From NCBI GenBank assembly GCA_006384855.1, contig VCJN01002221.1, positions 117,578 through 181,577 on the forward strand: a stretch of 64,000 nucleotides of DNA, read 5' to 3'. Of the stretch, positions 1-64,000 are shown in pieces. Source of the DNA: Tetraselmis striata (Eukaryota; Chlorophyta; Chlorodendrophyceae; Chlorodendrales; Chlorodendraceae). A model generated the notes under the pieces. The model was not told the DNA's origin. It did no database searches and was given only the letters and a program-made list of their open reading frames with translations. Positions within the stretch are counted from its first letter, which is position 1. The number at the start of each line of letters is the position of its first letter. Made by a program: the position numbers and the translations under genes.

Positions 1-600
1 TCGCAAGAAGGCCATGGGGCGGCAGGACTCATAATAGCTGTCCGCAGAGGTGCCTACGCCAGCACGCAGACGCTCCCGATCCCGGCCCACCTTACCCCAG
101 CCATACGTCCTCGTCCTTCGCCTAACTGCCACAAACAACCGGACCACATACTCGACGGGGACCCACCTCCCGCAGCTCCGCACGACGCCCGAGAAATCCA
201 AGTGCGATGAAGTAATCCGTTACATCTTCTCCACCAACGGGGTTTTTAGGGTTAGGGTTTTGCGGCCCTCTCCCAACAACTTTCCCACTTGCGCCTCGGA
301 GTATCAGGCCATCTCCAACCCATAGACCGCCTCCCCCCGGACCAACCGTACAAAATCCTAGGGGGGTACCACAATGACACTTAACTTTACGGCGCACCAC
401 TCCGCTCTGCTCCGTGAACTCCGACCCCCATATCTATATGCCGGGCTATTTCCACACTGCACCTCTCCTCCACTAGGGAGACCCGTATAGTCGAGTCTTT
501 CATGAAGGGGAAGCTCTTCTCACGACAACTAGCAGGCCTCTTCTCCACGGAACAACTCCGCTAATTCGATGCCACCCTCGGCACGGGTTACCGCAACGTT

Positions 601-1170
601 GTGTCCGCCACGAAGTCCCTTCCGCGACAAGCCTTGCAACGCCCCCTAGACCAACTTGGCTTCGGCTTCCCCTCCATCTGTGCCAAAGCAGCCTCAATGG
701 TAGCAGAACACGTAAGAAACACACTATATAACCGTACCCGGCCTAAAGGGGGACATGTACATGGCCCACATCAAAGACACGGTCGCCAGATACGCCAAGT
801 GGCCGGAGGAATGCACTGCATCCTCCCACTCCTATCCGGCACTGCGAAACCTCGCGCACATTCACCACGACCTGCACCTTTACATCACGGGGTACTTGTA
901 AACGCCTTCGCCGACGACACACACCACGCCACCTCCATCCGCGTGGCATTCAACTACCGGCACGAGGCCTCGAAGGCAGCAGCACGGACCAAACTCTCGG
1001 AACACCTATCCCCCGCTTTTAGGACCGCCACGTACAAGCAATACAAAGCCAAACCTAAAATCGCGGCCATAATGCGGAGGTTGGCCCCGCTCCGGGCAGT
1101 CGGCCTTGAGACATTGGGGGACACCATTGCAACCCACCGACGAAACGACGCCCCCATCTACCGCCTCAAA
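601..1170 (+). pseudogene. RT C-terminal half of the LINE
   Basis: An open stretch holds the RT catalytic box FADD at 907-918 (phenylalanine in place of the usual Y of YADD), followed by a basic thumb-like region. The canonical motif A aspartate is not recognisable upstream, either because it lies before the window or because the frame has decayed. I see this as a remnant of the polymerase domain of the LINE described above, not a host gene. Confidence 0.6.
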
Positions 1171-1687
1171 ACGGTAGGTCGCAGAGATTGCCGGAGCCGC
1201 CCCCACCCACACCCCAGCCGCCATCCGATCCGCCCTCCCGAAGGCATTTCATACCCTATCCCAAAATCTCACCCTACCAAGAGGTACCGTACCCCCGCCG
1301 CGCTACCACTCCCCCGACATGCGTTGGCTCTCCGTACACAACACATGGTTATCTGCCCTTTCGCGCCGCGCACCGCATGCCGCCAACAACTCGCCCCGCC
1401 GGTCCTACACCCCTAGCGCGCCCCAGTCCAAGCCCGCATGGCCCAATTCCGCACGCAACCCCTCACAGTCCATGCAACGCCCCTGTCAGCCAGCGACGCG
1501 ACCCCCATCAGCACCTCAGCCCGAGGACAAGATGGCGTCAACCAATACCTCGTCCACTGGGCCCCGGAAATCCTCAACCTTGCGGAAATCAACGCCCAAA
1601 AGCACATAAGCTTCATCCCGGCCTCGTGCATATCCATCACACAAGACTGCCTTCCGCCAAGAAGTAAAAAGCGCCGGTCGACGTCAC

Positions 1688-1812
1688 TGTACCCACTGCC
1701 ACCTCCCCGCTGCATGTATAGTTTGGAACTGCCCAGTCACAAGGTGCCATAACGTGGTCCACCCCGCTTGCGCCCTCGCCACGGATACCAGGTGTGCCAA
1801 ATGCGTCCTTAT
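1688..1812 (+). pseudogene. PHD-like zinc finger inside the LINE
   Basis: In one uninterrupted frame the spacing is C-x2-C-x10-C-x4-C-x4-H-x2-C-x7-C-x2-C, the Cys4-His-Cys3 order of a PHD finger, though the last gap (7) is shorter than in most PHD fingers. It lies between the RT and RNase H parts. PHD fingers in host proteins read histone tails; in a LINE one could help target chromatin, but that is inference. The frame runs on into a poly(C)-coded proline run at 1961-1986. Confidence 0.55.
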
Positions 1813-1960
1813 AAACAGCCAGCAGAACGACACCACCCACCTATTCGAGGTCCAATGGGAGCCAGCCTGGCAACTAGCCGAATCCATTATGGATACGAAA
1901 TCCGGACCGCGCGCACTCAATACAAGCCATCGCATTCGAACCAAACCCGAAACCCCGGAA

Positions 1961-1986
1961 CCCCCCCCCCCCCCCCCCCCCCCCCC
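1961..1986 (+). repeat. Poly(C) tract, 26 bp
   Basis: An uninterrupted run of 26 C inside the LINE, read as polyproline in one frame. It is one of many long C or G runs in this window. Confidence 0.95.
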
Positions 1987-3043
1987 GCTCAACCGGCCGT
2001 GTGGCACCCCCCAACATCAAGTGGAAATCAAACTCGCCACTATCGATCTGGACCTGTAGTGCACGCCTTCGGGGGGATTCTACTTCAGCGTCCGGGACGC
2101 ACACCAACTACTGCTCCACAAGCCGGACGGCACAGCCGCCCATACCCTCGACCGCCGAAGGGTCGACCACCTCCACTTTCTCTTCAGACCGGACCGAACA
2201 AATAAGACGTTTGCAGAGGAGGTTTATGCGCTTCTTGGCAGAGTGAACACCCTTACGAGTGCCGACGACAACTCCAAACACCAAATCCGAAGAAACACAT
2301 GGGCCACGGAGCACCGCTTTACACTGGCAATCATGATGACCGCCTCCCATGCATGCCCGCACACAACTTTTCAGCGACCGCCTTAACAAATCGATCAACA
2401 CCTCCCAGTATCATAGCTTGTACCCCAAAGATGTACTTTTCGGCGCTAGACCCCCAAGGACATGTACTTGTGGGCTGAAACGTCCCTCGCCAACCCCGAA
2501 TACGATGACAAATGTATATTGAAAGCGGTGCAACACGCTCTCCCAAGCGTGCACGCTCAGAGGCACGAGTCTACCGCCACGGTGCTCATCCTCCCCGAGT
2601 GGATAGACGCATCCTACAAGAAAGCTCATCTTCTTAACCACACCTACATGCAGAAATAATTGTGCGACCCGCGGACCTCACTAAATTCCGGTCCCTAGAC
2701 CAACACACCGAGACAGCCCCGTACAAGGACATCGGCACCAAATGGCCGGTGGGAGTGTACTTGGTGGCTTCCGCCCCCTACCTCGCAAACGCCAACGCAC
2801 CGGAAGCTTCGACCTAGATGTCGGCCGCCCTCATGATCTTGTACCCCGGCCGCACGCCGCACTTCCACCTTAACACCACCCAACGACCAATAGGCTCGGA
2901 CGCAGCAAGAGCCGCAACAACATGCCCCTGTCTTCCCATAACGCCTCGCGACTGGCATATACCACCCTATGCACTGCAACTCCGCCCGCTGACGTCACCA
3001 ATCCCGTCCATACAACCCCTGGAACGACGGCACGACCCGAAAT

Positions 3044-3440
3044 GCTTCACATACACCGACGGCTCCCGTATCCACCGCGGCGGAGCGGTGTGAATGGGCG
3101 TCGGGGTCTACACGCTGGGCAATAAACCCATCGCAGTGGGAGTGGGCGCGGACAATATTCGCCGGACCATCACATGAGCCGAATTGGCCGCCATATCGGT
3201 GGCACTCGAGTCTGACCTTCCGAAGCACATCCTCTCAGATAGCGCAGTCTCCCATCATCACCTAATAGAGCGCATGATGTACCGGCCGGTCACCTTACGA
3301 CGCCACGCTCACAAAATACTACTCGAACAAATAGTGCGCCAACTCCGACACCGAGCGGATTTGGGACTCGGAACCATCCTCCACTAAGTCAAAGCCCATA
3401 TTGGGGTCGAAGGCAACCAACAAGCCGACATACACCACCG
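3044..3440 (+). pseudogene. RNase H domain of the LINE
   Basis: The three hallmark blocks of retroelement RNase H are visible in order: FTYTDGSR (first Asp), AELAAI (Glu) with SDS (second Asp), and VKAHIGVEGNQQAD (the His/Asp end block). The domain would remove RNA from the RNA-DNA hybrid. It is interrupted by TGA codons near 3091 and 3177 and a TAA near 3386, so it cannot be made as one chain. The two TGA codons could be decayed CGA codons. Confidence 0.75.
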
Positions 3441-3779
3441 CCGGCGAAGTAGCCAACGGGACAATCCCACCTGACACTATCGTAACCGTAGGCGCAACTC
3501 CCGAACCAACCGATGACGTGTGTCTGAACCCATGCCAAGGCGCGCCGACCACCACTAACACCCCTCACAACTTGCAAGCCGCCCTTCGGAAACACGCCAA
3601 CGCTACAGTAGCCTGCGACGCCTCATCCAACGAAACCCTACACTCCCACCTCATAGACCAGGCGTTGGCCACATATGTAATGCCGGACCTCGTCACCCCC
3701 TCGACATCGCCACCTCGGAAAGAATCCACAGGCTGGAATTCATGTGGGGAACACACTCAAGACAAATGAGCCGCAAAGG

Positions 3780-3850
3780 CCAACCGTCCTTCAAATATGG
3801 GAAGTGTGGACAGCGCCTCAGCAACGGCCACATGGCAGGCAATTTTCCCT
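3780..3850 (+). pseudogene. CCHC-like zinc knuckle remnant
   Basis: KCGQRLSNGHMAGNF resembles the CCHC knuckle that follows RNase H in many protist and algal LINEs. The expected first cysteine reads Tyr and the last reads Phe, so metal binding is lost. Confidence 0.45.
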
Positions 3851-4865
3851 CCATGGCCGGCCTAAAGACAGACCGATACAACAGCACGCTTAAACTCCTC
3901 AACGAGCTGGAAGTCATGAACGGCGGTCGCTGGCACATACTATCCACAGACGGGGGCAACAAAAATGTGGCCGACTTCTCCTCCCCCAACAGAGACACCC
4001 TCATCTCCAACCTGACCGACATAATCACACACACAGTCCCGTGCATCAACATCATCCCCGATCGCCTAGATGACACCCAAGAAGGGGCAACCGAAGGTCC
4101 CATCGCCGCCCAAGCACCCGCCCTGCTACCCACGACCATGCTACCCCCTCACCTCCGCCCTAAACACTGCAAACCGGACGCAATACGCCTCGTCGCATTC
4201 GACTGGGACCCGGCCACCGAAACCATATCTCCCAGCACCGATCTAGAGCAGTCCAAAAAATACAGATAATAGAGTTCAAATATTGTACTCATCTCAATCA
4301 TGCCACTGTGCACGCTCTCATCCGCGAAAATACCAACACATGGTGAGCGCCCTAGGTCAACAAGCTGGCAGTTTCCGATCGAAATCATCCCCGTCACCCT
4401 CAGCCGCAGCGGCACCATGCATAACCTCACACTAGAAACCAAGCCATCCTCACGGTCCTCCGCCCCAAGAAGCAACCCCCGGACAAACCCCCTCCGCCTC
4501 CCATCACCACTGCAATCCGCCTCTGTAGGAAACTCCAACGACACTCAATCAGATGGCTACACACTCTCCTCCGCATATCACGACACTCCCTCAAACCTGC
4601 CATTTCCAACCCTGGTACCTCCCACAAACCCCGCACGCACACCCACCGTTAACATACACGCTTCCGCAGACCACCGTAAACGACGCCCCCGCCACGGCAG
4701 GGGGAGACAATACCAAGGTGGAAGGACGGAGGAGGGGCGCGGGCGAAAATGATGAAGGCCGGAAGCTGCATCCGAAATCCCTCGGATTCCCACATCGGTT
4801 GGATAAAGCAGGTCCTAAAAGCAACTCGGCTTGGGCAGTGGAGAGCAGCAAGACAGTATGTTGTT

Positions 4866-4891
4866 AATCAATTTCAATTTCAATTTCAATT
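4866..4891 (+). repeat. AATTTC tandem tail marking the LINE 3' end
   Basis: Four head-to-tail copies of a six-base AATTTC unit. The C-rich, G-poor composition of the element stops here. Short tandem tails in place of poly(A) are known for several LINE families, so I place the 3' end of the element here. No target duplication can be tested because the 5' end is outside the window. Confidence 0.65.
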
Positions 4892-7763
4892 TGTCCCAGC
4901 AAAATTGACACACACGATCTAACAACTCGCGTTTTCAGACATCCCCTCGGACTCAACCCCTCCAACAGGAGAGATTGAATTAACCACATGGCAACAAAGC
5001 TGAAGTGCACTAGGATAGACCAATACGGAGGGCTGACGCTCGCCCGCGGTCGAGTTGTGGTCAATATCGTTCCATGCCGACCAGGTATATAATAGATCCC
5101 ATCGAACCGGATTTTCCGCCGTCTCGACCCCCCTCGCTCACCGACTCCCACCCTACCTCCTCATGATATCTAGCCAGCCTAACCCCCAAATAGTTGCGGC
5201 TTAGCTCATGTGGACGCGGCCCAACCAAAAATCTACCCCTGAGGTGGTTTGTGTTGGGTGCCCCATCGTGCCCCACATTTCCGAGCCGAAAAAGAAAATA
5301 CGGGATGAGTTGGACCTCAGTCAACCACCACCCGTAGAGGCGTGGTCGACGCGCCACCCACCGCACCACGCCCACATGTTGTGTATATATCCATATTCTC
5401 GCGATAGAGACGAATAACGCAACGGTAGGTGGGGTGGCATGTAGATGCTTTGAGAGCCGATGGGGTCGATGCTGCTCCTCGGGCGGTACGGGCATGCCAC
5501 GTGGACAGAGTAGCACCATACTACTGGTGCCGTACCGCGCCGCTAAGTAGACAAGGGAAGAGGAAACTACGATGAGTAGTAAACATTCTCGTTCGCGAAA
5601 TGTGCACTGCTTGTGGCCGATCATTCGGGGTTGGGATGGAGATGGTCTATACGGGTTCATGATACACCGTACGCCGGCTATCTCGCCGGTTTCAAATAAC
5701 ACCCGGCGGGCGGAGAGTGCGGCGTGGGGATAAATTAATAAGGCTGAACATCGTAAATGTGCAGCATTCCCAGATTTCAGGTCATGAAGCCTGCTCTACT
5801 ATTCGTAATTGCGGACGGATTCAGCGAGCAAGGGCGGGCGCGTGGGACTGATGCGGAGGGGTGTATTAAAGCACCGCCGCCACCGCCACGGGTACGCTGC
5901 TGCTCTTTACATCGCCGTGCTTATTGTACTACTTCGCCCGTACCGCCGCTCGGTACGCTAAGGCAAGTGCCCGTACTGGTACCGCTAATCGCTACATGTA
6001 TCTAAACCAGCTGAGCGGTTGGCAGTTGGCTATGGCGGATGGCGCGGATCGGCAACGACGGTAATAAGGCATGTCCGATTTAATTTTATGTTTTAGACCC
6101 CCCCCCCCCTCCCCTTTATTTTTTTTAATGTTGATCTCACAGTACTTAACAGAACATGCCCAAAGTTGCATCATAAGTAACCACTTACATGACTTTGTTA
6201 ATGGTTTCAATGCATGGCCGTGTGCAGAAGGGTGTTTCCTGCCGTATGCAAGCATAAAATGGAGAGGTGGTGGGGCACTTTTTGGAACCATCACCATATA
6301 TTACAGTCAGCATCATGACAAACCAACCATAAAGTGGCCTATCCACCCCTCCATGTATAGTGCTATGATGCTGCTAAGCTGTTGTATGCCTGGCCTGGAT
6401 ATTAAAGACTTTCCGTGCGTTCTCTTGACGCTATCCACGTAACCAACACAATATATTCACGGCGGCGGTGCGGGGCTGAGCCCCCAGCCGCTCATGCACC
6501 GCCCCCAGCCGCCAAGTACTGCTTAAGTACATTCTGAACATAAAGTTGAGGTAAACCCCCCCCCCCCCCCCCCCCCCCCCCTCTGTTTCTCCGGAAAGTA
6601 GAGTACAAAAACACAACATTAAATCGGACCTGCCTAATAAGGGGCACCGCCCTTCCGCTTCCGCTTGCCCTGCCAGCTCCGAAACCAGCTAATAAAAAAC
6701 AACAGACGAAAAGTACGGTAGAAAACGTCATTCACAGCAGCGCAAATATGCGCGCACCACTGCGGTACCGCCAAGACTGCACGACCAACGCACCACCCGG
6801 TCGGCATATGTTATCCGTGACAGCCTACTTAGTTAGGGTCGGGAAAGTCATCCCACTACCGGATGAGACTCGACATTGGGTAGCGCAGCGGGACTGTCGT
6901 ACTGGTAGCGAGATTGGGCGCTATAGATATTAAGTGAGACGCCGCATCCACTTTAGCACGTGATACCTGTTAATACAGTATTACCCACAGTCGCGCCTAA
7001 GGATTGGCGGATTGCTAACCGTCGAGTTATGCTCCTATCTATGGTACCGAACTCGCTCCGAAACCAGAGACGATAAAGCACAGGAGGCGCAGCAGAAAAT
7101 CGCACAGCGCCCGGCGATCGAGCGTCTGGCGCAACACACCCCCATTGCTAGCCACACGGCAGTATCCGGTCGCCTATGGCGCGACATTTATTTCGCATTC
7201 CCGCAGCAACGTCGCTGGCCGAGTGGCAGGCAGCTCTCTTACCGAGTGCTCCAGCGCGAGCGCGCCTGTGGTGAGGCCCGCGTCGAGAACCCGACTAGCA
7301 GAAATAATGCTGTGGCCCGTACCCGTGTGGAGTATGGAGCGCCGTCGGCCGCATACATCCACGCGCCAGTGGCTTGTCGCTCTATTTCATAATATCCACT
7401 CCAGATTGTATTCGCCAGTGCATTCTGGTCCACATACTGGCCTGCCGCTGAGCGTGTGAGCCACACTCCACCTCCTCCCCGCTAGCAGAGCACAGCATTG
7501 GCAGTTGGGGGATGGTCTGCACGGCCGAAGCGTGGTTGAGTTTCAGCCGTCGTCCGATGAGCGGGAACCTGCCCACCTCGTTCACGTGCAGCATGGCGCT
7601 GAAGTGAGGGGCTGCGGTGTGGAGGCCAGTATGCGTATCCTCACAACAAGTCGTAAGCGCAAATGCCCCCACCCTGCAGGTCTGCTCACATCCACTGGAG
7701 CTCTGCTATGTGCTATTAAGCCTAAGCACAGATAGCCCTCTTTTGGACTGGCGCCTCAGAGCG
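4892..7763. other. No recognisable gene; two poly(C) tracts
   Basis: Nothing here could be tied to a known family. The longest open frame is 213 codons on the minus strand (5061-5702), with no domain and no splice context. Short C or T runs occur near 6099-6125 and a 26-C run at 6556-6581. Part of 7400-7763 probably holds the promoter and 5' UTR of COX19. Confidence 0.6.
6556..6581 (+). repeat. Poly(C) tract, 26 bp
   Basis: An uninterrupted 26-C run in otherwise unremarkable intergenic sequence. Confidence 0.95.
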
Positions 7764-8601
7764 ATGTCGTCTGCCTTCGGAGGAAACCGAGGAGTGGCAC
7801 CCAAAGCGCCTGAGAAGGGCGTCTTCCCTCTAGATCATTTTGGCGAGTGCAAAAAGGCACGCGCTGCGGACACACCCATTCTCAATGAACACCTGTACAC
7901 ACAGTAGCATACAGGAGGTAACCAGGGACATGACGCGTGTGTGACTGGATGGGATGCTGGTACAGGTGATGCAGGAGTACCTGGCCTGCTTAAAAACTCA
8001 CGGCGGCGAGTCGCAGCCATGCAGAGAGCTGTCAAAGAAGTATTTGCAATGTCGTATGGAGAAGTGAGTGTCCCCTTCCCTCACATCCCATATGTGAAAT
8101 ATTATGGCACATCAGCTATTGCGCATGTTATCTGCCATGATGGCCGCTTGCTCCTGGGCGGACGCGGCATCCGGCCAGTGCGGGGACTTTGCCGTAAACA
8201 TTTCGAAGGATTGATTCGCACATCACCCGCGCGATTCGACTCGAGGCGGGTGATGTGCGCCGTGGAATTCTGCGATGTCGTCACGCAATTCTTGCAGGAT
8301 CCCAGTCCATGGCCAGCTGCAGCCATGCTAAGCAATTCATTTTTATACAAAGCGACTGCAGCGGGGCGCACCGCCTGTCTGCCCTAGAACCCCTCTGCCT
8401 GATACATCCCGTGCTCGGAGATACTGAGTTGCCGAGATGCTGCGATGCAGGAATCTAATGGCATCGCAGGATCTTGCGGAGCTGGGATTCAAGCAGGACC
8501 CTTCCCAAGCAGGCCAGCCAACCGGTGCTTCCACCGCAGAGAAAGCCAAGACGGATAACCAAACTGGCTACGTTGCAGGATTAAAGCGTTTCAAGCAGTA
8601 G
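7764..8601 (+). CDS. COX19: Cytochrome c oxidase assembly protein COX19
   Basis: A twin CX9C protein of the mitochondrial intermembrane space that helps copper delivery during cytochrome c oxidase assembly. There are three exons: 7764-7856, 7966-8063 and 8451-8601, giving 113 residues. Exon 1 carries the N-terminal FGGNRG and PEKGVFPLDHFGEC blocks. Exon 2 supplies the rest of both CX9C motifs (C-x9-C closed by CLKTH, then CRELSKKYLQC). Exon 3 gives NLM...DLAELGF and a Lys-rich tail. Both nine-residue spacings are kept only if intron 1 is GC-AG (AAAAG/GCACGC to GTACAG); intron 2 is GT-AG. The Met at 7764 matches the family start. The length and the plant-like KKYLQCRMEKNLMA block agree with COX19 rather than COX17 or COX23. 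The gene converges with the TFIIIC-like gene, with stops 63 bp apart. Confidence 0.93.
7857..7965 (+). other. GC-AG intron 1 of COX19
   Basis: A 109-bp intron starting GCACGC and ending GGTACAG. A GT donor nearby (7847) would delete the second residue pair of the first CX9C loop, so the GC donor is the one that conserves the fold. Confidence 0.75.
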
Positions 8602-8664
8602 ATCTTTACAGACCAGAAATCGGGGAAGCGTCGCAGTAAGGGCCCAAGACTGCACGGGGATCTC

Positions 8665-11600
8665 TCAAAGGCCATCCATTTGGAACATCCAGGTGGGCAA
8701 TCCACCACACAGCAGCAGCCCGCAGTAGAGGCAGGCAGGCGCCTTCTCTGCCTGCTGGAAAAAGTTGGGATCGTATCTCCGCTCACAGCATGCGCACCGC
8801 CAGGGTCGCGCGCTACGGCATAGAGCTTGAGTTGCCGCACAGAGGGAAAATGTAATGCCACAGCCTTCGGAGCGGCATCTTGCCTGGGATCCAATTGCCA
8901 GAGGGTCCTGCCCGGTCCATTCCACCATTGCTCCGCACCCCGGGCAGCAGCCATCATCTGTGGAATCACTCTGGCGGCTGCTCGCCGGTGCAGCGCCAGC
9001 AGCTCCTGACAGCGCCTCTGTGATGGCACGGGGCAATGAATGGCGCAACTGCAGCCACCGTGCCAGGGGGTCGTGGCTTGCTGGCGCCTTGTTCCCAGCA
9101 CGGGTATCAGCTTCTGCTGCCAGTTGATGAACATGCATGCCGAGGAGCGCGACCTCATTTGCACTCACAGCCGCGAGGTTCTGTTCCATGATGTCATGCG
9201 CTGTCGCTGTTTTGATGGTGCGTAGGGCCAGGCGGCGAAGGGCCGTGGCTGCCTGCGGATGGCAGTAACGACCGCTATCAGTGTAGCACAACGCGATCGC
9301 CGAATAAACCCGACTGTGATGTTGCGACTTCATCGGGCGTTCCAGCGGTAAAGCATTGGAATGACAGAAATGGAAAGGCACACAGTCCGGGAGCAGACCT
9401 GCAGGCCATTTAAGCCCTGGAGGCCCAGCGCTTGCAGGTCGGCAGTGTCACCCCTGGTGGTAGCGGTGGCCGTGGCCTGGCGGTAGCCTGCCTCCAGCAC
9501 ATCAACCAGAGCCTCCACCACAGGCCACCAGTTCTGCAGCTTCACGGCCTCGTCAGAGTGCTTTGCTGCTCCCAATTCTAGCTTCGGGAGGTGCGGCTCC
9601 CTCATATCCGGCCTCTCCTTCAGTGTCTGCTTGCGCTCGTGGCCATGGTATTCCCGCAATGACCGCTGCACCACATATTGCAGCGATTGTCAGGAGCCAC
9701 TGATACCCATATTGGTCAAGCAGTATTCAACCATGGCGGTGCCGCACGTGGCCATTGTGTGGCGTGTACATGCCTGCCATGCACCCGCTGCATGTAGGAC
9801 ATCCCAAAGGCTTGAAACATTCAGAGGCCCGGATCGGTTCATTAGCCGAGCAGCCACCCTGTCTGCTGGGATCATATGGGTCGTTTCCCTGCCGCGCCGT
9901 GCCTGCGAAGTCAGACGCGTGTCCATGAACCGTAGTTATGGCAAGCTGTACTTTACACGGACGGGCAACAACACACAGGCGTGCAGGCAAACGGGCGCGC
10001 AGTGCTGTACCTGCGGCATCTGTGTCAGGACAACGGAGCCCGCGAGAGACTTTTTGGTGTACAGCGTTGCAGTGCTGTTTGGGTCTCCAACGCTGAAGGT
10101 TTGCACTGATGCGCAATGGAGGCCGTTTGCACTGTTTTGGGGGCGGCCCTTGTATCAGTGGTTGTAAGGGCATTCTGATGACAGCCAATCCCCCCCCCCC
10201 CCCCCCCCCCCTCTTGAGTTGCACGGGTAAGCTATTCTGTGGCACTGGACGCTGAACGCACCTGAGCGCCACACCGAAGCAGTGCCCTGCTGTTGGCATC
10301 TGCCCTGCGGCTGCCACCTCTGACAATGAAGCTTGATCTCCCTTCCAGGTCCATTCCCAGTGTTTGATGGCAGAGGTGTCACAGGAGACGAGGTCTCCCG
10401 TCAGGGGATGGACGTCCACACCAGTGACTGCCTTACACCTTGGGCACAAGTGGACAACATGTCAGCTGCATGTAAATATTGATTTGCAACACACTGTGAG
10501 GCATGAAAACCCTTTGGGGCAATCTCGGGGGAAATGGCTCTTGCCTGTGGGCCTGGCTGACCGAAACAGCACAGTGGTCAGCTCCGCGCCTACCAATTTG
10601 AAGCGCAGCTGATGCATAGACTCGGCAGGCATGCACATTGCCGGATACAGTTCCAGCTCCAACCACCAGCTCGCACTGTGGCTTGTCATGTTTCCGGGCC
10701 ATGCCTACTGGGGCTGCCACATGGTCCACTCATTGCGTGATGCAAAATGCATCACCTAAAGTATGCACACAGTCGGCACGATGTGCTGTTGTTCAGCGCA
10801 CGCCATGGAGGTTTACCTTCACGATTCCCAGGGAGGAAACAACTCATCAGCAGCCGGCATGACAACGCGGACACACTATGCCCATTTGGGGGCAGACACG
10901 TGTGAACTGGCGACAGCAGAGATGGCGCGTGCCCTCCTCCATCTGCAACACAGGGAATCCGCAGTGTGTCAGCACGGAGACGTGTCCCCCCGGAGTGTAT
11001 GTCTATATTGAACCTCCAATAGGAAGCTGATCTTTGCCGCTGAGAAAGGGATATGCGGTGCGCCCAGGACTCTTGCCCGGGATGCATGGCAAGTAGGAGG
11101 GGTGAGAAGAGGATGGCGGGGATCAAGTGTCCAGGGAGGGGGCGGGGGTAGCGTGCAGGGGGCGGACCTCCAGAAGGCGCAGTCCCCCGTTCAACATCAA
11201 AGCGCCAGGCCGTGACAGCACCATCGTGCCCTGCTGTCACAACGAAACGGCAGCGCATGCTGTCTGCCAAATCGGCATCGGCATGGAGAACGCGCGGCCA
11301 TGAGCAGCAGGTGACCCATGAGTTGTGGGCGCGCGATACACTGACCTGGACATTGGCACACATGGCAAACATATGTTGGTCCGCACGCAATCAGTATCGC
11401 AAAGGACTCCAGCGATCGGTAAGCAATGTTACGCATGCTGTCAATACATCCCGCAGCCAATGGTGCTCAATGCACTGCACGACGGGCGATGCACACGAGC
11501 TTCCTGCATACCACATGTGCTTTTGGTTGGTGTCCCCCGTCGTCGGCTGTACTGCATGCATCAGGTTGTGAGAACCGAACAATGACACAATGTCCGGAGC

Positions 11601-14600
11601 GTGTCCCAACTGCCAGAAACATAGTGCCCTGCTGTGGCGCCTCGCAGTTGATGCTATCAGAAAAACTACAGCACAATGGAGATAGGAAAGTGCTGCGCCG
11701 GTCGAACAGTCCAGGGCCAAGCTCTGCAAGGGGGAACAAACATGGCTGAAATCATCACGACACCTGCAGCGCTCTAGTGGGAAATCGTCGGTTTGCTTTG
11801 ATCACAGTATCATCGACAACCGGCCTTCGCGAACAATCACCGTTCCGGCCGCGCACACAAGGGGAACACGGCTGACATGTTGGAATTTAACAGAGCACAA
11901 GTACTGCAAGGTGTCTTGATCTCGTGTGGCAAGACAACTATATTATCTGTGCAGCCACGATAGCATAGGTACCTCATGGACCACATCAAGTTGCGATGTT
12001 GCCGCGAAACCAGTGTGGTTGACTCGTGAAGGCAGAAAACAACGGGTCACAGAGGGCCACAAATCCCAGAGCCCCATCTGCGGCCTGGCTACCTGCCTGG
12101 CGAGTTATTGCTGTACTCACTGAGCCCCAGACTCGGCCTGCCTGACAGACTTGGTCTATTGAACGGTGCTGACTCATTCAGTCTCAGCAGGGAGCATAAA
12201 ATGATATCACAACAACAGATAACACTGCAGAGAGATAGCCCGCACCCCTTGATGGTACATTTCCTTGGCACCCAGCGGTGTTGCAGCAACCACCTATGCG
12301 GCTCACCTGCAGGGCGATTCACTGGCTTCTTCTTCGCTGGCCGAGCTTGACCTTGTTGGCCAACTATGCCCTCCTCGTCATCTGACGACACCTGCATCCA
12401 TTTCTCTGCGGCGCCAGGCTGCTCGCTGCCAGTGGGGATCTTTCTCCGGCCTCGGCCTGGTCCACTCCCCCTCTCACTGCCACGACCCGAGCTTTGAGCG
12501 ACCGCATTGCCGCCTTCTCCGTCACCTGCTGCCAAGTACATATCGCTGTGGGCAGTGTCCGGCTGAGATCTGCCCTGGGATGCCTGACTTTGGCCCTGGC
12601 CTCGGCCTCCTGTTCTCCCACGACCGCGGCCACGCGCTTTGACTTCGGTAGCCGCATCATACACCTGTCCATCATCCGGCGCAGTCTGCACCTGAGTGCC
12701 TTCTTGCCGAGCCTTGCCCGGGGGTGCCTTACTTTGACCTCGGCCTCTCCCACGGCCGCGGCCACGTCCGCGCGATTGGCCTTGCGCAACCGCATCACAA
12801 GCCTGGCCATCTTCAGACTCCGTCTGCACCCGGCCGCCGGCAGCGACAGGCTGAGCCTCGCCTGGGGATGCCTGACTTCGACCCCAGCCTCTCCCCCTGC
12901 CACGGCCACGTCCACGTCCACGTCCGCGCCCCTGGCCTTGCATGGCCAGATCACAAGCCTGTCCATCACTTGGCGCCATCTGCATCTGGCTGCTCGCACC
13001 CACAGGCCGAGCCTCGCCAGGGGAAGCCTCGGTCAGGCCATGGCCTCGTGCTCTGCCTCTCCCCCTGCCACGCCCACGGCCTCGCATGACCATACCGCAA
13101 GCTTCTGCATCACCTGACCGCGTCTGCATCTGGCTGTTTGCATTATCCGGCGGAACCTCGATCCCATTTTTGCCTTGTCCTCTGCCCCTCCCTCGCCCCC
13201 TTCCCCGACCACGACCGGGCGTGTGGGCTGGGTCTTGACTTGTTATCACACCTGCTTCCTCAGCCAACTCAGCGGCCGCTCCTTTGCCACCTGACGTGCA
13301 AGCAGCAGCTCCACAGTGTTGATATCTGCCATGTTGCTGGTACTGTGGCCTCAAATCGCAAGAGCGGCAGATGTGGGGGGCGCTCACCTTTTGAGGACCT
13401 CTGGGAGCCACCTGTAGAATTCCCATGCCTAGGACGTTTCGCATCTTTGGTGTCCGAGGTGTGCCCAGTGGTATATTCTGCGTCTACAGCGATTTGCGCC
13501 TGCCCACTGTCATGACTGTGTTTGGTCCGCCTCGGTGACGCAAGCAGTGTACCACTGCCAGCAACCATCCTTCTCTTTCCCGCCACACGCGCGCTGCTGC
13601 GTGTGGACAGGGGGGCTAATATAGTTGCTGCGTTGGGAGGGCTGCCGGCAGGTTGAGAGCGTTCTCCACTGTGTTTTTGCGCCTCCATGGCAGCACCTGC
13701 TTCACCTGAACCAACCTCCTCCTTTGCCGGATCGCCTCTTGGGTTGTTGTCACGCCCAGCCGACCGCCGTCTGCCTGTCAGCGAATGGTTGGAACACGTG
13801 TTAGAAGGTAAGTGCACAGCAGATGCCTCTATATCAATGCTACAAGTTGCCGTAAAAAACTCTAGCAATGCCTGCACCTGTCTACTTTTTGTGTCGATCG
13901 GCCTGCCCCTCTCCCGACCCATGCACTGACCTGAGGGTTGCAGTCCCAACATGGCGCACACTGCAGTAGCTGCCATACTATTGCTTCCAACCAGCTTGCC
14001 CCCCCCCCCCCCCCCCCTTCCTTTCCTGCTTGCGATGGAACCTAGCTATTGCCCCTCTATCAGGAATTTTGCGTGGCTGCATAATAAATTTGTGAAAGCT
14101 CCTGGAACAAGCAGATAAAATGGCAAGTAGAACAGGCAGAGGGGCGAAGATATAGTACCTGGCCCATTTTCGTTTAACTTGCGTTTTCCCTTCCCTGCGC
14201 CGCCACGGAGCCGCAGCAGCCCAGGGCCACATGGGGTTGGCACCTCGCTGCAGTCTGCCAGCGGATGTGCATCCGCTTCTTTCCAAGAATTTTCTTGTTG
14301 ATACACATTCAACAGTGCTGAGACATCAAGGTAGTCAGCCCACTTCCCAACTGGCGTTTGATCACTGCAAAACACGGATATCTGGATTGAAAACAAACGG
14401 AAGTGAGCCAGGACAGGGAACGGGGCGGGCAGAGAGAGGGGGGGGGGGGGGGTAATTGCGTCTAGAGTAGAGGTGTGTGAGGGTGAAAGAAAAGTGGTAA
14501 GGCCATTCCGGAGGCCAGGGGAGAGGGGGTTCCATATGGTAGAGCGTTGACTGTGGATGGCATGCGCTTTACCCTGGATGCGGAAGTGCAGACAGCCAGT

Positions 14601-15049
14601 AGACAGCATGGAGCAAGCAGCTCCGAAGCGCGCACTCTGCACACAGGTGGAGACCACGCCAGGTCGCGGACAGCTTGTCGCTGGAGGCCGCTGCAGCTGC
14701 GTATCGCTGCGCCGAGGGAATACGCGATGTCCCGTCGGGAATCCGATGGCGGGCCCTGTACAGCACTTTGCATTTCCGATGCGCTAGCGAGAAAAGGGCG
14801 CGCAACCCCACGCGGCCCCTCCGGCAGATCAGCGGCACTGAGGATGGCCACAGTGTCACCAGCGGCAACCGCGAGAAAGTTGGTGTCTGACCAGCGAATA
14901 GCGTTTGGTCGGCTGACCGGCCGCCACAAAGGCCCGTGTACTGCTGCATCCTGGCCTGTCAACGTTGCCGGTGCCTCCACGTTGCTGTCCCCGTTGGTGT
15001 TGGCCATGAGAGAACTGCCAGGGCTAAACAGCCCTGCGCGTTCTTCCAT
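8665..15049 (-). CDS. TFIIIC 90-kDa subunit-like protein (GTF3C4 family)
   Basis: A general RNA polymerase III factor that binds internal promoters of tRNA genes; this subunit has an N-terminal beta-propeller and a C-terminal zinc domain. Supported exons: 15049-14573 (AIRWSDTNFLAVAAGD, then RDLAWSPP and LLAVCTSASR, both typical of TFIIIC_delta), 14381-14244 (WADYLDVSALL), an ill-defined low-complexity exon ending at 13388, an RG-repeat exon ending at 12307, about 11653-11520 (FLAVGTRSGHCVIVRF), 11345-11168 (HNSWVTCCSW...AGHDGAVTAW), 10906-10817, 10713-10594, about 10440-10340, about 9880-9690, about 9640-9420, and a last exon ending at the 8665 stop. That exon has the zf-TFIIIC-like pattern CPGC...C...C...RCACC...CLYCG. 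Phases agree across 11345-10594 and 14573/14381; other joins are uncertain. The start could also be the second Met 14 codons in. Confidence 0.8.
10190..10211. repeat. Poly(C) tract in an intron of the TFIIIC-like gene
   Basis: Twenty-two C on the + strand (G on the coding strand). Similar tracts lie in other introns of this gene: 19 C at 13999-14017 and a G run at about 14440-14452. Confidence 0.9.
12330..13215 (-). repeat. RG-rich protein repeat within the TFIIIC-like gene
   Basis: About six imperfect copies of a roughly 40-residue unit: an acidic/Gln block (like DGQACD), then (GR)n, then ASPGEARP. The long frame ends SSDDEEG...KKKPVNRPAG at a strong donor (CCTGCAG/GTGAGC, 12307/12306), which favours translation. 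The join to the exon before (donor 13388, possible acceptor 13326/13325) does not give the RG frame directly, so a small exon or another acceptor is missing, or the RG block is intronic. RG/RGG tracts commonly bind RNA. Confidence 0.55.
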
Positions 15050-15775
15050 ACGAAGACCGAGAGAGCCTACAGCAGATAGTTCGTTTTGCTGCTCGTGACA
15101 AGATGGGTGTCTTGTTCTACTCGTCCTCTCGTTCCTCTCGTTTCGCCGCGCGGCGCGTTCGGCGCGGGTGATCGATTGAGGCAGCAGGCGGGGTGGTCGG
15201 CTTACTGCTCGAGTCTGAGCCCTGTTGGTTTCGCTCCACCCGGCGTCTCCCGCCCGCTCCGGTCAAGCCCAACTGGGCTCGTCAGGACAAACCTGGCTGA
15301 GCCCCGTTTTGTCCAGGATTTGATATTCTTGGAAAGAATAGGCGAGTTACACATCAAATTGCAGCTCTCGCGGAGCGGAGCTCAAATCCGAGGAGTTTTC
15401 CGGAATCCATCATTTTTTAAGCCCCGAAAATCTGGCGGCGCCGTAGGCGCCGCCACTCTGTATATAGTACTTAATCAGTACTGTGTTTCGCCGGGTTTGA
15501 AAAGCGACAGCATAATAATGAAAATACCATTCAGGAGTGCAGTGCCTGGACCGTCGACGACTACTTTTTGGGCATATATGTACAGATAAATAAATGCACA
15601 TAATAAATCAGACAAATAAATATTATCGCAAATATGAAGGAATGCAGATACTCTAAAGTAAAGTTAAATGATCAAATGATGTATAATTACATGCTATGGT
15701 CGGCTAGTGCATACAATATGCACCAATAAACGCATTACCACCCAGCGGCTTGGTTTGCTGGCTAGAGTGGGATGG
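15050..15775. other. Spacer with a perfect hairpin
   Basis: The intergenic stretch upstream of the TFIIIC-like gene shows no gene. At 15434-15454 two perfectly complementary 9-bp arms (GGCGGCGCC) flank a GTA loop, next to a TAGTACTTAATCAGTACTG stretch. The same kind of GC hairpin followed by TAGTACTG occurs at LINE 3' ends at 30290 and 62190, so this may be a LINE 3' scrap. Confidence 0.5.
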
Positions 15776-17748
15776 CTAGGTAGTGTTGGATGGCAAAGTT
15801 GATGCTGGCTGATTGGATGCCCACGCCGCTTGAGTTTGCTGCACCTGCATCTCTAGCACCGCTGCGAACTGTTCATGCGCTGCGCTGGTGTCGAACATCC
15901 TTATCTTATCGCTCAGAATGCTGGTCAAAGTAGTTCGGTTTGTCGACGCGGCCAGCAGCTGCTTGCCAACGCACCATACAGCATGCATCGCTTGCAAAGA
16001 CATTTTCTTTAGTTTCTTCAGTGCCGCAATCGCATCGCTTTGTGAAGTTGAGCCTCGTATGCCAAGCGGGGTTGTTGCTAGTGGCCGGTCCGTTCATGTG
16101 CAAGGGGTGCGCTAGCTCGCGATGTCGATGCATGTTGAGCGTCCGTCACTGCAGAGTTTGCACACACGGCAGCGGGGGCAGCCCCTCCCCCCCCTCCGTT
16201 GGAATTCACGCACGTCGGCAGTCTCTGCCCGGATTGCCCACAGCTTGACATCAGACACTGTGGCTGTCGCATACATGCTCAGCCACTTAATAAGGTCATC
16301 CCAATAGCCGCCGCGTCCACGTCAACAATCTGCGGCGATGCGTAGAAGCCACCTTGTGAGGCAATCCAGCACACCTGGCAAAATACCGCACCAATTAGCA
16401 ATGAATACACAATTGATGATGATAGCATGCGAGCACATATAAGGCAGATATATGCAACTACATATTATTGTGGTGGTGATGTCAAATCACCTGCGCAACA
16501 ATGCACTCTTTCACACTAGCCTTAATATCAATTTTCCTGTCACGTGCGGCTTTGCGCTTTGCCAACTCGAGCTGCTCTTGCTGGCGTCTGCACCTCATTT
16601 CTTCGGTGTACGTCTTCTTCTTTGTGCCTGTAAACATGCGATACATCACGTTTGATTGTTATGCATATTTGCTGCACATTGCACATACATACTTTGTTAT
16701 AAATGTTTACGTACACAATGGACAACACATGCATGGAGGATATGGTACCTGGCTGAGAGCTTCCTCAAACGCCGCCCCAATCCCTTGCTCATCGAAGCGC
16801 ACACCAGCCCGCCTATCGGCTATGTGTGCAAGATGTTCCTGCACCGCACCTCCTTTGCAACGATGTTCCATTCTTCTCGGGTGACCGATTTTGACCCGGG
16901 CAACTCCTTATAGTGATAGAGCCTGAAGTTGATGCGCGCAGTCTTGATGCTGCTGAGCGATCCGATCTGAAACTTGAGCTTTAAAATAGCAGGTTCTGAG
17001 CTCATGGATGTGACAGCTCCAATTCCCAAGTACTGGACATATAAGCGATCACACTGCTACCCCACTGATTTTCCCATACGAAGCATTCGAACGCGATGGA
17101 GTGGCCCATCACCGAGAAGAATGACGTTTGATGGTCGATTGATGGCATCCAAAAGCTCTGGACGATAGTTGGGGTGCGACAGGAAGCCCATTGCCCAGCT
17201 GTGAGAGAGGTAGCACTCATCCCTAGTCCACTTGGGCACACAAGGACGACAAAGGATGAAATCCTCGGCGCAACCATGGCCGTTCAGGTGCATATCTCGC
17301 TGCAGATTCTCAACTCCCCGTGTAGGATCCCAATAGCTGGCAAGCAAGTCGAGCTGGGAACTGCGTTTTGTACCAATCACTATGCTGCGTGAGGTATCGT
17401 TGATATTCCAGGAAAATAGCGTTTGCATCTCTCGATGCAATGCTGCCGTAAATCCTCTGCGGTTTGGCTGCTGAGAATATGAAGCGGGATCGGCTTCTCA
17501 CTAGAGTCTGGGTATGAAGTGCAAGCTGGATCATCACCTTTCATCAAGCCCAGATTCGGGCGCAAATACTCTTCACGATGACCGCAAGCAAGGGCGAGTG
17601 CTACCCAGTCATAATTGACGGAGAGGCTGACATTGACGGGGTCATCACACGAGTCCAGCACAGATAAGCGCGTATTTGCATTTTTCATGTGTTCGTGTAT
17701 ATGTATCCCGTCCACTGTGATGATTAATGCCACTGGAATGTGGGGCAA
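15776..17748 (-). pseudogene. Unidentified multi-exon gene or gene remnant
   Basis: Several minus-strand stretches look like real exons, but I do not recognise the family. 17748-17380 encodes a globular segment (NYDWVALALACGHREEYLRP). The next piece (about 17400-17057, SYWDPTRGVENLQRDMHLNG, then FLSHPNYRPELLDAINRPSN) follows in another frame without an obvious intron. 17029-16820 has ARINFRLYHYKELPG. About 16640-16500 gives a charged helix (RQQEQLELAKRKAARDRK) with a donor after GTTGCGCAG. About 16300-16130 has WDDLIKWLSMYATATVSDVK. 16003-15776 ends the frame with a Gln-rich helix. The change of frame near 17400 suggests decay or an assembly error. It lies head to head with the TPR pseudogene. 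Confidence 0.4.
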
Positions 17749-17821
17749 TCTTTTCTTCAGGGTCTGGATGTGGTAACATCAGAAACCTGATGTGATGCTT
17801 GGCGCCCTGCTGCGATGTTGC

Positions 17822-18786
17822 CAGGGAAAGTTTGAGGCCGCAATCGCAAACTACACCAAGGCGATCGAGATCCAGACATAGCACTGCCGCGCGTACTACA
17901 ACCGCGCCTTCAGCCACGACCGGCTGCGGAACTACTCTGCCGATGTGGAGGGCTACACACGCGCACTGAAGGTGCCCCCCCCCCCCTTCCTTGCTCACTA
18001 TCAATTAACGATGAAACCCTGTCTAATGGCACAGCCTAGCATACCGAGAATGGGATGGGATTGCAGCTCCACATCCCACTGTAAAACCATAAACGCTCCG
18101 ATGCATTTGCTGGGTGTTATGTCTGAACGATGTCCCGCCCAGGTTCAAATGTCTATCTGTGATCCGACTCTACAGTAATGAGAGAAGAATTCGACCGTCG
18201 TTACTGCTCTTCTGTAGATTTGAAAAATATTGGCATACTGTGTTGAAGTGACGTGATGCAATTCGTCGAGTTGTAGTTGACAAGTGGTCCCTGAATGGCA
18301 TGGTTTTTTCGCACGACATTACTGTTCCAGTCATTGTGCTGGCGTTCTTTTTAATATATGCCACCCGCATGAATAGTGACGCATGCTGCCATCCTGGAAG
18401 CGCCCGGATCAAAGGCATTGCCCGAGCTGCACCCGTAGACTGACATCCGGTTGCCCTTTGCGCCTCCCTTCTGACAACGGAGCTCGAGCCAAACAACCCC
18501 ACGGCGTACAACAACCGCAGCAGCCTGTACGAGCGGCTGGGCAACCTGCAGGCCGCGATGCAGGACTTCAGCCGAGCGACGGAACTGGACTCCAAGGCGG
18601 CGCTCTCCTTCAATGCGCGCGGCATGCTGCAGAAAAAATGGCCAAGCACGCCGCCGCGCTCGCGGACTTCAACGCCGCTGTGGCGCTGGACCCCGGCAAC
18701 GAGAGCTTCCTGCGCAACTCTGCGCTGTGCCACCGCGCGTGCGAGAACCTGCAGGAGGCTGTCCGCGACTTTTCCACGCTCTTGGA
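17822..18786 (+). pseudogene. TPR repeat gene fragment, broken
   Basis: Two exons hold at least four tetratricopeptide repeats resembling the long TPR proteins of algae (TTC6-like). Exon A (about 17822-17970) has KFEAAIANYTKAIEIQ and YYNRAFSHDRLRNYSADVEGY. Exon B (about 18479-18786) has AYNNRSSLYERLGNLQAAMQ, then AALADFNAAVALDPGNESF and a final repeat. TPRs form helical scaffolds for protein binding. Exon A has an in-frame TAG at 17879-17881. In exon B the frame changes at a six-A run near 18636, which might be a sequencing slip. No upstream exons were found, so this is most likely a partial duplicate of a larger gene. Confidence 0.7.
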
Positions 18787-18789
18787 GGT

Positions 18790-19621
18790 GCCTCTGCCCC
18801 TCCTGCACCTTTCACCCCATCTGAACTCCCCCAAAACGCCTGTCGTGTCGTAAATCCGCAGTGCCACTCGATAGTCATCACCCGGTTGGACCATAGAAGG
18901 CAAGCTGCGCTGTCTCAGAGCTACACTGAGCCGAATACACCCTCCACACACCGCAGATGTCCCTATACGGCATGCATCAGTCCTTCTTTTTGCATGACTT
19001 CAGTTGGCAACAAGATGCACACCACCAGCGCAATGTGTCCTTTGCCTTTTTTTAAGTGCCGAAAGCACGCGCTGCATCAACGACGTCGGAAAAGCACTCG
19101 GCCGCCCGCATGTCACCAGGCGAGGAGTGGGGCGCAGCGGCGGGGGCACCATGCGGTCCTTGGCCCGGGTCAATTCGGGGGGATTGGGCGGCCATCGCGT
19201 GCCTGCATGGGTAAACGGGCACGAGGGGAATAGTTATGGGTATGGGCAGGTAGCTACGAGCAAGGCCTAGCGGACCTGAGGGGGCATCCTCAGGCATCCT
19301 CAAGCTATGGGGTGTTTTTAGCGCTCCGGTCCGGCCCGGGATGACGCCCCCCGACCCGGCCCGGGTCAGCGGCCGCCGCATCTACCCATCTGAGCCCCCA
19401 AGACTCAGCGGAAGGCGGTGGCATGTAAGTCCCCGCTGCGTACGTCCGTCGTTGTGCAGTTCTGGGGCCGCAGCGGCTGTGGACAACGGGATATGTGTGT
19501 CTGGTTGGGGGTTGGCCCGGCTGGAGGTCGGCATCACAAGAAGGTGGAACGCCGGGCGATGAATCCGGGAATCGAGTCGGTAGTATTTCGGATATATGTC
19601 GGGATGACCGGAGCGGCTCCC
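18790..19621. other. No gene seen
   Basis: No splice-consistent or domain-bearing frame was found between the TPR remnant and the inverted-repeat arm at 19622. Confidence 0.5.
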
Positions 19622-19874
19622 TGAGTAGGAAGGGAGGGAGGGAGGAAGAACGGCCGCCTGTGCTGCGGACGATTTGGGGTTTGGTTACATGCTGTTTGGG
19701 GCAGAAAGTAGAAGAAAAATTCGCCCCGCCGGGACATCGGCCGAAGCCGCCCCAACACTTCACCTCTTGCGCTAGCTGCATACCTTTAGTCGTAGGTCTG
19801 GCATAGCCCGTAGACCATTGCCTCATTCGAACCCCGAAGGCCTATCTATGGGTACTGTACAACGGAGTGTCGCC
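19622..19874 (+). repeat. Left arm of a long inverted repeat
   Basis: About 250 bp matching the reverse complement of 22857-23193 with few mismatches. The match runs from the GAAGGGAGGGAGG run through GACGATTTGGGGTTTGG and on to GTACAACGGAGTGTCGCC. The pair looks like the ends of a DNA element or foldback. No target duplication was resolved outside the arms. Part of this sequence (CGGCCGAAGCCGCCCCAAC) recurs at about 62328-62363. Confidence 0.8.
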
Positions 19875-20271
19875 TACCCACCGTACCTAAGGCTTTCCTT
19901 CACTGGATCGCTGCCTCAACGTTTACCATACGGCCGTCGTACGGGTACACGCTGCAAGGGTTTCACTGTTGCCAGTCCTATCCAGAAGGGGGCGGGAAAG
20001 CAACCGGCGTCGCTTCATCGTCGAGCAGTATGCTGCGTGGCGACGAGGCGCTGCAGGCTTCTTCCTCCCCCAGTACTTTCCGTGCATTCTCTGGACGCCC
20101 TCCCTCGTGCACTCTCCCTGTAACCATCATACCGAGTCGAGCTGTCCAACAGTGGAGCCACCACGCACGGTTGCCGAGCGGTGTTGGCAATCGTTGTGTG
20201 ATGCACTCAGCACCCCTTGCTCAAAGCCGAAACCCGCACCCCTTGCTCAAAGCTGAAACCCGGGCGACAAC

Positions 20272-22074
20272 ATGAAGGAGGCATACGTGTCGGTGCTCGC
20301 TCCATCTCAGCTCGGCGTTGGCATTCCCGCGGGCGACTCTGTGCTCATCCACGGCGTCCGGCTCATCGCCGAGAAGCTTGGCCCACGTGCCGTCATCGTC
20401 CACACAGACCTTCGCAACGCTTACAACGAAGCATGGCGCCGCACCATCATCCAACGCCACATCGATTGCTCTCCACTACACCCTGTCATCCCTGCGCTCC
20501 TAGCCTCCCTCTCCACGGACTCGTATCTGGTCGTGGACGACCGGTCCGCCCCTCTGCGGTCGGAGGACGGCGTGCAACAGGGCGCACCTTTGGCCACGAC
20601 TTCCTTTTGCGTCGCGATTCACCCCGAGGTGCAGCAGTGTGATACCACGTTGGAGGTCAATGACGGGGCGGCGCGCTTCAACGCCGACGATGGAATTTTG
20701 GTGGGCCTTCCGGAGCACGTTTGGCCGGCTCTTCACGCCTTCCGCACGTCCATCAAGGCGTCCGTGGGGCTTGAGGTGCGCTTCGACAAGATGCAGGCGT
20801 ACAGCGCAGACATGGAGGCGGCGCGGCGTGAGGCTCCGGCCGACATCGAGTGGCCAGAGCTAGATGGCCATCACGGCATCGCGGTCCTCAACGTGCCGCT
20901 CGGATCGCCAGAGTATGTGCATGCGTACATGCGCGGCAAGGCGGAGGAGCTACGAGAGGAGGTGGACGCTAGCCTGAGCAAGCTTCTGTCTGCCAAGCCC
21001 AGCCGTCGGTACACCCACGCCTTGCATCACCACGCATGGGCCCTGCTCAAGCATTGCATGCAACACAAGGCGGGGTATTGGCTCCGCAATCGTCTTCCGT
21101 CCGAGGTGGAGGCCTTTGCGGAGGCGGTGGATGCCACCATCCTCGCGGCGGTCGAACGGGTGCTAGGGGTCTCTTTTGATCCCTCCACGTACGGCACCGA
21201 CACCAATCCGGTGGTCACCGATTTCTTGGCGGAGCTTCTGCACGACCCCGACCCCATGGCAGCGGAGGTGGCTACCTTGAGCGAGGATGCAGTGGCCAGG
21301 GCGCGCAGCAGGCTTCACCTCCCCACTCGATTGAAGGGAGCTGGCATCCGCCGCATGGCTGCCGTTCGTGATGCCGCCTTCATCGGCTGCATGAATGCCA
21401 TCCTCCCAAGGTTCCTGACTAGGAACTCCGGCACCAACACCCCCACCCCTGGTTTCTTCGACCCACAGCTCGGGTCCGTACTTGGCCGAGGCAGCTTCAA
21501 CGCAAATTCTTCCGCCCGCCAGTATGACCACTTCCTCAACGATGCTCATGGGTCGGACAGCTACGCCGCGGAGATGCGCGAGGCGTGGGGTCGCCTCCAA
21601 GCGGCTATTGCTGGCCATCTCGGCGACGCAGATGCACGCCAGATGGAGCGGGAAGTGGAGGCTGCGTCGGGCTCGCAAAAGGAGCTGACGGCATTTCTAG
21701 CCCAGGCCAACAACTCTCGGCTTCGAAATGAGGTGTGCGCTCTCCTTGCCACATGTAGGGAACGGATCTTGTTCAACCAGCTCGACGCGGCGTCAGGCAT
21801 GTGGACAGTGGCCATCCCCACCGCGCGGACAGCCATGACTCCGCATGAGCTGCGGGAGGTCGCTGCCGGGTACTTCTTTCTGCCTAGCCCGTGCTTGGCC
21901 CCGGTGGTTGGGTGCCTGATTATTCTGCCCTCGACGGAGCACAACCCCGTCATTGTTGATCTATACGGCGACGCGCTCATGAACCTCCCGGCGCCTGGAG
22001 ACGCTCACTGGCGTGTACAGCACGACGCTATCGCAGATGCCTTCCGCGACCACTGTGTTCACGACCTAAGCTAG
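20272..22074 (+). pseudogene. LINE reverse transcriptase (N-terminally truncated)
   Basis: A 600-residue frame. GVGIPAGDSVLIHGVR is followed by motif A (IVHTDLRNAYNEAWRR, catalytic Asp), motif B (GVQQGAPLATTSF) and motif C (FNADDG, ADD box). A thumb and an alpha-helical region follow. The fingers upstream of the GVGIP block are absent, so the copy is truncated and not competent on its own. The frame ends at TAG 22072-22074, just before the nuclease-like frame. Confidence 0.85.
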
Positions 22075-22094
22075 GTATCGCGGTACGGCGGGAG

Positions 22095-22799
22095 GTGGAT
22101 GACTTGTTCCAGCAGGCAGTGCCTCTCGGCAACACCGTACCCCGGGATGAACTCAAGGACCTAGTGCCGGACGCAGAGCTCTCCCTTCCGGCGTTCAACG
22201 TCGTGACCGGGAGCTATGATCCCCGGAGCTTGAAGTCCACGCTGCTAGAGTTCAAGACTATGCGGTACGGGATCAAGTACACTTCAGTGCCCCGGGCCAC
22301 AGCTGTGGATCGGTTTGAGCGCTCCCTGTTGGGCGACATACAACGGGGGTTGGCTGCGCGGGACGCGGCGTGGCACAACACGGAGCCCGGACAGAAGGGT
22401 CCTCTTCGAGACATCCTGGATATGTCGGAGTACACGGGCATGGTCTTCGGCACAGTGGGTGAGGTGAGCAAGGGGGTGCACCGCACAGTGCGTAGTGGTA
22501 TCGCATGCTTGGCTGCGGACCGGGGTGCCCTCTCATCGCGGGGCACTCGGTGCATCACCCGGGCTCACCAGGAGGCCTTGCTCGCAAGAGATTTCCTCGG
22601 GGTCCTGAGCTTGGTGGCCGCTCGAGAGCGTGCTCGCTGCCTCATCAGACGGCGCAGATTCGTCTCCCATCCCGTTGCTGAAGCTGCACAGCACGTCCGA
22701 GGATCACCCACACACACACGTGCTCGCGTGGCCCGGACTCTGAACCGTGTGCGCATCACTCATCCATCCCGCCTTATGCGGGATGCGGGCCGCTTTTAG
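22095..22799 (+). pseudogene. LINE C-terminal PD-(D/E)XK-like nuclease part
   Basis: This frame follows the RT in a different register. LKSTLLEFKTMRYG holds an E-x-K pair after a short Asp-bearing stretch (YDPRS), as in restriction-like endonucleases. Conserved-looking blocks FERSLLGDIQRGLAARD and GMVFGTVGEVSKGVH follow. RLE-bearing LINEs cut their own target with such a domain. Assigning catalysis here is inference from the EFK motif and its position. The C-terminal end is shifted and ends at the 3' hairpin. Confidence 0.6.
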
Positions 22800-22856
22800 G
22801 CGGCTTGCTGTGTTGATTTTCTAATTCTGGGGAACTGCCCTTTTGTAATTCACACA

Positions 22857-23193
22857 GGCGACACTCCGTTGTACAGTACCCGTAGATAGGCCTTCGGGGT
22901 TCGAATGATGAGGCAGTGGTCTACGGGCTATGCCAGACCTACGACTGCAGGTAGTCGCTATGTTGTAGCGCGCTGTATTCTGTTGTAGTGCGCTTTTGTG
23001 AAAGCTTTGATGTAATTTATACGACTGCAGGTATGCAGCTGGCGCAAGAGGTGAAGTGCTGGGGCGGCTTCGGCCTGTGTCCCGGCGGGGCGAATTTTTC
23101 TTCCACTTTCTGCCCCAAACAGCATGTGACCAAACCCCAAATCGTCCGCAGCACAGGCGGCCGTTCTTCCTCCCTCCCTCCCTCCCTTCCTAG
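22857..23193 (-). repeat. Right arm of the long inverted repeat
   Basis: Reverse-complement partner of 19622-19874. It is longer because a 67-bp LINE 3' end (22954-23020) sits inside it. The inner edge of this arm abuts the 3' end of the LINE at 20270-22856. Confidence 0.8.
22954..23020 (-). mobile_element. 67-bp LINE 3' end insertion
   Basis: The right inverted-repeat arm is interrupted by 67 bp flanked by a 10-13 bp direct repeat, ACGACTGCAGGTA (22941-22953 and 23021-23033). The insert contains TGTTGTAGTGCGCTTTTGTG and AAAGCTTTGATGTAA, matching the 3' terminus of the LINE at 30811-34520. It is therefore an extreme 5' truncation of that family, inserted after the arms formed. Confidence 0.75.
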
Positions 23194-23199
23194 GCTCAC

Positions 23200-24050
23200 A
23201 TCCGCTTGCCGAAGTCGAGCAGACGCCCGCCTGGTTGGTTGTTCCGCCGCCGATCTTCCAACTGGCGGTAATCTCGCTCGGCTCGTCTGGGTATCGTTTC
23301 TGGAACTCTTAGCACGGCGCGTCTTAACGGCACGGCTGGCAAGTTACGCACGTGCCACCAGATGCCGAGCCCTGCAGCATCGGCTCTGTAACTGCCCGAT
23401 TCAAATGGCATGCTTTACCTCGATGGGTAGAGACGGCCCCCGACAAAGACCACTCGAGGCGTGTTTTCAGACAAGTTACAAATCGTTTGCACGACCAGCG
23501 CCTCACATCTACCGGGGGTACGATTGCTCGCCGAGTCGTCGCGTTATGCCGTGCTGTCACATACACTATACACTGCAGAGGGGTGCCTGGTGAGATAAAT
23601 GAAGCATTCGGTTTTCGTTGTTTTCCTCGTGAAGGGCCCGCTTGTAAGCAGGAGCAGAGTCTTACCCCTGCTAAACTTGTCAGGCAGGGCGTGACGCGAT
23701 CTATGTGTTGCAGTCAGGAACGGGACGGCACGGCGTAACCCTTCATACCGGTATTGTCCCACGTTTCCAAGTGTGTATTCAAAACACTTTCGCGCGACCA
23801 AACCCTGTCACGGCCACAGTAACGTTTTCTCCTTGGAATTTAAAGCCGCGTAGCCACTTGATGCCCCCTTCCTGCTGGCGCGGCCCGCGATTTTTGGCGC
23901 GTTTGGCGGTGCGGGTGCAGAAGACATACAGGTGTCTTCCCCCAGGCAGAGCTGCGCGTGTAATATCCACGCCCCCTTCTTTGTGCAGGCCAGTGACAAT
24001 ATCACTTGGACAATTACTCAGACAGTGCTGCTAAGGAAGCCTTTTCGAAG
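23200..24050. other. No gene recognised
   Basis: Short open frames without domains. The last few hundred bases probably include the 5' UTR and promoter of the mannitol dehydrogenase gene. An upstream exon ending before 24005 cannot be excluded. Confidence 0.5.
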
Positions 24051-27000
24051 ATGCCTATCTCACACAGCTGGGCGCTGGAATCTGCACCGTTGGCTGTGTC
24101 AGCTGGCTCCTTACGGTGCAGTCATGGCATGCGTCAGCGTGCATTTCAGAATCGCGTGGGGTGGCGGAAGCTGCGTCATGCCACCTATGTTCAGGCGGGT
24201 GGGCCAAGGAAGGGAAAGGAGACAAACAACGCGGAGACGCCCGTTGAGCTGATGCCTGGGCCAGCGAGCATCGCTTCTACAGAAGAGGCAAGTGTGAAGT
24301 CCAGTATGCAGTGGGCGGAGCCTGATGGCGTTCTGGATGTGGATTTGAATGCCACATCTGAGATGGGAGTGGAAGATCTGTATTCATTTGAGACGGTGCG
24401 TGTTCATGCACTCCCCCGTTTCACTTGACTGTGTGACCCCTCCCCCAATCGCCAGTGCTGCCTTCCCATACTAAAACACACACAGACACGCACACATACA
24501 CGGGCGAGCACCTTCGCACTGCAATCTGTGTATGCTTGGCATTGCCAAGATCCCCAGCCTATAATGAAGCCGCACTGCGCCGTTGGGGTTTTTTGCAATG
24601 TTTGTACTGATTCCCATGGCACTGGGGTGGGGGCGGGCAGTCAGCTACGGAGGTGCTGGAGCAGGAGATGCTGCACGAGTCAGAGGTTGGTGCCAGTCTC
24701 CAGGAGGCATTCCAGTCAACCCTAGAGGAGGTTTCCAAAAGCCAGGAGGAGAATTCAGAGGCCGTGACATCGTCCACACAGACAACAGAGGTGTGCAAAC
24801 GCCAATGCATATACTCCCGTTTTGACCCTACTCAAGTGTACTGCTTACGTTTTCGTAGCCATTTATCCCATTGCCTGATGTGGCTCCATGGCCTGTGCAG
24901 CTCGGTCTGTACTTCCCCAAGTCCAATGTTCAGATGCCAACCTACAGCGGTGCTGAGCTGGAAGCCGGCATTGTGCACTTTGGAGTAGGTGGCTTCTTCC
25001 GTGCTCACCAGGTAAGGGTTTGAGCTCATGCAACTTATGTGTGTCCAGAGGCGCCTTATTGCTTGACTGTACATGTTGTATGGTATGTGTGCCAGCTGGT
25101 GCCATGATGCGCTAAGAGAATGTGTTCCCTGTGTTGTATGGGCTCCCAGCTAGCATATATGGACTACCTGTTGAGGCACAACCTGCCCCAGAATCAGAAG
25201 TGGGGCTACATTGGGATAGGCGTGCTACCCCAAGACAAGTTTATGCGCGATGCCTTGAGGGAGCAGGTGCAGCAAGCTGTATGCGCAGATGTTTGATGCG
25301 GTTCTATCTCCCTGAAAGCACCATTTCCGCACCCTAGCTCACTCTTATTGTGGTTTCTGCGCCCACAGGAAAACATGTACACTGTCATTGCTCATTCAGC
25401 TCAGGCGGTCTCAACCTCCGGGCACTCGGATGAAGACCTTGTGTCCGATAATGAGCTGAAGGAAAATGTGCGCGTGGTTGCAGCTTTGAAAGACATGCTC
25501 CTGGCGCCAGAGGAGCCGGGCGAGGTAAAAGCTTGCTGCGCTCATCCCAGCATCGATTGCGGCCTGCTGATGTCGCGTGCGTGCTCTGTGCATTCTTAAC
25601 GTCACATTGCAATGCCCAGGTCTTGCGCACACTGTCCAGCGAGGGCGTCAAGATATACAGCTTGACCATCACAGAGTTTGGCTACACAGTACCAACATCA
25701 AAGGCAGACATCGAACTCCTGAGGGCAGCCAAGAATGCTGCGAAAGAGCCATGGCAGGAGATGGATGGCAATGCCAAGCTTTACGCCGGTGCAACAGCTG
25801 TTGGCATGATTGTGGCCGGGCTGCAGGCTCGCCGCTCCTTTGGCTCGGGTGGTGCCACAATTCTTTCCTGCGACAATATCCCCGGAAACGGTGAGTGTGC
25901 TCTGCACAACTGTAAACCCACCTACGTCTCTGAATTACGTGTGCAGCAATTTCTGCCCCTAAGAAATTCACATCGTTACCGCATTGCTGTCCTCCTTCTG
26001 CCTAGGCGACTACGTGAAAGAGAAGGTGTTGCAACGGGCAGAGTCTGCTGGTGGTGGCCTGAAAGAGTGGATCCAATTCAACTGCACGTTCCCAAACTGT
26101 ATGGTAGGTTGCCATGCTTAGCCAGGAGGGCATCATGTCCTTGTGTTCCGCTTGTTCTTCAACTATGGTCACCTTTTCCACCCGACCTGCCCTGTTGCGC
26201 GGTGATTTTGAGATCGCAGTGGCCTACGCGTATCAAATTGACGTTGCTCTGGTGTTCAGGTGGACCGCATCACGCCAATCACCTCGGAAACGGTGCGTAC
26301 TCACTTGCATGCTGTATCACATGCCAGTGGAATATATGCTTTCCCCTGATATAGCATGTTGTGTTTCTGTGTACAGGTTAAACATCAACTGGCTGAGAAG
26401 CATGGTATCAAGGACAACTGGCCTGTTGCCTGTGAGACTTTCTCTCAGTGGGTCATTGAGGTAGGCTGAGGAACACCCAGCCCACCGCCAGCTGCCAGTG
26501 CGGCAATACCGTCACGACCACATTCCACATCGGTAGATCCTTGGCCCACAGTAGTGATTCGGCATGAAGAACCCTCCGCCCTTCACGCCACCACGGGATG
26601 CTGTCATTTGTGACTGATTTGTGACATATTTGTGACTGATGTGGGGCCTCTCTACACAGGACAACTTCGCGGAGGGCTTGTCGGGACGGCCCCGTTGGGA
26701 GGAAGTTGGTGTGCAAATGGTGCAGGACGTGAAGCCATACGAATTGGCAAAGATCCGCATGCTCAACGTAACGCACTCGGTTATGGTCTTCCCAGCACTG
26801 CTGATGGGTCTAGAGTACATCTTCGAAGCAGCCATCCATCCTCTGACAAAAGACTACTACACTTAGTGAGTACAGCTGCCGTGGTTGCAGGCCAGTGCCA
26901 TGTCGCGTCTTTGGAAAAATTTGGCAGTAAAGCTGCGCCAGCCAATGATGCAAGCATTAGTTATTGTTGATCTGATGCGCCCCCACGTGGCAGTGTGATG

Positions 27001-27680
27001 CAGTATGAGATGCGGCCGACTCTGGAAGGAATTGAAGGTATTGACAACATCAATCTTGATGTCTATCAAGACATCCTCGTGGAGCGGTTTAGCAACACGC
27101 TCGTGGCAGACACGCTCATGCGAGTGGCTCAAGATACCAGCAACAAGTTCTCCGTTCAGGTGTGGCCGCGAAGTAATGAGTTGCAAGTCCTTACTCCAGC
27201 TGCTGGCTTCTGACAGGGCCGCTCTTACTTTGCGGGCCGGCTATTCGTACTCATACTTAACAGGGGTGCCCAGCTGTGCGAGAGGGTCTCGCCCTTGGTG
27301 TCAGCATGAAAGGGATGGCCTTCATGGTGGCTTGCTGGGGCCACTTCATTCAGAAGTGTGTGAGAGCAGGCATTGAATTTAAGGATCCTCAAGTCGTTGC
27401 GCTGAAGGTAGGGCACAAAATGGATTGCTCACTCTGTGGGAATGAATAAAATGTTGTGATAACCGACTATCCAGGCACCAATTTACTAATGCCCGCTGTG
27501 CCACAATACGAGGCTGCCATGGACGGCGGAGACATCAATTTGTTGCTGGATATGGAGCCGGTGTTTCACGATCTCATGTTTGAGGATGAGTGGCGCAAAA
27601 TGGTAGTGGAGTACTACGACATGATAAAGTTTACGGGCATCCGTGCATCTCTCCGTGCGTTCAGCGCTGTCAATATGTAG
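24051..27680 (+). CDS. Mannitol 2-dehydrogenase (polyol long-chain dehydrogenase)
   Basis: Interconverts mannitol and fructose with NAD(P). Exons: 24051-24395, 24653-24790, 24901-25011, 25150-25266, 25369-25524, 25620-25890, 26006-26103, 26260-26292, 26377-26460, 26660-26865, 26994-27159, 27264-27407 and a last exon from about 27475 to 27680; all but the last join are in phase with GT-AG borders. Family landmarks: GIVHFGVGGFFRAHQ (Rossmann entry), YIGIGVLPQDKFMRDAL, LTITEFGY, ILSCDNIPGNG, FPN.M/VDRITPITSET, and the active-site set K-x4-N-x2-H in KIRMLNVTHS. The C-terminal block is EPVFHDLMFEDEW. About 160 residues precede the enzyme core: a basic, Ser/Ala-rich start that could be a transit peptide, then an acidic helix. 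The start Met at 24051 is the first in frame after a stop. VDRITP favours mannitol 2-dehydrogenase over mannitol-1-phosphate dehydrogenase. Confidence 0.9.
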
Positions 27681-28122
27681 AAAGCATGTGCTACTAGGTG
27701 ATTTCCATCAAATTGCGGCCATGTTCCAAGATGTCACTTTTGGTCGTGCTTTGAGCATTGAAATTAATAAGACGTGAATCGAGGATATCATCTTTGCAAT
27801 GGCAATGCAGCTTGTTGCCTGGCGTGCAAGCCCTTGGGCTTGCAGGTATGCATGCCTGCATGTGAACGTGTGCTATTATGGATGATAGTGGTGGCCACTT
27901 TTGACCGCTGGCACTGGGAGTGGCAGCTTGCCTGCAAGCGGAGTGGTGGTGGGCGGCAGTGCGGATAACAGTCACCGCTGATGGGCGCCAGTAGTGAGTG
28001 CGGCAGCCTTGCACCGACTGGCACTCTGTACACCCTATATTAGCGTGTACGTACACAAACACCATATGTAAATGCATATAAACATAACAAGTACGGGTAC
28101 GGCGGAGCTTTCGTGTTCAGTT
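27681..28122. other. Spacer downstream of the dehydrogenase
   Basis: Likely 3' UTR and intergenic sequence; no gene is seen. A degenerate repeat of CTTGCAGG/CATGCCTGCA type occurs near 27830-27860. Confidence 0.5.
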
Positions 28123-28722
28123 GTTTTTCCCGCCCCCGGGACAGGATTGGCACCAGTGAAACCCTTGCAGCGTCTCTACGACGGCCGTTTAGGCAGCAAT
28201 CCAGTTACGGAAAGCCCTGGGTAGGCGACGCTCCCTGTTCAGTGCCGGGTTATTTTATGGCAAAAGTGCTTAAGACGGTGATCCTCTGGTGTTGGAAATT
28301 CTGCCACTGGCCTTCAATTAGTCTTGCAGAATGCTTCAGCAAATTAATGCATCAACCGGGTATAAGTAAACTATAAACCCAGGACACGCCGGGATGGACG
28401 ATATATTGCCGAAATACTTTGACCAGGAATCGCTACCGGGAGCTCTCGCGTACGAGACGACCTCTCAACCGAGTGGACAAGGGATGCTTTTTTTCGCCCC
28501 CGGGACAGGACTGGCACCAGTGAAACCCTTGCAGCGTCTCTACGACGGCCGTTTAGGCAGCCATCCAATTACGGAAAGCCCTGGGTAGGCGACGCTCCGT
28601 TATAGTCATCAAGCAAATTGCCAAAGCATTATGCAAGACCAATTGGAGGCTAGTGACGGAATTTCCAACACTTTTGGATCACCGTCTAAAACACTGGCTG
28701 CCATCAAAATACCCGGCACTGA
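28123..28722. repeat. Compound direct and inverted repeat block
   Basis: A roughly 110-bp direct repeat (28123-28232 and 28487-28598, sharing ACCCTTGCAGCGTCTCTACG) is interleaved with an inverted pair (28236-28345 against 28605-28722, sharing GGATCACCGTCT and AATTTCCAACAC on opposite strands). The order DR1-IR1-spacer-DR2-IR2 suggests two copies of one small element, the second joined in altered orientation. No coding capacity. Confidence 0.7.
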
Positions 28723-29159
28723 CCACGAAAGGTCCGCCCTACCCGTTTGGGCGTCGGCCCATTCGAGGACAAGGGATGTTGTTGGGGCAGAGTCGGGCAA
28801 AGGCAAGATGATCGCACCCGGTTGCGTCCGTCATCATGAAGCGACTACTACATGCGTTAAAAGTAATGAACGGCTGGGTCTTAATACGTAGTGCGCATGC
28901 TGCTCCACGCCACAGCATGTGGTCAAACCTACTACATGTGTTCCTGCCCTGTGGTAAGGATGGAATTGCCGTAGTCGCCAAGTCGGTTATTATTTACACT
29001 TCATGCGCGGCAGGATTATTATGTACACGTAGTACGCGATTACATGATATCGATTTTGCGTGTGTGTCCTCCACGACCACACTTATGGCAGTGACCCCGT
29101 GCTGGTGCACCCCGGGGATCGCGGCGACCGAGACGGAGCACAACAAACTGGCAGCGGAC

Positions 29160-29560
29160 CGGGCGTCTTCCGCCCCGGTGCAGGGTGCTCACCGGTACTA
29201 CCCTTTTTTGGTTGAGGACGCGGCCGCCTCGGATAATCCGCTTTTGACGGTGGTCTACATCTTCGTGGTGTTGCGTGCTGTGCGCAACTTCATTCCCTGG
29301 CGGTCCTTCCGCCCCGACTTCATGCTTCCTTCGTGGTCAGTCCGTCCATGCTCTTCGGAACTTTGTCGCCAGCCCGCTCGGTGAGTTCCGCCATCACATG
29401 CCGTTCACGCAGTTGGGGTTGTTGCAGCGAGTCTCTGCTGCTTGCGTGCATGGTACCTTGGGCGGCATTCTCTCTGCCGGAGTGCAGACGGCCAAGTCGG
29501 ATGCGTCTGCCCGTGCTCATTCCGCACCTCTTTTGTTGTTGCTTCCACCTCGCAGTTGTT
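29160..29560 (+). mobile_element. LINE C-terminal domain fragment
   Basis: Two overlapping frames encode YYPFLVEDAAA, LLTVVYIFVVLRAVRNF, GGPSAPTSCFLRGQSVHALR, GLLQRVSA and VHGTLGGILSAGVQTAKSDA. The same blocks occur in a second diverged copy on the minus strand at about 61380-61730. The pattern (F-x-PFVVED, then a helical C-terminus) resembles the end of the restriction-like nuclease domain of LINE proteins. It is a dead fragment with a frame change in the middle. Confidence 0.55.
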
Positions 29561-30224
29561 GTAGTGGAAGTTTCCTATTGATTGTCTTCAGGCCAGCATG
29601 CCCACTTCGGGTTGCCAATTGGTGCACACCTGACGATGCTGCAAGTCACGGCGCGCTCTTGACTTTTCTTATCGTTGTCAGTCACCTCATACACATCTTG
29701 AACAATCAGTGCGCCCTCCGCGCTCTGCGTTCTGGCGATTGCCTTGAGTGTCTCCTCCACATATATGTCAATGTGCTTTGTTGCAAAGAACCATGGGATG
29801 ATGATCAACACATTCATGTTGCGCTTCTCCCCCCGATTTCATGATGGCATGTCACTACGCGTACGGTCTGGGTCGTAATGTAGTCGTAACAGCTCGGAAC
29901 ATGTCGATATAATTATAATCGCCCGTCGTGATTTCGTATAGACCGTATCAGACGATATACATACATCCGTTGTGCACGCGAAAACCCAAGGCTGGAGCTT
30001 TTTGAGTCGGGGGATGAAACTGATATTAAAAGTCCGAGCATCAATCCCGATACCTAGCCACGCCGGCCGCGGTGTCTATCGCCTTTTATATTGGCGCCGC
30101 GGGTGGCGGTAGTGGGAATTTTTGCCGGTCGCCACGGCAGCGGTGATCCTCTGGACCCGCGGGGCGCTGCCTCTGCACTAGGCTCCCGCCCGACTTCGTA
30201 ATTATACTGTAATACCCCTTATTT

Positions 30225-30420
30225 ATACTAAGCGGCGCTTCGCGCCGGGGATTTGTGGATGTGCCCCTACCTCTTGGGTTGAGCCTGGTGCGGGATGCGG
30301 GCCGCTTTTAGGCGGCTTGTAGTGTTGATCTTGTAGTACTGTGTTTTTCCGGGTAATACTGCTTTTAGCGTTAGATTTGTCAGTAATTCTATTTTTTAAG
30401 AGACGTATTAATTTGTAAAA
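30225..30420 (+). mobile_element. LINE 3' UTR copy
   Basis: Nearly identical to 62132-62316. It contains a GCGGCGCTTCGCGCCG hairpin, CCTACCTCTTGGGTTGAG, GCGGGATGCGGGCCGCTTTT and TTTTAGCGTTAGATTTGTC. The GCCGCTTTTAGGCGGC hairpin also ends the coding LINE at 20270-22856, so I read this as the 3' region of that or a related LINE family. Confidence 0.6.
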
Positions 30421-30612
30421 CAGATTAAATCTACAAGCCGCGTAAAAGCGGGCCGCTGACTACTGGTGTGCATTACAAAAAGGCCAGTACCCAACCCACC
30501 GCTAAAAGCAGGATTACCCCCCCCCCCCCCCCCCCCCCCCCCAAAAAAGCAGCATTACAAGATCAGCAATACAGTGCAAGCCGCCTACAGGCGGCCCGCA
30601 TCCCGCACGAGG
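30286..30612. repeat. Inverted pair of LINE 3'-end hairpins around poly(C)
   Basis: GTGCGGGATGCGGGCCGC with GGCGGCTTG at about 30290-30330 recurs in reverse complement at about 30565-30612. Between them is a 26-C run (30517-30542). Either two LINE 3' ends lie tail to tail or this is a foldback derived from one. Confidence 0.6.
30517..30542 (+). repeat. Poly(C) tract, 26 bp
   Basis: An uninterrupted 26-C run between the two inverted LINE 3'-end copies. Confidence 0.95.
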
Positions 30613-30810
30613 CCGCGCAGGTCGGGCCGGTCGTCAGGTCTACGGGACGGGCACGCCGCGAATCGCCGTGCCCGCCGCCTGTACCGGCACCGGACGCCGG
30701 ACGCCGGACGCCGTCGTTCGACCGTAGCCCGTCCGTCGACGGACGCCGGGCCCCGGGTCGGCGGACTGCCCCCGCACCGCGGCGACCCCTTTTTACGACA
30801 TCATTTTACA

Positions 30811-33800
30811 AATTAATTTACATCGGGGCTTTCACAAAAGTGCACTACAACAGAACTAACATCAACTATGAAAGGTTGCCAGCAAAAGAGAGACATAAGT
30901 CTGAAACCAAGGTCGAGCAGGAGGACAGGGAGCCAAGAACCAAGAAGGAGCCAAGGGAGCCACGAAGTCACTTAGCTGCCAGGAACTAAAGGAACCCCGC
31001 CCCGGGGTAGGCTATTAGGCGCGGCGAGGACGCTTGCAGCCAATGACCCGGGTCATAGCAACACATGCCGACGAGCGACGCGACGCAGGCGCAGGAGCAC
31101 CATCACGTGCCGCACGCGCGGCTGCGAGCCCGGCAAGAACGTTGTCTGCATGTGCCATGTTGATGAGCAAGGAGAAACGGCGGCGCCACGTAGACAAGAG
31201 CTGGCCGATTTTTTGGCCAGTGTGTGCTTGGCTAGGTTTCGCGAGCTGCACCAAGAAAGCCTCGGCGTGCGGGGCCAGCGAGCCAAACTCGGAAACGGCG
31301 AAAGGAACAAAGCGAAGCATGCCGGCAGCGTTTCGGACACCCTCGTCATACTTCTGGATTTCGCGGCGCTCTGCAGCCCGCAAAACAATCGTTGGATCCG
31401 AGGTTGACACGCCGAGGATAGGGGCAATGGATATCGACAGCAACCGTGTTTCCGCGGATGCCGCCATACCCAAAAAAGCCCAACATCGGCAGGCCGCCCG
31501 TCGCTGCCCTTCGGGAGAGAAACAAGCACCGACGGGTCCGTGAGGATCTGGTCACCCACGCCCAGCGCGGACTTCACGTCGTGGCAAATGTCGGAAAGGC
31601 CATGTGCCGCCCACTCGTGTGCGGCGTGATTGGAGTCGCCCCCAGAGCAACGTGCCACGTGATCAGCGTATGCGGCCGCCCAAGTTGAAGGAGTGAACTC
31701 CACGCCAGCATCCTCAAAACGGGCAAGCATACCTTGTACCGAGAAGGAGCAAGAAGCACAAGAGCATGGCCCGCCAACGGAGAGGACAAGAGCCGCCGGA
31801 AGGCCTAATGGGCGGCAAGCGGCAACACGGAACATGGAATCGTAGTACTCAGGGGAACGCTCACGGACCTCACCAAGGCGACCCTCACTTGGAGGATCAG
31901 TCACCAGGAACGCCGTCGCAGCGCGTAAGAGGCGGCCTCGGAAGCGGTTGCTGTCAGGGCCGCTTGTAGGCATACGCGCAGCAAGCTTGCTTTGCGAAAC
32001 GGACCGTGTGAATGCGGTGGCTCAGGGTTTCCTGTACTTTCCGCATGGAGTGCAAGGGGAAGTCCGAGTAATGCGGGATAGCTTGGAGGTCGGCCGCCGA
32101 GCGCATTGCAGACGCCGGCTCAGCCCCGGCGGCCGAGCAGCCGGCACGGGCAACGTTGGAGCGCTTGGAGGGGAGCAACTTTAGGGCAGAGGCCAACGGC
32201 CCCGCTAGATCTTCGAGCACCGCGTCTCCACACTCGTCAACGACACATGTATGAGCGGCACGAAGCTCGACTGCCCACATCGGCGCCGACGCGTTGGCGC
32301 CGGCAACGAGCTCCAACGTTGGGGTGGCCAAAGCCTGGTGGATCGAGGACGCCCCAACAAGGTAGAGGCTATGAGGGCTGGATACGCCGGACGGGTTGGA
32401 AAAGAACGCCCCGGCGTCGCTCAGGGTGGCGTGTTGAGCACGGAGGAAAGTCACAGCTTGGCCAACCACGAGGGCGGCAGCGCCGATGTGGGAGGCATCT
32501 GCTATAGCCACATTATCGCCGATGCCGAGGCCCCCAAATTGAACCGGGAGGTACAGTTGCGTGCGCATGGAGGGCGTATCCAAGAGGTCGGGGCTAACAC
32601 CCCATATGCCGGCAAGCGTTGTGTATGCTGCGGCGTCGGCATCTTCGAGGAAAGACGTAATAGTGTCGCCATACCCCTCGGATCGACCCAAGCCCCGAGG
32701 CGTGGAGCGGAGATGGTGGCCAAAACGACGGCCGCAAACTTGCAGCAAACGAGTAGCAGTGTGGGAGTGGAAGTGGTCTGCCAAACCGATAAGGTGGGAG
32801 CCGAATTGGCGAAATCTTTCGACCGTTTTGTCCAGCAGTTCCCGGGCGAAAATGGCCGAGCCCACAGGGGCACCAAGCACCTTGATTCCGGACGAGGAGA
32901 CAACAACACCATGCAACAAATGCCCGAAAGGAACGGCGCCGAACGGGGACGAAGAGCCAAGCTGACAATACGCCTGTCGTTTGCGAATGGTGACATTTAG
33001 CCCAACGGCGGCAAAAGCGGACGGGGCCACCCATGTAGCAAGCGCAAGTCCATCGCCAGTGCCGACAAGGTTGACGTCGTCTGAGAAAGCCGCCAACACT
33101 GAGTGACTGGGGGCAGCCGCGCCGATGCGAGCATACACTCGGGCAGCGACGGCGGCGATTAGGATGAGGCCGAGGACGCAACCCTGGCGGGCCCCTCGAC
33201 GGCTTGGAATCCGGAGAGAAGGACCGGGTTGGGAGCCGTCGAAAACGTACAGATTGGACTCTTGACCATAAAGCATGATCGCCGAACGCAATAGAGGCTG
33301 CCAAACATGGTCCTCGAGCAGTGTGCGGAACATTTCGGAGCGGTAGACGGAATTGAACGCGTTTTCGGCGTCAAGCTGCACCAAGACGAGGGATGGATCC
33401 GAGTCTAGGAGAGATCGCACAAGGAATTGAACTAGTTCCACGCCACCCTTAACGCCTTAACCGAAATGGCCGCGGGCGGCAAGCCATTGGGCGATGGGCT
33501 CGCCATGAGCGCGCAAGAGGACGCGCATAGCGGACCGGACAAGCACGCTGCCGATGCCAATGGGCCGAACGGACCCCTTCATGTCTCCGGCACTTGGTTC
33601 CAACGCATTGCGCTCCGCCGGCGTGAGCTTATCTAGGGGAACCAAGGTAGCGGAGGAAAGGAAATGGGCGACGCCAGCAGGGACCTCCGCATTCGCGATG
33701 GCCTCGGCTATGGCACGGAGGTGGGAGCGCGAGCAGAGGGCACGGAGAGCCTCGAAGCGAATGCCATCGAGGAATGGGGCAAAACCATTGGGGCTGCTGG

Positions 33801-34520
33801 ACAACACCTCGCAAACGTCCACCGAAGCCTCAGGGAAAGTGAGGCGGTCCAACGAGAACGGATCCGGGAGCGCGCAAGAAACATGGTCCGGGGTCTGGGG
33901 ATGCAAGCGGAGGAGCGGCGGGCCAGTGGGCGCGAGCGGGACTGAGTGAAGGGCGGCAGCTGCGCGGCCGTACTCGCCCACCGCGGCCAAAGCCGATGCC
34001 CGAGCAGCTTGGCTTTTGGTAACCGGCGGTGGGTCCCCACAAATGGCCGACGCCGGAGCCACGTAATCATGAGGAGTAGCCCGAACAGATGCATGCGTAC
34101 GCGCGAGGGCGAACAACGTGTCTAGGTCACCACGCTCCCAATGCGACAGACGGCTGTCACGGTAGTCCGCCACCGGGTCGGGGGGTAAAGACCCTGGCGG
34201 GGAGTCAGCCATGGGCCGCAATATCAACCTGAAGAACAAGAGGTAGGCACTCCACGCAGCATGGGCAGCCTCAGATTGGCTTGCGCGGCCATTGAACGAG
34301 AGAGCGTAGGTAAGGGCGGCGTCATGGTGGGGTTTGACCAGGGCAACTACGGACTTAGGGCATCCATTAGCGCAAGTAGCAGACCGGAAGGACAGGAGGG
34401 TCGACTCATAGAAATCAAGTTGCGAGGCGCCGCCGCGGGCACCACGATCGAAACACCAGCGAGCAGCCGGGGGCATATCGCCCAAACCCGCCGCAGCATG
34501 TAGCCCACCCCCGGAGCGAG
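30811..34520 (-). mobile_element. Long LINE with RT, CCHH knuckle and nuclease
   Basis: A non-LTR element of 3710 bp on the minus strand, flanked by a perfect 12-bp direct repeat CATCATTTTACA (30799-30810 and 34521-34532). Order: N-terminal helical region, RT, a Cys/His zinc motif, a restriction-like nuclease, and a 3' UTR ending in GTGAAAGCCCCGATGTAAAT. The absence of a start with normal N-terminal sequence at 34520 suggests mild 5' truncation. The reading frame has one in-frame stop in the RT region and frame changes near 31960 and 31480, so it is dead but fairly young, since the target repeats are still identical. Confidence 0.85.
31015..34485 (-). pseudogene. LINE polyprotein, broken in a few places
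   Basis: 34485-33457 is an N-terminal region rich in Ala/Leu helices ending VRPIGIGSVLVRSAMRVLL, an RT fingers block, and RGHFG. After a TAA the same frame continues with GVKGGVELVQFL, motif A VQLDAENAFNSVYR, motif B SRRGARQGCVLG and motif C AAFSDDVNLVG, to 31954. 31973-31480 holds CSCASCSFS...HVARC...NHAAHEWAAH (zinc motif) and RPADVGLF. 31473-31015 holds a nuclease tail with ERREIQKYDEGVRNAAGMLR and FVPFAVSEFGSLAPHAEAFL. The R-x2-DV...E-x-QKYDE pattern is typical of the PD-(D/E)XK domain at the end of RLE-type LINE proteins. Confidence 0.8.
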
Positions 34521-34532
34521 CATCATTTTACA

Positions 34533-35256
34533 TCATACACTTGGACTACCGTATAGTCGCTGTAAGAATAAAGAGGCGGGCACGTCTCGCTAGTCGCTGT
34601 ATAAAAGAGGCGGGCACGTCTCGCTTGCTGATTCAGCAGTAAAAACGCGCTGCGGTACCGCGTTATTTTGGCGTATCAGACGGATATATGACGTGCCTGG
34701 GCTAGAATACACGCGCGTCCATTCAGAAATAAGCCGTACACGTACCTGTACCCTGAAACAAAACAAGCAAATACCGAACGTATGACGGTTCATACACGAA
34801 GCGCGTATGATGAAGGACGGAGGGCGGACGGACAGAGGACGCCTAAAAATCCGTCATAAAACCGTATTGTAACCGGTGTTCATTCTCTCGTATTCCAGGC
34901 AATTTCGATTGCGGTCCTCCTTTTCCTCCGCTCAACCCAAGAGGTAGGGGAACCATGTACTCATCCTGTATTCTTACCAGTAGTGTGACACTCGTTTGTT
35001 GTCATTCCGTGACGTACTCGTAATTAACTGCATCAGGCGCATGTCACTCATCATTACGACGACGCTATACACTCATCATCATTTCCGAGTAGGACCATTT
35101 TTGCATCTGCCCCTGGAAGCCCGTCAATCTCGCTGCGCTCTGGCCTAATCCGCGATAGCGCGCGCGCGGCATACCGAGTGAGCGGGCGCGCGGCAGTGGG
35201 CGGCGAGGCGCGCCGCTGTGGGCGGGCGGAATAAATTATTTACACCCCGTTTTGAC
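34533..35256. other. No gene seen
   Basis: A direct repeat of GAGGCGGGCACGTCTCGCT lies at about 34573 and 34609. Otherwise there are no coding or structural signals. Confidence 0.5.
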
Positions 35257-35566
35257 CAGGATTGGGCTGCAATCCACTTTCCAGTATTGCAGGCTGCAGC
35301 GCAGTACTGCAGGCTGCAAGCAGGCTGCAGTACTGCAGGCTGCAGGCAGGCTGCCGTGCAGGCTGCAATACTGCAAGCTGCAGTAGCACTGAAACTGCTG
35401 ATTATAGGGAAGGCGGGCGGGACAGTGAAGGGCATATATTTGGGGCACTTTTGGTAGCTGCACTGCAGCCCCTTTCGGGAAGTACTGCAGGCTGCATTGC
35501 AGTAGCTTAACTGCATGCTGCAGTTTCTGCAGTCTGCAGTGCAGTAGATACTGTAGCCCAACCCTG
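35257..35566. mobile_element. Non-autonomous hAT element (MITE)
   Basis: A 310-bp element starting CAGGATTGGGCTGC and ending GTAGCCCAACCCTG, with a perfect 8-bp target duplication GTTTTGAC (35249-35256 and 35567-35574). CAGGG-type termini and 8-bp duplications define the hAT superfamily. The interior is a lattice of CTGCAG/GCAGGCTGCAG motifs and an AT-rich centre, with no transposase, so it would rely on an autonomous relative. Confidence 0.88.
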
Positions 35567-35574
35567 GTTTTGAC

Positions 35575-36839
35575 CGGGACCGCCTCGGCGGCCGGCCTCT
35601 TGCTCGCGGGTGGAGGCAGCGGCTACGGCGGCCCGGCGGCCGGCCCGCGACCCGAGCGCCCCACCGCCCGCCCGGGCCCCGGCACCACCCCGGCCCCCCA
35701 GCCGCCGGCTTGGCGGGCTGCTCGGCCTTCTCGGCCGGGGCGGGGCTCCGGGCGGGCTACTGCCCTCGTCGACGTCAACAGTCGACGTCGGGGGTCTGAC
35801 ACAGCAACTGCGAAAGTGAGTATGCGTGTTGATTGCTTGTCGCGGCGGCGGTGGCTGTGTAATCGAACAAGTGGGAAAACAAACGCGACTCACCTGCGGC
35901 TTCCCAGTGCGGCGTCACCTCGCAGACCTCGAGCTAGCCTAAGGCATCTGAGTGTCGCGCGGCCAGCATATTCGTCAAAGACAGCGCTGGCATCACTGCC
36001 TTGTCCTAAGCTGCATGAGCAACATCAAAAAGTAACGCAGCACGGGGCGGTCAACGCTTGTGAAATTCTAATCCTCTACGTAGTCAAGTCACCCAAGCCA
36101 CCCGCCGACTCATTGTACCTTTCATAAGGGCGGACTCCAACCCCCGGCTCGTGGGAGTATGGTATGGACCGTCGACGGAGGCGTTCTGAACGCCAATGCC
36201 CATGTCAGATCCCGTGGGGGGGGGGGGGGGGGCGCCCTATGGTACTGGGGTCAAGATCTTGGCACGCGTGGCGTCGGGTACAAACGAGGTAAAATACAGC
36301 GAGACGACACCCTCATCGGACACTTGGGAACCATGATGGAGGGTGCTGGGGAACGAGCGGCTACGGTACTGTTTGGCGAGTGTGCGCCGGGTAGGGGCAA
36401 CCGCTTTCTAAAATAAACAAGTCCGGCGCCGCGCCTGGCGCGAGTCGTCTTAATATTAAACATATTATATATCATTCTGTTAATATATTAATAATATATT
36501 AGCGACTATATGATAATTTTCAAAAATAAATCTACATAATCCAGCGAAGCGTCGATTTTTCGGCGCGGTGCTGAGCTTTATTGCCGTACGGGTACCCGTA
36601 TATTGCGGATCGGGCCTATAGGTGCATGACTAAGGCGCTTATCTACTGGCATGTACTACTAAGTACTACAATCCACCCGCCCGCCCGCCCGCCCGCCCGT
36701 CCACCCACGGTTCTTAATTACACAGCCGTCCGATTACGACCTCACGGTTGGGAGGTACTGGTACTGGTACTCGGTACTCGCTGCTGGTAATGATCTAAAC
36801 TAGTTTATGGGGTTTCCCTCCGTGACCTAACCGCTTTTT
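35575..36839. other. No gene recognised; simple repeats
   Basis: 35575-35820 is very GC-rich and open in several frames with Pro/Ala/Gly composition only. There is a G run at about 36217-36231 and a (CCCG)n run at 36675-36699. AT-rich sequence with TTAATAT motifs fills 36440-36540. Confidence 0.5.
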
Positions 36840-37023
36840 AGCTACAAGTGCTGCTCAGTGATACGGGAACTAGGCATATGTTGTTGCGCCTTTTTCAGGT
36901 GCAGCACGAGTAGACATAAAAGCAGCCAGAACAGCTGAGCCTGCCATCTTCCAGTTTTCGCTGCGTTCCACGCAGCGATGTAAAAACTGTCTCGTAGCCT
37001 GTTGCGAGCAAGGTCACCCCAGG

Positions 37024-37968
37024 TTGTTCAAGACCACACCCGGCTCACCACCCGTGTATGATATTCTCGTCCGGACGTCCGTGCGTTACCATATGCCAGA
37101 TGGAGAAGAACCCGTCGTCGAGCCGACGTTGGAGTCGCTGAACGCAGATATGAGGGCCCAGTCTTCATTACTGCGAGAGTTGGCTACAGCTGTGGCGCAA
37201 TTGACGGCTCGTGATCGCGTTGTTGATGGGGAAGGGGCACATGGCTTCGGCTCCGGGCAGCGCCTCGCGGGATAGCCGACAGGCAGCGGGGGAGCCGCAG
37301 AGCGCCCCGACTTGCTAGAGCTAGCCCAGAGCGGCCGTGTCGGAGCAAAATCCGTGAGTGCCGAGGATGACTACCTCGCGGTGCCAGAGCTACTGCAGAG
37401 AGCAGAGTCTGGTTACGAGGCCGTTCGACCGGTAAGCCGAGTGCCTGGACTCTTCCCCCTGAGCACCGACCTAACGAACGAGTACCTCAAGCAGGACGAC
37501 CGGCGTCTGCCGGCCCAGGAGGAGTACTTGTGGATGTCGTGTTTCGGGGCCCACATGGCCGCACTTTTCGTGGCTCTCGACGAGCTGCTACCTTACGTCC
37601 CTGCCGCTAACCAGGACTTCACCCCCTACCTCGCGAGAGCTCGGAATCACGCCGAGGCCATCGACAAGGCGTTTCGTTTTCGTTTGGCTTTCCTGCGGAG
37701 GCTCAATGAGATCAAGCGTGTGCACGGTGACCAAGGTGTTCTGGACGTGCTGCGAGCCCAGCATTTTCAGCCTGCTTCGGAGCACCTGGGTTCCGCGATT
37801 TTTGGGGACCTCATGAAGGACTACGAGCGTCGTGTCTTCGAGGCGACCGTTGCCCGCAGCGCAAAGGCAACCGCTACTGCCCGAGTAGCAGCTGCAGCTG
37901 CAGGTCGCGGGCGCGGGCGAGGACGTGGCGGCGGGCGTGGACGTGGCCGCGAAGGTGAGCACGAGTGA
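37024..37968 (+). pseudogene. Gag-like region of the fossil retroelement
   Basis: A helical protein with an acidic/hydrophobic middle and a GRGRGRG-type basic tail, as in structural proteins of retroelements that bind nucleic acid. It is broken. I assign it by position and composition only, since no named domain is visible. Confidence 0.45.
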
Positions 37969-39559
37969 CGGTATAGGGCGCCTTTCGTCGGAGCTGCTGG
38001 AGCTTTGCGAGGCCACCTTTCGGTGACCGCCGCAAGACGCACCCTTGCAGCTCAACGGCGGGATGAGCGCCCTGTGTCAGGACCTGACCCCCCCCCCCCC
38101 CCCCCCACCTTACAGACTTCATTTAGACCTTCCTCGGTGCGGCGCTTCTTACAGCTACAGCCGAGTGCGGCTCAACCATCCGCACACCTGCACATGGCGG
38201 CTCAACCAACCGCTTTTCTTACCACCCCATCTCTGCGTCCGTCGGTTGTTACACTACGTGTCACAACTGGTTCGCAACGACCAAGTTTCGCGCGTGTACG
38301 TTATGCACGGGACAGGCGCTACGAGCGCGAAGGGCGCGCGGGGCGGCCCTCTTACCTGAACCTAGCCCCGCAAACCTCAACTTCCGAGCTCTTCTGGCCT
38401 CGGTTGTCAACTTCATGTTCTTTGCCAGGGGCCTTACTGTTTTCGCTGCGTTCCACGCAGCGCCCCCCCTGACTCCGTTTTCCCTCCACGCTTTCGCTAA
38501 ACCATCCTGCCAATTTCGGCTCTTGACCGTGTAAATGAGCCTGCGCGACCGTTTTGGCAAAACCAGACTCAACTTTGAAATGGGAAAAAAAAATGGTACT
38601 CGCTAGTCGTCACAAGCGCTTATCTGCTGACATGTAATACTAAGTACTATAATCTGGTGGAGCCCGCTACTGGTGTGAATTACAAAAAAGGCAGTTCCCG
38701 AGAACTGCTGGTTTTCGCAGCTAAAGAGCGTAGATTTTGCATCAAAATGTACGGGGTCGGCTGGGACCGAAAGATCCACGACTGGTACGGGCCGCCAGAC
38801 CGGATGGTGTCCGGAAAGGCGCCGCGCGTCCCGAGCCCCCGCCGGTGTTGTAAATTACATGCCACCAGCGATCATGTGGCTCATCAGGACAGTACATTCC
38901 GCTATGCTGCTCTCAGCCTCTCATCACGGCTAAGATGCTGGGAGAGCCTGACTAGTTGCTGCCGCACCTGGGCTTATCGGACACGCAACACCCCTGTGGG
39001 ATGACGTATATCAAAATGATATTCACTCCCCACCTCAGTTGCTTTCACAACTAACCAGACTAACCCTAATCTAAATCGAGCAGCATCCGGAAACGTACCA
39101 CACAAGCGACTAATTGTCTCCGGGCGGGTGGGTGGGAGACAATATAGTCGGGTGCCTTCCAACAACTGAAGCCGCCCCCGAAGTGAACTGGTGCAATCCC
39201 CCATGGCAGCCGGACAGTAGCCCTAAAAATGATCGGGTGCCGCGGCGACCGTGGTCGCCCCGGCCTGGCACGGCCGCCCTTGGCTCCAGCAGCTACACGA
39301 GATGGCTACCGAGGTACTGCACTACCCTCCTTCCCGCGATATGTTCTTTCCCGGGCTGCTCGGGCGCCGCGCGGGCGTCGGGCCGCCGCCATGGAGCGTG
39401 ATGCTCTTCCGCCTTCCCTTCCGTCCTTCTTCTACCGGTCGCGACGCGCCGGTTACGGGGCGTTAAGTACTGCTGCTGCTTCCTTGGACGTTTCCGCGGA
39501 CGCTTTTCAGATCTCCCGTACATATATGCTCACAGCAGACAACACCTCACTGTACGGTA

Positions 39560-40620
39560 CGGGTTGAAATCGAACGTACCGTCTGCACCATGGGCAGCGA
39601 TTATGCGACCTGGGCTACTACGGTTACTCGGCAACGACAAGGTTGGGCGCCGTGCCGCGAATTTCTTGATGTCTTCGCGCGCGGAACGTACCGTGCAGTC
39701 TTACGGATCTGAATTCAACCGATTCTGCAAGTGTGTTATGCGCGCAAAATGGGAGACTGCCGGACACGGCGGATCCGCCGCTCATCGTTCGGTACATCTC
39801 TTGGGTTGCGGCACGTGGCCGCCACAAGGCTGGTGCCTTTGGACCCTACCTTTCAGCGATCAACGCCTTTTTCACCGATAATTTCAAGGAGCCGCCGGCG
39901 CTTGGGCCTTTCGTCAACCAGGCGATGCGCGGTTGGGAGCTGGCTCAGCAGGTGCTGGACGCCCCGGACTACCGGGTGCCTTTGCCTGCGAACGCCGCCC
40001 TCGCATGTGATCGGCGTGCGCAGCGGCTGGTTTCTCACAGGTCCAACGCGTGCGACCTGCCCACATTCCGTGCCCTGCTCGTTACCGCGGTCAATTTCCT
40101 TTTTTGTCACCGCGCGGATACTAGTACGGGGTGCGGCGTGCGCGATTTGGCGGTTGATTCCCGCAGCATTACGCTACACCGTCGAGTACTTAAGGGCAAG
40201 CCTTCCGGGGCGCCTCGTCCGGTGCTGCAAATTCCCCGCGAGGCGCACCCCGAAATCGCGGAGCTTTTGGAGTTCTTCGTCACCTGCCGCGATAACGTGC
40301 CGCCCGGTGCTACTCGGTTTTGGCAGCTCCCTGATGATGATCCCGGCACGTGGACCGCGGCTATTGTCTCCGAATGGGTTACTGCCGCTGCCTTGGCAGT
40401 TGACGCTACCCCGCCTGCTGGTTTCTGCTGGTCGTCGCACAGCCTTCGCAGTGGCGGGGCGTCCGCGGCCTCGGCCACGGGCGTCCCTATGCCTACGATT
40501 CGCTGGCTTGGCGGCTGAAAGTGGGCAGCGGCGTGGTCCTCAATTACATCGTGCCATGCATCATGGACTCCGCCGGGGCCCGCTTCTTCTTCGGCTCCCT
40601 GGCACCGCAGCGTTCCGTTG
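39560..40620 (+). pseudogene. Tyrosine recombinase region of the fossil retroelement
   Basis: The C-terminal catalytic neighbourhood SSHSLRSGGASAASA...GVPMPTIRWLGG carries the H-x-x-R signature of tyrosine recombinases. The N-terminal SAM-like helices (ERTVQSYGSEFNRFCKC, YLSAINAFF) are also present. The gene is broken. Recombinases of this kind integrate circular DNA intermediates in DIRS-type elements. Confidence 0.7.
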
Positions 40621-41042
40621 CTAATCTTTCACAGTGACTGGCTTTCACCGGCAACTGTGCCCTTACGGTTTTGCCTGGCAACGTGACTCGCACTCTGTCT
40701 AATCGTTGTTAAGTACTTAACTGAGTTTAGTCAGACGACGGACCTAGTTGTGCGGTCAAACGACTACCAGCTGGAAAATGTAGCACAATAGCAAGTTATC
40801 GGCTCTGTCTAGAATCTTCCATGATGGGACAATGAGCAGCGGACTCGCGACCGCACCAGCTCCCGACATGTTTCCCTGCCTGCCTGCAGCTACTACTTAG
40901 CCAACTGTCTAGACCATAACGCTCATTTCTTTTGCTGTTGGGCTTCACGCACACACCCGTCCCACCCATCTTGTATGGTGTGGCGAGGGGCTTGTAAGAC
41001 AAGACACTCGCTTCTGGCAACGTGACTCGCACTCTGTCTAAC

Positions 41043-42885
41043 CGTCTTTTACGCCGGTTGGACGGGCATCCGGCGACCGATGCACCCCGAAACTCACCAA
41101 CACGCTACTCTACGCACCACCAATTCACTCCGCCAGCCCCGCCTCCATCCGCGTGGGAACCGGTAGTAAGTGTTGTTGTGTGCGCACATCGTGACAACAT
41201 TACACGGCGGGAATTGCAATTAGCGGTGGAAAATGTGAAGGCATTTTCGAAATCGACGGAGAATGAGGCGGAGGTTGCGGAGTGCATTGGCGGTATGGGT
41301 GCATAGAATAGCGTGTCCATGGGGTTTTGCCTGCATCGGACGCCGTATTCCCATCCATATCCGGCACGGAATGTCCGGTTTCACACATTTGTGTGTGACT
41401 ATAGTGTGAATATTCAGCGTCTTTTACGCCGGGTGCATGGGCATCCGGCGTCCGATGCATCCCGAATCTCACCAACACGCTAGTCTATGCACTGCCAATG
41501 CTCTCCGCCAGCCTCGCCTCCATCCGCGTGGAAATCGATAGTACGTGTTGTTGTGTGCGCACATCGTGACCACATTACACGGCGGGAATTGCAATTAGCG
41601 GTGGAAAATGAAGGCATTTTCGAAATCGACGGAGATTGAGGCGGTGCTGGCGGAGTGCATTGGCGGTGCATAGAATAGCGTGTTGCTGGGAGTTTGGCTG
41701 CATCGGACGCCGTATTCCCATCCATCCGGCACGGAATGTCCGGTTTCACACATTTGTGTGTGACTATAGTGTGAATATTCAGCGTCTTTTACGCCGGGTG
41801 GATAGGCATCCGGCGTCCGATGCACCCTAATTATTTGCAGCACGCTAGTCTATGCACCGCCAATTCACTCCGCCAGCCCCGCCTCCATCCGCGTGGGAAC
41901 CGGTAGTAAATGTTGTTGTGTGCGCACATCGTGACAACATTACCCGGCGGGAATTGCAATTAGCGGAGGAAAATGTGAAGGCATTTTCGAAATCGACGGA
42001 GATTGAGGCGGTGCTGGCGGAGTGCATTGGCGGTGCATAGAATAGCGTGTTGCTGGGAGTTTGGCTGCATCGGACGCCGTATTCCCATCCATCCGGCACG
42101 GAATATGTGGTTTTCACACATTTGCGTGAGAATATAGTGTGAATATTACACGTCTTTTACGCCGGGTGGATCGGCATCCGGCGTCCGATGCACCCCAAGT
42201 ATTTGCAGCACGCGACTCTACGCACCGCCAATTCACTCCGCCAGCCCCGCCTCCATCCGCGTGGGAACCGGTAGTCAGTGTTGTTGTGTGCGCACATCGT
42301 GGCCACATTACCCGGTGGGAATTGCAATTAGCGGTGGAAAATGTGAAGGCGTTTTCGAAATCGACGGAGAATGAGGCGGTGCTGGCGGAGTGCATTGGCG
42401 GTGCATAGAATAGCGTGTTGCTGGGAGCTTGGCTGCATCGGACGCCGTATTCCCATCCATCCGGCACGGAATGTCCGGTTTCACACATATGCGTGTGAAT
42501 ATAGTGTGAATATTACGCGTCTTTTACGCCGGGTGGATAGGCATCCGGCGTCCGATGCACCCCGAATCTCACCAACACGCTTGTCTACGCACCGCCAATG
42601 CACTCCGCCAGCCCCGCCTCTTTCCGCGCGCGTCCTACGTTGCATTGTATATATATACATACGTACATGTACTGCTCCGAAACCAGCCCACATGTCTTTT
42701 ACGCCGGGTGGATGGGCATCCGGCGTCCGATGCACCCAAATTATTTGCAGCACGCTACTCTACGCACCGCCAATGCACTCCGCCAGCCCCGCCTCTTTCC
42801 GCGCAAGTCATACGTTCCATCGTATGTATATACATACGTACATGTACTGCTCTGATACCAACCCAAACTTAATGAGTGCACAACT
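41043..42885. repeat. Tandem array of about 368-bp units, Element 1
   Basis: Unit starts (CGTCTTTTACGCC) fall at 41043, 41418, 41783, 42151 and 42518, with a short unit at 42693, giving periods 375, 365, 368, 367 and 175. Each unit contains CCGGCGTCCGATGC and its inverted form GCATCGGACGCCG, so it can fold on itself. The last two units are cut to about 180 bp and carry TATATACATACGTACATGTA. The array has no convincing coding capacity. Confidence 0.9.
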
Positions 42886-42892
42886 GTGAAAT

Positions 42893-43026
42893 GGGGGGGG
42901 GGGGGGGGGGGGGGAGGCGGGGCTACACTCACACATACCCCGGTCATGCATGACAGATATTCCAAGCCGTGGCGGGTCGGCGGGCCGACCCGGCGGGGGG
43001 TGGGGGGGGGGGGGGGGGGGGGGGTC
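42893..43026 (+). repeat. Poly(G) tracts flanking a short conserved segment
   Basis: A 22-G run at 42893-42914 and a longer interrupted G run ending at about 43024. The equivalent position in Element 2 (about 54791-54929) has G runs of other lengths, so these tracts change length quickly. Confidence 0.9.
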
Positions 43027-43152
43027 TATTCAACTACACGTGCGACAGGGTCGTTTCGTGGAGCAGTATATGTGCCCGGCCTCATTTATACCGCCCCCTA
43101 CCTGCGCTGCATGGTCCACCCCTACGAATTACTTAGCACAAACCGCCATTAC

Positions 43153-43872
43153 TTAATAGGAACCTAGCACAGCCAGGCTTACATTCCCGCTTTGGCGATC
43201 AACTTCTACGCACTTCCCGTCCCTCAGCCGCCGGACATGGGGGTTAAGCCGCCAGCGTCGGCAGTTGCTTAGCCAGACTTGGCATCCCGTACCGTATCCA
43301 TGGCTTCGCAGCTCTGCCGCCGGCACACGCCGAGTCCGGCGCCTGCTGCCGCCGGGTTGCGCACGCATGCACACACGGTAATACGCCGCCGACGCCGCCA
43401 CGCTTACTTCCACCACCTTCGCCAGCCGCAGCTTCGCACGCCGTTCCGCCGACATACGAAACGCACGAATCCCCCCCCCCCCCCCCCCCGGCCCCCGTTC
43501 CCGCGTCATGTATAATATATTCGAGGCGACTATGCGGGGCGCAGTACACGCCGCGGCGTGGGTCGGCGGAGCGGCGGTCGGCGGAGCGGCGGACGGCGGG
43601 AGCCCTAATGGCCGGGCAGTATCCACACCCACACCGGCACCGCCGCTCACCTCCGACGCGGATGAACCGCCTCCCAAAGGAAACATGCCGGTTGGTGGTA
43701 AGCGCAGCAGGCGTGGGGTGCCGGTGCCGGTACCTGTGCGACGGAGCTGTCGCGTCAGGAACCGCACCGCAACCACAACCGCACCGCATGTGGAGCAACA
43801 CATGGCGGTGCCGGCCCCACCTATGTCTAGGGCCACCTCCTCACAGCACCCCGCCACGACGGCGTCGGCCAC
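43153..43872 (-). pseudogene. Minus-strand ORF of Element 1
   Basis: A 239-codon frame with RAFRMSAERRAKLRLAKVVE, RRVPAAELRSHGYGTGCQVW and the end SLAVLGSY. The counterpart in Element 2 is 55060-55560. Near the stop the two copies differ by both silent and replacement changes. It lies downstream of the transposase on the same strand and may be its last part or a separate gene. No family recognised. Confidence 0.4.
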
Positions 43873-44447
43873 CGCCGACGGCGCCGTTGCGGGGGGGGGG
43901 GGGGGGGGGGGCGACCTGCCATGCGACGATGATGCGCCTGATGCGCCGCGTCAGGAGGCAGAGGAGGCCGTGGTTGAGGCGACTGATAGGGCTGAGAGGG
44001 TTAGTTGTCGAGGCGAGCGAGGCTGCGCTCGCGCCACCCGCCCCGCAGCCACCTGCGTGACATGCCGACTTGCTCGTCGCCATGTCGACCGGAGCACTAC
44101 GAGCAGTGGTGGGAGGCGGCCACATGCACTATCATGTGCGTGTTCTGGCCGAACGCCCGTCATGCGTGTACTGCGGCCAACGGACGGACTGGGAGTGTTG
44201 CTGCGACGGCACCCCGGCTTTGTACGGCCCCAAGTACCCATGCATGGCGACCCATCAGCGGGCAGTCCCCTGCCCGACCACGGCCGCGGTGAGGGCGGAG
44301 TTCCGCCATGTCAGGGACGCCTTCCACGACGCGACTCGCGCCGCCGTGTGTGAGGCTTCCGAGAAGGCACGCGCGGCTGGTAGGGTGCGCAAGGTGAGGC
44401 GGCGGACGGCCCGGGAGATGATGGAGAGCGAGACATGCCTTCTGTGA
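43508..44447 (+). pseudogene. Plus-strand Cys-rich accessory ORF, Element 1
   Basis: Starts MYNIFEATMRGAV, continues through a Pro/Ala/Thr-rich linker, a basic RRSCRVRNRT patch and an acidic EAEEAVVEATDRAE helix. After a change of frame it ends in a cysteine module: PSCVYCGQRTDWECC, then GPKYPC and H. The C-x2-C...C-x-C...C...H order resembles small zinc domains at the ends of piggyBac-type proteins, but no match beyond that is claimed. A G run in the middle is longer than in Element 2 and may explain the frame change. Confidence 0.5.
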
Positions 44448-44786
44448 GGTCGGGTGCAATGATATTGGGTGGGGTACACGGGCGTGTAACACTTGCACTT
44501 TGCGCGTACGGCTCGGTTACATCTAGGCGGCGTCACACTATGCAACCGGAAAGGCTGCGTTGCTACTGCAAACGGTGCTACGCCTCACTCGGTAGCAACC
44601 GCTGCCCCGCCTACCCCACAGCTGCTGCCCCCCCCCCCCCCCCCCACCCTCGCGCACCGTCCTGCGACCTCGCGTGGATCCCCGCCACCAGCAGCTCCTT
44701 GGCGTCGACGCCCAAGTCAGCAGCATTCGCGGAGGACATGTGGGCATGTGCCATGAGAACAGCCACCTTGCGGATGCCCGGACCGT

Positions 44787-45479
44787 CTAGGAGGACAAGG
44801 GCCTCCTCCCCGCCGCAACCACCGCCACCGCCCGCCGGCACTCTCCACAAGTCCAAGCCCACGGCAGTGTGGGCTCGTTCCAGCGTCCACACCGTACACA
44901 ATGCTGCCCTATGGGCCGCGCGCTGGCATGGTTGTCGTCCGAGTCAGCCCCCGGCGGGGGCGGCGGCGTGTTAAGGTAGAAGTGTTGAGCTCGCGCGACC
45001 ATGGTGGTGTACTTGGCGTCTTCGCGCGCTCCGCCAGCAGGCATGCGGATAAACCTGTCGGCATTGCACTCCGGGTAGTGCTGGTCGGGGAGGTTCGCCC
45101 ATCCGCCAGCCTTCCCGGGCGCCCCGCTGAACGCCACGCACCCCTTGGGGCATGTGCCGGACATATCTGGATGTATTAGGCACATGCATGCATCGGGAGG
45201 GGAGGAGCGTGAGGGGCCTGACACCCCAAGACACGCCGCGTCAAGCACGCACCCATGCAGACATCCCTGCCGTACCCGCAGGAACTTCCGCATCGCCTCG
45301 TGGCTGCGTGGCACGGCCATCCCACCCCAGGTAAAGCCGGCGGGCATGATGTCATGCAGCAACTGCCAGTCGCTATCAGCGGAGTTGTTGGAGTTCTTGC
45401 TCTTCACATGGGCCGAGCACTTCATGACTGCAAACGTGAGGGCATTCGTGTCGGACCCCGGCACAGCAGCGGACTCCAC
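44787..45479 (-). pseudogene. CMC transposase segment, Element 1
   Basis: Encodes DIMPAGFTWGGMAVPRSHEA, MRKFLRV, then a Cys-rich block (ACMCLIHPDMSGTCPKGCVA, HYPECNADRFIRMP). An LP/VPRSHEAM...L start followed by C-x-C...HPD...CP-x-GC and C-x4-RF is typical of the N-terminal zinc region of CACTA/Plavaka-type transposases. Element 2 has lost this segment, where the 30-bp minisatellite now lies. Confidence 0.55.
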
Positions 45480-46387
45480 GCCCGGAGGTGCGCCGCCTCC
45501 TCCTCCTCCTCCTCATCGCTCGTCCACCCGGCGCCAGCCCCCCCCCCCCCTTCCCAGCCCTCCTCTTCAGATTCACTGGACTGGTCATCGCCTTCATGGA
45601 CGGTTGCCAGGCGAGCCTCCCCGTCCGCATCCACAGGGGGGTGCTCATGGGCAGCCGCCATAGCCTCCACAACCTGCCACGCCGACCGGGCGGGTGCGTG
45701 TGATTCCATACAACCGCAGGTGACTGGTGCCACCAGCACACATGCCGGGCCCACTCACCTCTGAACGCAGAAGGTCCACAATGTCACCGTCCTCGAAAAC
45801 AGCGCGCCACTGGGTCGCCCCGCCGTAGTCCTCCAACACCCACTCGGTAGTGACGCCTGTTATCACGCCGTAGTGCCATACTCCCCGGAACTTCTTGGCG
45901 ATGACCTTCATGTAGAAGTCACCGGGATCGCCTTCCCGTATCACGCCCTCATCGGCGGCTTCCACGCCCGCCGGCGGCCACGCATGCGCGTCGATGTCCA
46001 TACCGTCTCCGTCCCCCCCACGCCCATCACATCGTCCTCCTTCGAGCCGCCGTCGTCCGAGACCGGCGCCGGCGGGCCGTTTCCAACGGCTGCAGCTACT
46101 CATGCTGACGCCCCTGCTGCTGTTGTTGTTGCTGTTGCTGCTGCCGCCCCTGTTGCTGCTGCTTGTGATAAGGCGGCCTTGCGGCGCAACTTAGCCGCAC
46201 GCTTCAACGAGTGGCTACAGTTCGGGTGTTTTAGGAAGTGCTGCTCTCGCGCCGTCACTACTTCAAGTCACCCAGCCCTGGCAGTGCTTGCATGTGTACA
46301 CGCCATCCTGCGACACACTCGATATCCATCCCTTTCCCGGCATGCATGCTGCCGCGCGCGGGGGGCAGGGGGGGGTGAGAGTTGGGG
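45480..46387 (-). pseudogene. Transposase N-terminus, Element 1 (Tudor-like and BED-like)
   Basis: Reading leftwards from the right: an incomplete BED-like zinc region, an Ala/Gln-coded microsatellite, then DFYMKVIAKKFRGVWHYGVI, WRAVFEDGDIVDLLRSEV (a Tudor/PWWP-like barrel signature G...K.F.G...FEDGD) and an acidic DDQSSESEEE linker. The counterpart in Element 2 is 58710-59609. The 5.1-kb insertion at 46388 falls just upstream of the BED region and so separates it from its promoter. Confidence 0.6.
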
Positions 46388-46450
46388 GGGTACATGGCAC
46401 ATTTTTGAGTCAAAACGGTCCAATTCCTGGACTCAAAAATGTGCCCCCCA
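46388..46450 (+). repeat. Left TIR of the 5.1-kb element
   Basis: Contains GGCACATTTTTGAGTC and GACTCAAAAATGTGCC around an 18-bp spacer, so the TIR is itself a hairpin. It matches 51422-51483 in reverse complement. Confidence 0.75.
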
Positions 46451-46819
46451 CGTGATCGCTTAGGCTGGGATATGTACCCATTTTTCGGTCACATTTCAGG
46501 TAAAATGCAATATTATACGATAGTACTAAAAATGGCACATCGGCGTGTCCTCTTCGCGCCCTCAGTCGCGTAAAGTACTATCCGCCTCACCTTGGAAGAT
46601 TGCGGACGCGAGGGCGTGGCGACTGGCGTTTCAAGCCCGGAACTCGAGCCTCACCCGCGCAGAGAAGACGCCCCGGGCCTACGAGTTTATCGCCGACCTC
46701 AGAGATTGTGTTCGTCGCAGCGAGATGCTACCTCTGAACTCTGCTGACAGCGACGCGGCGTTGGGGCGAGATGTCGGCGAAGGCGGCGGTGCGGGCTTCG
46801 CGTCCCGAGATGAGGGCTC

Positions 46820-47540
46820 CTTAGGCTGCGATGCGGGTCGGGGAGGCGGAGATGCGGCACCGCCACGTAAAGATTTGGCCATGCGACTCCCACCAGCGGC
46901 ACCCGAAGGCGCCTGACGGCTTGACGTGGCTTCGCGTTTCGGCTTAGGCGCCTGGAAGGGGTCGTCGTCCTCCAACTCTATCGCCATCTTAAAGAAGGAG
47001 TCGGCCCACGCTTCTTGGAATGCTTCTTGCGCAGCTTCATGGGCGACAAGCTGCTGCTCTTGCCTCCATAGGCGGAGATGCGGGTTGGGGAGGCGGAGAT
47101 GCGGCACCGCCACGGGAAGGTGTGGCCATGCGACTCCCACCATCGGCACCCGAAGGCGCCTGACGGCCTGACGTGGCTTCGCATCTCGGCTTAGGCGCCT
47201 AGAAGGGGTCGTCGTCCTCCAACTCTTTCGCCATCTTAAAGAAGGAGTCGGCCCATGCTTCTTGGAATGCTTCTTGCGCAGCTTCATGGGCGACAAGAAG
47301 CTGCTTTTGCCTCCATAGGCGGAGATGCGGGTCGGGGAGGCGGAGATGCGGCACCGCCACGGGAAGATGTGGCCATGCGACTCCCGCTAGCGGCACCCGA
47401 AGGCGCCTGACGGCTTGACGTGGCTTCGCGTCTCGGCTTAGGCGCCTAGAAGGGTCGTCGTCCTCCAACTCTATCGCCATCTTGAAGAAGGACTCGGCCC
47501 GCGCTTCTTGGAATGTTTCTTGCGCAGCTTAATGGGCGAC
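46820..47540. repeat. Three tandem copies of a 247-bp unit
   Basis: The landmark CGCCATCTT(A/G)AAGAAG falls at 46982, 47229 and 47475. On the minus strand each unit encodes AHEAAQEAFQEAWADSFFKM and ELEDDDPF, but 247 is not a multiple of three, so successive copies change frame. This suggests duplication of an exon fragment rather than a working protein repeat. Confidence 0.85.
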
Positions 47541-47859
47541 AAGCTGCTCTTGCCTCCCGTGCTCAACGCACCGTGCGGGCGTTTCGTCGCACTAGAAGGC
47601 TGAGGCTCACTCGGCGGCTTGGCAGTCTCCGAGAAACCAAGCCTGCTCGGGGGAGGGGCGGAGCCGCTCGAAGCTCTATCAAGAGACCTGCTGCAGCGCC
47701 GTTTTGGGAGCCATCTCCGCCGGACCCCGGTGGCGGTGGTTGAGATGCGGGCTTAGAGGACCCGCCAGCCTGACGCGGCGCCGCTACGACCTGGTAGTAG
47801 CGGTCGTCGACCAAGACGGTGGGGGGTAAAGAGCTGGCTCGGCAACCTTCCAGTTTGAG

Positions 47860-48590
47860 GATTTTTATGACAAAAAGGGGATTTAATTGCCCATATGCTT
47901 TACAATACTATACAGATTGCAAGACAATATCACTAATGCTTGATATTTGCTCGCGGCACGCCGCAGATTGTTGCAGCGCTGCACCGCAGATGCTGCCTTA
48001 AGGCATGCTTTAATTGCCTAGATGGCTGAAAACCATTTCGTATGCTGGGCTGCATGGCATGAAAGGGATGTGAACACGCACCGGCTTGACGATACTATGC
48101 AGTTTGCAAGGCAGTAGGGCTAATACCTGATATTTAGTGGCGGCACGCCGCAGATTGCTGCAGCGCTGCACCGCAGATGCTGCCTTAAGGCATGTTTTAA
48201 TTGCCTAGATGGCTGCAAACCATTTAGTATGCGGGGCTGCATGGCATAGAAGGGATGTGAACACGCACCGGCTTGACGATACTAAACATATTGCAAGGCA
48301 GTACGTACGGCTAATACCTAATATTTGCTGGCGGCACGCCGCAGATTGTTGCAGCCATTTGCCTAGATGGCTGCAAACCATTTCGTATGCGGGGCCGCAT
48401 GGCATCGAATGGATATAAACACGCACTTGCTTGACAATACTACACGGACTGCAAGGCAGTAGGGCTAATACTTGATATTTGATGGCGGCACGCCGCAGAT
48501 TGCTGCAGCGCTGCACCGCAGATGCTGCCTTTAAGCATGCTTTGATTGCCCAGATGGCTGCAAACCATCCAGTATGCGGGGCTGCATGAA
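47860..48590. repeat. About four tandem copies of a 187-bp unit
   Basis: The landmark GCGGCACGCCGCAGATTG falls at 47953, 48140, 48331 and 48485, the third interval being shorter (154). Units include GCAGCGCTGCACCGCAGATG and AACACGCACCGGCTTGACGA. Non-coding. Confidence 0.85.
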
Positions 48591-48600
48591 TCACCAACAT

Positions 48601-48792
48601 GCGCCGGCCGCCGCGCGTTGGCGCCGCGCTGCGCCGGCCGCCGCGCGTTGGCGCTGCGCTGCGCCGGCCGCCGCGCGTTGGCGACCCGCTGCGCCGGCCG
48701 CCGCGCGTTGGCGCCCCGCTGCGCCGGCCGCGGGGCGTTGGCGCCCCGCTGCCCCTGCCGCGGCGCGTTGGCGCCCCGTTGCCCCGGCCGCG
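48601..48792. repeat. 30-bp GC-rich minisatellite, about 6.4 units
   Basis: Unit pattern GCGCCGGCCG-CCGCGCGTTG-GCGCCGCGCT. It is nearly the same unit as the larger array at 57246-58022 in Element 2. All frames are open because the unit has no stop, so frames across it mean nothing. Confidence 0.9.
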
Positions 48793-48949
48793 CTAGCAAA
48801 GGAAGTGCGGTTTGTGAAATCGACGGACATGAGTCTATTCAACTCTTATCTGCGGTTGAGAATGATTTGTTATGATCGTTGACTATGATTAATGAGGTAT
48901 TGTCCAGGGAGCTATGGCAGCGAATTTCAAGCTGCATGAATCCCTTGTC

Positions 48950-50240
48950 ACGGACCAGACACGAACCCACGTTGCTTACCGAGGTGCTCCGAGGTGCTCC
49001 TTTAAGTCGCCGAATCTCTTCCGACGTCCAACCACAAGTCACGTCCGTTGGTTTCGGGGTTTCTTGGGTGCTTTGACGCGATGAAAAGTACACGACCCGC
49101 TGTCAACAGGCTGTCGAGGTAGACCATTCGCGGGAGGGGCCCTTGCGTCAAGTAGGTGCTCGGAGTCTGCACGCGATAGATTTCCGCACTTGGAGGCCGC
49201 CAGCAGCTATAGGAGCAAATTCAGGTGAGTTAACCAAGGCAACATGACAACGACAAAGGGCTCCTTGCCTAGGGCAGCGTTACAAAAGCTAGGGGAGACA
49301 GGACACGGGTTTGTACACGAGAGATGCGGGCGTTCACCTGCCCCCACTGCGGAGATGCGGGTAATCCCACCCTTTACGGTCAATTCGATCTCTCCACCCT
49401 CCCCATCTCTTGCTGGCCAGTCGTGCCTGCGGTGGCCTCAGCCACCGCTGCTTTGACGTCCGCGAGGACCTACCCGTCGTCCCCAATGTGGGCCTCCGGG
49501 TTCTAGTGCCGCATCTCTTTCGCCGCCGTCATGGTTCTCGCCGTCTCGCATACACGAACCCACGTTGCTTGCCGAGGTGCTCCGAGAGATGCGCCCGTAA
49601 AGTCGCCGAATCTCTTCCGACGACCAACCACAAGGCGCGTCTGTTGGTGTCGGGGTTTCTTGGGTGCTTTGACGCGATGAGAAGTACACGACCCACTTTC
49701 AACAGACTGTGGAGGTAGTTCATTTGCGGGCGGGGCCCTTGCGTCAATTAGGTGCTCGGAATCTGCACGCAACAGATTTCCGCCTTGTAGGTCGCCCGCA
49801 GCGGTAGGAGCAAATTCAGGTGAGTGAACCAAGGCGACGTGACAACGACAAAGGGATCCTTGCACAGGGCAGCGTTACAAGAGGTAGGAGCGACAGTACA
49901 CGGGTTTGTACACGAGAGATGCGAGCGTTCATCTGCCCCAACTACAGAGATGCGGGTAATTTCACCCTCTACCTTTAAATTCTCTCCCCCCTCCGCATCT
50001 CTTGCTCGTCAGTCTTGCGAGCGGTGGCCTCAGCCACCGCTGCTTTGACGTCCGCGAGGACGTACCCGTCGTCCCTAATGTGGGCCTCCGGGTTCTAGTG
50101 ACGCATCTCTCGCCGCCGCCATGGTTTTCGCTGTCTCACATACACAAACCCACGTTGCTTGCCGAGGTGCTCCGAGAGATGCGCCCTTACACTCGCCGAA
50201 CCTCGTCCGACGACCAACTTCAAGGCGTCGACAATTGTCA
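48950..50240. repeat. Tandem duplication of a 598-bp unit
   Basis: Two near-complete copies (about 49084-49681 and 49682-50240) plus a partial one before them, each with AAGTACACGACCC, GGTTTGTACACGAGAGATGC and TGGGCCTCCGGGTTCTAGTG. The minus strand of each carries an open stretch (GASLGAPRQATWV) that could be an old exon; no family recognised. Confidence 0.85.
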
Positions 50241-50304
50241 CATCTCGCTCCCTCCTGACAGCAGTGAGTGGCGCGCAGCAATTGAGAAAGATTATGAGGA
50301 GCAG

Positions 50305-50325
50305 CCCCCCCCCCCCCCCCCCCCC
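50305..50325 (+). repeat. Poly(C) tract
   Basis: Twenty-one C within the 5.1-kb element. The flanking minus-strand frame MRAFLATEDHRLVYNELRGT (about 50520-50400) is open but unidentified. Confidence 0.9.
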
Positions 50326-50649
50326 GCCACGCCGTCGACATTGGCAGGACCCAAGCCGCAGTCCGGGTCTGCCATGACGAGGGCTTTTGCCGGGCCACTT
50401 TACCAAGGGACAAGATTCGCATCTGCCGGTGATTTTCTTGGACATACTCGTTGCAAGTCCCCCGCAGCTCGTTGTACACAAGCCGGTGGTCTTCAGTGGC
50501 CAAGAAGGCCCGCATGTTCACCGTGCTCTCGTCCTGCCCCTCCCTTGCAGTCTGAGGTCATCGGGTACTGCGGATCGTGCATGAGGTGTTAGAGGTCGTT
50601 GGCAGACAAGGACGAAAACACGAAACGGGTGGGAAACGGGGCGGGTGTC

Positions 50650-51210
50650 ACCACTCATGTCGAGATGCGCGACGGCGAGGTGCGCTTAACGCAGCCCACG
50701 GCGCCCTGATGAGAGATGCGAGCGAAGAGGCGAGTCCGCGTACCGTTGGAGTAGCTCCTGGGAGAGGGTCCAAAGATGGCACACTTTGAGGCTTGGGGGG
50801 TGAAGCTGAGGCTCGCCGTGAGGCGAAGGCTGCGAATCTCCGGCCCCGGGCCATAGCGGTGCGCTTCCATGTTGCCCACCGCCCGGCTGCAGGGGCCTCA
50901 TGGGCTGAGTCGTGGGTATTGGCGCCTGAGACGCCCTCATGCCGGTACGCAAGTGCATCTGCGGAGAATCTTGCGCCATGGGGGTCGAGAGCCCTGCTCG
51001 TTGGATCAAAGCCAAGTGCGGCCGCAGATGTCCCCGCCACGCACATGACTATGCAAGCGGGCAGATGTGCGTTTTGCTCTGCCAGGACGGTATGCCATGC
51101 TTTTGTGCACCGAGAAGCGTTAAGATGCCTCAAAGAATACAAGCGTGAGGGAGCTTGCGAGGGGTAGATGAGTGGGAAGCACAGTGGCGGCGTAGCATTC
51201 GAGGCCAAAA
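50650..51210 (-). other. Open frame in the 5.1-kb element, no family
   Basis: A 186-codon minus-strand frame (HLNASRCTKAWHTVLAEQNA, then an Arg/Ala/Ser-rich stretch). The + strand of the same stretch encodes GRCAFCSARTVC. Neither was recognised; it may be captured host sequence or chance. Confidence 0.3.
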
Positions 51211-51421
51211 AAAACGGTTAGCATGGAAGGGTAGCGACGCATCTCGTCAAAGGGCGGTGGACATGCGTGTAGTACATAGTGCAGGTTCATTTCACTGAAT
51301 AGTACCTCGTACAGTGTTGGCAAGAAAAGGAATGTGTCAAAGGCCAGTTTCACAGTACATTCGTACAGTGTTAGGCGTAACTCAAATTTGCACCCCCCAA
51401 AAGGGGTACAATATTGAGTTA

Positions 51422-51483
51422 AGGGGGGTGCAATTTTGAGTCCAGAAATGTGCCCATTTTGACTCAATAATCGCCCTTTTTCC
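51422..51483 (-). repeat. Right TIR of the 5.1-kb element
   Basis: Reverse-complement partner of the left TIR, with CCCCCC, TTTTGAGTCCAG and TTTTGACTCAA in the same order. Confidence 0.75.
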
Positions 51484-52384
51484 GAGTTGGGGGTGGATGT
51501 AACCCACCACCGGCAGGCAGCAGAGATGCGAGTGCGCGGCTGTCCGCACTTGGTTCAGCGGTGAGCGGCGGTGACCATGAGGCGACCCCGTACTTCATGC
51601 GCGTGCTGGGGCGTTACACAATCATCAACAGTTAGGGCGGCTGCATTAAAACGCGCACCTACGAACACCACCTACCGCCTACCACCAACCGTACCACCTA
51701 CATTCGCCCACACCTCCGCCCGTCGTGCCGCACAACGCCGCACAACGTGCCGCACATCGCCGCACAACGGGGGGTCAGCGATGTGCATCGATGTCACTGT
51801 GAGATTCAGATGTGACATACAGGTGACGAAGCACTACTACTAGCGACTATTATTTATCCGTGAAGGCTGCTGCTGGTGGCGGCACGTCCATCCAGTTACG
51901 TGCGAGTACATCCGGCGTTATTGCCGGCGGGCGATAAATCCTTTTTGTCATCATTCTGTTAGTCGTACCAGCCCGGTGAAGCGTACATGGCACTGACATA
52001 CAAGGTACAAGGTTGTCCGTGTAGTACCGGGTAGTACGCGATATATTTATGACGCCGGTACCGGGGATGTAGTACCCGGTACCCGGTACCCGGGCACGAA
52101 CCCTAGTCGTCCTGTGGATAAGTACGACTATTAGTACATGGGAGCGCAAATCGCAGCCGTACGTATTTGGTAACACTGGGGAATTTGCAGTACTAGTACT
52201 GCTGATCGGGCCTGCCAGCCGTCCGATCAAAGGTCATCAGATGGGCGGTTTGGCTGCCATGTTTTGCCAAAGAGTGCTCACGTTACATAAATATTCGCGA
52301 GGGGGAGGGCGGGGGCAGGCAGCGGTTTGCCGAAGAATGATTGAATTACAATATTCGCGACAGCTGCCATCGGGGGATGTGGCC

Positions 52385-52492
52385 CGGGGGGGGGGGGGGG
52401 GGGGGTGCGGGGGCGGGGGGACCACGCCCGCCCCGCCCCCCCCCGCCCCCCCTCGCCGCCAGCCGCTCCCGCCTGGGGGGGGGGGGGGGGGG
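52385..52492 (+). repeat. G and C homopolymer cluster
   Basis: Closely spaced G and C runs of up to about 20 bp. Larger G runs occur at 53116-53139 and 53141-53161 in the same element. Lengths differ from the equivalent tracts of Element 3 at 62969-63045 and 63693-63737. Confidence 0.9.
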
Positions 52493-52508
52493 GTAAAGGG
52501 GGCGGGGG

Positions 52509-53264
52509 CTACTGCTTGTTCTTGTTCTTGCGTGCCCGGGGGACCCTCCGCTTCGACGATCTCGCTGCCTCCGCCTCCGCCTCCGCCTCCGCCTCCGCCT
52601 GCGCCTCCGACTCCGCCTCCGACTCCGCGACCGTCAGTTTCTTACCTCGGCGTTTCTTCACTGGCCTCTTCCGCTTCTTGTCATCCGTCAGTGTCTTCAC
52701 CACCCCGGGAGGCTGTGCCGTCGACGACGCCGCCATGAGCTTCCTTACCTTGGCGTCGGGACGCCCCCTGTGCCCAGACACCCACAACAAGCCACAATCG
52801 TTTCGCCTTTAAGCGGCTGAGGATGCGGCCTCCTCGGCCACCACGAGTTGCGCCGCTGGCACTGTGGAAGCCTTGGCGTTGAGGTGGGCCTTACGGCGCT
52901 CCCGGACGAACCTGCGCGCGGCACAAGTTAGCCACGAGTGGGTGCGTGCTAATGCGGAGGATGGAGTGTTTTGTTGCGCGCCCACCTTGTCACGGGTTTC
53001 CTCATGTCTTTCTCGTCCTCCTCGATGCCGGCGGCGCGGACACGCGAGACAACAAGGCTCGCCGCCCACTTTTGCCCGGGGGGGCGAGGTCGGCCATGGC
53101 GCTGTGAGCGGTGAAGGGGGGGGGGGGGGGGGGGGGGGGCGGGGGGGGGGGGGGGGGGGGGCGGCCGAGGTGGAGAAACTAACACCCAGTCGACGACCGC
53201 CTTCCGCAGCAGTCAACGACACATCGGAGGCGAGGAGCAGCGCGCCACTACTATTTATATGCAC
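52509..53264 (-). pseudogene. Basic/acidic protein ORF at the left end of Element 2
   Basis: Transcribed toward the left end. 53264-52809 has a Pro-coded G/C run, VSRVRAAGIEEDEKDM in one frame, RERRKAHLNAKASTVPAAQL, and VVAEEA. 52790-52509 ends DDKKRKRPVKKRRGKKLTVA, a Glu/Ala/Ser repeat and RRVPRARKNKNKQ, a strong nuclear-localisation composition. Small indels separate the parts. The copy in Element 3 (about 63100-63750) shows the same order. No domain recognised. Confidence 0.5.
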
Positions 53265-53394
53265 GTATTGTCAAGAGCTAGTCGGTGCGGCATTGTGTCG
53301 GTGTAATTTCGCAATGTTTATTGTTGAAGTAGCACGGCGTAATGGATACGGCGAGTGAATCCGGGATAATGTGTGCGACGAATGTGCGCGCGCA

Positions 53395-53530
53395 GCGGTG
53401 TGCGGCGGTGTGCGGCGGTGTGCGGCGGTGTGCACCGATGTTAATATAGTGTGAATATTATATCGGCCGTAGACGATCAGGTCTGGCAGCACCGCCCGTG
53501 CTTGTAAATAAGCGACAATGGGTCTAGTCT
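53395..53530. other. TGTGCGGCGG microrepeat and array lead-in
   Basis: Several copies of a 10-bp GGTGTGCGGC unit at about 53396-53434, followed by AATATAGTGTGAATATTAT, a diverged form of the motif that precedes each array unit. Confidence 0.6.
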
Positions 53531-54785
53531 CCCGCTAGTCTGTGCACCGCAAGTGCACTCCGCAAGCCTCGCCTCCATCCGCGTCGGAACCGGTAGTAAG
53601 TGTTGTTGTGTGCGCACATCGTGACAACATTAAACGGTGGCAATTGCAATTATTAGCGGTGGATAATGTGAAGGCGTTTTCGAAATCGACAGAGAATGAG
53701 GCGGTGCTGGCGGAGTGCATTGGCGGTGCACAGAATAGCGTGTTGCTGGGGTTTTGGCTGCATCGGACGCCGTATTCCCACCCATCCGGCACGGAATGTC
53801 CGGTTTTCACACATTTGTGTGTTAATAAAGCAGTGTGAATATTACGCGTCTTTTACGCCGGGTGGATGGGCATCCGGCGTCCGATGCACCCCAATTATTT
53901 GCAGCACGCTACTCTACGCACCCCCAACGCACTCCGCAAGCCTCGCCTCCATCCGCGTCGGAACCGGTAGTAAGTGTTGTTGTGTGCGCACATCGTGACA
54001 ACATTACACGGCAATTGCAATTAGCGGTGGACAATGTGAAGGCGTTTTCGAAATCGACAGAGAATGTGGCGGTGCTGGCGGAGTGCATTGGCGGTGCACA
54101 GAATAGCGTGTTGCTGGGGTTTTGGCTGCATCGGACGCCGTATTCCCACCCATCCGGCACGGAATGTCCGGTTTTCACACATTTGTGTGTTAATAAAGTG
54201 TGAATATTACGCGTCTTTTACGCCGGGTGGGTGGGCATCCGGCGTCCGATGCACCCCAATTATTTGCAGCACGCTACTCTACGCACCCCCAACTCACTCC
54301 GCAAGCCCCGCCTCCATCCGCGTCGGAACCGGTAGTAAGTGTTGTTGTGTGCGCACATCGTGACAACATTACACGGTGGCAATTGCAATTACCGGTGGGT
54401 AATGTGAAGGCGTTTTCGAAATCGACAGAGAATGAGGCGGTGCTGGCGGAGTGCATTGGCGGTGCACAGAATAGCGTGTTGCTGGGGTTTTGGCTGCATC
54501 GGACGCCGTATTCCCACCCATCCGGCACGCACGGAATGTCCGGTTTTCACACATTTGCGTGTGAATATATATAGTGTGAATATTACGTAGGCGTCTTTTA
54601 CGCTGGGTGGATGGGCATCCGGCGTCCGATGCACCCCGAATCTCACCAACACGCTACTCTACGCACCCCCAACGCATTCCGCCAGCCCCCCCTCTTTCCG
54701 CGCAGGTCCTACGTTCCATTGTATGTATATACATACGTACATGTATTGCTCCGAAACCAGCCCAAACTTTATGAGTGCACAAGTG
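53530..54785. repeat. Tandem array of about 368-bp units, Element 2
   Basis: Unit starts fall at 53847, 54212 and 54592 (periods 365 and 380), with a partial unit before and a 180-bp unit after. Sequence and internal inverted motifs are as in the Element 1 array, but with fewer units. Units of Element 2 share variants (CAATTGCAATTA after GTGGC) not found in Element 1, so the arrays evolve within each element. Confidence 0.9.
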
Positions 54786-55059
54786 TAAATGGGGGGGGGG
54801 GGGGGGGGGTGGGGGGGGGGATGTGGCGGCGGGGCATCCACTCACACATACCCCAGCGATGCATGACAAATATTACATGCCGTGGCGGGTCGGCGGGCCG
54901 ACCCGGCGGGGGGGGGGGGGGGGGGGGGGCGTCTATTCAACTACACGTGCGACAGTGTCGTTTCGTGGAGCAGTATATGTGCCCGGCCTCATTTATACCG
55001 CCCCCTACCTGCGCTGCATGGTCTACCCCTAAGAATTACTTAGCACAAACCGTCATTAC

Positions 55060-55560
55060 TTAATAGGAACCTAGCACAGCCAGGCTTATATGCCCGCTTT
55101 CCCGATCAACTTCTACGCACTTTCCGTCCCTCAACCGCCGGACATGGGGGTTAAGCCGCCAGCCTCGGCAGTTGCTTAGCCAGACTTGGCATCCCGTACC
55201 GTGTCCATGGCTTCGCAGCTCTGCCGCTGGCACACGCCGAGTCCGGCGCTTGCTGCCGCGGGGTTGCGCACGCATGCACGCACGGTAATACGCCGCCGAC
55301 GCCGCCACGCTTACTTCCACCACCTTCGCCAGCCGCAGCTTCGCACGCCTTTCCGCCGACATACGAAACGCACGAATCCCCCCCCGTCCCCGCGTCATGT
55401 ATATTATATTCGAGGCGACTATGCGGGGCGCAGCACACGCCGCGGCGTGGGTCGGCGGAGCGACAGGCGGCGGGAGCCCTAATGGCCGGGCAGTATCCAC
55501 ACCCACACAGGCACCGCCGCTCACCTCCGACGCGGATGAACCGCCTCCCAAAGGAAACAT
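55060..55560 (-). pseudogene. Minus-strand ORF of Element 2
   Basis: Counterpart of 43153-43872, ending at the same SLAVLGSY. It shares AERRAKLRLAKVVEVSVAAS and GTGCQVWLSN. The upstream part differs because a G/C run present in Element 1 is collapsed here. Confidence 0.4.
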
Positions 55561-56292
55561 GCCGGTTGGTGGTAAGCCCAGCAGGCGTGCGTGGGGTGCC
55601 GGCGCCGGTACTGGTGCGACGGAGCTGTCGCGTCAGGAACCGCACCGCATGTGGAGCAACACATGGCGGTGCCGGCCCCACCTATGTCTAGGGCCACCTC
55701 CTCACAACACCCCGCCACGACGGCGTCGGCCACCGCCGACGGCGCCGTTGCGGGGGGGGACGCCCTGCCAGGCGACGATGATGCGCCTGGTGCGCCGCGT
55801 CAGGAGGCAGAGGAGGCCGTGGTCGAGGCGACTGATCGGGCTGAGGGGGTTGTCGAGGCGAGCGAGGCTGCGCTCGCGCCACCCGCCCCGCAGCCACCTG
55901 CGGGACATGCCGACTTGCTCGTCGCCATGTTGACCGGAGCACTACGAGCAGTGGCGGGAGGCGGCCACATGCACTATCATGTGCGTGTCCTGGCCGGACG
56001 CCCGTCATGCGTGGACTGCGGCCAACGGACGGACTGGGAGTGTTGCTGCGACGGCACCCCGGCTTTGTGCGGCCCCAAGTACCCATGCATGGCGACCCAT
56101 CAGCGGGCAGTCCCCTGCCCGACCACGGCCACGAAGAGGGCGGAGTTCCGCCATGTCAGGGACGCGTTCCACGACGCGACTCGCGCCGCCGTGTGTGAGG
56201 CTTCCGAGAAGGCACGCGCGGCTGGTAGGGTGCGCAGGGTGAGGCGGCGGACGGCCCAGGAGCTGAAGGAGAGCGAGACATGCCGTCAGTGA
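55397..56292 (+). CDS. Plus-strand Cys-rich accessory ORF, Element 2
   Basis: Begins MYIIFEATMRGAAH in one frame and continues in the next from about 55591 to the 56292 stop (233 codons open). The C-terminal module SCVDCGQRTDWECC, GTPALCGPKYPC, H is intact here, followed by a basic helix (RAAGRVRRVRRRTAQEL). One frame change near 55590 separates the N-terminal piece. Function unknown; a small zinc-binding DNA or protein interaction module is the likeliest reading. Confidence 0.5.
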
Positions 56293-56299
56293 GGTCGGG

Positions 56300-57240
56300 C
56301 GCAATGTCATTGGGTGGGGCACACGGACGTGTAACACTTGCACTTTGCGCGTACTGCTGGGTTACATCCAGGCTGCGTCACACTATGCAACCGGAAAGGC
56401 TGCGTTGCTACTGCAAACAATGCGACGCCTCACTCTGTAGCAACCGCTGCCGCGCCTATCCCACAGCCGCTGCCCCCCCCCCCCCCCCCCCCCCCGCGCG
56501 GGATCCCCGCCATCAGCAGCTTGCACTTGCACTTTGCGCGTACTGCTGGGTTACATCCAGGCGGCGTCACACCGGAAAGGCTGCGTTGCCACTGCAAACG
56601 ATGCTACGCCTCACTCGGTAGCAACCGCTGCCCCGCCCATCCCACTCGGGATGCTGAGAGCAGCTAAAGGGCACCGGGGGCGGGGCAAGAGGGAGCAGGG
56701 CCAATGATTGTGGAAGAGCGGGGACCCGCTTGCATGCCATCGTATTATATCTTGCACAATATCTGTTGCTGCACTCATATCTCACATCACTAGCTTAGCT
56801 ATAGTGATTCCCCCCCCCCCCCCCCCCCCCCCGCACTGCGTACGCACAAGCCTGGGTATACGCATCAACTGCCCGCCGGGATGAGAAACTGGTATTGGTA
56901 GTGTGTCTGTGGGGTGGAGGGGGGGGGGCAAAAGAGCTGCCAATTGCTGCCAAGCTGGTGCGTTACATTGGGGCAGGCGCTGGGCAGACAATTGGGGCTC
57001 GCTTCAGAGCATTGTCTAGTGCCTATGCGGCTGCGCCGCCTCCGCCGCATGCAGACTCTGCGGGCTCACCAGCACCGCCACCTCAGTCATGCGGCCCTGC
57101 ATCCCGCAGCCCGCCGCCGTCAGCCAGATCAGAGGTATCCAGAAGCCAGTGCTGGGGTTGTTGCGGCATGACCGCATAGTTTTCAGCGGCTGCCGTCCAC
57201 AGCTTGTAATGCATCCCTTTCCGCCGATTCCGCTGTATGC
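56300..57240. other. Spacer with an internal duplication and poly(C) runs
   Basis: TTGCACTTTGCGCGTACTGC with the sequence after it appears at about 56337 and 56527, separated by a C run at about 56474-56495. A 23-C run is at 56810-56832. The equivalent stretch of Element 1 (44450-44790) is much shorter. Confidence 0.6.
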
Positions 57241-57245
57241 GCTGT

Positions 57246-58022
57246 CTTAAAGCCGCGCTGCCCCGGCCGCCGCGCCTTGGCGCCGCGCTGCCCCGGCCGC
57301 CGCGCCTTGGCGCCGCGCTGCCCCGGCCGCCGCGCCTTGGCGCCGCGCTGCCCCGGCCGCCGCGCCTTGGCGCCGCGCTGCCCCGGCCGCCGCGCCTTGG
57401 CGCCGCGCTGCCCCGGCCGCCGCTGTCTTGGCGCCGCGCTGCCCCGGCCGCCGCTGTCTTGGCGCCGCGCTGCCCCGGCCGCCGCGCCTTGGCGCCGCGC
57501 TGCCCCGGCCGCCGCGCCTTGGCGCCGCGCTGCCCCGGCCGCCGCTGTCCTTGGCGCCGCGCTGCCCCGGCCGCCGCGCCTTGGCGCCGCGCTGCCCCGG
57601 CCGCCGCGCCTTGGCGCCGCGCTGCCCCGGCCGCCGCGCCTTGGCGCCGCGCTGCCCCGGCCGCCGCTGTCTTGGCGCCGCGCTGCCCCGGCCGCCGCTG
57701 TCTTGGCGCCGCGCTGCCCCGGCCGCCGCTGTCTTGGCGCCGCGCTGCCCCGGCCGCCGCTGTCTTGGCGCCGCGCTGCCCCGGCCGCCGCTGTCTTGGC
57801 GCCGCGCTGCCCCGGCCGCCGCTGTCTTGGCGCCGCGCTGCCCCGGCCGCCGCTGTCTTGGCGCCGCGCTGCCCCGGCCGCCGCTGTCCTTGGCGCCGCG
57901 CTGCCCCGGCCGCCGCGCCTTGGCGCCGCGCTGCCCCGGCCGCCGCGCCTTGGCGCCGCGCTGCCCCGGCCGCCGCGCCTTGGCGCCGCGCTGCCCCGGC
58001 CGCCGCGCCTTGGCGCCGCGCG
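57246..58022. repeat. 30-bp GC-rich minisatellite, about 25 units
   Basis: Unit CCCCGGCCGC-variable-TTGGCGCCGCGCTG. Three variants by the middle bases (A = GCGCC, B = GCTGTC, C = GCTGTCC, 31 bp) are ordered 5A 2B 2A C 3A 7B C 4A, the block pattern expected from local unequal exchange. The array sits where Element 1 has a transposase segment. All frames are open, so long frames here are not genes. Confidence 0.95.
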
Positions 58023-58039
58023 GGGTATCGAGTCCTCCC

Positions 58040-58700
58040 CTCCCTAGTGAGCGCGTCCACCTGCGCCTTGCGCTCGGGGCCGTCCTCCTCCGTCACCACA
58101 TTCTGCAACCCCCACCGCGTGACGAACCACGCAGCTCCTTGCATGCGCTTGTACATGTGCCCAAGCACCGCCTAGGGACGCGAAGCTCCTTCTCGGTCAT
58201 GATCGCCTTCACCCGGGCCTCCTCGAGCAGCGGACCGGCGTTAAGAATGGAAAACGTTTCCATGTGGTGCAAGCAGTCCTCCATGACCCAGCCGGACTGC
58301 ACCGTCACCTTGCCTGACCCTGCAGTCATGGAGGGGAATGCCGTCACGCCCACGCCCACGCCCACGCCCACGCCCGGGGGGGGTGGGGGGGGGGTTACCT
58401 TTCGATTCTTGGACACTGCAAACGAAGGGCGCAACCCGCGTTCAAAGTTGCTGGGTATCGGGACTAAAGCCTGGCGCCGGTCTTCCTGCTTCATAGCTCG
58501 GAATCCAATGTGGCCCTGCACGGTGACAAATTTCCTCCATAAGTCCCTTCCCAAGCCAAAAAAAAACAGGTGGAACGGCGCGAGGGGGAAGAGGTTGATC
58601 ATGCTGACATAGCCCAGGACCACATGCACATGGCACACGCCATGGCAGCCAGTGTTCTGCTTGGCCTCCGCCAGCCGGGTTGTGTTGAACGCACGCCGGG
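58040..58700 (-). pseudogene. CMC transposase core fragment, Element 2
   Basis: Minus-strand pieces read INLFPLAPFHLFFFGLGRDL, RKFVTVQGHIGFRAMKQEDR, GWVMEDCLHHMETFSILNAG, then HMYKRMQGAAWFVTRWGLQN next to the minisatellite. The PFH-x-FF-x-GL-x-RDLW box resembles the conserved P-x-H-x-x-x-x-G-x-x-(K/R)D motif of CACTA/Plavaka-type DDE transposases. The fragment is cut short by the minisatellite and has several frame changes. Confidence 0.6.
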
Positions 58701-58709
58701 CAAGGTGCG

Positions 58710-59609
58710 TGATTCACTGGACAAGTCATCGCCTTGATGGACGGTTACCAAGCGAGCATCCCCGTCCGCATCCACAGGGGGGTGCTCCTGGGCAGCCGCC
58801 ATAGCCTCCACAACCTGCCACGCCGACCGGGCGGGTGCGTGTGATTCCATACAACCGCAGTTGAGTGGTGCCACCAGCACGCAGGCCGGGCCCACTCACC
58901 TCTGAACGCAGAAGGTCCACAATGTCACCGTCCTCGAAAACAGCGCGCCACTGGGTCGCCCCGCCGTAGTCCTCCAACACCCACTCGGTAACGACGCCGG
59001 TTATCACGCCGTAGTGCCATACTCCCCGGAACTTCTTGGCGATGACCTTCATGTAGAAGTCGCCGGGATCGCCTTTCCATATCACGCCCTCATCGCGGGT
59101 TCGACGCCCGCCGGCGGCCACGCAGGCGCGTCGATGTCCATACCGTCTTCGCCAACGGGGTCCTCCCCCACGCCCATCACATCGTCCACCTTCGAGCCGC
59201 CGTCGTCCGAGACCGGCGCCCGCGGGCCGTTTCCGACGGCTGCAGCTACTCCTGCTGCCGCGCTTGTTGCTGCTGTTGCTGCTGCTGCTGCTGCCGCCCC
59301 TGCTGGTGCTGCTTGTGATAAGGCGGCCTTGCGGCGCAACTTAGCCGCACGCTTCAACGAGTGGCTACAGTTCGGGTATTTCCGGAAGTGCCGCTCTCGC
59401 GCCGTCCTTTCACTACTACCCGTCACGATGCCGTGGCAGTGCTTGCATGTGTACACGCCATCCTTCGACACACTCGCTATCCATCCCTTTGCCGGCATGC
59501 CTGCTGCCGCGCGCGGGGGGCGGGGGGGGGGTTGAGAGTTGGGGTGGATGTAACCCACCACCGGCAGGCAACACAGATGCGAGTGCGCGGCTGTCCGCGC
59601 TTGATTCAA
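58710..59609 (-). pseudogene. Transposase N-terminus, Element 2 (BED-like and Tudor-like)
   Basis: Starting at 59609 or at the Met of MPAKGWIASVSKDG: a BED/C2H2-like finger (VYTCKHCHGIVTG then RERHFRKYPNC), a Lys/Arg-rich helix, an Ala repeat, then in another frame DFYMKVIAKKFRGVWHYGVI and QWRAVFEDGDIVDLLRSEV. BED fingers bind the ends of their own transposon in several superfamilies; the Tudor-like barrel may read chromatin. Both modules are also present in Element 1. Confidence 0.6.
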
Positions 59610-60073
59610 CGGTGAGCGGCGGTGACCGTGAGGCGACCCCGTACTTCATGCGCGTGCTGGGGCGTTACACAATCATCAGCAGTTAGGGCGGCTGCATTAA
59701 AACGCGCACCTACGAACACCACCTACCGCCTACCACCTACCGTACCACCTACATCCGCCCACACCTCCGCCCGTCGTGCCGCACATCGCGGCACACCGCG
59801 GCGATGTGCAGCGATGTGCAGCGAGTACTTGCAGCCGCCTGTACTTAGCCCGGGTACTCCGCGTCGGCGGGCGACACGCGAGCCCGCGTGCGCATATCAA
59901 TTTGATGAAATTATGGAAACGAGAAATTCATATAGTACTTTACAGGTCGCGCGCGATAGTCGTCGCTACTGGGTATGAAATCCACGTCCCTCGTCCGTCC
60001 CGTATCGTCCCCGTATGTCGTCGTTCGTCACCAGTAGGGCACATTTACGTCACATCTGAATCTCACAGTGTGT

Positions 60074-60328
60074 GCAGCGAGTACGTGCATCCGCCTGTGC
60101 TTAGCCCGGGTGCTCCGCGTCGGCGCGCGACACGCGAGCCCCGCGTGCGCATATCAATTTAATGAAATTATCGAAACGAGAAATTCATATAGTACTTTAC
60201 AGGCCGCGCGAGATAGTCGTCGCTACTCGGTATGAAATCCACGTCCCTCGTACGGTCCCGTATCGTCCCCGTATGTCGTCGTTCGTCATTAGTAGGGGAC
60301 ATTTACGTCACATCTGAATCTCACAGTC
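60074..60328 (-). mobile_element. Right terminal piece of Element 1
   Basis: Near copy of 59816-60070 (period about 256), ending CACATCTGAATCTCACAGT. It is the displaced right end of Element 1 after Element 2 inserted, not a simple tandem duplication. Confidence 0.8.
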
Positions 60329-61118
60329 CGTCCGTCAGAGACCCATTCTAAAACTCATCAAGACACAATCCGCCTTTGTCTGGTAGTCGGCACGCCTGCC
60401 GACTGCCCACGCTCGCAGTCGTAAACGAACCACGTGTAAACTCGCAAAAACCAGACTCCATTGCATGTTGAAAGGATCTAAGCGTGTTTATGGGGTTTCC
60501 TAGCAATTTTACTGTCTTAGTGCGGACAAGTACGGTCTGTTGCTGGTGGTTTTAACCGGTTAAATAACCGGTACCATTGGGTTTCGGTACAGACTTCCCC
60601 ATCGCCCAGCGAGCCCTGCGCTATCGGCCGGGGAGCTACTTTGGACAGCCACCGGCAGCTCGTCTGCCATCTTCAGCTCGCTGCTTTGCTCCCGCGCCGC
60701 CCTCCGCTTTCCGCCTCCGTCATGCGGGCTCCTCTTCCGATATTTCCCCCCCTTTCGCTGAACCTTCCTAGCCATAATAAAATGGCGCATTTTTCGGTGT
60801 AAAAGTGCCTCCGCGCGCTTTTTGGCAAAACCAGGACTCGATTGCATGTTGAAATGTAGCTGTACGGTACCCGTAGTTTACCAGGTAGTGTATATAGTTA
60901 CATGAGGTAGCTGCAAAAGCGATCAGGAAACCACCCGAATAGGCAATTAGAAAACGTCCACTACAAAGTTACGAGGTGGGAAGCACGGCGGGCAGTTGAA
61001 TAAGAGGGTGCGGAATTTATTGTTGTTTGATCTTAGTTTGGTACATTACAGATACTGCTTTTGGCAGTAGTGTAGGTGGATTTATGACTGCCTTCTTTGT
61101 AATCACACTAGTATTTAC
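60329..61118. other. No gene recognised
   Basis: AT-richer sequence. GCAAAACCAGACTC(C/G)ATTGCATGTTGAAA-like stretches recur at about 60448 and 60822, also close to 38558-38580, marking another unassigned repeat. Confidence 0.5.
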
Positions 61119-62014
61119 CAGGGTTGGGTTGCAGTAATCTACTACACTGCAAACTGTAGAAACTGCAGCCTATAGTTAAGCTATCGCACTGCAGCCTGCA
61201 GTACTTCCCGAAAAGGGGCCGCAGTGCAGTTACCCAAAGTGCCCGAAAAATATGCCCTTCCCTGTTTCGCCCTTCCTATAATATATTTACATGAGCTAGC
61301 AGCAGAAGGCGATATCGGAAATCCACCAAAAAAAAAACAATCAGAAGGTCCCCAACAACGATTGCGGGTGGAAGCAGTAACATGAGAAGACGCAGGATGG
61401 GCACGAGCACACGCATCGGACTTTGCCATCTGCACACCGGCAGAGAGAATGCCGCCCAGGGTACCATGCACGCAAGCCGAGACCCGTTGTAACAACCCCC
61501 GCCGTGTGCGCGACACGTGACGGCGGAACTCAGCAGGTTGCTGGCTGTCGACAAAGTTCCGAAGTGCCTGAACGGATTGACCACGAAGAAAGCAAGCGGT
61601 CGGGGCGGAAGGACCGCCAGGGATCGCGAAGTTGCGCACAGCCAACAGCACCGCGAAGATGTAGACTACCGTCAAAGCGGAATTCCCGAGACGGCCGCGG
61701 TCCTCAACCACAAAAGGGTAGTACCAGTGAAACGCCCTGCACGGGGGCGGAAGAAAAACCCTAAAATGCCCTTCCCTATAATCAACAGTTTCAGTGCTAC
61801 TGCCAGTCTGCACTGCAGCCTGCAGTATTACTGCGGTCTGTTGAGTGCAGCCTGCGCTGCAGCTTGCACTGCAACCTGCAGTACTGGAGCCTGTTGACTG
61901 CAGCATGCACTACAGCATGTATGCATGCAGGTTGCAGTACTGCTGCCTGCCTGCAGCCTGCAGTAATGCACTGCGGGCATGCAATGCTGGAAAGTGGACC
62001 TCAGCCCAACCCTG
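61119..62014. mobile_element. Second hAT element, carrying a LINE fragment
   Basis: An 896-bp element beginning CAGGGTTGGGTTGCAG and ending CAGCCCAACCCTG, with perfect 8-bp duplication GTATTTAC (61111-61118 and 62015-62022). Ends and CTGCAG lattice match the 310-bp MITE at 35257. The extra interior (about 61276-61760) is a minus-strand LINE C-terminal fragment like that at 29160-29560, flanked by the CCCTTCCCT/AGGGAAGG motif that forms the middle of the MITE. Confidence 0.85.
61276..61740 (-). mobile_element. LINE C-terminal fragment inside the hAT element
   Basis: Encodes WYYPFVVEDRGRLGNSALTV, IPGGPSAPTACFLRGQSVQA, RRGLLQRVSACVHGTLGGIL and SAGVQMAKSDACA. Closer to an intact reading than the 29160 copy, but still a fragment with no RT. 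Confidence 0.65.
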
Positions 62015-62131
62015 GTATTTACCGCCAGTGGTTTCCTGGATCGCCTTTTGCAAGCCTAGCTCATGTAACTGATAATATACGCCCAATGTACGTTAACTAC
62101 GTATAAGTCGCTATAGTAGCAGGATTTTCTA

Positions 62132-62320
62132 GTACTAAGCGGCGCTTCGCGCCGGGGATTTGTGGAGGTGCCCCTACCTCTTGGGTTGAGCCTGGTGCGG
62201 GATGCGGGCCGCTTTTAGCTGGCTGTAGTGTTAATCTTGTAGTACTGTTGTTTCCGGGTAACACTGCTTTTAGCGTTAGATTTGTCAGTAATTTATTTTT
62301 TAAAAGAGACGTAAAAGTAA
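62132..62320 (+). mobile_element. LINE 3' UTR copy
   Basis: Match to 30225-30420 including CGGCGCTTCGCGCCG and CCTACCTCTTGGGTTGAG. It is followed by about 40 bp from the inverted-repeat arm family (as at 19719-19763) before Element 3 begins. Confidence 0.65.
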
Positions 62321-62382
62321 AGTAAAGTTCGCCCCGGACATCGGCCGAAGCCGCCCCAACACTTGATCAAGTGAGGTCGACC

Positions 62383-64000
62383 TCACTGTGAGATTCAGAT
62401 GTGACATACGGGTGACGAAGCACTACTACTGCGACTATTATTTATCCGTGAAGGCTGCTGCTGGTGGCGGCACGTCCATCCAGTTACGTGCGAGTATATC
62501 CGGCATTATTGCCGGCGGGCGATAAATCCTTTTGTCATCATTCTGGTAGTCGTACCAGCCCGGTGAAGCGTGACATGGCACTGACGTATAAGGTACAAGG
62601 TTGTCCGTGTAGTACCGGGTAGTACGCGATATATTTATTAAGCCGGTACCGGGTATCTAGTACGAACCCGGGCACATGACTAGTGGTCCTGTGGAGACTA
62701 CGACTATTAGCACATGGGGAGCGCAAATCGCAGCCGTACGTTTTGTAACACTGGGGAACTTTGTGTACATTATAGTAGTACTGCTGAAACGGGCCTGCCA
62801 GCCGTCCCGATCAAAGGTCATCAGATGGGCGGTTTGGCTGCCATGTTTTGCCAAAGAGTGCTCACGTTACATAATATTCGCGAGGGGGAGGGCGGGGGCA
62901 GGCAGCGGTTTGCCGAAGATGTTTGAATTACAATATTCGCGACAGCTGCATCGGGGAATGTGGCCCCCGGGGGGGGGGGGGGGAGGGCGGGCGGGGCGTG
63001 GTCCCCCCGCCCGCCCCGCACCCCCCCCCCCCCCCCCCCCCCCCGCCGCTCCCGCCGGGGAGTGAGGGGAGGGGGTAAGGGGGCGGGGCTACTGCTTGTT
63101 CTTGTTCTTGCGTGCCCGGGGGACCCTCCGCTTCGACGATCTCGCTGCCCTCCGCCTCCGCTCCGCCTGCGCCTGCGCCTGGCCTCCGACTCCGCCTCCG
63201 ACTCCGCGACCGTCAGTTTCTTAACCTCGGGCGTTCTTCACTGGCCTCTTCCGCTCTTGTCATCCGTCAGTGTCTTCACCACCCCGGGAGGCTGTGCGTC
63301 GACGACGCCGCCATGAGCTTCCTTACCTTCGCGTCGGGACGCCCCCTGTGGCCCAGACACCCACAACAAGCCCACAATCGTTTCGCCTTTAAGCGGCTGA
63401 GGATGCGCCTCCTCGGCCACCACGAGTTGCGCCGCTGGCACTGTGGAAGCCTTGCGTTGAGGTGGGCCTTACGGCGCTCCCGGACGAACCTGCGCGCGGC
63501 ACAAGTTAGCCACGAGTGGGTGCGTGCTAATGTGGAGATGGAGTGTTTTTGTTGCGCGCCACCTTGTCACGCGTTTCCTCATGTCTTTCTCGTCCTCCTC
63601 GATGCCGGCGGCGCGGACACGCGAGACAACAAGGCTCGCCGCCCACTTTTGCCCGGGGGGGCGAGGTCGGCCATGGCGCTGTGAGCGGTGAAGGGGGGGG
63701 GGGGGGGGTGGCGCGGGGGGGGGGGGGGGGGGGGGGGCCGAGGTGGAGAAACTAACACCCAGTCGAGCGACGACCGCCTTCCGCAGCAGTCAACGACACA
63801 TCGGAGGCGAGGAAATATATACAGTGTTTTGTGACAGATATAATACATTTGCGTGTGAATATATATAGTGTGAATATTACGTACGCGTCTTTTACGCTGG
63901 GTGGATGGGCATGCATCCGGCGTCCGATGCACCCCGAATCTCACCAAACACGCTACTCTACGCACCCCCACGCACTCCGCCAGCCCCGCTCTTTCCGCGC
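62383..64000 (-). mobile_element. CMC/CACTA-like Element 3, left part
   Basis: Starts CACTGTGAGATTCAG and follows Element 2 from 51795 to about 53235, then jumps to the 368-bp array at about 63850 and runs off the window. It lacks about 300 bp found between gene and array in Element 2. Compared with Element 2 it has many one-base differences in homopolymers, which break the minus-strand basic ORF repeatedly. Confidence 0.78.

Follow-up and report, generated by a model that had tools for sequence, protein, structure and literature searches.

The window analyzed here, a 64,000-nucleotide stretch of Tetraselmis striata DNA, holds three copies of one cut-and-paste element: A, B, and C (Table 1). 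Copy B is complete at both ends and lies nested in copy A, an older relative, in the subterminal region on A's right side.

Table 1. Positions of the element copies and their parts in the window.
Feature	Position	Strand	Basis or remark
Copy A	41043-46390, 51484-51794, 60071-60328		No left end, no basic ORF
Array of A	41043-42865		4.3 units of 368 bp (41043-42628, 90% matches), then 175-bp partial duplication
Transposase-like fragment, A only (CPKGCVAF...YPECNADRF)	44808-45455	-	No Pfam match
TSD TGT, left copy	51792-51794		Empty-site alignment
Copy B	51795-60070		Complete at both ends
Left TIR of B, CACTGTGAGATTCAGATGTGA	51795-51815	+	21/21 identical to reverse complement of right end
Basic Lys/Arg/Glu-rich ORF part, left end of B	52512-52751	-	Translation
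Four 10-bp tandem GCGGTGTGCG-type motifs	53395-53433	+	Directly before B array
Array of B	53555-54702		3.1 units of 368 bp, 93% matches; unit a 91-97-bp imperfect inverted repeat
Cys-rich ORF (CVDC..CCCDG..LC..C..H)	55576-56289	+	No Pfam match at cut-off
30-bp GC-rich minisatellite	57252-58021		Adjoins B-only transposase fragment
Transposase-like fragment, B only (APFHLFFFGLGRDLWRKF...)	58096-58713	-	No Pfam match at cut-off
85-bp intron GTGAGT..GCAG	58815-58899	-	Same place in A, 45674-45758
Tudor-like / small-barrel-like region (FEDGDIVDLL)	58900-59094	-	AF2 model, five strands
BED-like C2HC region, MPAKGW..CKHC..RHFRKYPNC	59298-59498	-	Translation; C2HC spacing by eye
Right subterminal cluster of GCGATGTGC-type motifs	59781-59819		
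Right TIR of B	60050-60070	-	21-bp perfect match to left end
TSD TGT, right copy	60071-60073		Empty-site alignment
Remainder of copy A right end	60071-60328		Sequence comparison
Copy C	62384-64000		Left end to window edge; 92.4% to B over 1464 columns, then array arm

Copies, ends, and target site

An earlier note had described three copies sharing one plan: common ends, a leftward basic ORF, an internal array of about 368-bp self-complementary units, a plus-strand Cys-rich ORF, and a leftward transposase with BED-like and Tudor-like modules. Only copy B carries all of these parts. Copy A is without its left end and the basic ORF. Copy C runs off the end of the window; its sequence follows B as far as the point matching 53236 and then passes directly to the final arm of the array, the only one within the window. 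The shared CACTGTGAG ends were recovered at the left and right of B and the left of C, a period of 368 with self-complementary units was found in both A and B, and the Cys-rich ORF was located in B and is interrupted by a stop in A. The basic ORF was borne out in B, is absent from A, and is frameshifted in C. For the transposase, the minus-strand BED-like and FEDGD ORFs stood, but they match no profile and the gene is intact in neither A nor B. The best Pfam E-value among nine trimmed pieces came from the Lys/Glu-rich basic ORF, which matched DUF2011 at 0.0039 (17.6 vs. a cut-off of 29.4 bits); this was put down to composition and rejected. Long open frames are common across the window.

Copies A and B carry different internal deletions, each keeping another transposase piece, and these retained pieces are each flanked by sequence that aligns between the copies. 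Relative to B, the transposase region of A is short of 10, 5, and 2 bp; B in turn is short of 1 bp relative to A, in the interval separating its BED-like region from FEDGD. The transposase is broken in both. These statements on transposase decay cover A and B, the corresponding region of C lying beyond the window. Within the window, copy C also has a deletion and frameshifts, with 27 indels relative to B over 1.4 kb. Judged by their sequence, A and B are decayed, non-autonomous deletion derivatives, which are likewise described for soybean CACTA elements (PMC2613891).

The terminal 9-mer CACTGTGAG was found at 51795 (+), 60062-60070 (-), and 62384 (+). It occurs four times in the window against 0.46 expected by shuffling, and none of 100 shuffles reached four; the fourth occurrence, at 10492, is isolated. 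The left end of C is the same as that of B, and the right end of A is the same except for its last base. With the flanks of A joined by one TGT, the resulting site could be aligned, straight through the junction, with the right end of B itself (358 of 409 columns identical; the junction is free of the 30 gap columns, and the nearest gap ends 17 bp to its left). Because this alignment is continuous, the TSD was read as 3 bp, a length that rests on one insertion in a 10-bp-repeat-like stretch where a chance 3-bp match is easier. Chapaev elements have a 4-bp TSD, and Chapaev was rejected since 3 bp fits here.

Transposase-like pieces

The BED-like stretch and MDIDAPAW share one frame in B, as do MDIDAHAW and FEDGD in A. 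The intron splice sites, directly after the FEDGD stretch, are kept in both copies. Pfam searches of ten ORFs (E ≤ 1) and nine trimmed pieces (E ≤ 10) yielded no model for Transposase_21, the tnp2 domain of EnSpm/CACTA transposases, for zf-BED, or for Tudor, and no transposase piece passed the cut-offs, the sequences searched being broken fragments. The BED-like region gave Prok-RING_2 alone (E 0.08, below the cut-off) and no zf-BED, while the 65-aa Tudor-like piece matched no Pfam family at E ≤ 10. By eye, CxxC and His are present in the transposase-like fragments, in which neither the catalytic D, D, E nor the C(2)C/H(3-4)H signature could be placed. The CPKGC..CNADRF stretch of A may resemble the CPxxC..CxxxR region of plant CACTA transposases. 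Substitutions between copies showed no clear synonymous bias in any frame. Protein and exact DNA-pattern scans of viral and prokaryote contigs returned no relatives, which is expected for a eukaryotic element and silent on its spread.

The AF2 model of the Tudor-like region had five strands (pLDDT 72.6, pTM 0.50), and the B-only fragment folded poorly (pLDDT 64.9, pTM 0.28). Foldseek gave no match to the Tudor-like model at E ≤ 0.001; the best was a ribosomal chain (E 0.41), and the SETDB1 tudor stood at rank 26 (E 1.5). The identification of the region as a Tudor domain is unproven. PDB sequence matches to CCDC61 (Tudor-like region, E 0.052) and glutamate racemase (B-only fragment, E 1.3) were taken as noise. 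The BED-like and Tudor-like readings could also be chance ORF content of GC-rich decayed DNA, a reading we hold to be unlikely. It would account for the missing Pfam matches at cut-off, the lack of clear synonymous bias and of a significant fold match, and the many long open frames of the window, but it fits poorly with the splice sites kept after FEDGD in both copies, a protein stretch 95% identical, and a five-strand model of moderate confidence.

Affiliation of the element

According to PMC12730594, CMCT lineages generally have CA..TG ends and 2-5-bp TSDs, and CAC..GTG termini with a 3-bp TSD are consistent with EnSpm. The element shares CAC..GTG ends, TIRs, and a 3-bp TSD with the EnSpm/CACTA group of the CMCT clade (PMC12730594), and differs in that its pieces match no Pfam model, its N-terminus is BED-/Tudor-like, and a large hairpin array lies mid-element. 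It is probably a new, divergent EnSpm-like family. The earlier call of a CMC-type element is supported by the termini and TSD and goes without a transposase profile, none having placed the fragments in this or another superfamily. The view that the element fits no described family gave way for the array, since satellite arrays within CACTA elements are published (PMC8978399), and may hold for the Tudor-like module, going by PMC12477816.

That report attributes a Tudor domain to a protein of Gypsy-10_Ec32, a TE of the alga Ectocarpus, and its authors know of no earlier case in any TE (PMC12477816). Gypsy-10_Ec32 is a retrotransposon with a C-terminal Tudor, whereas the present element is a DNA transposon with a putative N-terminal Tudor-like region. 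No Tudor domain in a DNA transposon was found in the literature on Tudor with CACTA, EnSpm, transposases, or DNA transposons, and "BED zinc finger" is absent from the literature found on CMC transposases. Should the Tudor-like region prove real, a DNA transposon would possess a chromatin-reader domain, and chromatin-guided insertion would become testable outside retrotransposons.

In our assessment, the locus probably represents an EnSpm/CACTA-like (CMCT-clade) cut-and-paste family in which A and B are non-autonomous and the array is an inherited passenger satellite; the 21-bp ends, the 3-bp target duplication, the nesting of B in A, and the differing deletions of A and B are its observed elements. 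A transposase from an intact copy elsewhere would bind the ends, excise the element, and insert it at a target cut with a 3-bp stagger. DNA binding would be helped by the BED-like N-terminus, and FEDGD may belong to a chromatin-binding or protein-contact module.

It is improbable that the element belongs to another lineage, be it Lanisha or some other divergent CMCT branch, or a superfamily yet to be described, its CACTG ends and 3-bp TSD being a coincidence. The failure of every transposase piece to reach a Pfam cut-off would agree with such a placement, as would the ends and TSD lengths common to CMCT lineages (PMC12730594), but the pairing of CAC..GTG with a 3-bp TSD is published for EnSpm, and neither the PlavakaA/B ends nor the ESTA TSD fits. 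PlavakaA/B was rejected on its termini (TGT..ACA or CATCA..TGATG vs. CACTG..CAGTG here) and ESTA on its TSD (TA vs. TGT here), both as given in PMC12730594.

Hairpin array and short motifs

Each unit of about 368 bp is an imperfect inverted repeat of about 91-111 bp. The earlier note had allowed that the array might lie mostly outside the elements; in the window this is not so, with 17 of the 18 matches to the unit core (≤3 mismatches) inside copies. Units A4 and B3, the last of their arrays, are 93.7% alike (B3 vs. other A units, 89.6-90.2%) and alone share CTCTTTCCGC, so the array predates the split of A and B. Units B1 and B2 are 97.7% alike. Similarity among the units of A (89.0-94.1%) does not exceed that between A and B units (89.4-93.7%), and homogenisation is therefore seen only in B.

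Capture of an independent genomic satellite living mostly elsewhere is, we judge, also improbable. Such arrays are published in CACTA elements (PMC8978399), and the array of A starts abruptly at 41043 beside unrelated DNA with a direct repeat of about 28 bp; set against capture are the core matches concentrated in the copies and the end-unit subtype common to A and B. As an inherited passenger satellite, the array would change length by unequal exchange. In Chenopodium, a tandem satellite is likewise carried in or begun from a CACTA-like element (PMC8978399, PMC7320549). The Chenopodium array lies near the 3' end, and the related C. sosnowskyi monomer is 171 bp (PMC8978399), whereas here the array is mid-element with a 368-bp unit that is itself an inverted repeat. 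The Tetris foldback transposon of Drosophila virilis has repeats within its TIRs (PMC4079207), whereas the present element has a 21-bp TIR and an internal array. A hairpin array in a CACTA-like element would be a clean case of satellites riding in transposons.

The RNA fold of one unit reached -161.5 kcal/mol against a mean of -102.8 kcal/mol in 100 shuffles (z -10.7). Covariation of pairing was not detected among the seven units: three pairs had changes on both sides, compared with 2.6 for shuffles (274 of 500 reached the observed count), and no RNA family reached its gathering score within the window. Hairpin RNA function was dropped as the leading view on this lack of covariation, seven units having little power, and the hairpin most likely survives from an ancient inverted duplication and does not act as RNA.

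One ACGATGTGC occurs in each of the seven inner array units and is close to the GCGATGTGC of the right subterminal cluster, a resemblance by which the units may serve as extra binding sites. Short direct and inverted motifs recur in the subterminal parts of EnSpm/CACTA elements. Here, clusters of GCGRTGTGC type occur ahead of the array and close to the right end, in few copies and with the motif picked after seeing the data; 19 of 23 RCGNTGTGC matches are inside the copies. With B removed, the target TGT is the core of a CGATGTGC in the right end of A. Sharing of 7- and 8-mers among the pre-array stretch, the array unit, and the right end was not above chance (2 vs. a mean of 2.3, and 0 vs. 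0.17).

That the array is functional, as dsRNA feeding or evading silencing or as a binding platform, with a DNA-binding protein guiding B into its relative's motif cluster, is distinctly improbable: the strong fold, the target within CGATGTGC, and the regular ACGATGTGC favor it, but the fold follows from the inverted repeat itself, the seven units lack covariation, and the targeting stands on a single insertion, a post hoc motif, and three-way k-mer sharing at chance level. More speculative still, and quite doubtful, is an EnSpm-like transposon that would combine a Tudor-type chromatin reader with a DNA-binding motif in subterminal clusters and inner array units, leading to self-targeting nesting that spares host genes. 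For the left-right k-mer product, 126 of 500 shuffles attained the observed value with 7-mers and 1 of 500 with 8-mers, which is a hint.

Copies, ends and target site

Self-comparison of the window recovered one family of EnSpm/CACTA-like transposons in three copies (A, B and C). We regard this family as real, EnSpm-like and divergent, and its copies as decayed. Copy B was inserted within the right subterminal region of copy A, and an apparent 257-bp tandem duplication at 59815-60327 is the right end of B followed by the remainder of A's right end. A 5.1-kb interruption separates the first two pieces of A. The earlier note had proposed three copies with a common gene plan; the single family was recovered, and the common plan only in part, as A and B retain different transposase pieces.

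Positions of elements, arrays and open reading frames in the window
Feature	Position	Strand	Details
Copy A, in pieces	41043-46390; 51484-51794; 60071-60328 (after B)		self-comparison
Copy B	51795-60070		self-comparison
Copy C	62384 to window edge, where cut off		self-comparison
Array, period 368	41043-42628 (A); 53555-54702 (B)		Tandem Repeats Finder
BED-like C2HC stretch		-	first from right end; in frame with MDIDAPAW in B
65-aa stretch ending FEDGDIVDLLRSE		-	after BED-like stretch; in frame with MDIDAHAW in A
85-bp intron, GTGAGT and CAG		-	after 65-aa stretch; same place in A and B
Acidic exon		-	after 85-bp intron
5.1-kb insertion in A	approximately 46390-51484		
Reverse transcriptase-like ORF	20257-22071	+	RVT_1 E 0.0054, below curated Pfam cut-off
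Reverse transcriptase-like ORF	31957-33456	-	RVT_1 E 1.4e-05, below curated Pfam cut-off

The ends of copy B are identical over 21 bp (CACTGTGAGATTCAGATGTGA). An empty site was rebuilt by script, joining the flanks of A with a single TGT, and aligned to B's own right region. The alignment was identical in 358 of 409 columns; none of the 30 gap columns fell on the junction, and the nearest gap ended 17 bp to its left. With the junction free of gaps, the target site duplication (TSD) of B reads as TGT, 3 bp, from one insertion within a 10-bp-repeat-like stretch. PMC12730594 describes CAC..GTG ends and a 3-bp TSD as consistent with EnSpm; for the CMCT clade it gives CA..TG ends and TSDs of 2-5 bp as the usual condition. 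The CMC-type assignment made earlier thus fits EnSpm by ends and TSD. Soybean CACTA elements, as excerpted from PMC2613891, likewise have a 3-bp TSD, with divergent subterminal motifs.

The pattern RCGNTGTGC, picked after looking, matched 23 times in the window, 19 inside the copies (four in A's array, three in B's, four before B's array, four in A's right end and four in B's). The 7- and 8-mers shared three ways did not exceed shuffles; the left-right k-mer product was reached in 126/500 shuffles for 7-mers and 1/500 for 8-mers. Once B is removed, its target TGT falls within a CGATGTGC of A, preceded by a T that places it just outside RCGNTGTGC. Insertion of B at a CGATGTGC site is a lead only.

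Copies C and B (62384-63813) differed by 27 indels in 1.4 kb, 20 of them of 1 bp, compared with 13 in 2.7 kb for A and B, reflecting decay or sequencing error close to the window edge. A ~28-bp direct repeat, CTGGCAACGTGACTCGCACTCTGTCTAA (40675-40702 and 41014-41041), ends one base before A's truncated array, hinting at a rearrangement that removed A's left end.

The hairpin array

The proposed ~368-bp self-complementary array was confirmed by its period in A and B and by hairpin arms in all seven units (91-111 bp each, 71-83 matched positions). A single unit folded strongly as RNA (z -10.7), as expected of an inverted repeat. Conservation of pairing did not exceed that of shuffles (93.4% vs. 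93.2%), and pairs changed on both sides numbered 3 vs. 2.6; nothing in these seven units therefore shows selection for the hairpin.

Units of A were 89.4-93.7% alike to those of B; likeness inside a single copy was 89.0-94.1% for A and 93.4-97.7% for B. The closest A-B pair consisted of the two last units, A4 and B3, and CTCTTTCCGC was common to these two alone. The array was therefore already there before A and B separated, and it is homogenised within B and not visibly within A. In C, its last arm alone is visible before the window edge. A 20-base unit core (<=3 mismatches) matched 18 times, 17 inside copies, so within the window the array does not behave as an independent satellite lying mostly outside the elements. 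The earlier note could not place such an array in a described family; satellite arrays inside CACTA elements are known from Chenopodium (PMC8978399, PMC7320549), and internal repeats of a DNA transposon from Tetris (PMC4079207). Arrays of this kind are thus known, and the form seen here is new.

The minus-strand gene and its Tudor-like region

Beyond the acidic exon, copies A and B diverge: A retains a piece with CPKGCVAF..YPECNADRF, B another with APFHLFFFGLGRDLW, and both copies are deletion derivatives. Here, gaps of 1, 10, 5 and 2 bp between A and B break the reading frames; the Cys-rich ORF of A holds a stop, and C carries a frameshift in the basic ORF that lies at the left of B (52512-52751). 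Codon comparison between copies, which has little power, gave no clear signal of purifying selection in any frame, which is what dead copies would give. On the minus strand, a second long frame (55063-55632), without Pfam match, lies opposite the Cys-rich ORF start and is open in A too (43156-43950).

Pfam searches covered nine element ORFs and one other ORF at E<=1 and nine trimmed pieces at E<=10; no element piece matched at cut-off, so this profile check placed the transposase in no family. For the FEDGD region, the Tudor-like stretch of the transposase-like protein, a model with the A and B pair as input gave five strands (pLDDT 72.6, pTM 0.50); the remaining four models had mean pLDDT 45.6-62.6. 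The transposase-like fragment kept only in B folded poorly. Foldseek against PDB returned no match at E<=0.001. Among the best 50 of 251 matches, a ribosomal chain came first (E 0.41), an SH3 design ranked 5 and the SETDB1 tudor 26. For the Tudor-like barrel proposed earlier, five strands are predicted and no significant structural match was obtained; the model suits a small SH3-like barrel and does not prove a Tudor domain. PMC12477816 reports a Tudor domain in a Gypsy element; to the knowledge of its authors, no TE had been found to carry one before. We found no DNA transposon with one in literature mostly outside subscription papers, and neither 'Tudor' nor 'BED' occurs in the main text of PMC12730594. 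The predicted Tudor-like module is an interesting candidate.

Other elements in the window

The 5.1-kb insertion is flanked on both sides by GAGTTGGGG, about 9 bp. Flanking repeats of ~9 bp are as in Mutator-like elements. Near its ends lies a 49-bp imperfect inverted repeat (46401-46449 and 51423-51471, 81.6%), and it contains tandem repeats of 247, 187, 158 and 30 bp. The 30-bp GC-rich minisatellite is alike (82-90%) at 48600-48791, in this insertion, and at 57252-58021, beside B's transposase fragment. The two reverse transcriptase-like ORFs are probably retroelements. Together with the element intron and long G/C homopolymers, they make the window look eukaryotic.
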